Origin: Dromaius novaehollandiae
Taxonomy: Eukaryota; Chordata; Aves; Casuariiformes; Dromaiidae
Assembly: GCF_036370855.1 (NCBI RefSeq)
Contig: NC_088102.1
Location: forward strand, 19,511,001-19,575,000
Length of the DNA: 64,000 nucleotides
Reading direction: 5' to 3'
A program made the translations under genes and the position numbers. The notes beneath the pieces are model-generated. The model was not told where the DNA came from. It saw only the letters and a program-made list of their open reading frames with translations, and ran no database searches. Each line of letters opens with the position of its first letter. Position 1 is the first letter of the stretch. Positions 1 through 64,000 of the stretch are shown in pieces.

Positions 1-422
1 AGGCTTCCTAATTTAAAAACATCTTTTTCAATGTGAGCATAAAAATACTGCTCCATATTTTTTTTTTAATGAAGAATCAAGTTAGTCCAGCAAGCTGTTT
101 GACCAGTATGACTGTGGTATAGCAGTGCTACACTTCTTACTTAACTGGTGAGAGCAGTCTCATCTGTTTAGCTTGCAAACAGTCCCGTAATACCTGAAGC
201 ATATACAGCATCAGGGACTGAATATGTCTGAGTCCCAGCAGGCTGAGGAACCTCTTAGTCTTGTAGAGAACTGACTGGCTAATAGGAGAATTCTCTCATT
301 CCTGAACCAAAGGAGGATTATTTGCTCTCCGTTCATGCCTGCTCTTAAAAAAAATTGGATAGTTTAAAGAATGTTCTTTTAAGTATTAATTTAGTTTTTT
401 GCCTCTCTCTCACTTCTCTCAG
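1..422 (+). other. CCDC88C intron, 3' part only
   Basis: This is intronic sequence ending in a pyrimidine-rich tract (roughly 394-420) and an AG at 421-422. No exon, RNA gene or repeat is recognised in it. Confidence 0.9.
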
Positions 423-581
423 AATATCCACTTAGCCTCAGATGCTCGCTGTGCCCGAGCATACAGAGATGAGCTGGACTCCCTGAGAGAGAGGGCAAAC
501 CGTGTGGAGAGACTTGAGATGGAACTTGTCCGGTGCAAAGAGAAACTTCATGACATGGATTTTTACAAAGCTCGTATGGAG
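423..581 (+). CDS. CCDC88C: CCDC88C coding exon, start of visible coiled coil
   Basis: This exon encodes residues 1-53 of the visible protein, from [14 protein letters not shown] to FYKARME. It is charged, with heptad-like Leu spacing ([22 protein letters not shown]), at the junction between HOOK domain and coiled coil. The acceptor is a strong pyrimidine tract plus AG at 421-422. The end is fixed by the family sequence ARME-ELRED, which requires the exon to stop after GAG at 581. The next bases are GCAAGT, so the donor is GC rather than GT. The nearest GT, at 586, would add four bases and shift the frame. Length 159 nt, phase 0-0. Confidence 0.95.
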
Positions 582-1226
582 GCAAGTAGAGATCAGGAAG
601 AAGATTTGCTGAGTAATCCTTAATGTTCGGCTTTTGCTGTGTTACCAGTTCATGTGTCATTTGTCATCGAGCTGACTGTAGCAAAAGATCAGAGGAAGTG
701 GAAATTTCATAACGTTCATCTTAGGTATTGGTTTAGCAGCATTAAAAATTCTTTTGGTGGCAAGTAAGACTTGGTGCACAGAAAAAGTACTCATTAGTTT
801 TAGTAAAATCTGCTAGTTCAGCATTACGTGGCTAAACAGGACAGACCTTTTCTGGAGGCTGCTTCTAGAGGATTTAAGTCTAGCCTTGCAAATTTACTGT
901 AAATAAAATGTTTTTTTGTTCGCACTTGATCCTTTGACTAGCATTTTAATTGTCATGTATAAGTTAATTAAATGAATGGCTGAATGTTCTTCCTTAGGGG
1001 TCTGTAGCAGCTGCAGCTGTTGTCCAAGTGGCTGGGCATTTTTAAGCATGACCTCAGATGACAAATTCTAGGCACCCCTTTCTGCACCCGTTGCTTGTAG
1101 TAGAAAGGAGAGAATGTTTGGATCTTCCCTGGTGCCCTGAGCAGAGGACATCAGTGAGAAACCTATGCCTTTGTTCCAATAGTAATGCTACTTATCAACT
1201 TAGTCACCTGCAGCTGTGCCCATCCT

Positions 1227-1345
1227 GGAATCATAGAATAATTTAGGTTGGAAGAGACTTTGGAGGCATCTAGTCAAACCCGCTGCTCAAAGCATGGCTA
1301 ATTTTAAAGTTAGATCAGGTTGCTCTTGTTTTCCATCCTTTCAGT
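1227..1345 (-). mobile_element. CR1 LINE fragment (3' end)
   Basis: On the plus strand the copy begins with ATCATAGAAT, the complement of the CR1 terminal ATTCTATG repeat, then TTTAGGTTGGAAGAGACTTT and a CATCTAGTCAAACCC-type block. This is the hallmark of avian and reptilian CR1 3' ends in minus orientation. The right boundary is uncertain, with decayed similarity perhaps reaching 1430. It is 5'-truncated, as is usual for CR1, and has no coding capacity. Confidence 0.85.
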
Positions 1346-4045
1346 CCTTTGAGCCCCTCTCACCTAAACTGTCAATAACACCACTTAAGTGATACTTCAG
1401 CCAAAGTCAGATGGATATCCAGGCTTTCAAAACACATTGAGGTTCTGTAGTTTACCCCCTCACTATAATTAGGTAAAATCCGAGGTCTGAGAGAGAAGAG
1501 TGATCCTGAAACTCGTGTTCACCAGGCCTCTGGCTAAGAACACATGCCTTATTTCTGCTATAATAAATATTGCTTTGTAGGCATTTTTTTTTCCTCTCTA
1601 ACCTAGGGCGCCAGCTAGATGCTGCTTCTTACAAATAGATTCACTAAGACAACTGATTATTAAATCTAGTAATATCCTACAAAAGCCTGTCTCTTCTCTC
1701 AGTAATTCCCAGTTTACCTTAGGGAGTTTGAAGCTCTGTCTGTCTCTATCTTCCTCTCTAAAGCTGGCAGATCAGTCATGCGTTAACCTGGCATACTAGC
1801 TAGCAGTGCGGCATCCTGATGTTTCCCTTTTGGCAGTGTACTAGTTGTTCACCTTCTATCTGCTGCTCAGTGAATGTAGCTGGAGCTAGAGGAGGACAGT
1901 GTTTAGTCTTATCTTCATCTGAAAGGAAGGGAGTAGCTATTGCTGCTCCTGAGTTTTCAGACTTTTTACTTGTCCTAGAACCAGCAGTCTCCTGCTCTGT
2001 CTGCATGCTAATCTTGCTTAACATACCATTTGGTAAGGAGACCTCTGCTTCTGTTTTGTTCAGTCTTCCCTCACTCTCTCCTACCCTGCCAGCTTTTGGT
2101 GAGACTGTTGAACGCTGGAGGTGAGTGTTGGCCCTCCAAAGATGCCTCCCTGAGATACAGCAGTGGATGGGACAAAGAATGCTCCCATCAAATTGGCACT
2201 TTTCTAATTTTGGGTGACAGTGTGGCCTCTAGCATAAGCTGTTGCTGCCTTAAGGGATGAGTTTTTCTAATATGTGGCAGGACTGCACAGCTGTCTGCAA
2301 GCTGCTCTTTGGTCTAAAATAGCCAGAATGTTTCACATGCTCACCACTCCCCTTCCCATCACTGATCCACCCTTGGCACAGTCATGGACTGGCAGCTTTG
2401 TACAGTGGCATCATCAGGAAAACTCCATTGGTTTCATGCTGATACATTCAGGGGATTCCATGGGACGCTATACTGGCTTCTTTGTAGTCCTGGAGCACCA
2501 CAAAGACTCTGCCTCGTAGCCAGGATCCAACTCTCCATGTCCCTCAGTTTTCTTTCTCTTCTGCTGTCTCAAGTCCTCTGCCCTTCTGAAAAAAGGGTAA
2601 TGGCCTGGAATTCAGTTCAGTGCCTGCTCAGATTCCTCCCCCTTCTTCAAAAATTGCTAGGCTTATAATTTCAAGTTGTAAGGTTTGTGCAAGGATGTAA
2701 TATGGCAGAGATTTGTAGCACTAGACTATACTGTGCCAGTTCATCTCATGGTATTAACTGGTACAGTTTGCATACTAAGCTGAGAGTGCTTAAAACTTGA
2801 ACAAATCTCTCAAAGCCACAGCAGTGAAAATAGAGGTGCATAAAGCACAGCTTTGGCAGCTTTTCTGTGGCAATGTGATACCTTAGGGCTCATAGGGTTT
2901 TGACAGCATCATTAATAAACCCCGCAGAATCAGTAAGTGAGAAGAAAAAGCGATTTTAACTGTGCATCAGTGAAGAAAGCTATTAAATGGGCACTTAAAG
3001 ATCTTTTCCTTCCTGTAGTTCACATACACATTTGGTTGAACAAGACACATGAAAGGTGCTCTGCATAGGATACTGTGACAACCTGAAGGAATTGTGAGCA
3101 AGCTTATAAATAGTTTCTTAAAGTACATAATACAGATCAGCAGTGGAAGCAGGAAGAGAGTTAAGGAGCTATTGTGCGAGGAGTACAAATGGTGCAAATC
3201 TTTCTCTAAGTGAACTTAGCACATTTGAGCATGTTGTTTTCCTTCTCTGTATTTTTCAACAAGAAGATATTCTCAAATGATGTTTTAATTTGACCATTGT
3301 TTGAGGAACATGGAGATGGCTATGGTCTGGAGACCTTCCTGCTAGGATGGCTTAATGAGGTCATACCCATGAATGTGGGAGGAGCAGGCTTAATCCAGGG
3401 CTTCCTCCAAGGAGGTGCTTCTCTCCGATGTAAAGCTCCCCTCCAGCATTCCTCTCCATTGAACCTTGTGCTGCTCCAGGAGATCATCAGATTCTTTTCA
3501 GAGGCCAGGGAGTCTGCCTCATCCATTCTTTCCCCTTCCCATTGCATCACGCTTCCACGCAGGATGATGGGAGGAATTTCTGTGGACATTAAAAAAAGAA
3601 AAAGCACCTCTTGTATATGTTCATATAGCTGACCCAGGCAATGTTTGATTCTCACAAGACATTTTTTAACTGTATCATGCCTTAGTGGGGACAGCTTCCA
3701 AATTGCCAGAAGGCAGGGGTTTGGGCTCCATCTAATAACTGGATCTGAATGTGTGTGCAAATTCTCTAGTTTGATTTATATGATCTGTTTGCTGTTTTAG
3801 TATCTGAAAATGTTTTTCAAAAGCAAACCACCCTGATCGTGCAACCACTTAGCCTGGAGTTAATTGTAACCATATGAGTATACAATGCACATTCTTAAAG
3901 CTAACTCAAGGCACAAGTGATACTGGATCAGAACAAAGTATATAATTTATTTCAGCAATATAATTATGACAGCAGGATTACATATGTTGGATATTAAGCC
4001 ATCACAGTTTAAGGTAAAAGCAATATAAAGCAAAGTTGTTTGGTG

Positions 4046-4064
4046 TTTTTTTTTTTTTTTTTTT
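4046..4064. repeat. Homopolymer T run
   Basis: Nineteen consecutive T residues in the first full intron. It is a simple repeat and likely to vary in length. Confidence 0.95.
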
Positions 4065-5260
4065 AATATATCTTACCTAATAAGCTTAGTATGTTTTCAG
4101 AAAAAAATCCACAGCCAGCAGTTCTTGTTGGTTTGAAAAGAAACTCATAGCTGCAGAATCATGTTGATGGGTTTGTTAATTAAAAAATAAAAATAAAAAA
4201 CCTTAATTCCAGTGAAAATACCACTATCCTACCACCACCTGCTGCTTGTCTAATTCAAAAATGATTTGCAGCCAGACACATTTTCAGGTCAACTGTGTTA
4301 GCCCAGAGAGTTCTGTGAGATGTCAGTGCTGACATGTTGTAGTTGGAACAGTTTTACCTTCCAGGCTTTGTGATGTAACTTTACAAAGCTCCCATGGAGG
4401 AATTATTTAAATTAAATGAACTTTTCAATATTAAGACAGACTTAGATCATGGGTGCACCAGTGAGCAATGTCAACCTAGCCAAAGGAGGCTTTTCCACCA
4501 GGTTATTAATTAAAGATTTAATCAGAACTGTTTTCAGCAGACATGTCCACCCCTCCTGGATGCCTGATGGAAGGCCTTTGGTCTTCTATATACTGCAGCT
4601 CCCAGTGATGTGTAGTTTGTACCAGAGCCTGGATATGTGCATGTACTTGGCACACAGCTTGACTATTCGTGAGACACCAAAATAACTAGTTTCTGCTTGA
4701 TAGACAATTTTGAGAGTAGTTCTGAGGCTATGTTTTTTGAGGTCAGACACCACCTTACTTCTTAGGGCTGTGGTCCAGATTGAGTGTGATGAGCCAGCAA
4801 AGTAAACTCTGATCATCTTGCCGTTTCATTATGGGTTTTCTGGCAGCTTACATGACACTCTGAACATTTCCTGTTGTACGCTTCCTCTGGTCTGTCATCC
4901 ATTCAGTGTCAGCAATTTTAGTTTGCTCACCCTGAAGTGATGCTGTTGGATCAGACTTAGCCCAGAATGTTAGTTCTATGAAATTAGTGTGTGGGGGTGG
5001 GGGGAGTGCTTTTTCTTACTTGTATGCTCAGACACTTTAATTGCAGTAGTTGAACCACTTCACAAGCTCTAATATACTTGTCCTTTTAATGCTTTTGTAG
5101 TAGGGAAATTCTTCCTCTTCCATTTTGCAAGTTGGTAAGTGACCCATGGAGAGGTCAAGGACAACACTGCACTGCATAAGGTGGACTGCTATACTATGCC
5201 ATCTACATTCAAGATGCAGCAAACAACTAAGACCATCTGCTATATAAGGATATTGAATTA

Positions 5261-5324
5261 TGGCCCTATGTAGTATCAAAAGGCAAGCATAGTGGCCCTA
5301 TGTAGTATCAAAAGGCAAGCATAG
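5261..5324. repeat. Perfect 32-bp tandem duplication
   Basis: Two head-to-tail identical 32-bp units (5261-5292 and 5293-5324), followed by four bases of a third copy. The unit begins TGGCCCTATGTAGTATC and ends GCAAGCATAG. The identity implies recent origin or a variable-number locus. Confidence 0.97.
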
Positions 5325-6749
5325 TGGCTATCATCAGACAATCTAACTTATGCTTTGCAGCTGTCTTTTGAGTGTGAGTGTTGGTTTGGGGTTTTTTTTG
5401 TTTTGTTTTAATAACTGGATTACATGAGGCTCTTCATGGCTGATTCCATCCTCCCAAAGATGAGAAGGTAGTTGCTGGCTAAGCAGTGAAAGTGATTTAC
5501 TCATGCCTGATGAACTTTCAGGAATTTACTTGGTCTGGATGTTTGTGGTCTGAGAGAGCAGACATGGACACTGATGTCAACATTTTGGAGGCTGTTGTCC
5601 AGGAATAAAGTTGTCAAGCCGTAAGCATTTTACGTAGCCTGCGTGCACATATTCTGTTCTTTTGTATTTCACTGGAGTAGAGGAAAGGGAGGAAAAGACA
5701 ACAAAAGAACACTTCTTTAGAGGAACAAATAAACTACTTCCCGCATTGTAGATCTTCTGGGTGAAAATCCTTCCTGTACCAATTTAATCTTTTGAAAGTT
5801 GATGTTTTACTGCCATGGAAAATTGGATTTATGACTCAGACTTATCTGAGGATCAGAAAGAGTGAAAGTTAGCAGTTTTAACTTGACATAAGATATAATT
5901 TACTAAATGTAAAACATGACCAAAAACAAATGGCCAGATTTTATGCTTTAGATATTTCATATTTCTGGAGATAAGATACTTGAATGCATGGAGCTTCATT
6001 TGTTGCCCTGCAGGAAATACTGGGAGTGCAGTATAATTAGCTTTTTTCTAATGCTATGGCTGCAGCAGAATAAGTTAAACTCAGTAAAAACCAGATCCAG
6101 AAACACATTAATGCTCATATGATTTTGTTTTTTGTTTTTTTAAGTGATCAGTGTAAAATGGCTTGTTTTCTTTAAGTGGATTAAATTTTGTTCTTAAGAG
6201 AGGAAAAACTTTTTTAGACAGGCATTTATGCCTAAGTGTACTGGAGCAGTGGTATGGACATATCGTATATTGATGGATAGTGCTCCCCAGCATGCTTTGA
6301 ACATACTATAACATCCCTTTAAAGTAAATAAATATAATCTACTTTATAGTTGGGGAAAACAGAGTCAGAGGACTGCAGTGAGTTTGCTAAGCAAATGACA
6401 TTATAATAGAATTAGAATTAGAGTTGTTCTCGGTTTTGAGTCACTGTGGTGCACCTTTTGATCAAGCCTTGTTTACAGCAAAAGAAGCTCCAGTAAACTT
6501 ATCGTTGTCGTCCCCCCCCAACCCCGAATTTTAGGAAAATACTAGTTTTACTTTCATTAATGACTCTCAGATAATCAAACATAATATTGTCTCCCATTAA
6601 ACTATCTGGGTTTTTTTAAATAAAGTAGAGAAACAAGTCAAATTTATTTTTTACATTTTGTAGTATCAATTTATGAAAGTCATCTGGTCTTTAAAAAGTC
6701 AATGTACGTAAAGAGATTAACAATATATACTATTTCTTTTTCTCCATAG

Positions 6750-8272
<1,523 letters not shown>

Positions 8273-8417
8273 GATCGTGACACGGACAAGAAGCGAATTG
8301 AAGAACTGGTGGAGGAGAACATGGTCTTGGAGATTGCACAGAAACAGAGCATGAATGAGTCTGCACACCTAGGCTGGGAACTAGAACAACTATCAAAAAG
8401 CACAGATCTTGCAGATA
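8273..8417 (+). CDS. CCDC88C: CCDC88C coding exon, coiled coil
   Basis: Residues 103-150 plus one base of codon 151, from [17 protein letters not shown] to DLAD. It includes the very conserved block [18 protein letters not shown], which matches Daple almost residue for residue. Donor A|GTGAGT follows 8417. Length 145 nt, phase 0 to 1. The split codon becomes Thr when joined to the next exon. Confidence 0.96.
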
Positions 8418-10292
8418 GTGAGTAGCAGCTGGAGTAGCTGTTGTGGTACTTACTGGGAGCAGTTTAAATGAAGTCAATGGCATAAATTAAAATAGATGGA
8501 TATTCAGTTATTAGTGAAGCTATCTATAAGAATAGCTTTATTTTGTAAAATAACTGAATATGAGCATGGCACTATGTTAATTCTCAAAACTACTTACTGT
8601 CTAGAATCTTATTTTTCTTTACAAAGATTAATGGCTAATTAATTGTTACCTTTAATTCACAGTCTTGCAAATGAGGCTTATCTTCGCCTGCAAAGTTAAT
8701 GGCACTGTGTTCCTCCTTATTCACTATCAACGATTTTGCGTATAGAATTAGTCGGTGGTGAAAACACTGTTCTCTCAAATCTAACAAATTTTGATTACCA
8801 GTACTTTAGGAAAATGTAAAACTATCTGGTTTTCTGACTTTCAAAATTGCAGTTTTTGTTCCCTTCCTGATTTGGTTTCACTAGAGATGTAATAGAATGA
8901 AGGATGTCTGGTTTTGTTATCTCGTATTTATTCATTTCCAAGAACCACAACTTTCAAAACTCTCAACAGTGTTTAAAAACAAAAAAAAAAAAAGTTCCGT
9001 CATCGTAGTTTTAGCTTTTTTAGCACTGGAGCTCCAGAACTACTTCTAAGTAAACAAAAAGAAAGTGAGAGGAACTGAGAACATCAGTTATCTTTAGTAT
9101 TAAGTAGAAAAAAAAATCAAAGAAGCCTGATATTTAAAAAAATAAAAAAAAAAAAAAAAAGTATTTTAGAAAGATTGTGTTATCCTCGCTTCCATTTCAC
9201 AGATGATTCTGTTTAAGAAGTCCCACTTCAATGGTCCTTGCTGTTCGAAAGACAACTGTTAAGCTTGGAAGCAACATAATTTAGACAGGCTTTGCTTCAG
9301 AACAGAATTGAACTGGAACACTTTGTTAATGTTTACTATTTGACTCTTAATTTGACCAAAACTCTCCAGGTGATGATCTTAGAAAAGACACAAATAGAGC
9401 TTTAACATTTTCAGAAATTTGCCAGTTCTGAAGTGTTCTGTTTGGTGTATGTAATAGTGATGATTATTTTAACAGGAGTGAATAATTTTCTGAGACTTAA
9501 TATGAAAGTGACTTTAACATTGTTTTTAAATGTGACTTTGAGCTGAAGGGTAACAATTATTCTGTGTGAAACAGGATTGCTTTTTTATTCTGATGCTGAG
9601 TAGGGGAAGGAACAGAACAGTAGAGGCTTTGATACTGGAAATTAATGTTGGGTGTTAGTGAGACTTTACATCTCTAAAGTTTTAAAGTAATGTCTCTTGT
9701 AAAACTTGCATAAATGTTGTTAGTCTTAAGATTTCAACTTAAGAGAATTCTCTGTGATCAATATTCTGATGGATGTCCTGTGCTTATGCAGCTGGTAATA
9801 AAATAACTTCCTGGATTCAACGTATCAGGGAAGTAGCTGTGAGGCTAAGCCTCTGTTGTAAGAGTTTTCTGTGACTAAATAGGGTCAGATACCTGAGTTT
9901 TCACTGGCTTTTGGAAGTGCAGCATCTTGGTGTGTTACAGACAATTCTCAATGTTTTATCCTCTGCTTCAGTTATTTCCTTTGGAAGTGTAAAAGGGTAT
10001 CAAAGTATGTTTTCCTACTAACCATTAGTAGTTAAAATAACTTCAAGAGAGTAAGTTAAGAAAGTAAGTCGCTTTTAAGATGGTTATCTCCTTACATACT
10101 TCTTTGTTTATTGAAGATCTTGCTGGTTTCTGTGGAAATATATTCCATTTTTATAGAAAGTGTTAACTTAGTCAAGCTGAAATAATAAGGATCTGGCTGC
10201 AGTGATTTTCATAAAAGCAAGTCTTACAGACCTAGAAAGGGGGATATTTCTGAATTGGTTAGTGCCATCTTCTGATTGTCATGTATCAACAG
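8418..10292 (+). other. CCDC88C intron
   Basis: GT-AG intron of 1875 bp ending ATGTATCAACAG. It is AT-rich and contains an A-rich run at 9136-9160. No gene or mobile element is recognised. Confidence 0.85.
9136..9160. repeat. A-rich simple repeat
   Basis: Nearly pure A tract, interrupted once by T, within an intron. Confidence 0.9.
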
Positions 10293-10474
10293 CTAGAAAG
10301 TCCTTTGTGTCTGAGCTGAATGAGCGTGCGTCGAGTCGCATACTGAAGCTAGAGAAGGACAACCAGAGCTTGCAGAACACGATCCAGGAACTGAGGGATG
10401 CCTCCTTGACCTCCAGAGAGAGCAGCCTAAAGTTTGTGGAACTGGAAAAAGAAAATCAGCAGCTCAGCAAAAAG
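10293..10474 (+). CDS. CCDC88C: CCDC88C coding exon, coiled coil
   Basis: Completes codon 151 and encodes residues 152-211, from [17 protein letters not shown] to [11 protein letters not shown]. Two LEK(D/E)N motifs lie exactly 31 residues apart (LEKDNQSL and LEKENQQL), the spacing that recurs in the large downstream exon. The acceptor AG at 10291-10292 has a weak pyrimidine tract. Donor AAG|GTAATT follows 10474. Length 182 nt, phase 1 to 0. Confidence 0.96.
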
Positions 10475-11095
10475 GTAATTCTTGCTCACAGGAACACACA
10501 GAGCTGTTTGGTTTTTTAGCACAGTGTGTGCAGGGCTTTACAACATTCCTGAACAATGAGCAATCGCAGAGAGTTCACCAAAGTTCCCCAGGAGAATGGG
10601 CACGTTTTCAGGCCCTTCTACGTAGTGTGAGAAGGCCTCGTCTCATGTTGGTATGTTCCATTGCCTTCTGCCCCACTGCCTATATTGATGCATCACTGTA
10701 AACAAAGTGACTGTTCCTGTTTCATAAATCCTCTCCTTTGGTGCTTATTTGCCTGGGCATATGGTGCTATTGTTTCTCTTACTCTTTCTTCTCGTGACAG
10801 TCACTAATGCTTGCTCTGTCAGGTGGGAAAGCTATGTCCACATTTAACTTTTTTTTTCCTTGTTCAGAAGTTTTAGTATTGTTTCCATGTAAGCCAAGTA
10901 AATCACAGGTGAACTCAGCTCAGCTTACTGTATTTTTAAATAACTGTCTTTGCTGTCCATAGGCCTGGATCAGCTTTTCCTCCTTGTCCATCCTTTTGGC
11001 TATTACAAGTTCTCTAGTGTCTCTGTCTCTGCAAAGCTCTGGGTTCTTTTCATCCCTGGTAACAAATGTGCAGGTCATCACTTCTTAATTTTTTA

Positions 11096-11148
11096 TACAT
11101 GTATGCACATGTGTGCACATGTGCGTGCATGCACACGTGTATGTACAC
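11096..11148. repeat. Alternating purine-pyrimidine (CA/TG) stretch
   Basis: Degenerate CA/TG dinucleotide tract made of palindromic ACATGT, TGCACA and ACGTGT words, with strict purine-pyrimidine alternation over most of its length. Confidence 0.85.
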
Positions 11149-12667
11149 CTTTATCAAGTGTTATTACTTTTAGCTCAAATGTCAGCTCAGCCCTGTCCTT
11201 GTGAAATGTAGTGCTCAGTTCACACACAGTCACTAACTTTATTTTTTCCTGGCTAGAAAATTGCATTCTGAACTCTGAGTACTTGAGCTGAGTGCCAGTG
11301 AGGGAAGAGGATGCTTGTTAGTCTGAATATGAAAAATTTCCACATCAGTTTCTTCCATGTTCCTACCTGTGCTAAATTATGCAGAGTATAACGCCCGTTT
11401 CTCCTTTCCCTATTGCTACTATGACCTGTGTGTGCCACACTGATAGAAGGATATCAGTCCTCTCTGATTTGCTTATTGGCTAACTGAATGCTTTAAAGGA
11501 CAAGAGGAGAAAGAATTTGTATGTGAAATGCTAGTCATAGATTACTAGATTGTAATTAGCACTGAGTGTCGACTTCTCTGCCAAGGAGAACAAGGATCCA
11601 TCATTACCTTCTGAAGAGATTCTCCTGCCAAGTTGAGAAAACAGTTCTGCTTCTTGAATTTTTTCTGTGCACAAGGAAAATTGTTTGCAAAAATTCAGTT
11701 TACTGTACTCTTTCACCACTCTGATTTATGAACTATTGTGTATGGCTAATTCACTCCAGCTGTAACTTACATGCTTAAAATTTAAGATCAAGATACAAAG
11801 CACTCAGCAGATACCTGTGGTGTACAGCAATTTAAGTCATTTAAAAAGCTGTGGTCAACCTTTGGCTTTGCCCCAGGCACATTTCTGTGGGCACCTCCAG
11901 TTATGGCACTATATTAGTACCAACAGTTGTGATTTCAGGATTAGTTGGATGTTTTTAGTGACAACAAATATGTTGATGTGGTGGGGTCGCCTACAGGTCT
12001 GATAATTGAAAAAAGACCAGTAGCAGGAAATGCCTGTGTGGAGCAAAGAGGCCACTCAATGCATCAGACCAATGAGGAAAAAATGGCAATGAGTTGAAAA
12101 TGAAGAGCAGTTGAAATGTGTGAAAAGGACAAATCCTTTACTAGAGGAACACAGAATATGGTGGGATTTGACATAGTCTGTAAGTGTTGACTGACTGCCA
12201 CAGGCCAGTCAAGTCGCTGACTGGCTCCATCACCTAATCAGAGAGAGATGGAAATAAAGGTAGTAGACAGGATTGTATAGTGTGTGGGAGATGTACACTT
12301 TGTACAGAGACCTGATATATGGTATATAAAATAATCTTGGTTTGAGGTGTGGCTTTTTAATCTTACTTCATCTCACATGCGTTTGTATTTCTCACACACA
12401 TGTAATTAGTAATTAATCAGAACTTAATTAGTTGTCTTAATATGTATGAATGTACACAGCAGGGGATGTCCAGGGCAAAAGGATAATAGGGGAAAAGAGA
12501 GAGCTGGGGCTGAAATAACTGCAAAATCAAACCACGTGTTCTAATGATTAACTGCAAAATGGTAACTGCAGTTAACAGAGGAGGGTGGCGGTCCTTACGA
12601 ACTGTTAAGGAGAATAGCATGTAAAGACAGGACGAGACAGAGAAACCATTTACTCTAATTCTGTGTG

Positions 12668-12712
12668 CCTGTATATATGTGTGTGTATATTTTTTTATAT
12701 ATGTGTGTGATG
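12668..12712. repeat. TA/TG dinucleotide-rich stretch
   Basis: Mixed TATATG and TGTGTG words separated by a T run. It is an imperfect microsatellite in an intron. Confidence 0.8.
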
Positions 12713-14166
12713 TGGGTGTTTTTTTTTGTTTAGGTTACTTACTTGTGATACCCAGAGTAAAATCGTGCCCTCCTAAAGCTGTTCAAATAGAGTCGGATTT
12801 CACCCAGTATCCAAGACTTTTAAAGCTCGTTATCTGAGTATGCTTGGCTGCCCACTGATCTAGTTGTGCTTGGAAGGTTCTTCTAGCAGGAGCAGAAGGG
12901 CATTATTCAGGGTAGTACAAGTAAAGATGATACTAAAGAAAAGTCTTGTACTCTTTTTTTTCTTGCAAGGTTTCAAGAGGAGCTAATAGTAGAAAATCCT
13001 CCTCTCAGGCACAGTCCAGGAGCAGCAGTCCAACTAACTAACGTGTTTTTGTTTGGTGTTTTTTTTGTTTTTCCTGCATCCTTGGACTGAAACAAGTTGT
13101 AAACAGTAGTTTCTTACTTGCCTCCAAATCTCTGGGAGGTGCTAATGAAGACCAGCTATTGCAGAATTAGTGAGTTTATGTTCCAGCCTTCTCTGAACAG
13201 CTCCTTTGGGACCAATGAACCTTATCATGGTTACATTTCTAAATGCTAAGCCCTCCTTATCTCCAATCTGGGCAGCCTCTGCTTGTTTAAACACTTCCTG
13301 TAATGAGGCCTATGTTGACATAGGCAGAGCCCAGCCTCCAGCTATTTCCCACTTGTAACAATTATCGTTAATACCTTTTTCATTGGCATTTTCACTGTTG
13401 GCAAAGTTCATAATATCAACATAAAAAAATGAACTGATACTTCTGCAGAGCTGTTGGTGTTCACAGTATTTTTCAAGCGTAAAAAGGAATACTTCCTGCC
13501 TCAGATAGTTAGGTCTCCAAACCTCTTGCTTCTAAATAGTGAAGAGCTGCTTCTTTTCAGTGCTCAGTATATTATAAGACCAGCTTTCAAAACGAGGTAG
13601 TAAAAAGATGCTGTTTATTGTAGGACTGGGCCCTTATTCACAAATCATTCAAATCCAGTGTCGTGATCTGCTGAGGAAAACAGAGGGCTGACAAAACACA
13701 GGGAAAGGGAATGTAAACTTGGAAATTCCAGTGTTTTTTCTGTTTTCTGGATTTTTAATTCTGTTGTTCACTGAGTTGTCTTAATAACCTTCTCCTCATC
13801 AGCTGATGGAGTAAGGCCATCAACGATGGAGAGGCTAGCAGGAGACACTGTGTCGGAATGGTGAGCACGAGAAACTTTACTTGTCAACAGGAGCAAGAAG
13901 GGGCCTTTAGACAGATAGCTGAAGCATTTCTCACTGATGTACCTTTTATGGTCTGATCTTAGTAGGCAAGAAGGAGATTATTGGCACTGTGAGAAAACAA
14001 CAGTCCTGCTCCTCTCCTGCATCTGGCAAGCTGCAGAAGGGAAGAATTGCATCCCTTAGCCATACTCCCTGTCTCCTTCCTCTGTGTTTTTCAAAATACC
14101 TTTAAATGTGAACAATTGTTGTGTTAGGCTATGTGTGATGTGTTCTGGGATGTTCTCTCCACACAG

Positions 14167-14304
14167 ATTGAAAAGTTGCAAAATCAAATTGAAAAAGAGA
14201 AGCAAAGTAATCAAGATCTGGAGACCTTAAGTGAGGAGCTGATAAAAGAGAAAGAACAACTACAAGTCATCATGGAGACTTTGAAAGCCGACAAAGACAG
14301 ACAG
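14167..14304 (+). CDS. CCDC88C: CCDC88C coding exon, coiled coil
   Basis: Residues 212-257, from [16 protein letters not shown] to [11 protein letters not shown]. Coiled coil with the conserved [17 protein letters not shown]. Acceptor TCCACACAG ends at 14166; donor CAG|GTGCAA follows 14304. Length 138 nt, phase 0-0. Confidence 0.96.
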
Positions 14305-15661
14305 GTGCAAACTTCATGAATGTAATCCAAAAGCACATGCTCAGTAGTGGTAGTTTACTGTTGCCATTTAGATGTTATCTATTTCTGTCAAGGAGACAGG
14401 GCAATTTGAGAGCTATTCTCTGCAGGATGAACTTTTCAAATGCAGGTAAAAGGTCTCTGCAAAAAAAAAAAAATATATATATATATATTATTTTGGTAGC
14501 TACTGCTCATCCTGTTTGCATAGGTGGGGTCTGCATGCTGTTTGTGAAGGCAGATCTTTCTTCTTCTTTGGGGAGGAAGCCCTGAACATTACTAAACAGG
14601 TACTGACTAGGTTTGGTCAGGTTTGGAGTAGTAAATAAAACCCCTTGTTAAATTTTAAATACCCTTCAGCTTTTACTATTGTGCTGCAGTTCATGCACCA
14701 TGCCTTGAAACCTCTGTATTGTGGGTTTGCACAAGGTATCGTATGTATTAATTTGACTAATGAAGAGAATGTATACACGGATCATTGGAGGGTGGGCTGC
14801 CTACTTTTAAAGTGTATTAAAATTTACACCATGACTTGTGGGGAAAAGATTAAATAAAAAAATAATCTTATTTAGGTAGTGTTTTTCATCTTGAAAGATT
14901 CTTACATAAACTTCTATCTGGGCATATGCACTTTACCACCAAAATCAAACTTAGCAAACATGGATTCTCTGTGATAAGAATTAGTGAATGCTTCGTATTT
15001 AGGGCAGTAAGTAAAAGCAAAAGTATCCTCAGTCACTGGAAGAAGCCAGATTCTGATTTTTCAGGCCTGACTTCTGTTTGATTTCAGTGGATGCGCTATG
15101 CAGTTAAGAATCAAATGCAAATCCCAGTCTAAATTATAATTACTTCAGCTGGAATTTGGCCAGTGGGATAAATGTTCTGCTTTTGTGGAAAGTATATCCT
15201 TAATGAGATCTATAACTACTACCAATATTCAATACTTTGGGGGTTTCTGAAGTCTTATCAGAAAGAATTTGTCCTCAGTTCTCAAAGGTGTTTGCATTTG
15301 TAAACTGAGACAGAAAGGTATACTTAATAAGGAGTAATTCCTAACAAAGCAGTTACTCCAGGGTATTCTGTGAAGGTATCTGTCTACTTACTTTCTCTCT
15401 CTGCCTAGACCACCTTAGCTGTTAGGAGGAACATGGCAACATTTTTAACTCACTAGAGTCCCAAGCTTCCAGAGGTATCAGTGTTTTTCATGAGTTCAGG
15501 TTGTTGGTTTTAGTCAGGGATAACTATTGAAGAATTGGTATTGGATTAAATGGAGGTGGTTTGGTTAACACACTCATCTGGCTGCTTCAGGTCTAAACTG
15601 TACTGCATGTTGTAAGGTAGGTGAGTAGCATTTGCCTGACTTTTTTTGTTCATTTGTGTAG
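14305..15661 (+). other. CCDC88C intron
   Basis: GT-AG intron of 1357 bp ending CATTTGTGTAG. It contains an A13(AT)n microsatellite at 14461-14489. Nothing else is recognised. Confidence 0.85.
14461..14489. repeat. A-run plus (AT)n microsatellite
   Basis: A13 followed by about eight AT units. Confidence 0.95.
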
Positions 15662-16732
15662 ATAAAGGACCTTAAACAAGAAAATGATCACCTTAATCAA
15701 GTGGTCTTATCCTTGAGACAAAGATCTCAAGTAAGCAACGAGGCCAGAGTAAAAGATATTGAAAAAGAGAACAAGATCCTTCATGAAACTGTTACAGAAA
15801 CTAGTAGCAAACTGAGCAAACTGGAATTTGAGAAGAAACAATTACAAAAAGATTTTGACCAGGTTAAAGAGAAAGTGGAAAGAGCGGAAGAAATGGAGAA
15901 AGAACTCCATCAGCTGGAGAGGGAGAATGAACAGCTCACAAAGAAGGCAGCAGCCATGAAAATAGTGACAGAAAAAGTTGAAGTTCTTGAGCAGGAAAAT
16001 GGGGATCTGGAAGTGGAAAATAGGAAATTAAGAAAATCCCTGGACACACTGCAGAATATTTCCATCCGGCTTGGGGATCTGGAAAGGGACAACAAGCAGT
16101 TGGATGAAGAAAATCTGGAGCTCAGGAGAGTGGTAGAGACCATGAGATTTACCAGCACAAAAATGGCACAAATAGAAGCAGAAAATAAAGATTTGGAGAG
16201 GGAGAAAGAGGACCTAAGGAAGAATGTAGAAATGTTAAAAGTTCTGAGCAAGAAATCAGAAAGGCTGGAGCTAAGCTATCAAAGTGTCAACTCCGAAAAC
16301 CAGAGACTTCAGCAAATGCTGGAGAACAGCAGCAAAAAGATCCAGGAGCTAGAGAAAGAAGTGCAGGGAATGGAGAGTGAAAATCAGGTCCTCCAGAGAA
16401 ACCTGGAGGAGCTAAAGATTTCTACCAAACGGCTAGAGAGGTTAGAGAAAGAGAACAAAGACCTGGAGCAAGAAATGTCTCAGCTGGAGAAAGACAAAAA
16501 AATGCTAGAGAAAGAAACAAAACGGCTTTGGCAGCAAGTGGAACTGAAAGATGCTATTTTGGATGATAGCACAGTAAAGTTGGCAGTTGCTGAGAAAGAA
16601 AACAAGACACTAGAAAAGGAAATTGCTCGATTCAGAGATTCATCTAATAAGCTGAAAGAATTTGAAAAGGACAATAAAGATCTCATAAAACAAGTAAAAA
16701 TTGATAAAAGAACACTAGCTACATTGGGAGAG
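15662..16732 (+). CDS. CCDC88C: CCDC88C largest coiled-coil exon
   Basis: Residues 258-614 (357 codons), from [11 protein letters not shown] to KRTLATLGE. It is entirely charged coiled coil, very rich in E, K, L, N and Q, with no Pro. Recurrent L-E-x-(E/D)-N-x-x-L units occur, and their Asn residues are spaced 24, 7 or 31 apart over at least four consecutive repeats (about 15923-16185). Highly conserved Daple blocks include [17 protein letters not shown] and [13 protein letters not shown]. Acceptor TTTGTGTAG ends at 15661; donor GAG|GTAAGC follows 16732. Phase 0-0. The open frame running past 16732 to 16825 is intron read-through. Confidence 0.98.
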
Positions 16733-17478
16733 GTAAGCAAAATAATACTACTATCTTCATCACAGTGCTATTTTTTTCTGCTCTGCCAAGTAGCAAAGGG
16801 AGCCATCTATCCCTTGGCTATTTGATCTATGAATTAGGAGATCTTCAGAGTCTTAGCAGGCATCACAGGATAGCATTGCCTTTTGGATGTAGAACTTGCA
16901 AAAATTAAAACATACCACTCTTTTTGTCTAATTACACTGCTACAGCATAATTACGCTTGTTCAGTTATGCCAGTAATTTTCTCTGTGTCCAAAACTCAGT
17001 CCATAGTAAAAATGCTTAAGTCCCTCAGCAACAAATCTTAACCACGTCATCTCAGGAAACTTGCATATTGAAGCCCTGTCACTTGTGTGTGCACGCGCGC
17101 ATGCACTAAAGTGCAGGCTGGGCTTCTCATATTAGTTGCTGAGGCGGGGAACTCCCTCTGCTGGTGCTGCATCCTCTGGCCTGCACATCCCTTCTGCTGG
17201 CAGGTGAGCAGGATGACAGTGTTGGCAGCAGAAATTCACTACCGTGAGCAAGACAGAGGCCAAAAGAAGCATTCTTCAGTTTCATGTTGAGTAAACTGTA
17301 AATAAAGAGAATCATTTTAATTCTGCACTGAGCTGACACTGAAGAATTTTCACTGACCTTCTTGGGACTAGGATTTTATCCAGTGCCTTTTTTTATACTC
17401 TTTGGTTTAAATATCTCCAGTGCTGGATAATTATCATTGTCCTTTTTACAGCAACTAATCATGTCAGTGCTATTGCAG
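16733..17478 (+). other. CCDC88C intron
   Basis: GT-AG intron of 746 bp ending GTGCTATTGCAG. A short GTGTGTGCACGCGCGCATGC stretch lies near 17085. No gene is seen. Confidence 0.85.
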
Positions 17479-17612
17479 GATTTGGTCTTGGAGAAGCTGA
17501 AGAGTCAACAGTTGTCTAGTGAGCTGGACAAACTGGGCCAGGAACTGGAGAAGATAGGATTGAACAAAGAGCTTCTGCTACAGGATGACAATGGCAATGG
17601 CAGTGATGACAC
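17479..17612 (+). CDS. CCDC88C: CCDC88C coding exon, coiled-coil end / linker
   Basis: Residues 615-658 plus two bases of codon 659, from [17 protein letters not shown] to GNGSDD. The coiled coil breaks at an acidic Gly/Asn/Asp stretch (DDNGNGSDD), a likely flexible hinge also present in Daple homologues. Donor AC|GTGAGG follows 17612. Length 134 nt, phase 0 to 2. Confidence 0.95.
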
Positions 17613-17850
17613 GTGAGGAAACTGAGCTCTCTTACTCATGCTTGTGACTGTGCAGGCTCTCCATCAGACATCCTAATTCAACCCTCTAGCTTAAAGAAGC
17701 CCCTTCTTTTCTGTTATCATCTCCATTCTCACTCCAGTTACCCTTACCAATTTTGAACACACAGCCTATTTTTCTGTAGCAAGCCTGGCAATATCCTGCA
17801 AGGTTTGCAAAACCTTTTCTTGGAAAGAATGAAAGAAGGAAGAAATACCA

Positions 17851-17910
17851 TTCTCTCTCTCTCTCTCTCTCTTTCCCTCTCTCCCTCTCCCTCTCTCCCT
17901 CTCTCCCTCC
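17851..17910. repeat. (CT)n / (CCCTCT)n pyrimidine tract
   Basis: Sixty bases of pure pyrimidine on the plus strand: (TC)n followed by irregular CCCTCTCT units. Confidence 0.95.
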
Positions 17911-18551
17911 ATGCTAGCTAGTATTATCACAGTTCCCTTGTAGAGTCGCTGGGTAACCACCTCAGTGATCCACTGTGTATTTTCCTCCTGGTAGTCTCTT
18001 TAAAAGCAAGAACAACAGTGCCTACCTGTTGTCCTTCAGATGGTGTATGCCAAGACTTGGTGATCCAACCAACTCTTAATGTAAACGTAGATGTTGCCTA
18101 AGAAATTCCTGATGGCAAATCCTATAGTCATTAACAAAGAAAGCCCAACAATCCACATGTGTATAGGCCTCTTGATGAGACCTAGTTAGAGAAACATATG
18201 CTTTTTGGAAAAATTTTAGGGCTTATTGCAGCTTTTTCTCCCCATCAGGAATGTACAGAAGAGACATGAGAAGAAATATCTGTAGTGTAATTAGGGGCAG
18301 AATAGAAAAACTTATTTGCTTTTAAATTATATAGCTTTAAATATTCCTGTAGAGCTATATAGGTATTATTGATTGGATTGGTTGGATTTTCTATAAGCAG
18401 GTTCCTCAGCAATAATCTATCAGCTGTGCACTAGAGGATTCCGTTCCTGAAAAAGCAAATGCATGTAATGTAACGTGATGAGATTTAGAATGAGTGAAGG
18501 CAAAGTCTACTATCTGGATGGTGGCTCATAACCTAGTGGCAGATGTTGGAA

Positions 18552-18553
<2 letters not shown>

Positions 18554-18582
<29 letters not shown>
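18554..18582 (+). repeat. T29 run serving as splice polypyrimidine tract
   Basis: Twenty-nine T residues ending 14 bases before the exon that starts at 18597. They are followed by CTCATGTTTTTTAG. Confidence 0.95.
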
Positions 18583-18596
18583 CTCATGTTTTTTAG

Positions 18597-18738
18597 AAAA
18601 TACAAGATTCTAGAAAGCAAAACTGAATCAGCACTGAAAACAGCAGTAGCTGTGAAAGAGGAAAAGATTGCAGTGCTGGAAGCTCAAGTGAAAGACTCTC
18701 TGAACTTGAACCAGCAGTTACAGAATGAGCTAAATATG
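18597..18738 (+). CDS. CCDC88C: CCDC88C coding exon, coiled coil
   Basis: Completes codon 659 (Thr) and encodes residues 660-706, from KYKILESKTESALKT to QLQNELNM. Helical sequence with MKEEKI-type conservation (VKEEKIAVLEAQVKDS). Acceptor TTTTTTAG ends at 18596; donor ATG|GTAAGA follows 18738. Length 142 nt, phase 2 to 0. Confidence 0.95.
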
Positions 18739-19325
18739 GTAAGAGGTGAACTGCATTTTAAATGTTCTCAATATGTTTTTGCACATTCACGTGCGTTTTG
18801 CTCAACAAGAACAAATTATATGTGTTTCTTTCCTCACCATATACAAGTTCCCTCCAAGGCTGTTTGGTTTGACTGCTTTCTTCTGTCCCATTGTATATAG
18901 TAGTACTGATGTTGGCAAAATTCTTAGGCTGTGGTCCGGGGCAGGAGTTTTTTAAGTAACCACTGTTTGTAACCTCTCTTTCCCCATGTTTGTTTCCTCA
19001 TGCACCATGTTGCATGGTGGTTTTTTCCACTTTCTTCAATGAAAGTATAGGCTGAGGCAAACTGCAGTTGAAACTTCTCACTGAGGATAGCCTGTTTGTT
19101 AGGTGACAGTGAGCTTGAGTCAAGGGCTGGCTGACTGCAGGCCAAGAGACACAGGCTCCTTCACCTGTGTGTGCCTCAGCTTCCCAATCTGTGAAGCAGG
19201 GGTAATAGTTCTTGAATCCCTTTAAATGCTTACAGTGTAAAAGAGGAACTGCATATTACATTATTATTAATATAAAAACCCAGTGTTGAATGAGTTGTAA
19301 AATTTGTTCCTTGTTGGCTTTACAG
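18739..19325 (+). other. CCDC88C intron
   Basis: GT-AG intron of 587 bp ending TTGGCTTTACAG. Open frames running into it from the preceding exon are read-through. Nothing else is seen. Confidence 0.85.
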
Positions 19326-19514
19326 GTGAAGAAGGACTTTGATGCACTCAAACAGACCCAACAGGATGGACAGTGCGCTCAGAATTCACTGAAGTATTCT
19401 GCAGAGAAATTCATTCCCAATCACCAAATGAAGGAGAAATTAGAAACAGGACACCGAGAAGCTACCATGGAGCTTCTGAAACTGAAAGACAGGACAATAG
19501 AATTGGAAAGGAAT
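19326..19514 (+). CDS. CCDC88C: CCDC88C coding exon, interrupted coiled coil
   Basis: Residues 707-769, from VKKDFDALKQTQQDG to LKDRTIELERN. The first half is less helical (QNSLKYSAEKFIPNHQ) and variable in the family. The second half returns to the conserved EATMELLKLKDRTIELERN. Acceptor GCTTTACAG ends at 19325; donor AAT|GTAAGC follows 19514. Length 189 nt, phase 0-0. Confidence 0.95.
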
Positions 19515-19887
19515 GTAAGCCTTCTTGCATTTCCTGTTATCCCTCAAACTTCCCTTGTGACCATGGGTGGATCGCTAGGACCTGTTTTTTCAAGGCTATA
19601 GGAATCTGGTGGGCTTTTTGAGCATTCAAGTCTACCAGATTCCTCAGACATCTCTTATACCATTAGTCTCCTGTGGTCCTATTTGTCTTGTGTAGCATTT
19701 CTATGGGGATGAACCTTGTGTTTAATATCTGTCCTACCTTCCTTTAATGCTGGGAAGAATTTCCTCTTGCACATTAGTTGCAGGAGGATCATCATAATTG
19801 GGTCTCATCTTTGATAGGACTCCAAATGATCAGAACAGCTGTTTCATTTCTTCCTGTTACCTCCCTTCCATCCCATCTGTCTTTTAG
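19515..19887 (+). other. CCDC88C intron
   Basis: GT-AG intron of 373 bp ending CATCTGTCTTTTAG. No feature is recognised. Confidence 0.85.
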
Positions 19888-20049
19888 AATGCTGCCCTGC
19901 ATACTGAGAAGCAGCTGCTTAAAGAACAGCTGAAGCACTTGGAAATGCAGAATGTCTCCTTCAACAATCAGATCCTGACACTACAGAAGCAAAATGTCTT
20001 CCTTCAGGAGCATAACACTGCCCTGCAGACGCAGACAGCCAAGCTCCAG
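19888..20049 (+). CDS. CCDC88C: CCDC88C coding exon, coiled coil
   Basis: Residues 770-823, from [15 protein letters not shown] to LQTQTAKLQ. Gln-rich coiled coil ([19 protein letters not shown]). Acceptor GTCTTTTAG ends at 19887; donor CAG|GTCAGA follows 20049. Length 162 nt, phase 0-0. Confidence 0.96.
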
Positions 20050-21166
20050 GTCAGAACAACCCTGCACCTTTGTGCCAATAGACTGGATTTCATTATGGTA
20101 GTGCGGAGATGACAGCTGACAAGAAAATGGTGGCTGGTGTACTTACATAAAGATGAGGCTCATAAAGAGGAGCTTAGATTGAGATCTGAATTTCTCCAAG
20201 CTAGGGGAGAAATTGGCTCTATAGCTACTATCTGAGTTTATCTTTATGAAGTAGGTAATTATTTGAGGCCAATTTTTAAAATGAACTAATGGTGCAGCAA
20301 AATCTAGATCTGTTGTTCCAGAAGCTGCACTGAAGTAAAAGGTCTTTGCTCTTTTTCTGTTAATGCTGTGTCTGTGAAAGAACTTTGAAGAAATGGGAAT
20401 AGGACATGAGCCAGCTCCCAAGAAACACTGTAGCAATGGGTTCAGATCAGTTTTCAGACTTTCAGACAAAATGTCCAAGTTGCCTATGAAAAGCAGTTAT
20501 TCTTAAATGTCATTTTAATTCTGAAAAAACAAATTTAGCTCAAGAAAGAGAAAAATTTTTAAAGACAAACTTGGATTAGCTGTAGTTTTGATATTGTCTG
20601 AATTCCACTTTCTCCTAGTTTTTCAACCTGCAGTTCACATAGTTTTTTGGTTCTTTTAAATTAATTCTCACCTGAAAGTGAAATAGAGCAACAGCATATA
20701 AAACCAGTGCACAGTACATCTACTGAAATCAAACTTGTTAGGAATGCTGCCCCCACACACAGTGGTGCAGTTCATTCTGTTGTGTTTAGATGAACTTAAC
20801 AAGTTTTCATTCAGTTATACACAAGCATGGAGCAACTTTGGCTTTTGTACATGATGTCAGAGCTATAGTTGGGTTGCCAGTATTCCAGCTCACCATAGTC
20901 TTCAGTCTGAAGACTATCTGCTAGCATAACAGTGTCGTTAGTTTGGCGGTTATCCTGATGAATTTCAGACCCTTGCTAGCAAGACTTTGTGTGGTGTGTA
21001 TTACTATGCTGAAATGATGCCAAAGTGTCCATAAATGTCTTAAGTCTAAAAAGTTATAGATGTATGCTTGACTAATTGTATGCAGATATAAACTGTTATT
21101 ACATGTTTGTTATATGTACTGGTAAGTGTAAATAAATATGCTTGCTTTTTATTTGAGAAACTTTAG
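20050..21166 (+). other. CCDC88C intron
   Basis: GT-AG intron of 1117 bp ending GAGAAACTTTAG. No gene or mobile element is recognised. Confidence 0.85.
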
Positions 21167-21444
21167 GTAGAAAATTCAACCCTCAGCTCCCAGAGTGCTT
21201 CACTGATGGCCCAGAATGCTTTACTGCAAAATCAGCAGACAGCCAAGGAGAATGAGAATGAAACTCTACTGAAACAGAAGGAGCAGTTAAAAGCTCAATA
21301 TGAGTCATTGCTTCAGGATCATGAACATCTTGCTTCACTGCATGAGCGACAGTCCACAGAATATGAAATGCTAATAAACCAGCACAGCTGCCTGAAAACA
21401 TTACACAAAAACCTGGATCTGGAGCATAAAGATCTTGGTGAGAG
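21167..21444 (+). CDS. CCDC88C: CCDC88C coding exon, coiled coil
   Basis: Residues 824-915 plus two bases of codon 916, from [14 protein letters not shown] to LEHKDLGE. The conserved block [18 protein letters not shown] is followed by [19 protein letters not shown], close to human Daple. Donor AG|GTATGC follows 21444. Length 278 nt, phase 0 to 2. Confidence 0.96.
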
Positions 21445-24400
21445 GTATGCTCACTGTTCAGTGCCTAGGGAAGTTGCATAGCCAAAATGTTAGTCTTAAA
21501 CTTTGATCTCCAATTGTAAACAAAAGTTACTATTTTATTATAGTAAGGTGTTATCTTGACAAGGTGTCTTCTCATTTTTGTTGTCATTAGGAGATTAGAT
21601 GAAAATACTTGAAAATCTGTGTATTTCAGACCTGTGAACGTTGCAGACCATGGATGACTCTTGATTTTTAGCAAACAGGGTCTTGGGGAATACACTGTCA
21701 GAAGTAGCTTAAAGGCCTTTACTATGTTTGAGGCTCTAGGCTGTAATAACACATATCCTTAAAAAGATTTTCCCAGTCCTACTGTGTGATCTGTTTTCTT
21801 GTCATACAATAAGATCTGTAAGTCAGCTAATTAATTACCTAAGTGTGAGTCATATGGGGAAACAATATAAATCATTGATGATTTTGTGTGGCATCACCTA
21901 TATGGCCTAAGAGGCTGTCTGACGGAAGCCACCTTGAGCCAGATGTGAAATAGTGATGTATTATTTATTTCCTTCTAGTTCTCACAATCTAAGGCGTTTG
22001 TTTCAGGACTTTCAGTTGAACTGTGAAATCGGATTAATCAATTTATTGTTTAGTTTCTAGTCAGTGTCATTTTCTGACAATTGTGCTCGAGTGAAACAGT
22101 ATAAATAATATACTACTACATAAAGGCCACTCTGCCTACCCATCAGAACTTTTTTTTTTAACCATTTTACCGTTATTTTCCCCCAAATACCTAGTTTTTA
22201 GGTTGAGTTTCTATGGGCTGGGTCAATGGTCAAGAGCAAGGGTCTGAGTTGGGTCAATGGTAAAGGGCATGTCAATGGTGATCTTTGAGGGTGGACTAAA
22301 AAGTGGTGCTAAACTTTCCCAAACCCAAAGGAGCTGGCAGTACAGTGTGCAGTAGATTTTGATAAAGTACAGAACTAAATCTATTGTGATGAAAATATCC
22401 ACCGAGGCTGCTTGACAGGACAGCTGCTTGGCTGTCAACTAAATAATGAGCTGTAAGTGATTACAGACACTGTTCATGCTTACCAAGTAGACTCGGACTG
22501 ATTAATGGTTGTCACTGATGCAGGCTTTGCTTAAGAATATCACACTGCGGTGTGTAGGTGCAGTTTGCTGGGTTCCTTCTTTTCTTAATGAGTACCACTT
22601 ATTAAACAGTTGTAGCACAAGAAAACAATGGCTTTCTGAAAAATAGGTTCTCTCTAGTGATAAGTGCTCAGACCACTATTGTGAACACTAACGATTTGGA
22701 TCCTCTCTTACTGAGGTGTGACTGCCAGTGAGAAATGTTGCAGGGGAGCAGATGTTGATCTTTTGTATATGCTGAGCAGGTTGATTTTTGGCAGTTCTGA
22801 GAGCGCAGCGTCCTCCTCAGCAGGTCGGTCTGGAAGATGCTTGTCAAGGTGACTTGTCCAAGGACAGCCTGTGTCTCCATTTGACTGTTAGGGGCGGGGG
22901 GAGGAAGAGAGAGAAATTACCACCACCACCACCCCCATGTGCTATCTATATTCAGCTTGCTGGGAAGGGCAGAGGGGAGTAAGTTTGAAAAGCATCTGGA
23001 AGAGACCTGTTTGTTTTCTTCTGTCACTCAGTGCCATTTAGGTGCTAAGATGAAATCTCTCACCTTCAGCTAGAATACACCACCCACTAAATGTTCCCAG
23101 AACAGCTGAGGACAGCTGAGCAGCCGGCTTGTGCAGTGTGAGCAAGATGGGCTTTGCTTGTCCCAGACTCCAAAGCAGTCTGTTTTTCTCCGTTGGTGAC
23201 AGCATGTTTAATCATAGTTCTGTTGCTTATGGCAGGACTGCACTCCTGCAGAAACCTGTGATTGCAGCTTGTATAGAAAAATCCATAGCAACTTTAGTTA
23301 GCTTGTGGCCTGCTAATGCTCTGTGCAGCCAGGATCCCTAAGGTTTGTGCAGCTCAGTGATGCCTGTGATACCACAGAATGTTTTCTGCACCTGAGTAAA
23401 CTTCATTAAACCTCCCTCAACTATATCTGCATAGTCTTAGTACTGCACTGTGGATTTAATAATAGGTTGTGTGTAACTGTAGTGAAATGGCCTGTCATAG
23501 CCCAGCAAACCACAGACATGTGGGTTTGACTTAGCAAGAAAAGGAAAGTTGGTATGTTGGAGCCATTTACTGTTAACAGCAGTTTCTTTACTCTGTGGTG
23601 TTTGATTGGCTGCCTCAGTTAACAGAGGAAAGCTGGGCTCTTCTGCCTGCATTTTTAAATTGCTTTAAATATTGCATGTTACTAAGAGGAGATGATAACT
23701 TACTAGCTACGGCTGTTTGGCAGAGCCTTGAGCAGTTCTTTGTGATTTGTTCTGAACAACTCTGTAATCCTGCACAAACACTGGAAAAACTCATCCCACT
23801 GGAAAAAGAGAAGACCTGCTGTGCAGGGTTACATATTGCAGCAGTTGCATTATTACGTTAGCAGTGCTGTCTGGGAATCATATTTATGGATTCCTTCTGC
23901 CATATGCTTCCTATCATAGTTGAACATTTTTAAAATTTTCTGTCACAAATATCTACCCGCGGTATCTCTCTAAACAGAGCAGCAGAAGGGGTGAAAGCCA
24001 AAAACCACAGTTGGAACAGGAGTAAAGAGGAATATGGCTGTTCAAGTCAGAAATGGATTGCATCAGAGCCAAAATGTATTTTATTTGCCTCTATAAGGAA
24101 ATATTTATAAAAACCCTCTTCCCATTTGCTTGGGGCTAATGCTAAAGAAATGGAGTGAGCATGAATGTTGAGTAGCCTGTGGGTTGGGTAACCTTGCCCA
24201 TTGGTAAAGCCTCTCCTTGCAGTGGTATGCTCGTGCTCATCAGGTTGTGTAAATCCTGCTCAAATGGTAGCCTCCCTGATGAATCCAGACAACAAGTGAA
24301 TTTTACTTAGGGATTTCACGAGGGCTCTGGTGATGCAGGATCCATCTGCATTCTTGCAGACAATCTCAAATTTCATATCTATCCCCTAATGTTTAAGGGA

Positions 24401-26218
24401 GCAGCTCTGGTCCACCACAGGAGTTCCCATGCTCGAAGGCAGCATGGGGAGCTGGGCCAACTGGTAAAACTGGACCAGTATGCTGCTTCCTTCTAAGTAG
24501 TCCTCATTAAAAATAATCGGAAGCCTTGGGTTGGGTAAAAATGAACAGAGGAGCCTTATCAAAGGGAAATGATGAAAGCATTTCCAACAGTGTTTCTACA
24601 GAGAAGGCCAAGGTAATCTCTGCCAAGGTATTGACTGTGGAGTTTGTCTTCTCAAACTTTGGATTGGCACACAGTCTTGTTTGAAAATCCTTCTGGGAGC
24701 TGGTTGTGAAACCTTCCTCTGCTTTCAGGTTCTTCTATTTGTTGTACAGACATTGAATTTGAAATGTTCGGGAGCTGAATTAAGGAAGAAAACAAATAAA
24801 TAGGGTTAATTAAACTCCACTGCTACCACTGGGAATGAATAGTAAAAAGCAGTTTTTGTCTGGGAGACAGGTATTTTTCTGTGTGGCCATTCAATGGACT
24901 GGAATTTGGGACAGGCTGTAATATGACTCTGGGATGAAGGGAATGGTAGCCTGAAAGAAAAACAAGTTGGCAGGAGCCAATGTACTTGGTGCTTTCTGCT
25001 GCGTTTCTTTTCGTTTTGAAGTTTCTGTGGCTGCAGAGTGACTGTCTGCTCTGCATTCATCTCTGCTAAGACAAGTCAGCAGTGGCTGGTGGGACAGGTG
25101 CAGACGATGTTTGTTATAACTTTTTCAAGCATTGCTGTGTCTTCTGTTGGATTGTGGTTTTAAAATTGCTTAAAATGAGTCTTCTGTGAGTGGCATAGAT
25201 TTCTCTGCCCAGGCATATTTCAGGGCAGTATCCTTTTATCACTGTCACAGACAAATGTGCTGGTGAGTTTGACCTTCTCTGCTGCAGTGTCCGCAGTTGT
25301 TTCTGCTAGTTGTATGGGTGGGTGCAGCCTCTGACAGAGACCACCAGAGGAGAAAATCTTCAGAGAACAGCTTGCTGTTTTACCAAGTGGCCTCAACCCA
25401 CCTCGTGCTGTGCGCCGTTTTCTGAACACAGGCACAGTAGCCACTCAGGGAAGCTGAGCCCACCTAACCTATTCCTGTGCCAGGTATCAGCAAAGTTGTG
25501 CCACCGTTGCTGCTATTTTAGAAAATTTAAAATATAGTTGAAAGCCTCTGCCCTCTCTCTCTGCCCCAGTCCCTGCTGTCAATGACTTGCACGCAAATTG
25601 AATAAGCCAGGTAACAGAGCCCTGTCCCATCGAGGCCCAGGCACAAACACCTGTGCTGCCCTTGGATCTCTCACTGGTGAACAAGCAGTGGGGTCAGCCT
25701 CTGCTTGTGGGTGCTTCACTGTCACCTCTTCCTGATACTGTCCTTGTTGTCTGTCTGGAGTATGCAGGAGGTAAAGTTCATTTCACTGGGGTGTTTTTTT
25801 TGCTTTTTGGTTGCTTCTTTCTGCTTTTAAGTCATCTTGAAACCTGCCACTGATGATTATTTATGAACAAGAACCCAGTTAAATGATGCAGTTTCTCTCC
25901 ACCTTGGGGACTCAAGTACTTTCTATCAAATGATCAGGATCTGAAAATGAAATAAAGTTCTGACAATTGCATTCCAATTTCTTTTCGTTTTTGTCTTTCC
26001 CCTAAAAAACCTCTGGGCTTACAGATTAAACTGAGTTCTATCCACACTGGAATTCTTCAGTCTCAGTGGATTTTTAACCACACAAATCTGTACAAAACTG
26101 AACAGATGGAAAATAAACTCACTTTTGATGGTTGTAGTTTCATCTATTAAAATAATCTTCAATTAGAAGAAGAAAAGTGCATGAATGAAAGCTAAGTGTG
26201 CTTACTCTTCTCTTGTAG
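21445..26218 (+). other. CCDC88C intron (4.8 kb)
   Basis: GT-AG intron ending CTTCTCTTGTAG. It contains a short triplicated GTCAATGGT-type motif at 22220-22280. Several 60-90 codon open frames (for example 23595-23861 plus) have no recognisable homology and no matching splice phase. No mobile element is confidently recognised. Confidence 0.8.
22220..22280 (+). repeat. Imperfect short tandem motif (GGGTCAATGG)
   Basis: GGGTCAATGGT occurs at 22220-22230 and 22251-22261, each followed by a similar A-rich GGCA/AGCA segment. A third partial GTCAATGGT lies at 22271. Confidence 0.8.
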
Positions 26219-26362
26219 ATACAACAGTTTAATGAAACATAAGGCAGAACTGGAAGAGCTGGAAGTAGTTTTAAAAACTGAGAGAGAGGTTCTGCAACAA
26301 GAAAGGAAAACAAATGCAATAACCACTGGGGAAAATCAGAAGCTGAGGGAGGAACTTGACAG
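26219..26362 (+). CDS. CCDC88C: CCDC88C coding exon, coiled coil
   Basis: Completes codon 916 (Arg) and encodes residues 917-963 plus two bases of 964, from YNSLMKHKAELEELE to KLREELD. The heptad pattern continues (VVLKTEREVLQQERKT). Acceptor TCTCTTGTAG ends at 26218; donor AG|GTATGG follows 26362. Length 144 nt, phase 2-2. Confidence 0.95.
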
Positions 26363-27766
26363 GTATGGCACCCTTGCCAAATTCTTGTATATATCATTAA
26401 AAAGTCAATTATGCAAAATACACGGTAGTTTTGCTCTGTTGTGTTACTACAGCTTCAGGATATCTGTTCATTTCTTCCAACATCAATTTTATTAATTTGG
26501 TTGTTTTGTTTAACTCATTGTAGATAATCAGCTTCATGGACACTGTCAACAAATGTTGTTCAGTGCTTCAGACATGGTCTGATTCTAGGACTTTTGCTCA
26601 TTCAAGATCAACTGCCACTTGTGGTTCAGTTCACAAGCTGTATGTTTCTACAATCATTTGTTTACAAGAGCTTGTCTTAAGTAGAACTACAAATACCCAA
26701 GACTCACCAAAATCTCGAGTTGTGTGAAATGATTCCTACCCAATTTTCCTCTCATAAGGAACACTGTATTATGTCTTTTACACAATATGCTTTAATTCTT
26801 GGAATTAGTGTTGCTGTTTATTCATGCTAAAACCCTTTAGTAAGCTACCCTCCAAAGTTTAAATAACACAACAGTAAAACATAACACCCTCTCGCACACC
26901 CCCACTGGGGTACTCATGGTTATGATCAGTTCAGTGCCCCTGTTCATATTATGGAGATGTTTTGAGAAAAAGTTTGGAACAAATAAGGTGCTACGGTCAT
27001 GACAAGTACAAACAATGTCGGATTGAATCACGTTTAAAAATCACCTGTTAAGTTTGGTCACAAAAGTTTCTTATACTCTCCTATTATAATGTACTTTGGA
27101 GCACTGCAGCTTTGCAGACAAGGTTTCCTCAGGCTTGCTGTTTTTGACCTGAGTCTTTTTTCTAATGATGAGAAGGGAAGGTGGTGTTGCAAAATGTTAA
27201 TTGTAGTGTTGGAAGAGGAGAAGGCTTAGCTGATCTGTCAGCAGATACAGGATTTAGTCTTTTCTATTTATATGTTTGTGTAACTTCAGGAATAGTAGTT
27301 GTTTTTAGATTTACCAAAAGCTTTAAAAGAATCCTACAGCATCATCTTATAACATTACAGTATCTTACAGTGCAGGACACACTAATGCTCGTATTTCATG
27401 CATCAGAAAAATAATTTTCTGAGTATTCTTCCTTGTGCCAAATAGAGCTGGCTTTATATCAAATGCTCTTAAATGCATTGTGCCTCAGAAATTTGTAACA
27501 TCCTGCACATTGAGGAAGTATCAAACATGTTCCATCTATTTTCCTTTTAATTCTGTTGTAGATCTGGTATATTTTATAATGCTGTTACTGCTTCTCTATA
27601 ACATTTTATTATCTGCTCAGTAATAAATTTAAAAATGTTTAGAAATTAGTCTTTGGAACTTAATTTTAGATTTAGTGACAGCTGCACTCTGATGGTGTGA
27701 CCTCTTGAATGTGAGGTACTTTCTATGAAGTATTCTTCATAAGCCTGCTTCCTTCTTCATGTTTAG
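26363..27766 (+). other. CCDC88C intron
   Basis: GT-AG intron of 1404 bp ending CTTCATGTTTAG. AT-rich, with no recognisable feature. Confidence 0.85.
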
Positions 27767-27953
27767 GGTGAATTTCTTGCACAGCCAACTAAAGGCAGAG
27801 TATGAAGGGCTGCATTCACACACTAAAGAGCTGAAAACTTCCTTGAACAACTCTCAACTAGAGCTGAATCGTTGGCAGGCTCGCTACGATGAGCTGAAAG
27901 AACAGCACCAGTCCATGGATCTCTCTCTGACTAAGCTGGATAACCACTGTGAG
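27767..27953 (+). CDS. CCDC88C: CCDC88C coding exon, coiled coil
   Basis: Completes codon 964 (Arg) and encodes residues 965-1026, from [15 protein letters not shown] to LTKLDNHCE. It contains the near-invariant family stretch [19 protein letters not shown]. Acceptor TTCATGTTTAG ends at 27766; donor GAG|GTGAGT follows 27953. Length 187 nt, phase 2 to 0. Confidence 0.97.
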
Positions 27954-31221
<3,268 letters not shown>

Positions 31222-31463
31222 GAAAAACCACTGGATTGGAGCCAGAGCCTTAGTCAAATTAATCAAGCCAAAGAAAGAGGCTACAAGGGAGCGGTTGAAG
31301 CCATCAGTAGAGAGTTCTCCATGGCATTCTGAATCCCCAGAAACAGTTGCCTCTCCATCCGTCTCCCAAAAACTGAAACATCAGCAAGACAGTCAGGATA
31401 ACACATCTCAAGGGTCAAACTCCATGGAAGAGAGAGAGACCCATGGGAGTTCTTCAAACAAAG
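31222..31463 (+). CDS. CCDC88C: CCDC88C coding exon, basic membrane-proximal segment
   Basis: Completes codon 1105 (Lys) and encodes residues 1106-1185 plus one base of 1186. It opens with the basic block KNHWIGARALVKLIKPKKE, which corresponds to the phosphoinositide-binding region described in Girdin, and continues into a Ser/Pro/Gln-rich disordered tail. Acceptor TTTATCAG ends at 31221; donor G|GTAAGA follows 31463. Length 242 nt, phase 2 to 1. Its phase-1 end fits both the normal next exon (35194) and the alternative terminal exon (32874). Confidence 0.96.
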
Positions 31464-32288
31464 GTAAGAGATACCCAGCTTAAATTCACAGGCTGAACAG
31501 TTTATTTCTTGGAAAGGTTTAATATATAGAACATGTTGATACTCCATTCCTTTTTATATCCCTTTTTTAGTAAACTAGTGTTTTATTTTTTCTTTTCATC
31601 TATTTTATGACCCTTTTGCTTTTGTATATGAATGTATTGAATGTTACTGAATAAATCTGTGGAAGTATTTCATTTACAGTGGCTTTGCAGCAAAGCAGTT
31701 TATAGCTGGTCCAGATAATTTTACCCATTTGAAGAATAGATGTTAATGAACCGTAATAGCTGGTCCTACAGCCACTGCCAGGAGATGGCGCACATAGAAA
31801 AGAAACAACTTTGAAAATGCTAATTTATTATAATCACTAACTTTTTTGGTGATTGATACAGTGTTTTGACCTGGAATTGAATTAAGAATTTTAAATCTAA
31901 AATGCAGAAATGATTTTTTTAGAACACTGTAAGAGGAACATAATGAAGATGAAATGATTCTTTCTGTTTTGGCAGAGTTGGTTTATACAGTAAATCAGGT
32001 GTCCCTAATTACAGGAAATTAAAAAAAAAAAAAGTTCTTCAGAATAAAAAAAAAACTGTGGTCTTTACTGAAGATAAAATATATCCCAAGCTTCACATAT
32101 TCTGTTGCGATCACTCCTGTCAGTTTCTCTATATAACTTTTTGTCCTCTAGGAATATTTTTCAAGAAGTTGTTTTGAATTTAGTCCTTAAGTAAGAATTT
32201 GTTTCTCAGTGGGAAGTGGCAGGGGATAGCAGAGGATTGAGCAGTTGAGGATAAACTGTTGTTATCTCCAAGTGTCTGTTTGGTTTAA

Positions 32289-32310
32289 TTGTTTGTTTGT
32301 TTGTTTGTTT
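32289..32310. repeat. (GTTT)n microsatellite
   Basis: About five GTTT units followed by a T-rich stretch. Confidence 0.9.
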
Positions 32311-32873
32311 CATTTTTTTTTATTCCTCTTTCTCTGTTCTATTTCTTCAAGATCTTTGAATCACTTAGAATAAAATGCATGTCTTAAATCATCCATGCAA
32401 TTCCAGGAGATGTTAAATGTGCTCAGCATGCATCCAGAGTTCCCATCTGGGAATACGGGATCACGTTTCCCCAGAACCAGGCCCTGACTAAGTGCCAGAG
32501 ATAGCGGAAATTTCTCTGGGGGCTTCATTGTTTTTGATTTTATGTAGAACATGCTTATGTTGAGAATGATAAGTATCAGTATTAAAGCCTAGAAGACATC
32601 AAGGAAACTTGAATATATACTAAGTAACATACTTTTTTTAAAATAAAAATGTATTTGGGGAGTTCTTACAGTTAGTTCTCAATGAATTTGCTTATATTTA
32701 TTGTACCAAGTGTTAATCTGAGCCTGCTAAGTATGCATTAGTCTTTGTTTAGCCTTTTTATTTTTCACCGATTGTATTCTCTTTATCTGTTTTTAAAATG
32801 TTTAAGTTTCATTTACAATTTCCCCCCCTTTTTTTCTTCTTCTTTTTGTGATACCTGGGTGATAACAATTTAG

Positions 32874-33049
32874 CTGTGCAACGCAAAAAGATTGCCTTTT
32901 TGAGAAGCAAAATCAAGGATAAAGAAAAGAGTCCTAAGTCTCCATCGAATCATCAGTCTCTCTCTAATCGACTCCGGTTCTGGTCATCCTCCGACATCCC
33001 ATCCTCTCCTAATGAACCTCTTTCTTTCTCGGAATTGGGAGATTTCTAA
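32874..33049 (+). CDS. CCDC88C: CCDC88C candidate alternative last coding exon (truncated isoform)
   Basis: A long pyrimidine tract (about 32819-32848) and acceptor AACAATTTAG precede an open frame that continues the phase-1 codon of the exon ending at 31463. It runs 58 codons (AVQRKKIAFLRSKIKDKEK... to FSELGDF) and stops at TAA 33047-33049. Visible coding from 423 would then total 3732 nt, exactly 1244 codons including stop. There is no convincing internal donor, and AATAAA follows at 33173, so a terminal exon is the best reading. The basic start resembles Girdin (FLRNRPKDKDK, recalled). The isoform would keep the coiled coil but lack the GBA motif and the C-terminal PDZ ligand. It has no ATG of its own, so it depends on splicing from upstream. 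Expression cannot be shown here. Confidence 0.68.
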
Positions 33050-33200
33050 CACCTTTTCTTTAGCATTTATCTTCATTTATTTCTGACAAGTATTTTAAAC
33101 AAAAGAATCCCACGTACCTTAAAAGAACGCACACCTTATAGGAAACACTCAGCATGTCTTTACAATACTCTAAATAAAAGCACAGATTAGTGAACATGGA
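33050..33200 (+). promoter_or_regulatory. 3' UTR and poly(A) signal of the alternative last exon
   Basis: A canonical AATAAA at 33173-33178 lies 124 bases after the TAA at 33047-33049. A moderately T/G-containing stretch follows. This placement is typical of a short terminal-exon UTR. Confidence 0.6.
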
Positions 33201-35193
33201 CTTAAGTTTTCCTGTAGAAGATGAATCATTATTGCACACTGTGGATCATTTCTTCAATGCAGCACACTTAGGGGACCTCATGGCATACAGTTTGCGTATG
33301 TATATTGGCTGCGGTGCATGTTATAAGTAAGTGAAGTTGCTATGCGCTTCAATATTTTCTTGCAATCACATACTTGCATCATGTCCAGTTAAGTGTTGAA
33401 CTGGCCTGCTGTTGCTATGCTTTCTACAGTGTTCTGGTCCTGCTAAAATACAAACCTAACATATAAGCCCTTTCAAATACTGGAGAAGTTTCCAATATTC
33501 CGTGCAGCTAAATGTAAAAATGCCAATTCTTTTAACATCTTTCTCTGCTTTCAAATAGTCTAGCTATGAATATAGAGTGGAAGCTACTGGGAAGATTATT
33601 CTCCACAAGGTGTTTTGATATTTGAATTCTAACCTGGTATTTAGAGAGGTTTTACAACTTCAGCTATGAAAATTCATCTTGGATTGGGCATAAGGCTTAA
33701 GTTTTTCTGTTCTGATTTTGAGAGGGTGTTTTTTAGAAGAGGAAGAATAAATTTGTTCTCTTAAAACTGGGAATAACCTGCATCATGGATCTATTGCCCA
33801 GAACAGTTATTGCCTGGTAGCCTGAAACGAATGTGCAGCTTCAGTCCCCTCTCAGTGTTGGAGAAGCGTACGTATGCCAGGCAGTACATTCACAGGGGTG
33901 CTCAGTGGAGAGACTAGGGAACCTCACCTCCCTTCTGACTCTGAGAAGTGGTCCCTCCATGGCATGACCAAGGACGCTGGCACAGCAGCCTATTACTGCC
34001 TATTTTTGGATTTGTAGACATTGTCTATCTCAAGGGCAGTTAACACATTCCACAGATGCCAGATCAGTTGCGTCTTCAAAGTCAATTAGAAATACAGACT
34101 GTCAAAGCCAAGCTTTAGCCTGTAATTGCCACTAGAAGAGCACTGTAAATCTCAATGCTGTGAGAGAGTGCAGGCCTTGTGCTATGGGGCTCACACAGAC
34201 TGTAGCAGAAGATGTTTCTGAAGCACGTTTCCAAGAGTCATCTAAGTCAACAGTAACTTGGTCCATTTTCTCTAATACTGCTTTGCCGCTGCTTTGTGCT
34301 TCAAACTAACTGTTTGGCTTTTGTTTCTGCAAGTTGTTTATTTTGACCACTGTGCTCTGCTTGTTTTCAGCATTTAATTACTATTAATTACACATGTTCT
34401 TCAAATATATAGGAAACTAGTATCTTGCATCTCATTAAGGCTGTTTCCTATAGTAAATTCTTTAAATTTTCTTCTATTTTGTGTGTGCCTTCAACTGTTA
34501 GATACAAACTGAAGAAATTAATCTGCCTTATCACTAGGGAAGATTTCTTCAGCTTCCTAAATTTAAATAATATTCTAGCAGGTAATTTTTGTTGCTCTCC
34601 TGCTAAGGGCCCAGGAATTCCACCTAAAAATCATTGCAGCAAAGCCATCATAAGAGCAGCAGAGTTTTAACCCTGTAGAGAATGAGTTCTTATCACAGCA
34701 AAGATGTAAAGTTGAAAGCAATTTGCTTAGTATGTCAACCATATTAGATAATTTCCAAATCAGGACTATTTCTCTTTGAGTAAGAGTGTGACTTTTGTTA
34801 CTGTTTCCTTAATCTATTTAATTCCTGAAGTAAGTGCTTATAAAATGTGCCTGCAAGGAACAATGTTAAAGAAATTTCACACCTCAGTTATTTTTTCTGC
34901 ATTCACATCTTTGTTCCTTTTCTTCCTCCTTTCATGGTAGCTGTTGCATGTATAATATCAACCTTCCCACTGGCACTAAGCAGCCCTTGTCACTCCCACA
35001 CCTTACAGAGAGCACACATGATTGAAAAACTGGTGGCAGAAATTTCCTACCCAATACTGAATGGAAGAGCTTGCAAAAGTAGCGCCTCTGTTGTGCAGTT
35101 TTTTTGTGCCTGCTTGTCATGTTTATATGGGTGGATAAATACAAGTCTCCTTATGCTATTTGTCATTTACTCATTTACCTCTCCCTCCCTCAG

Positions 35194-35376
35194 CACTAGT
35201 GGACCTAAAGCAAAAGAGGAGTTCCCATCATGGAGGCAGCAATGATAATGTTGAAATCTCAGCAGACTCTGCAGCAAAGCACTGCTGTGCAGAGCTGGGT
35301 TCCAGGACTTACTCTACCTCAGCTATTCACTTGCACACTTCCACCCCCATCTCCAGGCTCCAGAGCAGACCAAAAG
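35194..35376 (+). CDS. CCDC88C: CCDC88C coding exon, disordered tail
   Basis: Completes codon 1186 (Ala) and encodes residues 1187-1246 plus one base of 1247, from LVDLKQKRSSHHGG to RLQSRPK. Low-complexity Ser/Thr/His-rich tail. Family anchors are DLK(P/Q)KRGS-like and ELGSRT(C/Y)STSA. Acceptor CTCCCTCAG ends at 35193; donor G|GTACGT follows 35376. Length 183 nt, phase 1-1, so it could be skipped in frame. Confidence 0.93.
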
Positions 35377-35785
35377 GTACGTGTTGCATTCGATCGACCA
35401 GTTTGTACAAATCGGACTACTTTGTAGTTCCCGCCTGGGTGAAACATGGCTTTTAGTGGAAGTCAAGTACAAATGACAAAGCAAAGGAGTATTTTTGCTC
35501 CTGCTTTATCTCCTCAATGGTTTAATTGATCAGATACAGGATTTCCTTACTCTGGTAATGCTGTCAACTTGAGAGACTATGTTAGGGTATATTAGTCAGT
35601 TCTCCCTGGTCTCCTGCCCAGTGATTTATAGCGGTGGTTGGAGGACGGCTGCTCTTCTAGTACTGGCTCTATAAACCCACTCAATCACTTGAGTCACTTA
35701 CACTGCGAGAATTTGTGGAGACTGACCTGAAGGATTGACCTTCTTGTGTTTAATATTGCCTGTTTAAGTTTTGTGTTCTTTCTAG
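35377..35785 (+). other. CCDC88C intron
   Basis: GT-AG intron of 409 bp ending GTGTTCTTTCTAG. No feature is seen. Confidence 0.85.
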
Positions 35786-35854
35786 GCTATAATTCAGAAG
35801 ATAATCTATGTGAGCAGTCCCCTGAGGTAGAGTTTGCAAGCACCAGGCAACATG
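35786..35854 (+). CDS. CCDC88C: CCDC88C small coding exon
   Basis: Completes codon 1247 (Gly) and encodes residues 1248-1269 plus one base: YNSEDNLCEQSPEVEF then ASTRQH. YNS(D/E)DNLCEPS is a Daple-specific anchor. Acceptor TTCTTTCTAG ends at 35785; donor G|GTAAGT follows 35854. Length 69 nt, phase 1-1. Too short for ordinary open-frame detection. Confidence 0.93.
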
Positions 35855-36538
35855 GTAAGTTTGAAGCATTAAGAATGCTCTAACTTGCTACATTAAGACT
35901 TGTTTTATTACATCCAGGTGACCTGTCCTAGAGCATTTTAGTTAAATAAACATGACAGAATGAGATGTAATAACACAAAAGCATTTTGGGAAAGTGAACC
36001 TAAATAGTTTATTTTTCTCCCAAGAAGCTTTTAATGGATGTTTCCCCAAAATAAATTTTCAAAAATAATGCTGATGTTGAAACAAATTGACTTGCCACAG
36101 CAAAAGCTGCTTTAATGCATGTCCTACGGATTTGATGCTTATTTTTCCAAACAAAGTTTAATTTCTTCCCAAAGGCAGTGAATCAGCAATAAAAGATTTG
36201 GCGGGGGGAGAAGGACGGGACACAAACAGTGGCACAGCAGTACTGTTCTGTGTATAGTTGATTTAGAAGCAAAATGCAGAGCATAATTCTTTGTGCAAAA
36301 AATATGAGTGAGAAAATGAGGTGTTCCTGAACAGCTGACTTAAAAAATGAGAATGATTTCTATTGTTTCTATTTCTTTGCTATCCTGTGTATATTACATT
36401 TGCCATCCTGTGCGTATTACGTTGTTGATGTTTCCGAAGTGACTTAGGTCCTGTTTTCAGAGGCTGGCCATAGACAAGTCTTTCAGAAAATTAAAGAAAC
36501 TCAAGCTCTGCTTGTTAAATGCTAGTTTTCTTTTCCAG
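35855..36538 (+). other. CCDC88C intron
   Basis: GT-AG intron of 684 bp ending TTTTCTTTTCCAG. It contains an imperfect duplicated segment at about 36380-36423. No gene is seen. Confidence 0.85.
36380..36423. repeat. Imperfect ~22-bp tandem duplication
   Basis: Two adjacent copies of a sequence of the type ATCCTGTGYRTATTAC, differing at a few positions. Confidence 0.75.
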
Positions 36539-36607
36539 TGTCCAGGCCAAACAGTTCAGAGAGCAGTAGAAACGCGTCCAGCAGTAGCTCACCCCTCAAC
36601 TTGAAAG
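36539..36607 (+). CDS. CCDC88C: CCDC88C small Ser-rich coding exon
   Basis: Completes a Val codon and encodes SRPNSSESSRNASS then SSSPLNLK plus one base, up to residue 1292. It matches Daple SRPSSLESSRN...SSPLNLKGSS. Acceptor TTTTCCAG ends at 36538; donor G|GTAAAG follows 36607. Length 69 nt, phase 1-1. Confidence 0.94.
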
Positions 36608-37394
36608 GTAAAGCTTTTACAGCTGAGTGCTGACAAACAGGAAGTGAAATTACATGAAATTGTACACAAAATACTGCTTTCCTTGCAAAGAAACTTGAAG
36701 ACTTTTGTTTTGCAATTGTAATGATTATGTAATCTGGATGTGGCTGTCTGGGGAATCAAAACACTGCTGATAAGTATTTTTCTAAGATTGATTCTGGCAA
36801 GGAGTGAATTTAGAGACAAAGTCTAGTTTTGCTTCAGTCTGGCATCATATTGTGGGAAGTAGCAGGCCACTCAAACTCCTTTTATAAAAACAGTTCTCTG
36901 CCATTCTTTTTACACAGCCTTGTGTAGGGAATCAGCGTGTTCTATAGATGTGCTAAAATTCTGAGTCTTTGGAGGGTAAACCAGATTTGGTTTTGTGGCA
37001 GAATACACTTTCTGCTTTACCACTGGCAGATTCAGGTGCTCTGATCACACACAATCAAGACTGGGGGAACTTCTGGTGGCACAGAGGTGGTAAAGAGATC
37101 ATATTTGAGCACTTCTTATTCTATGTCTATTCCTTCCTACTGTTTCACTTACCAAGGGCCACTAACAGCCATGTAAGCCAGAGGAACAGTTGTTCACACT
37201 TCAGGACTGACCTTCCCCATAAGACAGAAAGAAAGCAAAGCTGGTGTTTCTTTCTACTTCTCAGTTACAGTTGAAGACTTGGCCATCTACTCTGTGTGGA
37301 AATGGCCCTGTATCATAAAGCTCATATCTCAGTGATAAGTTTGCTAAAATGAGGGAAAGCGGTGGTTTTTAATGGTATTTATGCTCCTCCTCAG
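36608..37394 (+). other. CCDC88C intron
   Basis: GT-AG intron of 787 bp ending TGCTCCTCCTCAG. A 101-codon open frame (36969-37274) shows no homology. No other feature. Confidence 0.85.
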
Positions 37395-37696
37395 GTTCCT
37401 CAGACCATATCCATGGTAGAACTGAGAGCCTCAGCAGTGAAGATATGGTGTCAAGCAGAGAGGCAGCAGCCTTGCTCCGAGACAACTATTCCTTTCACTC
37501 TGCTTTGGCCATCTTAGGCCCTAGCAGCAGGCCTGAGTCCTCCTTCCACAGGAATGGCTCAACCTCTTACGAAATACCTCAGAAGATTGCTCCTGCCCAG
37601 CCTTACACAGGCAGGCAACGGTCTGCCTCACCTGGCAGTGAGATGGTAACTTTGGAAGAGTTCCTGGAAGAGAGCAACAGGCTATCCCCACCAAGC
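37395..37696 (+). CDS. CCDC88C: CCDC88C coding exon carrying the GBA motif
   Basis: Residues 1293-1393, from GSSDHIHGRTESLSS to EESNRLSPPS. The G-alpha binding and activating motif sits near the end: core V-T-L-E-E-F-L at 37646-37666 within SEMVTLEEFLEESNR. The phenylalanine (TTC 37661-37663, residue 1382 of the visible chain) is equivalent to the one essential for G-alpha-i binding in Daple and Girdin. Upstream is Ser/Arg-rich disordered sequence (GRQRSASPGS). Acceptor CTCCTCAG ends at 37394; donor AGC|GTAAGT follows 37696. Length 302 nt, phase 1 to 0. Confidence 0.97.
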
Positions 37697-40089
37697 GTAA
37701 GTAAATAGAGCTAGATAATCCATCTCCAGATGCCACAAAACTGTTCAGAACTGGCTTGGGGGGATGAGGGCATAAGCAAGCTAGGAAATACCCGTGGAAC
37801 TTGGAGAGCAATCAAATTTTGCAAATCAATAATTCAATGAATGAAGCTGTTGCAAGAACTAAGATTAACTTTTACACAGCACACTTAATATATTTTGCTA
37901 TATTGCCTATAGCAGGTCAGGTAATTCATTGCAATTAATATATATTGGACTGCTGGGGCTTCTTGAAATCAAAGAGTTCTTTGTGATTAAGCTTTTCTAC
38001 TATGTCACCAGTTCTGAGCTCCAGGTATATTAATTTGTGAACTGGTAAGCTTTCTGCGTGTTTTTCTATAGAATTAATCTGAAGTCACAGAGCTCTCAGC
38101 TGCAGTTTTCAGCCTATTATATCTGTAATTAGAAATGAAAACTAACAGTAATTTTCAGCTGAAGTAAAAAATATGCAGGTTTTAAAAACATGTCCTGATC
38201 AGAAAATACTGTTGTCACATTTGGGATAGTATTTTCCTTTCTGAAGGACATTCCCAGTGCTTTCCCCATACCGTGTGTTTGTGTGCTGATTGGCACTGTT
38301 CTTTTGGCTCAATGGCTGCAAGAATACACCACACTCTGAAGTGCTTTGTTAGAAATGAAATGTTTGTTTTTTAGGTGGCATTTGTCACTTACTGCTTAGA
38401 CATGCTGTTTAGTAGTAAAGTGGTGCAGCATCAATCATGTTAATGTCTTAAAGCCAATTCATTGATGGTGTAAGCAGACAATGTTCCTGTTTCATGAATG
38501 CCTCAGTAGCAGTATTGAAATCAACAGAGCTGTAGCATGTTATGATGTTAGTGACTTCTCCTACTGCCATGTTATCCTAAGTATGTTTTTTAGCTCTTAG
38601 ACATGTTTAATATTTGATTTTTTTGTCTGTAACTAGCTGACCATATCTTCATTTTCATTCTTTCTGTCATCCTTGTTCCTTTTCAGTGTCGACGCAGTTT
38701 AAATGAGAATGAAATGATTTCATTGCACCAATTTCTGTTAGAAGCTGATGCACTGTATCCCTCTTGCCACTCCCTATGTCCTTCCCTCCGTCAGGAGCCT
38801 TCACAGTCACTCGAATCGGTCCTCAGTCATTCATGTCCTGACAGCGTGAGGCACAGAACAGGCAGGGGAAACAGGAGATCTACTTCACTGTATATCCCCA
38901 GGGTATCCGTTGTTCTTGCTATGAAGGCAACTGCTCCCAACTTACCGCAGCTTTTGCTAGCATATTAATACCTATAGAAAGTGTATTGTAACTCTTGGCT
39001 GTCACTTCAGAGACTAAGGCTGCCAGATCACTTGCATTAATTGCTCATAATTTCCAATGCTTGTTCATAAACATAATGTTTTTTGAGGATTAGTAATTCT
39101 GTAATGTTATTGGGCACAACAGCAGTTTAAAATAAAAATATCCTAACACTTTAACCTTTAGTTGAGCATAGAAATTTTCTAGCTCTGTTTTAACCACTGT
39201 TACCACTGATAGTGTTCACTTCTAACAAATGAGTTTTGTGACTGGAAAAAACTTCTGGAACTCAAATGAATATATTAAGCCTTAGCATACTCCCTAGAGA
39301 AGAGGAGAGAGATAAATTTCATGAGCTTGTTTCAGCACATTATTCATACAGACAGCTTGCCCTTTAACTATTCCCAGCATGCCTCATACTAATAGTCAGT
39401 GGCAGATGGTTTGCATGGACCATCCCCATGAAACTTTCATTGTACATTTTCTTTTACAGCCAGGATAATTGTCTGACTTTGAAATTTTCAAGTTAATTCT
39501 GGGCAAGCGATCGTTTCTCCATTTTTTTGTAACTACTTTTTGTATATTTCAGTGTATTGTACATGCAGCCTTTAACAGATGTACTATATTGACCATGAGA
39601 GCTGAGGGGAATGAAGGGAGAAGCAGTTAATCTTTCTTGCAATGCTAGCACATTATTAGGTATTCTCTTACATCCCTGATGTTACAGTAGAGTGTTATCC
39701 AGAGGAATTGCATCCTTGAAAATGACAGGCCATCATTGATACCTGCTGATACTAATGGCTGATGTCAAAGGAAGCAAAAGAGCTGCTGCCCAGGTTGCTA
39801 CTGAGATGAATTTTTTTTTAATTTATGACAATTAATCTGGCAAACAAGGCTGTCACAATCTAATTATGATGAGCCTGTAACTTTGATTTGGATATATATC
39901 CATTTTAAGCATTTTTATCTTCTGTATCCAGCTTTTAGATATAAAATCCATGGTTCTATTTGGTCTTTAGGGTCCCTCTGTACAAATGAATGGGAAAGAA
40001 AATTGTTTGACCACAAATCTCTGTGTAATTTGTAATTCTTTACACAAAAATTGTCATTAATGTGTCATTTGCATATTTTCTCACACCAG
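37697..40089 (+). other. CCDC88C intron containing a candidate cassette exon
   Basis: GT-AG intron of 2393 bp ending TTTTCTCACACCAG. It contains the candidate second GBA-like exon at 38687-38845, described separately. The rest is AT-rich with no recognised gene or mobile element. Confidence 0.85.
38687..38845 (+). CDS. CCDC88C: CCDC88C candidate cassette exon with second GBA-like motif
   Basis: A very strong acceptor (pyrimidine tract at about 38648-38684, TTTTCAG) opens a phase-0 frame directly compatible with the GBA exon's phase-0 donor. It encodes CRRSLNENEMISLHQFLLEAD then ALYPS and continues in Ser/Pro/Leu-rich sequence to CPDS, where AGC|GTGAGG (donor at 38846) would give 53 codons, phase 0-0, in frame with the last exon. 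EMISLHQFLLEADALYP aligns with the known motif EMVTLEEFLEESNRLSP and fits the GBA pattern hydrophobic-S/T-hydrophobic-x-(D/E/Q)-F-hydrophobic. The human sequence I recall goes directly from the GBA exon to the last exon, so this is optional. If the donor is not used, the frame runs on to a TGA-free stop region ending at 38968 and AATAAA at 39131, making a terminal exon. Confidence 0.62.
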
Positions 40090-41103
40090 GACACCTCCAG
40101 TAGCAGAGATGATTTTCTGAGTGATTATTTTAGGAAACCAAATGAGCCTTCAGCTACCGGAAACCTGCTGGTTCATTTGTCCAGAAAGGAGGCTGCTAAG
40201 ATGCCCACTAGTCATGTTTCTCCAACTGTAAAGATGACCATTGCCAATGAAGAAGGAAGAATGTCTAAGCCTGGGAATTATGTGAAGCCAAATCTCAAAC
40301 AAGTTGAACCTGAGCCTCTTACAAACTCCCAGGGATCCCTTAAGCTTCCTCACACACCACAGCACCAGTCTGTTGGTGGGATGCGGCAGATGGCACAACC
40401 GCAACAGCCTGGAACCACAAGCCGAAGGAGCACATCATTGAGCAGGGCATTTAGCTTAGCCTCTGCAGACCTCCTTAGAGCCACTGGCCCAGAGACATAC
40501 AGGCAGGAGAGCCCCCAGAAGTCAGCAGCAGACCTGTGTGGAGGCAAGGACACTGTCAGTCAGGCCTCTAGGGTTTCTGTGCCAACCAGCTCCCAGGCAA
40601 CCTTAAGAGAGAGACCACAGTCTGCAAAGGTGGCAGGTTCCTTGCAAGGTATTGAGTCTCGTTGTCGGCAGCTTGATGTGAGACGCCTTTCCCTAGCCCC
40701 ACCGAAAGACGAGAGGCCGCTCTCCTTCCATCAGTTTTCTGCCTCACCCACTGCCTCCACCAGCAATCTGAATGTGCAGCAACAGGAGCGAGTGAATCCT
40801 GGGCAACACTACTCATCTGCACCACACACTCACTCTAAAGTCAAGCCCAAGTCAGCCCCTTGTTCTGGAGAGGTGGTCACAGTGACCCCTGCCAGAGCTG
40901 TTCCCAGTAGCACTGAAGGAAATACCTCTGTGGAACAAGACCAGGGGGATGCCCTCCACACCAAGTGCCAGGGTAAGCTGCCAGAATGCAACAGTGGGGC
41001 TATGGAGGAGCCTCTGAGAGGAAGTGGCTCCAACAGCGCTCCTGGTTCTCCGGACCCCCAGGGGGATCAGCAGACAGTTTGGTATGAGTATGGGTGTGTG
41101 TAA
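40090..41103 (+). CDS. CCDC88C: CCDC88C last coding exon, PDZ-binding C-terminus
   Basis: Residues 1394-1730 and stop TAA at 41101-41103, from DTSSSRDDFLSDYFRK to VWYEYGCV. It is a long Ser/Pro/Gln-rich disordered tail with conserved islands: DDFLSDYFRK, KMPTSHVSPTVKM, a basic SRRSTSLSRAFSLASADLLR island (about 40420-40482), RRLSLAPPKDERP, and SGEVVTVTPARA. The final Gly-Cys-Val is the Daple PDZ ligand for Dishevelled and is absent from Girdin. The acceptor CTCACACCAG ends at 40089. The upstream ATG at 40051 lies in the intron and is not a start. Confidence 0.98.
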   Translation, partial: DTSSSRDDFLSDYFRKPNEPSATGNLLVHLSRKEAAKMPTSHVSPTVKMTIANEEGRMSKPGNYVKPNLKQVEPEPLTNSQGSLKLPHTPQHQSVGGMRQMAQPQQPGTTSRRSTSLSRAFSLASADLLRATGPETYRQESPQKSAADLCGGKDTVSQASRVSVPTSSQATLRERPQSAKVAGSLQGIESRCRQLDVRRLSLAPPKDERPLSFHQFSASPTASTSNLNVQQQERVNPGQHYSSAPHTHSKVKPKSAPCSGEVVTVTPARAVPSSTEGNTSVEQDQGDALHTKCQGKLPECNSGAMEEPLRGSGSNSAPGSPDPQGDQQTVWYEYGCV

Positions 41104-42430
41104 GCCACAGATGCAGTTTAGTAGCACATCTGTTCAGCATCTGCCGATGTCTGGCATAGCATTCATCTACATGCTGTGCCTGATCTTAAAGGGCGTCAGC
41201 TGCACACTGATCTGAATGTTCTCCAACTACTGTTTTCGAGTTGAACAAGATAATTTCTATGATTACAAGAAACAAGGAGCAAAACCCTGGCTCTTCTTTT
41301 GACACTGTTGTGCCTAAAATAAAGTGGAAGCCTGACCTAATCCCACAGCAGGCTTTGTGCCTGATTCTCAGATGCTCTGAGCTTTCCCTGCTCCAGGAGA
41401 CACCTGCATGGTCCTCTGAAAATCAGGCCTGCCTTGTTGTTGCAGCACTGCGCACTCCTCCTACCTGTGTTAAGAGGAGTTTCACAGGTCACATGTGTGC
41501 TGAGTCCTGCCCCCCTCCCCCCAGACCCTGATAAATAAGTTAAACCATATGGAAAAGGTCATGTAAAAGCCAAGCTTCTCCCCAGAAGACAGAACCAGAC
41601 ACTTGAAGTAGCTGAAAGAGAAAACTGAAGAGCAAAAGTGCGTGGCTTTAGCCACAGATGTGTTAAAGTCAATTCTCCTTGCTACAGCCCCATTTTAGAG
41701 AGACAATGCATAGAATTCAAGGGTCATATCTTAACCTCCCCGCTGGGACTGTCCAAGCACAGAGAGGTCGCTGTGACTACCTTAGCTGCAGCTCAGTGGA
41801 TCAGTTGACTCTGAAAGCTAAGTGGTGCTGCCTTTTGAAACTTGTTTTTTGTTTTATACAAATGCTGGAACTAACGCAGCCTTTTCAGGGGAGATGCCAT
41901 TTCAATTGCAAAGATGGCCTCTCATGTACAAAAGTGACTTGTAAGTATGTATATAAAGAGCTCAAGTATTGTATAGAAATGCTGTGTAAATTGTATTATT
42001 ACATCCTTGGGTGCATGACTGCCCACATCGTAAGTGATACGTGGGAATCCATCTCTTAGAAAATCCTTGTTTATGTCTCTGAGAACTTGGCTCAGTATCG
42101 AAAGCAAAATAATTTTGTATACACATGAAAGAAATATACTTTAAAAAATCTATTTATGTGCAAAGAAGTTCCTTGTAACGGTCTGTCCAGAGTTTCATCA
42201 GCTGCTTATGTGTATATGATCAAATGTGCATCTTTAATTCTTTGTTTGTAAATGTGTTTTTTTCTTACAATAGACTAAATACTTGATAATAAATATTTCT
42301 GGTTTGCTGGTTCTGATTTAATCTAGTAAGAGATAAAACTGATTCAGCTAAGGATGTTTTTGTTATCTAGTATGTAGTAATCACATTCTGGAAACTACAA
42401 AATTGTTTATAATAAAGATTAAAATAAAAC
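41104..42430 (+). promoter_or_regulatory. CCDC88C: CCDC88C 3' UTR with poly(A) signals
   Basis: The non-coding tail after the TAA has AATAAA at 42288-42293, 42411-42416 and 42423-42428. It includes AT-rich 3'-UTR-like sequence from about 42060. The UTR would be about 1.2-1.35 kb depending on the signal used. Open frames inside it (for example 41679-42059) are not protein-like. Confidence 0.85.
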
Positions 42431-42455
42431 AAATCAATGTTTTACTTTTTTCCCT

Positions 42456-42475
42456 GGGGGAGGGGAGGGGAGGGG
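42456..42475 (+). terminator. G-rich MAZ-like tract after the poly(A) signals
   Basis: Runs of G5, G4, G4 and G4 separated by single A residues begin 28 bases after the last AATAAA. G5AG5-type MAZ sites just past a poly(A) signal are known pause elements that aid 3'-end formation. The four runs could also form a G-quadruplex. The functional role is inferred. Confidence 0.55.
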
Positions 42476-45400
42476 ATTCATGGTATTGGAGGGAGATCTG
42501 TCAGCAGTAGCTTCAAGTAAGCCTCGCTTACTACTGATTGATTTTTCCTATCCAGCATAGTTGCATTTGTTTCTATAATGTTGTCAGAAAAGCTGTACCA
42601 GAAATCTTTCATTTTGATTGTAACCACCTTATTGAGGACTTTAGGAAGATTAATCAAGCAAATTAAGTGGCTTCCACGTCATTGTAGAAGCAGACCATTA
42701 GATTTAAGCTTCTCTGACCACTTCACAAGTGCCCAAGCATGCTGTTGATTTTGAACAGGTCTGCATTTATACAGTCTGTTTCATGCTAAACTCTCCAGGA
42801 TACTTTACAAAAGTGGAAAGTTATTTATCTTCAGACACAAAGAGAATAGTAAAAGGACTTGCTGCCTTATCTATTTTAATTGCAAACTATAGTTTAGTGA
42901 TAAATTCAAAATGATGGGATACAAAGCAGTTTTAAAACATCTTAGGTGTCTTCTGTGAACTGAAATTTCTCTTCCAGAAATTCCCTCTCCATTTTGCTTT
43001 TGCCAGATCACTGCAGGTAAAAGGCAGGTGTTTCTCCCTTGTTTTAGTTCCTTTCTCAAGGCATGTGCTTGATTAGGCTGCACTGCTGAGGATATAATCT
43101 GTGAGTAAACAATCATTTTGGATCTGCTTTGCTGTAAGTATTTGCCTGATCACTTAAACCTGAATTGTCATGTTCTGAATTATTTACAAATGTGGTATTG
43201 TGGGGAGGGGGGGATGATACCTACTGATTACTTTATCAGTTCCAGTGAGTTTGAATAAAAACATACTTAATACTTATTCCCCACTTGGAATGTACTACAT
43301 AATCTTAAATACAGACATTAAAATACAGAACAACTAATCTTAAACTCCAAAAGCAAAGCCACTTCCAGCTACTCTTTGGAACACATGGTGCTGTAGCACT
43401 TGGGCCTTCATGAGAACTTAAGGAGAGTTTTAGCAAATGTGACTCTCCTGCTAGGACAGATGCAGGTATTCTGCATTCTGCCCAATTAATTGTTTTCAGC
43501 TGTTCTTTGATAGAGTCATTGGCTCCCAGATCTTTGTTGCAGAGGACTCCCACTGTGTGCTATATGACCAGGTAAGGGATCCAGCGGGGGGAGAACAGGG
43601 CTTGCCCGTAGTGAAGATGATATTGCTCTTTGGCTTACTGGGGTACCCAGGACAGTCTTTAACAGGATAAATGGGTGTTTCTGGGTCATAGCTAGCCTGG
43701 GAGAGAAATCAATCACGTTTACAGAGAGAGTGGTCAGCAAATCCTGTGGTCTTTGTGCAAGCAGAGCTGGTGTGGGACACCAGATAACATGAGGCAGCAG
43801 AAGCTGCCAAGAGGCAGTTTTCTGGGAGGGAAAAGTGGAAGGAGTAGAGTAGCCTAACCACTTGAGGCTTTTCACTTCCTTCCAAGAATAAAAGGGGAAC
43901 TGCAGTGAAATTGTAGCTGTCTCAGTCTGTACAACTTAGAAGGCTACAGAGTCTCAAAGTGTAGGGCCTTGCGTGGTCAAGTGGTTGAGCCCTAACCATG
44001 GTAGTGGCAGATAATGGTAGTGAGCTGATGCACCTTCAGCTGTAGCTGTGCTCTGGTACATGCTGAGCCTTGGGGAAGGGGATCTCTTTCCAAAGGAGCC
44101 TTAGGATTTCAGCACACCTGGTTTTCCTCACCCTTTGCATGGCCAGGGGCTGTAGGATGCTGGTATTTCCTGAGATACAGGGAAGTGCCTGCTCTCTAGA
44201 GGTTGTCTTATTATTTTTGTGTGCTACATAGTGCTATGAGTGGTTTTGAATGTAATAATTCAAGTAACACGAATCACTGCCCAGTAATGGAGTATCTTAA
44301 CTTATAGACATGGCTCATTATTTCTGTGGATCAAGTTTTGTATTAAGGATGGATTTTTGAAAGGGATCCCATCCTAGGTAGATCATTGAGCAGGCTGATA
44401 GGTTTCTTAAGAAGCCATGTGCTTGTGCTTGTGCCTGTGAAAGTACCCGCTCTCTGCTCTATGTTCAAACTCTGAAATAAGCGAAGGAAATTTTGCTTAA
44501 AGTTGCCTACTCTATGTGACCAGGGTATTCTCAAGAAGAAGAAGAGGAAAAAAAGAAAAGGCAGCTGCTGTGTCAACTAGTTCTAAGGAAGCACATGTTC
44601 TGCAGTGACAGAATATCTCCTTATCAAGAAATCTGAAGCCCAGATCCTTTGTAGAGAAATCTTGTCATGAAAACCTTTTTCCTATTAGATATTCTCCTGC
44701 TCTTCCTTGAACTTGGGAGCTGGCTGTGAAGTGGACAATCTTTATTATTTCAATTAATTATGATTTGAACGTAAAATCTCTAAAAGAGGAATAAAAAATA
44801 GAAGCTATTTTTCATAAGGGAAGTTACAAGTATGAGTCCTTTGTATAAATGGATAACAATACTTAGTTTAGAATAATGACACACCAATGTACATGGTCCA
44901 ATTGGAAATTATTTCTGATCATCCAAATGTCTGGGGACATATTAAAAGTTCAGCTAAAGGTAAATTACTTTAAGATAAGACATCAAAAACATACTGCAGA
45001 AATTGTTAGTTGATGTGAAATGATTGATCTACAACCTGGATTGTTGTGAATATAAAGAGGGCAAGAGATTAACACAATTTTTAATAAATAAAAAAATTAA
45101 CCTAGTTGGACTTTGAACATTTGAATTGTGGTTTTGCATTTTTAAATGCAATGACAGAAGAAAAATAATAAAATTGTCAGTGGTGATAAGCTTCAGCAAG
45201 AAATTTTATCCTGACAATTGCCTCTCTGCTGATCAGAGCTGTGGAATCTGATCCTGCCAGCAGTGGAGATGTTCAAGATAAGGTGGAAAACTTGAGAGTG
45301 TTGTTACAGATCACCAGTACTAGGCAGAATTAACCTGAGCTGACAGTATAGAGTGAAATAATTCCATTACTAAAAACAATGAATCGATTTATCACTATGA

Positions 45401-48400
45401 AGAGTCGCTAGACTGGAGAAATAGGCTGTGCCTTGTAGGTCTGTCTTTAAAGCTCACACTAGAGGCTGTCACAAGAGTGTAGTATCAGCTGGAAAATGAT
45501 GAGAAAAATTATGATGATTTAAGAAAGTGCTGGCATTAGTTTTAAGATGACTGTGGGTGAAGTTCTGGCAAGTTTTGGAAAGTTGCATGTTTTTTCTAGG
45601 GGCAAGGAATATTCCAAAAGTATAAAGAGAATAAGAGTGGACAATACAGAGCTGCTGTTTAAATGCTATACGAAAGGGAAGGTCCTTTAAAGGCTAACTT
45701 GGGTCCTAAAGACAGTGAAATGTGGGTTGATGAAGTGTGACATACACTTGAAGTTGATTCAGATTTGGAGGATTGTTAAGAATCCTGTTAAACAGTAACA
45801 TGGATAAGTGAGGAACACAATGGCAAATGACCTGGACATATCCCTGTTGAGTCAGTGGAAGGAACGGTTTATTGGTTGATTTTTTTTCTATTAAAAAAAA
45901 TTTAAAGAAATTGGGTTCTACTGAGGACAAGACAATGAAAATGTGATTATTCCACAGAAAGTAGGAACATAAAATGTGTCTCAAACAAAACACAAAATAC
46001 CATGGAAACTAATGTCAGCTCTCTGTATCATTCCTAGATGCTGTTCTGATCAGCTCCAATTAAAACACTTGCACATTTTTAAGAAAGGTTCATCATAACT
46101 GAGTCTAGCTCTGATGATGAGGCTATGCCAAAGTTTATAACATGTGTTTTTACATGCCAGAATGAGAAAGGGTAACAGACTTAAGCATTGATATTAGCTG
46201 GTGAAAAGCACATAAGGGAAGACAGAAAGAGTCCAATTCCCTCTTCAGTGAAGTGACATCCTACAGTGATGTGAATGTCATGCTAAAGTCCAGAGTGTTT
46301 AGGAAGGGGGGGCAAAGAAGGTATCGATGGAACTTGCTGCTGCAGGCAATTATGGACTCAAATGGAGGAGTATAATATCATAGAGGCTCCTCCTCCTCTC
46401 CATATCGGGAATTGGCTGCCTCCATAGTCAGGATGGAGGAATGCTAGGCTACGGGACTAGGATCCTTCTCCTTGTGAAAATCCCTGAAATCTTTGAGAGT
46501 CAAAGATCACCTAACTCGCTTTTTCAGTAGTTGGCATGCTCTAGGGATGTAAGACACGTTAGTGTAAAGCACAGCTTGTGTGGCAAAAAATAAGAATTGC
46601 ACTTGCTGAGGAAGAACGTGAGAGTTTGAGAAGGACAGTGCAGCTGGAGAACCAGAACTCCCAAGTGGACTGCTCAGGCATCTCCAGAGACTCGCACTGG
46701 AGGGAGGAGGGAGTTTTCTGCAAGAAGTACGTAGGAAAGAATGTCTGCAAAGGACTGAAGTGAGCATTTTGTAGTATTTCTAGCCTGATTGTTTTACCAT
46801 TCTGCAGGGTGTTTTGAAGGTTATGGGACTTGGAGGGTTGTGTTTCCTTGCTGCTTTAAATATCTCTGACCAAGACTATTCAGTTCTTGCCAAACCCATA
46901 AAAAATGTCTCCCTGCACCTTTGAAAGAGGCTTTTTTTTCTCTAGTTAAACAAAACTTGGAATTTACATGCATGTGTGCTGTGAACCAATAAAACACTTT
47001 ATCCATGGATGTATATTTTTCAGGGCCACTGGTTACCCAGGAACATTTTCCTGCAGCATCTCAGCACTCTGCAGCAAAAGAAAAGCTCCTCATTAGTTTG
47101 AGAGTGCTTGTGTAGGACCCCTTTGGCTATTTGTGAGTGAAAGAAGGACTGAGAATCAAGGGAATTACTGTGAAAGGAAAATCTTTGAAACATTATTAGG
47201 ACTGCAATCCTTTGTGAGCAAGAGGTTTGCCTACAGCAATGCAGAAGGCAAATGGAGAAAAGCAGGTGGGCTGTGTAGAATAGACCTTGTATCAGTTTAG
47301 TTGAGGTTTAGCTACAATTAAGCTAAAGTTGGTGATCTTACATAGAGTCCCTCCTTCAGGTAGGCTAGTTTTAGATCAGTCTGGGCATAAAAGAGTTAAA
47401 TCAGTGTCTGATGGAGGGACTAATGTATAGCGCTCCAGAGTTAGGCCTTGGTACCTTCATTGGTTTGAATAGATGATCTCTATATGCTGTTGATACTTTC
47501 TATTGCTTATGTTTTCACATAATATTCTCATGTTCCTGGATAGTAGAGCTTAAAAGAGGTAGGAAATGTACATTTGGTGGGTAAAAGTATATTTTCAATG
47601 TCGTTGCATGCCCTTAAGACCACTCCTGCCAACAACAGCCACGTTCGTGTTAGCAGGAAACTGTGAGAAACATGCAAACAGTGGAGTCCTCTTGCTAGAT
47701 CCTGTCCTACAGCTCAGACAGTACAACGAGCTACCACAGTCTGGCCAAGCCCACCTAATCTCCAACAGCTTTTTCCTTCATGACTTCTCTCCAGCCCTAG
47801 AGACCTTTTATATTCTTCAACCCAGACTGTTATCTTTAACTATGTTCTACTCTTAATTCGTTTTTATATCCTGTTTCCTTCTAGATCTTGTTCCAGCTTT
47901 CTCTGCCCTTTCCATGCTCATCTCTATTGCTGAAGGATGTAGTCATCCATCAACCAGCTCTCATCTTTTTGCCACCTTTCTTTTCCGTTGTCATCTTTAT
48001 GTACCTGTCCCCCTTGCCTGACTGGTGATGACTTAGTCTTTCTTACACAATCACGTTCAAGTCTTGATATCAATAGGTAATCCTGTTCTCACCTCAGTAT
48101 CCGTTCTCAGTGCTTTCTGATGCTTCCTTAGCTCTTTCTCTAGCCACTGTTGCCTCAAACATTCCCTATACTCCCTTGCCTCATCCTTGCTTTCTGTCAA
48201 GCTACTCAAGCATTTTGTACAAGTGCTGCAGTTCCAGCCATTCAAGAGGCCTTTCCTCCCTCACATCTCTCTCTGGCATGCCCTATGGTCATTGTCTTCT
48301 CATCATGTCTCTTGCCCACATCCTCCTTTAGCTCATCTGAATTGCTCTATTTTGCCCTGTCTGTGATGACTGATAGCTGAGCCTTGAGGCAGGAAATACA

Positions 48401-51009
48401 CCATGTGCTATAAACCACTGTGGATATTTGTGGTGCGGAAAATATATGTTTGCATGATGTCTAGAGCCAATCTCTTTTTAAGTCTTGTTTTCAGATTTCA
48501 AAATGTGTTTATTCATACTTACTGAGACTTGCATCTTTCAAAAATTTCTTCACTAAAATGCATATAGAAATTCTACTTACTGTAGCAGGATTTTAATGCA
48601 AGGTCTCATAACAATTTTAAGCCAATTCATTAGACATTTTATGTCAAACATTTTTGTTAAAGTTCTATGACAAATTGTTAGTACTTAAAAATGTTAATAA
48701 GGTGATAGATGCTTTTAAGAAGGTCTATATCACTTTCTGCATATTGGTATCACTTTTTGTATAGTGAGGCAATTTTCTTCTATTTAGTCTTCAGTATTTT
48801 TAACAATATGACTTTCCTCATCATTTTCTTTGTTTTAGAATTTCCTTCCTTGGTTATTTTGGCTTCTTTAATTGAGAAAACCTTGAATTCCCGAAGCCCA
48901 GGCCTATTCACATTTGGCTCCCATGAGCCAAGAATCCATTTCCCTGTTTATGTAACCAGCCATATCAACAGTAAGAGTTCCATCTGGCAGATCCTGAATC
49001 CCTTCAATGTCCCACCCTGCTCTCTGCGTGGAGCTCCAATGAACTTGTGCTTGTTTCCTTGTTTATGTAATCGGGCAAATAAATGGTAACAGATACTAAC
49101 AAGATTTTACTGGATGAAATTTGACACATGCTATGTTTTGTAACTGAAATCAAGAGAAATATTCTCTTCATGTGTTAAATTCTAACAGATTGAATGTTTA
49201 ACTTCTAAACAGCTAATGTTTATTTTGAAAAGGAGACTATACGTACAGGAGAATCTAAAACTGAAAGTGAGAAGAAAAGCAAAAATTAAACTAAATCAGT
49301 AACCTCAGTCTATTTTCTTAGCATCATCTCTTTGTAGCAATGTTTTACAAAGAGGGAAAAGCCAATAACTGGAGAGTTGCATAAGTTTATACTTTGACTG
49401 ACTGTCTACTGCAGTTTCTGAAGACCAGGGATTTTTTTGCCCCCCACACCCTGGGAATCAGCAGCATGGTGAGAGTGGAGAGAAAGTCCTGATAGTCACA
49501 AGGTTACACATTCCTGAGCAGAGCTGAGATAGTCTCAGCCTGTGCTGCCATGCTGAGCTTCAATTTGTGGCAGAAGAGCCTCAGCTTTTTCCCAGAAGTG
49601 TTGTCAGCCTTTTTTCTATCTACCAGAAGGTAGCTGCTGAAGGTGCCAAGTGGGAGCCCATTTGGTAACCTGTGAGCCAGGAGAGAGTTTATACCTGTGG
49701 AAGGACACTCTTCAAAGTGAATCCCTGGAAAGGGATAAGGTAAGGTGAGTTATGAAGGCATCAGTAACTCAAGCCAAATTGCCTGGCACTGGATTGCATT
49801 TCCAGCCTTGTGGAGTCTGATACCCTGCCAGAATCATGCTCGCCCGTGTGTGATAAAGCTGAGGCACTAACTCAGAAGAGCAGGGTCAGCTGAAAGATGC
49901 TGCGCGCTGCTGGTGGAGGGTGTGAGAGGAGTCTTGTATGTGTCCTGGCTTGTCTCTTTCTCTGAGCATGACAGCGAACAAGGTAAAAATGGTCTCAGGG
50001 GAAAGGGAGGAAGTAGACGTCAGTGTGCAGGCTTAGTGGCCAACAGATATTTTCAGTAGAAATTAAAATCTTTAAATTACTTAAGGATTGGGTGTGTCTT
50101 CACAGATTGAGCATTTGATGCAAAGCCTTGTGGGCTGTGGAAGGGAAGCTAGGAAATCTGATGGAGCTGGACACTGAGAGGAAGGAGGGCTGGTCTTACC
50201 TGACGGACAGCTACTGGTACAATATAAGGGGGAGAGATCTGAAGTTCCTTCTGGAGGTAGAAAGGGGGCCTGGATGACTGAGGTTATTTGGTGTTAGGAG
50301 AGACGTGTGTCAAGTCAATGGCATTTTCTACTGGGAAATCTTGGAGTCAAGCTTACTGCATACGGCACATTCTAGGTGTAAAGGTTTTGCACATACAGCA
50401 CATCCTTGGTCCACATATCTCCCTGGGGCCCCTGGAGTGCAGATCTGATGACTGTGCATGTGCCCTGCAGGAAATGCAAAAGTGAAAACTGAAACCTGTG
50501 GAAAAAGTTAAAAATAAAACATTATGCTGTAAAGACTGGGACATGAACAGAACTGAGGGAAAATAGGAAGAGGACACAAAGCAAGATGCCTGGGCTGCAA
50601 TGAAATCAGCAGTGGTGTTCCCTTTTGCCCAGGCTGCTGAAATAAATGAAACTTTCCTCTGTGTAGCAACCCTCAATGCAGAGTAAGAGGTGGGCCTACA
50701 AGGTCTCTAGAGATAGTACCAAGACAAAAAGGAAGACCAGTATCCGGTCGTTGATTCCCAGCTCCACAAAATGGGTGAATGTACATGTGGATTATCAGAG
50801 AGAAAAGTTATTTATTCTCCTCCTTTCCTCACAGAAATGGGTGCTTGAAAGGATTTAAATCAAACTTCTGAAGGAAAGTTGACCCTTAAAGACAAAGCAT
50901 TGATCAGTCAATTAGAGCCGACCATTAAATGGAGCCAGCTCTGTCAGAAAGGCCTCCATTGGATTACAGTCAAAGAGAGATGGTGGAGGACTGGAAATGA
51001 GACCAACAA
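42476..51009. other. Intergenic, no gene recognised
   Basis: Intergenic sequence downstream of CCDC88C. Open frames are short and show no family similarity or splice structure. A G-rich patch is at 43200-43213 and a long pyrimidine-rich stretch at about 47.6-48.36 kb. Parts of 45.2-46.5 kb look like old repeat but match nothing I can name. Confidence 0.7.
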
Positions 51010-51412
51010 GAGTGAGCAGAGGTCTGGAAAAGACTGAAAGAATGGGGTTGTTTAGTCTAGAAAAGTAGTATCTGAGAGAGACAGCATGGTTAATTCTCAC
51101 ACATTTAAAAGATTAACATAGAGAAAGGCAGCAATAGACTATTTTCTATAACCACTCATAGAAAGACAAGAAGAAATTAAATGAATGTGAAACATGGAAG
51201 GTTAAGATTTTAATAGTAGGGAAAACTTTCCAAGAATAAGCCTAACCAGACAATGGATACATTGCCAGAGGAGATGTAGAATATTCTTCAATGGAAGTTG
51301 AAGAAGACAGGCTAAAGCTCTGGAGGGGATAGTCTAGCTTTATTTATTGGGCCTCGGAGTAAGGAGATGATCTAGAGGACCTCCTTCCAGCTTTGCATTT
51401 CTATGGTGTCTA
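51010..51412 (+). mobile_element. Decayed CR1-like LINE fragment
   Basis: Plus-strand similarity to CR1 3' regions appears as a series of blocks: GGGGTTGTTTAGTCTAGAAAAG (the usual 'GGGCTTGTTTAGCCTGGAGAAG'), a GACAAGAAGAAAT block, an AGGGAAAACTTTCC block and finally GATGATCTAGAGGACCTCC before TTTCTATGGT. It is highly diverged with no intact coding sequence. Boundaries are approximate. Confidence 0.7.
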
Positions 51413-53800
51413 GGATATTTATGACCATCTGTAACAGTCTAGCTCAATTCTTTTCGATGCCTGCCACTTCTGGTTGTGACACGTGCAAGTCAGGAGTTAC
51501 CCTGTTTAGCAGAGTTACTTAATCATTACAAACATTAACGTGATTTGACCAAAGCAAGGGAGGAAAAGAAAGAATTGCCACTTGCACCGAGTAATAGCTA
51601 TTTGTCAGCTTTAATAGCTGCTGTATTATTCACAGAGATAAAAGGTTACCAGAAATGTCATTTCTTTTCATTTTTAGAGTTTTAAATGGGTCCCACAGTG
51701 CAATTGCTCTGTGTGTGACAGAGGCTGTGTTCTGCAGCCAACACTGGTCCTGCCCCCTTGCAACAGGCTGGTCTTCACGCACTTCCCTAAGCCCTTTACT
51801 TCAACGAGCTGCTTTACAGCAGGTACATGCTGAGAAGAGCAAAATGTAGCAGTTGAATGAAAGAAAAGCAAGCCAGGATTTTCCTGGGGTTTCTTTTGCT
51901 CTGTGACTTTTGGAAGAGGAGGTTTGCAGAAGTGAGGATTTCCCCTTCACCTGCAAGGCATGATTTACCAGCCAGGTTGGTAAAGTTGGCCTTTTTAGCA
52001 CACTGTAATGGAGATAAATTGTGTGTGATGGCCAAGGCTCTGCTTTCTGGATATTCTGAGCAGCCATATATCTGACAGTTATCTTTGAGCATGTTCAGTG
52101 TTCAGCATCACTGGAAACGGCAGCCATGGTGGGACCTAGAAAAGAGATACTGCCAACAGCATTACTTCTCTTTCCATGGCACCCAGGAGGAAAATCAATG
52201 TCGGTGAGTCTTTTCAGGACTTGACTCAGGATATCTGCAGCCTGGATGCTGCAGGAGGTAGAAATGCTTCCCCTACAGCCACCAATGAGAGCTTGTTACC
52301 AAAGTTGTCTCTCCCCCGGCAAGCTCTGAGGAATGACAAATACTCCATGTAATACCCTGTTGCTCTTTCTTGAAGAATTGTGCAGCCTTATCCATTGCCA
52401 AGGAAGTAACTGCAGTTCATTTTATTAATATCATGCTTTACATATTCTTTAAATCTAATAAAAGAGCTGCGATATGCAAGGGTATATAATTGTGGATTAA
52501 AAGGCACTGGAATTAATGTTTTATTTTGCTTCCTTGAACGATCCCAGTCTGTGTGGCTTTTGTTTTGTTTTGTTTTGTTTTGTTTTGTTTTTAATACTAA
52601 ATGCAGGGGAGGGGGCTTCTGACTAGTGCTGATAAATTTGATACAAACCTTTCATATTCTTTAACGCTGCACAAGATGAGATTGTTCAGCTTCTGGCCGT
52701 GCTCCCAGGAAACTGTGCCTTGCCTGTTGAGCCGGGTATGTTGTCTGCATCTCTGCCATCCTCAAAGGAGCATCGTGAGCCTGCAAGGTACCATTCTGTG
52801 CTTTTTGCAGCCTTTTCAGGCAATGTCTGAGAATTTCATATTTTTTCTGCTGCAACCCTTCTCAAACTTACAGAGGTCCTTGACCCGGCAGCTAATAATA
52901 GATCCGTGATCTATCAGAAGCCCTGGCAGAGGGAGGTTTCTGCCATCTGGTAGCCTGTTATACCTGAAGAGCCCTTTGCATGTCTTTGGAAAGAGTAGTT
53001 ATTTTTGACGCTGGTTCTGACATTACCCGTGGGGACTCCTGGAGTGTTTCCAGGTTTTGTGGATGTCATCGTATCCTCTCCTCGGTTTTTTCTTTTTTGC
53101 TTGTCTGCTTACGTTAGCCTGCGCTTTCCACCAAGACGGAAACAGAGAACGTGTCTCAGAGTACCCAGCACAAGGCTGCCATTTCCAGACTTGCTGTCTC
53201 TGGCCGCTTTTGGAGCACTGTCACGCCCTTAGGGTGAGCAGACGGGCGCTCTCTTTGCAAGTGCTGTGCTGGGAACAGGGAGTCACTGCATGTCCTCGCG
53301 GTGACACGGCGAGGGGTCCTGCACACGGTGAGTTATGCACAATTCAAAACCCAAACTGTAATTTGTGTGTTTTACTGTGCTGTAATTGATATCTCTCTGT
53401 TTTTTTAAGAGTATGTGTGTTTCACTTTGAATGACAGACGGTTCACTACTTACCCACAGCACAGATTTCTGTCCTGGAGGAAAACAAGTAGTGGTCTGAG
53501 TTAGCAGAAGGTCAGCTTCTACATCTGCTACCATCATCCTCAATGACCTTGGGCAAGTTCTGTAATCTGCCGTGCCTTGGTTCACCAGCTGCCTAAAAGA
53601 CAGAGGAAGGAAACATCCAGCTCCTTGCCTTTGCCTCTCATATGTTCGGAGAAGAAGCTGTCTTGTGCAGAGATCAGCTGTTGCTTCAGGTGGTGAAGGT
53701 CTGACTTCAGCAAGCTCTAGGAGCAACTTAATGTAAATAATAGTAGTAACAACACTAACCCTCCGTATACTTTGTAGCATGCTTACACAAGCCAACATCT
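51413..53800. other. Intergenic, no gene recognised
   Basis: Contains a (TTTTG)n repeat at 52558-52590. CpG frequency rises from about 53.0 kb, where a GTGAGT donor-like site follows CACACG at 53327. No coding exon is recognised. Confidence 0.7.
52558..52590. repeat. (TTTTG)n pentanucleotide repeat
   Basis: About six uninterrupted TTTTG units followed by a T run. Confidence 0.95.
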
Positions 53801-53819
53801 GTGTGTGTTTAGATAAGTC

Positions 53820-54060
53820 GTGAGCAGGAGTATCTGGGCTGTGCCTGAGCTGCTGTGATCAGTCACCGTGCAGCGCGGTGTCGCCGCTGGCTTGTGCCGG
53901 TGCCAGTAGGTGTGGGTGTGAACGCTGCGCTGCGTACCGCCGTCTCTGGATTTAGCATCTGCTGTTGGCACGCACGTCTCCCTTCTTTATGAATGAGTGG
54001 GTGAGGGACGAGCTGCCTCCCTCACAGCTGCACCGTAAGGAGCACGGGAGCTGAAACACA

Positions 54061-54091
<31 letters not shown>

Positions 54092-54218
54092 CCCGGCGCC
54101 TGGCTGGCAGCTGGGAGGAGGGCAGCCCCGGCGGCAGCCCGAGCCACCACCGGGACAGTGCAAGTTTTGCGCTGTTCACGCTGCAGGGAAAGCCTCGATG
54201 TGCAAACTCTCCTCGCAG
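53820..54218 (+). promoter_or_regulatory. CpG-rich block, probable GPR68 promoter and non-coding first exon
   Basis: CpG dinucleotides are clustered here, in contrast to the surrounding AT-rich DNA: GCAGCGCGGTG, CGCCGC, CCGCCG, CCCGGCGCC and CCCCGGCGGC words. A consensus donor CTCGCAG|GTGAGT follows 54218. The block holds (CTG)8 at 54066-54089. A late ATG at 54198 opens seven codons to the donor, so a short coding start is possible but unproven. In mammals CCDC88C is followed by GPR68, a proton-sensing receptor, in the same orientation and with 5' non-coding exons. The orientation and spacing fit, but no GPR68 coding sequence is in the window. Confidence 0.5.
54066..54089 (+). repeat. (CTG)8 trinucleotide repeat
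   Basis: Eight uninterrupted CTG units followed by CTCCCGG, within the CpG-rich putative first exon. On the complementary strand it reads CAG. Confidence 0.95.
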
Positions 54219-57200
54219 GTGAGTTTCAATTTTTATCTATGTATTCTTAAAAGCAAATGAAGTTTCTGTCAGTGAGCCAAGCTATACAAGGAAATCCCCC
54301 CTGGAAAGGTGGCAGGACTCTGCTTTGGCTAGGTTGCTAGAAGTGAGGCAAAGCAAAACAATAAGGCAGTCCACGGACCCAGCCAAAACAATGTGTCCAA
54401 AAATTCATGACTTCAAAATAAATTTTCTTTGCCAGGTCCCACTAGTGGGAAATAATTTGAACAGAAGTTCTTCCAAAAAAGCTTGCTCAAGGTGCACTCA
54501 GGCACAAGGAGAGTCAGAGGCTGAAGTCATATCGACGAAATGGAGTTGTTAAAATAAACCGAGAATCTGTTTCGTGTTTGTGCGGACGGGGGCAGGGAAG
54601 ATAAATCCCCTTCGTCATTTTCAGAGAAGTTAGTAGAAATGTAAAACTAGATATAAACTATTCTGAATGACTAACAAGTGATTTGCAAACTGAAAGTTAT
54701 GCCTAACAGGAAACCTCGCTGTGTGTAGGTGCTCTGCGTACAGTGACTTAGACTTGTCTCTCTATCTCAAAAGGGTATTATCAACATATTTTACAAACAG
54801 TAAACCGTTTTTCTCACTGTTATTCTGAACACTACTTACAAAACTTGAAATGTGAGGGTTTGTTTAGTGAAATGAGATCCGTTCTATCAGAAATGGATCT
54901 GGTTTTTTTCTTTTCTTTCTTTTTTTTTTCTTTAATAGGATTACAAACATTTGTTCCCTACTGTAGGCTGCCTATGTTACTAATAAATTTTTCTAGCTCT
55001 TTGACAGTCCTTTTAAAGAAACAGGAGAAGTAAATCACTGAGAGATAAGCTTTATGTGTTCTTGAGGGGGGTTGAGAAATAGAGAATTTAGAAGAATATT
55101 CAGCCTTGTTCTGTGCTTTTCTGTTCAAAGCAAATCTAGATATTAATAAATAAAAAATTATGGAAATTCAACAGCGAGACAAGGAGAAACGGCTGCCCAG
55201 AGGCTCACAAGACAGGACAGTGTCATTCTGAGCGTTACGGGACGTTCTGAGCAGTGCGTTAATCAGCTCCCTCCGTGACATTTTCCACATTAGCAGCCTG
55301 GATTCACACGGGCTCCAGGACGGTGTCACATCTGACCACTTCTTCTTTCAAGTTTGCTCTACTTAAGAAGCCAGTAAGTGAATCAAGAATCAAGCCTGTG
55401 TTTTTAATGCCTGCTTCCATAATCCTTTTCTGAGCAAATATATAATTTCACTGCTCTCAGCCCTATCCTTCCTGCCTCCCCATCCTATTTCTAGTATTTT
55501 GTTGCCTCTTCCTCCCCCCGCCCCCTCACCCCCGATGATACTGCTTCTACACTTGCAATTATAAGCTCTTTCTGTTATATGAGGGAAGAGGCAGAAGGTA
55601 GCTGTTTCCACCTCATCTTATGTTTAGTGCTATAAAGCTGTAACTAAGATGATAAAATATAGGTACCTCCACAAAGTTTTAGGAGTCTTTCCACGGTCAG
55701 AAAGCATTGGTTTCATACGATCAGGCCAACATCTCATTCTGTGATAGTGGGACACACCTCGGAGGTGATAATGTTTACACCACGGCATTGTGATATGAAT
55801 ATCACAGGTTTAAATAAAGAAAAAAGTGACAGTTCCAATATCCAATTAAAAACAGTCACCTCACTTGGCATCTGCACTGGGGCTTATTTAACTCACTTTG
55901 CAACTGGCAGAGAAAAATTGACTGTCTTTGTTCTGGGACTTGAGGACCGTAAGGAATCCTAGAGAGGGGGAACAGACAAAGGAGACAGAAGTGAAAGAGG
56001 GAAAAGGGAGAAAATCATTCCCAGCTGGGCTAGATGTACATAAATGTCATCACACATGATGACATGAAATACAGTGAGCCAGGAGGGTGACTTCTTCCAA
56101 TGGTCAGACCTACCAGAAACTGCTTACCTTCGGCTGAGCACAGCACCAAGGGCCAGGTATAGGCAAAGGTACAGGCACCAGTAAGAGATTTGCTCCGCTA
56201 ATCAGGAGTTGTTGTCATTCAGAATAACCAGATGATACCATAACTGCAAGTTTTCTCGGCATCCATCTGTCAAAGTGCTCCTTGTGCTTGGAACCATCTT
56301 GAATAGTTCATGGAGCAGAAAGTTCTCTCCTTGCCAGCTTTTGAAGATCTGATCTGAGGGCACGTTTGCATCGAGTTGGGGCTTCACTGCTGCTGACCAT
56401 TCTTGTGCCAGCGTGGTGATAACTGAACAGAAGTTATTTTGGACTCAACAGCTCTTAATATTAACACAACTTTGCTAAATATTTTTAAGTGGAGAACCAT
56501 GGAAATAGAACTCCAGACATGGCAGGCTTGTGAGGCCGATTACCTTACAATTAGCTGGATGTTTCCTCCAAGGGGTTTGTTTTTCCTATAAAGCTTATTT
56601 GGAGTGGCTTTTAATGCTTGTTATGAAATATTCTGCCAGCTGAAGCATTTGCAGAGCTGCTGTCCCTGACAGCTGATGGCACTTGGTTTTGAAAAGATAC
56701 AGAACAGCTTTAACGTTTAAAAACAATGGCCAATAATTTTAAGTAACAGTATTAGTAATCATCAGCAGCTAAGAATTAACATTGCAGTTTGTTCTCTGAT
56801 GGATGCATCCACTGTAATTCCTTTTTCTCCACTAGAAACCATGCTCTGACCCCTGTAAACCTCCTGGGTAGCAAAAGCAGAACTTTTCAGCCACCTCATC
56901 TGGAAGCTGTAGTTGGTCTGTCTGAAAAAAAGACTAAATAATAGGCCTAAAACACTCTGTTAGAGGGAGGCTGAGAAATGGGCTTACATGAAAGTATATG
57001 GGATTCTATCCCTCAATGAGAAGCCCTGTCACTGGGAGTTGTTTCTGTGGCAGCAAATTTGTTTCCGGCTGGGTTGTCTTGGAGTTTGATCTGGGGCTGC
57101 TTATGCAGAGATCGGTCACTATGCCCAAGGCGAGCAGAATTGCAAAACTGATCTGGTCTACATGTGATGGAGGGGGCTCTCTGTTGCTGTTTCAGCTGCT

Positions 57201-60200
57201 CCGTGAGGGAGGTCCTCCTGATGTTCTCCACTCAACAACTGCCATGGACAGCTGTTGCTGCCAAGATGAGCCAGGTCTCTCATTTCTGAAAATTATTCCT
57301 TTGTTCTATAAGCTTTCAAACTTCCTTTTTCTCAGACTGTTTGCTATTGGTTGAGAGTAGAGAGGCATGAACTAGCTAATAGACGAAGGGAAGAAAGCAT
57401 CAAAAATGAATATATTACAAAAGCAAACACAATCCAACTATCAAACTTAAGTCTCTTTAAATGACACCTGAATAAAATGCCAAAGATGGACAACTTCAGT
57501 AGGAAAGAATGGAAGTACACTACAGATATCTCTTTTGGTTTGGCTTTTTTTTATAACTCAGTATTTTAGTAAGAATTAGGATGTGATAATTTTATATCAG
57601 GGCAGTAACCCAGAAACATTTGGTGCTCCCTCTGCTGAAGGCAGAAGAAGAATTTTTACTCATCAAATAATTATTTAGCATCTACACACACATCTAGTTA
57701 AACGATACATCTGTTTTATGCTCTGCCTTTAAGAAGTGATCAGACATACCTTTTAAAATAGGAATTATCTTTTAAACTAGGAAGAGACTTAAACTTCAGA
57801 TCCTTAACTTACCACATCAGAACATTATTATTTGGAATTTGAACTTGCGTCCAAATTTTAGCGATCATCTTACACCTCTATATGGAGGATAGAACAAAGC
57901 CAGGACCTGGATTTCTAAACAGCTCTGAACTTTGGTATCTTAAATTTACTGTAGTATCAGGTTTTCCATCTCAGATCCAATAACTAAAACAGGTTTGATT
58001 TGTAAAAAAGTATTTGATACTTTCCCTTTTCTCAGAGCAGATGCATGTTGGAAAGTGTGAATGATGTATAGTAAAATTGTTACCTTTGCTTAAAGTTCCT
58101 TCTCTGACGCTATAGAAGAAGTTTCTGTTTCTGTAAGGTCATGGTTCTTTAACCAGCTTCTTGATTTTTGTGTTGCACCTCTTTTATCCAGATTAATAAT
58201 AGCATTATTCGTGGGCAGGTTGATCTTCAGATTTTATTTGAGGGAAGGCTCGAGGAGGGTCAGTCGCTTCTTGAGCATGTGGATGGCTGAGTTTGTGACT
58301 CCCGGGAGGACGCTGTGATGTGCCTCCCGGGAGCAGAGGTGGTGAACCTGATGTGGGCTCTGACCTCCAGGCAGGTTCTTAGGGGTCCCTGGGGGAAAGC
58401 AGGCAGTCGTGGCTCACGTGGATGCCAATGTCATCCAAAGGTAGGGTGGAGAGGCACTGGAGCAACATTTAGGCTCTTGGGTAGGATGCTGAAGCACAGG
58501 AGTTCAACAGCATCATGCTGAGAAAGGCTTCTTGCACCATATGCAAGGCCAGACAGAGGTACAGAGAGGCAGTTTCAAAGTATGACTAAGAAAATGGAGG
58601 TGGGAAGAAGGGTTCATATTCATCAGGAAATGAGGACACTCTGGAGTAAAGGAACGCTGGGCTTTGTTTACATCTTAATGAAAGCAAGACGCTAGCACTT
58701 GAAATCATGTAAGTACTAAAAGAATTTTTTAAATGAAAATTAAGGGAATTGAGGAAATGAAAATTCAGGAAATGAAAACGTAAGGAAGCCTGCAGATGCA
58801 CATGCCAGCGCTTTGTTTAGAATGATACGTCCACCAGGGATTACGTCTTTGGAGTCCTGTATCCTCAAGTAACAAAAATTTATATATGTGGCTCAAGTTT
58901 TCAGTAGTCAGCTAGGGAGGGAGAGTGGCAGCGAGGGAAAGAGCACTGAGAACAGAACGCCATTACTCAGGGAGCACAGAGAAAATTTTCTCCATAGCAT
59001 GCTGCTTCTACAAAAACATGAGAGAAGTCTGAGAAATAACACTGGGGAAAAAGACTTAAATGAGAATATTGACTTAGACTGGAAACTTATCTACTGGAAA
59101 CTTGTTTAATTTCCAAAAGGGAAACTGGAGAGGAAAAAAAAAAAGGAGGAAGCTTAATAAAAGGCAGTGAAAAAGGACAGCTAGAAAAGTTAGATCTCTG
59201 CAGTCTATACAGGGGCTGTTTGAAGACACTCCCTCCCTTCCGCATTGGATCTGGGGAAGAAACGCAGAACGCCATCTGAAGAAGACTCAGCCAAGTCTGA
59301 AAGGAAACAAGCATGGCTAAATAGCAGCACAAGGAAGGGTCCTAAAGCAAAAGGGGACCCTTTGAAAGCTGAGGTTTGTCCCACTGTTTTGGAATTTGTT
59401 GGCTCTGCATTTGCTGTGAACAAACCAGAACGGAGCCTGCTTTCTTCAGCTGTCAAAACCACAATAATGGGCTAGATAGACATATGTTCTGACCCCAGGC
59501 AGTGGAGCTTATGTTGTGGTTATACGCTGAAAAGCATATACAAGGTGTTTGCATAAAGATACCATGTTATCCACCAAAGCTGAAAGTAGTCAATGCAGGT
59601 CTCATCCCGGCTTCAGTTACAGATAATGTACTTCAGCAGAAAGACTTGGTAACAATATGATTTAGAACAAAAACATGTTTGCAACACAAAACAGGGAATC
59701 AATATAAGCCAGAAACACAAACATAGTGCAGAAGCACAAAAGATTTATTCCAGTTTTTAAATGGCTGCAATGCATATGATACTAAGTGTTTGAATTGAAC
59801 GGGATCCTATTCTCTGATGAATTTTGTTTCTACAATTAAATCCAAACAGAAGAACAAGAAAAAAGTCAAAGAAAAATGAGGGGAGGAAGGGAAAAATCTC
59901 CAAATATTTTAAATAGCTTTTCACTTTGCCATCTCTTAAAAATTTTACTGTACAAAATGAATCATATACTGAATCATATATGCAGAAAATAGCATTTAAA
60001 AGAGAGATGACTTTATTGAATGTATCATTATTTGCTGATGTGGGGAACAATGAAAATGTTAACATTCTTCTTGAACAGGAGATCTGTTCAGTCTCCTTAG
60101 ACACAGCAGAGTTTCAACTGCATTTTAGTTAGACCTGGCAAGCCAGAATTTTCCTCTCAAATAGCCTTTTCTCTTTGTTAAAAATTGATTATTGCTGGTC

Positions 60201-62049
60201 TAAATTACTCTTTGTCAGAAGCACTGGAAAATCAGTTTTATCTGATGAACTATCAGTAAAAGAAGAGAAACAATTGTATTGATGAACTGATTGTTGAAAA
60301 TGGGATTAGGTTTACAAATTACATTCTATTAATGAAGTAACCCTGTTTGGAGGGCATGTTGTGCTGATATTTGGGTTTACTTATGCCTTGTTCTGTTTGG
60401 GGGCAGTGGCATTATAAAAGATGCAAGCAGCAAGAGAACTGGTCTCTGCTCTCCAATTTGTTAGTTCTCAAACAAAAATTTTCCTGCATAACCAGCCAGT
60501 GATGCTGGGGAAGACCAGCAGGAAGAGCCTTAAATCTTAAGCCACCAATTTTCTGTTTCCTCAAAAGCTGCCCCACAAGATATCTGCCATTGCCTGATGG
60601 AGCACAGTTCTGGTGTTTGAGCACGCTGCCACATCAAAAGAGGCAATAATACAGAGCTTGGAAAAATGAATCAGAAGTGTGAGGTGGTTTTCCCAAGGCT
60701 GTAGATGGTAAAATGAATCAGAACCTATTTAATTTGGGAGGGAGAAGTTCCTACTTCTCAGTTCTAGGCCTACAGGACAGTTGTTCCATTCTGTAACACT
60801 CGTTCCTTACTGGTAATTTTACATGTTGGTCATGGCTTACACGGTTTCTACTCAGTACGACCTGCATAGTCTTGGCTTTTCTCCCATTGCCATTTTAAAT
60901 GAGGATCTGTGCACAGATTCAGGATTATAAGCAATTTTATTATCTGTAGTTGTTTGTTTACCTATTTGCCTAATTCCTGCACAACAGGCACAGGATGGTT
61001 TTTAGCTTTTGTGCTGTGGGGGAGAGGGAGGTTTTAGTGGGGGAAGGTAGATCGGGAATTATTCTCTGCTGGACACAGGAGTAAAGATTTCTGCAGAAAG
61101 TGGTGTGATGTAGAGTTTTTCTCCACCCACTTTCCTGTACGCAAGCAAGTCACCCAGGCAGCATCAGGGAGACGTATCCTGGGGGTAAGAGCTTGCCGCG
61201 GCGGCTCAGCAGTGAAATTCTGGAGGGTCAAGCTGTCCATGCTGACATTGCGCTGACAGAGAAAAGGGAATTGCATTCACTGCTGGGACATGGTCAGTCT
61301 CTACCTGCCTGATCTTTAAAGACTATGCGCCAACTGCTTAAGGCAACTGCGATGTGACTAATTCCTATTATGTGATTCATCTCCCTGATATCAGTTGGAC
61401 TACTTGCCTGAAAGTACACGTTGTGTGAACTTCTTATTACCATAAATAGGAATTCTCCAAAATGTACATTCTTTTCAGCACTTCGCTATGCTCAGCCAGT
61501 TGTTTGGCCCTTTCATTCAGTAAAAAAAACCCTGAACCTAGATAAAGAATAAGAAGCAGTTTAAGATGCAGGACAAACTGTGCTTATTGTCCTGTCTGTC
61601 TTTCTTTGCCCTTTAGTCAAATTGTCCTTCATATGCACAGGCCTCATCTAAGAAGTCTAAAGTCACAAAAACCTGGAATCAAACAGTGCAGCATCAGAAA
61701 ATGGTTTTTTTTTATTAATTTTTGTGGATGTGAAGTCATATAGACTTCACTTCCACATAGCTTTCACTTCTATGAAAAAACCTTTCAAAATGAAAAACAC
61801 TTCACGAAAAAGCATTGGAAAATGGTAATTTATTTAAAAACAGAATTCCATTTTGGAAATGATTCTGTCAGATTTATACAATTGATTGTCCTGGTATTGC
61901 ATGGGGCAAAGAGGGATGAGTGATGTCATGTCACTTGACAAGCAATAAGAAAACTGAATAGTTAGGGTCCTGAGAGCTCCCCACACTGCTCTTTGCTTTC
62001 AAGCAGCATCAGCTGAACCATTCTCACGATGTTTTGTCAAACTTTGTTG
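54219..62049. other. Intergenic or first intron of the downstream gene, no exon recognised
   Basis: If 54218 is a true donor, this is intronic. A paired CTCCCGGGAG palindrome is at 58299 and 58324. Open frames such as 56998-57354 and 59245-59475 (plus) lack recognisable homology. No mobile element is confidently identified. Confidence 0.6.
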
Positions 62050-62300
62050 AAGCCTCCTGTGAAGACAACTCTGCATCATCTATTCCAGTGCTCCATTTGC
62101 AAGTGGGAAGTTTTTCGTGGTGTTTAACCCAGTCCCTCTGCACTAGGCATTCACAGCCACAGGGAGAGCAATTTATCACTTCCTTCTTTGCAACAATCTT
62201 TAACAATGTGAAAACTGTTGCTGTGTTTGTCCTCAGTCTGTTCGCCTTAGACTAAACAACCCCGACTCCTTCAGTGGTCAGCTCTGCTAGACCTCTGGCC
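62050..62300 (-). mobile_element. Decayed CR1-like LINE fragment
   Basis: Plus-strand landmarks of an inverted CR1 appear in order: TATTCCAGTGCTCCATT, a GGAAGTTTTTC / AACCCAGTCCCTCTGCACT region, CTTTGCAACAATCTTTAA, and CTTAGACTAAACAACCCCGAC followed by TCCTTCAG. Diverged, non-coding, boundaries approximate. Confidence 0.6.
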
Positions 62301-64000
62301 GTCCTGCGTCTCTCCCAGCCGGTCAGCGATTAGCGGAGCCCTGTAGTGGTGCGCAGGGTGGAAAGGCCGTGCCCCGTCCGCTTTATACCTCCAAGTGTGA
62401 TATGTGGGAAGGGCGCACAAATATGTACTGTTGACTCAAGCTCAGTGTGTGTCCACTCTAATGCCCCCATGCCTTTTCCTGCATTCTACTGTAAAATAAA
62501 GTATGCTTCATTACTTTTTTGTATCATATATAAGACATAATATGTCATATATAACAGTTTGCACATTGCATAAGAAAGAAGTTGAGTTTTCAGTGTACTA
62601 ATTAAAAGAACAAATGTTAGCCTAGAATGATAATTTCCTGGCATATTCAGGGCAATTTTTCTCTGAAACACTGGCATTTTCCAGTAATGTGAATCTTGTT
62701 TTCCAATAAGTCCCACTTGTGACATCTCCCAGTGTAGCCTACAACATACTGTATTATCATGAGAAGTTATTGGCCTGTAGTACATTACTGCTCCCAAGGC
62801 TATTGAGAATTGCTTGGCTGCTTTTTTTTCTAGGTGGCTTCCTGCTTAACTAAAAGTTTGTTTGTTTGACTGTATGAAGTGAGTTGAATGTAAAACACTT
62901 ACATATATGGTCCATACTGGTTCGGCTGTTTCTTGAGGAACTTTGTGATCTGTGGGCCAGGGCACCTGAAAGGTTAAACTACATTACTACGTCGTCACTG
63001 ATGGGGAAATGAACATTAGAACTAGATTTAGAGGTCATGGAATTGATTTGTATTAATTCATTTTCTAATGTATGTGGACTATCTTCATTAACTCCTAGCT
63101 GCTTTGCATACATCAGCCTATACTGCTTATGTTAGGCTGCACAAGTCAAATTTTTCAGTTTATGATGATCAGGAGAAAATTTTGTAGTACAGTTGAACAG
63201 TTAACCACATACCTGACCCTCTGTAAGCCAGCGAACTAAGCCACTAAAATACTCTGTATTTGGGAAGTGGGTGGGTTGTGGCAGAGTTTGAGGTAGAGGA
63301 GGGTGGCACTAACTACTGGAGGAACAAGGAGTAAATACTTACCTTTGCTGATGTGTTGCAATATTTTAGTGTAGTCACTTGGAACTGTAGTATTTTAGAC
63401 CATTATCACGGGATACTATCATCAGACGTTTTTTCCACACACATTTGATTTCCAATCCAGTACTCTTCACAAGCATTAAGCTCACTATCAGAAAAAAGGA
63501 AATATTCATGATTCAAGGATCTTAACAGGAATCTGTTACTCAGATCCACATTATTGATTCTTAATGACATATTTATGGGCATGAAATCCTAAATTCACCC
63601 ACCATTGTGGTGCAAGTGGCACCTGAAGTTTCAGTGATGAAATATTTAAGGGAGCTAGCTTATTTCAGACTTTGGCGAGATTTGATGGAAAACAGAAACT
63701 AAGATGTGAGACAAATTCCCAGGACATCAAAGTTTAAGTGCAGTGATTAAGTCAACGCTGTGAATAATAGCATGTCTGTGCCAGGGAAAATTGGACTTTG
63801 ATGACTAATTAGTCTTTTGTTTATGTGGGTTCTAAAAAATGTTGCTGACTTCCTTCTTTGACAATAGGTTTATAAATGGAGTCATACAGTAATGACAAAA
63901 GTAATGTGATTTGTAATTTACTGAATACTTCTATGGTTTCGTCCCACTGAAACAAATACACAGAGGAGTAATGGTTATTATACACAGAGATACACGTAAG
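62301..64000. other. No feature recognised
   Basis: AT-rich sequence to the window end. No exon, RNA gene or clear repeat is seen. The GPR68 coding exon, expected as one open frame of about 360 codons, is not here. Confidence 0.7.

Follow-up and report, generated by a model that had tools for sequence, protein, structure and literature searches.

The window (the whole stretch of 64,000 nucleotides of emu DNA analysed here) contains the 3' half of CCDC88C (Daple), from which 22 coding exons were assembled (Table 1). The assembled Daple has 1783 residues with the candidate exon described below (in a 53-aa form) and 1730 without it; both forms are open and their splice phases agree. Its alignment with public emu isoform X2 (P0002), the top match among the homologues listed, has no mismatches in 1802 aligned columns and 19 gap columns. 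As far as this protein goes, the DNA is that of emu or cannot be told apart from it.

The first assembled exon is closed by a GC donor (GCAAGT, 581-582), which gives a GC-AG intron. A 46-aa exon (IEKLQ...DRQ, 14167-14304) and a 23-aa exon (VSRPN...NLK, 36539-36607) are optional in bird models. One intronic open stretch (32852-33046, KIAFLRSKIKDKEKSPKSPSNHQSL...) looks protein-like but has no seven-residue words in common with the Daple proteins compared.

Table 1. Features of the CCDC88C locus, with positions counted from the first nucleotide of the window
Feature	Position	Strand	Evidence
19 upstream Daple coding exons	423..36607	+	Exon assembly; comparison with P0002
Exon with the known GBA motif (GBA1, EMVTLEEFLEESNRLSP)	37395..37696	+	Match to the Girdin peptide of PDB 6mhf, E 4.3e-6
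Optional CCDC88C/Daple coding exon, phase 0-0, 72 aa	38687..38902	+	Present in public emu isoform X2
53-aa exon form through the inner donor AGC/GTGAGG	38687..38845	+	Turtle models P0032, P0076
Second GBA-like motif, GBA2 (EMISLHQFLLEADALYPS)	38711..38764	+	Profile match to GBA1; conservation
36-aa exon form through the inner acceptor CAG/GAG, without GBA2	38795..38902	+	Five non-emu models
Conserved exon tail NRRSTSLYIPR	38870..38902	+	Mean pairwise identity 0.74
Read-through extension to TAA (38966-38968), AATAAA at 39131	38903..38968	+	Tinamou model P0075
Last coding exon, end ...TVWYEYGCV	40090..41103	+	Exon assembly

Boundaries and splice forms of the optional exon

An earlier note on this DNA had pointed out an open phase 0-0 segment between the GBA exon and the last exon, and this observation was confirmed. 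The segment (38687-38845) has 53 open in-frame residues, among them EMISLHQFLLEADALYP. The GBA1 exon ends in phase 0, the last exon starts in phase 0, and the inclusion and skip forms are both open. Position 38845 was rejected as the main 3' boundary for the emu isoform: the insert of P0002 reads CRRSLNENEMISLHQFLLEADALYPSCHSLCPSLRQEPSQSLESVLSHSCPDSVRHRTGRGNRRSTSLYIPR, followed by the last exon, and maps to 38687-38902, the 19 gap-column residues being the part of the exon beyond 38845. The GTGAGG donor that the note had placed at 38845 is that of two turtle models (P0032 and P0076, the inner-donor users among the 90 listed proteins that include GBA2), whereas emu P0002 uses the donor after 38902. 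In the 90 inclusion proteins among the matches listed, the codon at the inner donor is V in 39, M in 34, L in 6, E in 1 and unreadable in 10. Since codons for M, L or E cannot supply the GT, this donor is not universal in birds.

Splice sites were scored with a simple home-made matrix and compared with 21 other acceptors and 19 scored donors of the gene (the 20th, the GC donor, is not scorable with the matrix). The acceptor of the candidate exon, which had been called excellent, scores 5.19 and is good rather than outstanding (range of the others, -1.9 to 7.4). The inner donor (4.66) is near the bottom of the range of scored donors (4.4 to 11.7) and the outer donor, AGG/GTATCC, scores 2.07, under all 19. 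The inner acceptor at 38795 scores 5.81 in emu. No emu gene model with the 53-aa or the 36-aa form was seen among the homologues listed.

The homologue set comprises 120 proteins listed of 400 found at E up to 10; they represent 90%-identity clusters and are predicted models. In these 120, GBA2 is present in 90, a 36-aa insert in 5, and the exon is skipped in 25; the 30 proteins of the last two classes have no GBA2 segment at all. Carriers of GBA2 among the matches listed are birds, turtles, alligator, marsupials, frogs, newts and coelacanth. The 36-residue inserts, which start at the inner acceptor and exclude GBA2, are found in P0090, P0091, P0096, P0099 and P0117 (among the matches listed). 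Two isoforms of one gull species (P0006 and P0104) have the 72-aa block as their sole difference of more than five residues, and two sparrow proteins (P0050 and P0115) differ by this block and by the 23-aa block of another exon. Inclusion and skipping within one species, with the frame kept, are what defines an alternative cassette exon, and the proposal of a cassette exon is supported by these predicted models.

Some single models depart from this scheme. Tinamou model P0075 reads through the outer donor to a stop, ends in the peptide equivalent to the emu read-through and loses the PDZ-binding end. In emu, read-through to the TAA would give a putative alternative last exon that lacks the C-terminal PDZ-binding end. 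As the main form it was rejected, and it is kept as a minor variant represented by this one model. Hoatzin model P0078 has a frame change inside the exon tail. In tortoise model P0087 the GBA1 exon is missing and the GBA2 exon is extended at its 5' end, possibly a form in which GBA2 would replace GBA1, possibly a model error; mutually exclusive use of GBA1 and GBA2 was set aside, one tortoise model being too little. The intron stretch directly before the emu exon (38633-38686) contains no in-frame stop and is similar to the 5' extension seen in P0087. Frog protein P0097 has both motifs of the Daple type, and one source names it Girdin; the label looks wrong.

There is no placental, squamate or ray-finned fish among the names of the 90 inclusion-type proteins (120 listed of 400). 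The protein names, taken from 90%-identity clusters, hint that the GBA2 exon is missing in these groups, through loss or later gain. Searches with the marsupial and the coelacanth exon as queries returned three and six proteins, respectively. The marsupial query missed flycatcher P0033, although EMISLQQFLLEAD is shared, so neither exon search is a valid negative.

Likeness of GBA2 to GBA1 and its conservation

Apart from the GBA segment's match to itself, GBA2 gave the highest score against that segment among 38,590 stop-free 22-residue segments from six frames (37, the next being 28), and a score of 37 was reached in 7 of 20,000 shuffles of the 72 exon residues. A loose GBA pattern occurs at three sites in the six frames of the window: GBA1, GBA2 and an intronic site at 35697. 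Alignment of 13 GBA2 rows with 10 GBA1 rows using hhalign gave a probability of 93.5 and E 2.3e-7 over 21 columns. With the nine Daple-only GBA1 rows (without Girdin) the values were 92.5 and 4.9e-7. These E-values apply to one pairwise comparison over 21 columns, and the 10-row profile, which includes Girdin, has an alligator row that is wrong at the first two columns. Against 177,635 PDB sequences the GBA2 profile had a single match at E up to 10, the Girdin GBA peptide 6mhf, which is marginal (E 0.12); the 10-row GBA1 profile found 6mhf at 6.7e-14, then seven unrelated-looking matches from 0.066 up. The single 53-aa emu exon gave no PDB match at E up to 10, and a Pfam scan of this exon, the GBA exon and the last exon gave no family at E up to 1.

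The GBA core pattern is hydrophobic-[S/T]-hydrophobic-x-[D/E/Q]-F-hydrophobic. It is found in emu (ISLHQFL) and in 86 of the 90 listed inclusion proteins, the four exceptions (with FP) all being hoatzin models. The Phe, which is part of the search pattern, is present in all 90.

GBA1 and GBA2 belong to the same protein and have a common core, E-M-x-x-L-x-x-F-L-x-E, to which L at F+7 and P at F+9 can be added in emu; GBA2, however, sits on an optional exon. It carries Ser where GBA1 has Thr and Gln where GBA1 has Glu (88 of 90 each, among the matches listed), and further L for E at F+2, A for S at F+4 and D for N at F+5. These residues are consistent in the 90 listed inclusion proteins (L in 89, A in 88, D in 87). 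At F+4 the two remaining GBA2 copies have V, whereas GBA1 has S in 84 and T in 5 of 89 (among the matches listed). In two frog models the motif is ELITLQEFLLEAD, which shares its T and E with GBA1. With the GBA motif of GIV/Girdin (PDB 6mhf chain C) GBA2 has in common the Gln before Phe; unlike it, GBA2 has no S1689-type residue and no Ser-Pro before the core. Upstream of GBA2, R-x-x-S occurs in 50 of the 90 listed proteins, R-x-S in 29 more and neither in 11.

Tandem motifs in one isoform, as had been suggested, are found in the predicted models, with a Phe-to-Phe spacing of 27 in 79 of 89 and 26 in 10 of 89 (among the matches listed). Simple duplication of the whole GBA1 exon was rejected as an origin for GBA2 (phases 1-0 against 0-0, and no DNA repeat joining both motifs reported). 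Given the different phases and absence of DNA similarity, the likeness might be convergent. AlphaFold run on the exon alone as a single sequence places a helix, at low confidence, at residues 13-23 (pLDDT near 60; mean 53.8).

Conservation was assessed in 12 lineages (emu, chicken, thrush, alligator, terrapin, coelacanth, two newts, two frogs and two marsupials); a 13th row, a soft-shell turtle with the inner-donor form, was not counted. GBA1 has a mean pairwise identity of 0.86 and GBA2 one of 0.80, while the linker after GBA2 has 0.35, the exon tail 0.74 and the start of the last exon 0.70; the eight residues that precede GBA2 reach 0.44 and a 30-residue upstream block 0.37. In the same lineages the most conserved 18-residue window of the exon is GBA2 itself, in which 9 of 18 columns are invariant, compared with 5 of 11 in the tail. 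Within GBA2 the identity ranges from 0.20 (the residue before I) and 0.41 (H/Q/T before Q) to 1.00 (I, L, F, L and the E's). The tail NRRSTSLYIPR, kept from coelacanth to birds, looks like a basic phosphosite segment and is not GBA-like.

In the 90 listed inclusion proteins E, I, L, F and the following E are unchanged; the pattern that picked them required most of the conserved residues, and a looser pattern returned the same 90. No segment-bearing protein fell outside the pattern (120 listed of 400). The S/T position is S in 88 and T in 2, the Q/E position Q in 88 and E in 2, and L follows F in 86 (P in the four hoatzin models); two opossum models have K before I. Such a pattern would suit a short docking helix that has been under selection ever since coelacanths and tetrapods diverged.

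Possible functions of the second GBA-like motif

Human Daple is not known to have more than one GBA motif, as the earlier note had stated. This agrees with a review that describes a single motif in Daple (PMC10943482). The GBA motif inserts as an amphipathic helix into the groove between switch II and alpha-3 of GDP-bound G-alpha-i and displaces G-beta-gamma (PMC10943482, PMC5561080, PMC5454376). The Phe is needed for binding by GBA1 (F1675 in Daple, F1685 in GIV; PMC4484057). GIV 1671-1696 binds about as well as longer protein, and residues 1690-1696 add to binding (PMC5561080); residue-by-residue binding scans of the GIV motif exist (PMC5454376). Phosphorylation of GIV at S1674 raises and at S1689 lowers Gi activation (PMC8376251).

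Splice control of signalling modules has a parallel in GIV-L, a long GIV isoform with a PDZ-binding end: as in Daple, 3' splicing sets the modules, but GIV-L toggles the PDZ-binding end whereas Daple toggles a GBA-type motif and, in one tinamou model, the PDZ-binding end as well (PMC8042451). Daple-V2 and other human Daple transcripts are isoforms of the same gene; the human C-terminal isoforms come from unique 5' ends, unlike the splicing of the GBA2 exon, and the passages on these isoforms make no mention of a second GBA motif (PMC6702192). No paper on a second or tandem Daple GBA motif, or on such an exon, was found among the titles listed from the open-access literature. As an exon it is not new, since it is already included in public gene models; as a G-alpha-binding motif GBA2 would be new if it bound G-alpha.

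We consider that GBA2 is probably an ancient, splice-controlled second G-alpha-i-binding motif, lacking the serine by which PKC inactivates the motif of GIV. Its putative amphipathic helix (with L, F and L on one face) would dock on GDP-bound G-alpha-i in the switch II/alpha-3 groove, like GBA1. Inclusion of the exon would then provide the flexible Daple tail with two docking helices and would raise, or alter the control of, local G-beta-gamma release. Because F+4 is Ala and not the Ser whose phosphorylation inhibits GIV, GBA2 is predicted to escape that off switch. The Phe-to-Phe spacing is about one GBA footprint, so two G-alpha-i molecules might either sit next to each other or compete. By use of the inner acceptor, by skipping or by read-through, cells would be able to dispense with GBA2 or the PDZ-binding end at the level of splicing.

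In favour of this explanation we count the presence of GBA2 in 90 of the 120 proteins listed of 400, its conservation relative to the linker (0.80 vs 0.35) and the match to the GBA1 profile. Against it we count the marginal PDB match (E 0.12), the departures from GBA1 at F+2, F+4 and F+5 (the last of which opens the binding-adding stretch equivalent to GIV 1690-1696; PMC5561080), the very variable residue before I (0.20), the hoatzin FP for FL, the opossum K before I, and the difference in exon phases (1-0 for GBA1 vs 0-0) with no DNA similarity.

The consistent differences at F+2, F+4 and F+5 in the 90 listed proteins would also suit a tuned G-alpha binder (weaker, with another choice of subunit, or without exchange activity), inclusion of which would buffer or compete with GBA1 and add nothing. 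The action of DAPLE and GIV as GDIs on non-Gi/o proteins, reported in a review (PMC10943482), points the same way. This reading is nevertheless unlikely: the core hydrophobic and Phe positions are kept in GBA2, and two frog models carry T and E at core positions like GBA1.

Slightly less likely is that GBA2 forms a conserved short helix which binds some protein that is not G-alpha, with a likeness to GBA1 that is convergent or dates from an old duplication followed by a change of partner. The motif is short, has no DNA similarity to the GBA exon and lies in an exon of different phases, its PDB profile match is marginal, and the second conserved block, NRRSTSLYIPR, implies further constraints on the exon; however, the invariant columns of GBA2 are the ones that GBA motifs retain, and the GBA1 profile is matched at E 2.3e-7 to 4.9e-7. 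That GBA2 is an intronic frame open by chance, or noise in the gene models, is barely credible: the splice sites are middling, with a weak outer donor (2.07), the gene models are computer predictions and a further loose-pattern site lies in the intron at 35697, but GBA2 is present and open in 90 of the 120 proteins listed of 400, with carriers that range from coelacanth to birds, and conservation is focused on the motif; such cross-species conservation is strongly against noise.

If GBA2 is indeed a second G-alpha-i-binding motif, a broader proposal can be made, which we advance tentatively. Lobe-finned vertebrates may have inherited a Daple with two tandem G-alpha-i-binding motifs, one constitutive and with the GIV-type PKC off-switch serine, the other spliced and without it. 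Splicing would then determine how many receptor-independent G-protein activators act at cell junctions and whether they have an off switch, and placentals would have lost the second motif.

Signalling through the GBA motif of Daple has been credited with neural tube bending in Xenopus and zebrafish (PMC10943482), and two frog gene models (P0092 and P0097) carry the second motif. If GBA2 binds G proteins, a second activator may persist in such animals when GBA1 alone is disabled, and studies of human Daple would overlook one component of the system. The natural isoforms would also provide a clean test, since the same protein carries either one motif or two, and just one of these has the inhibitory phosphosite.
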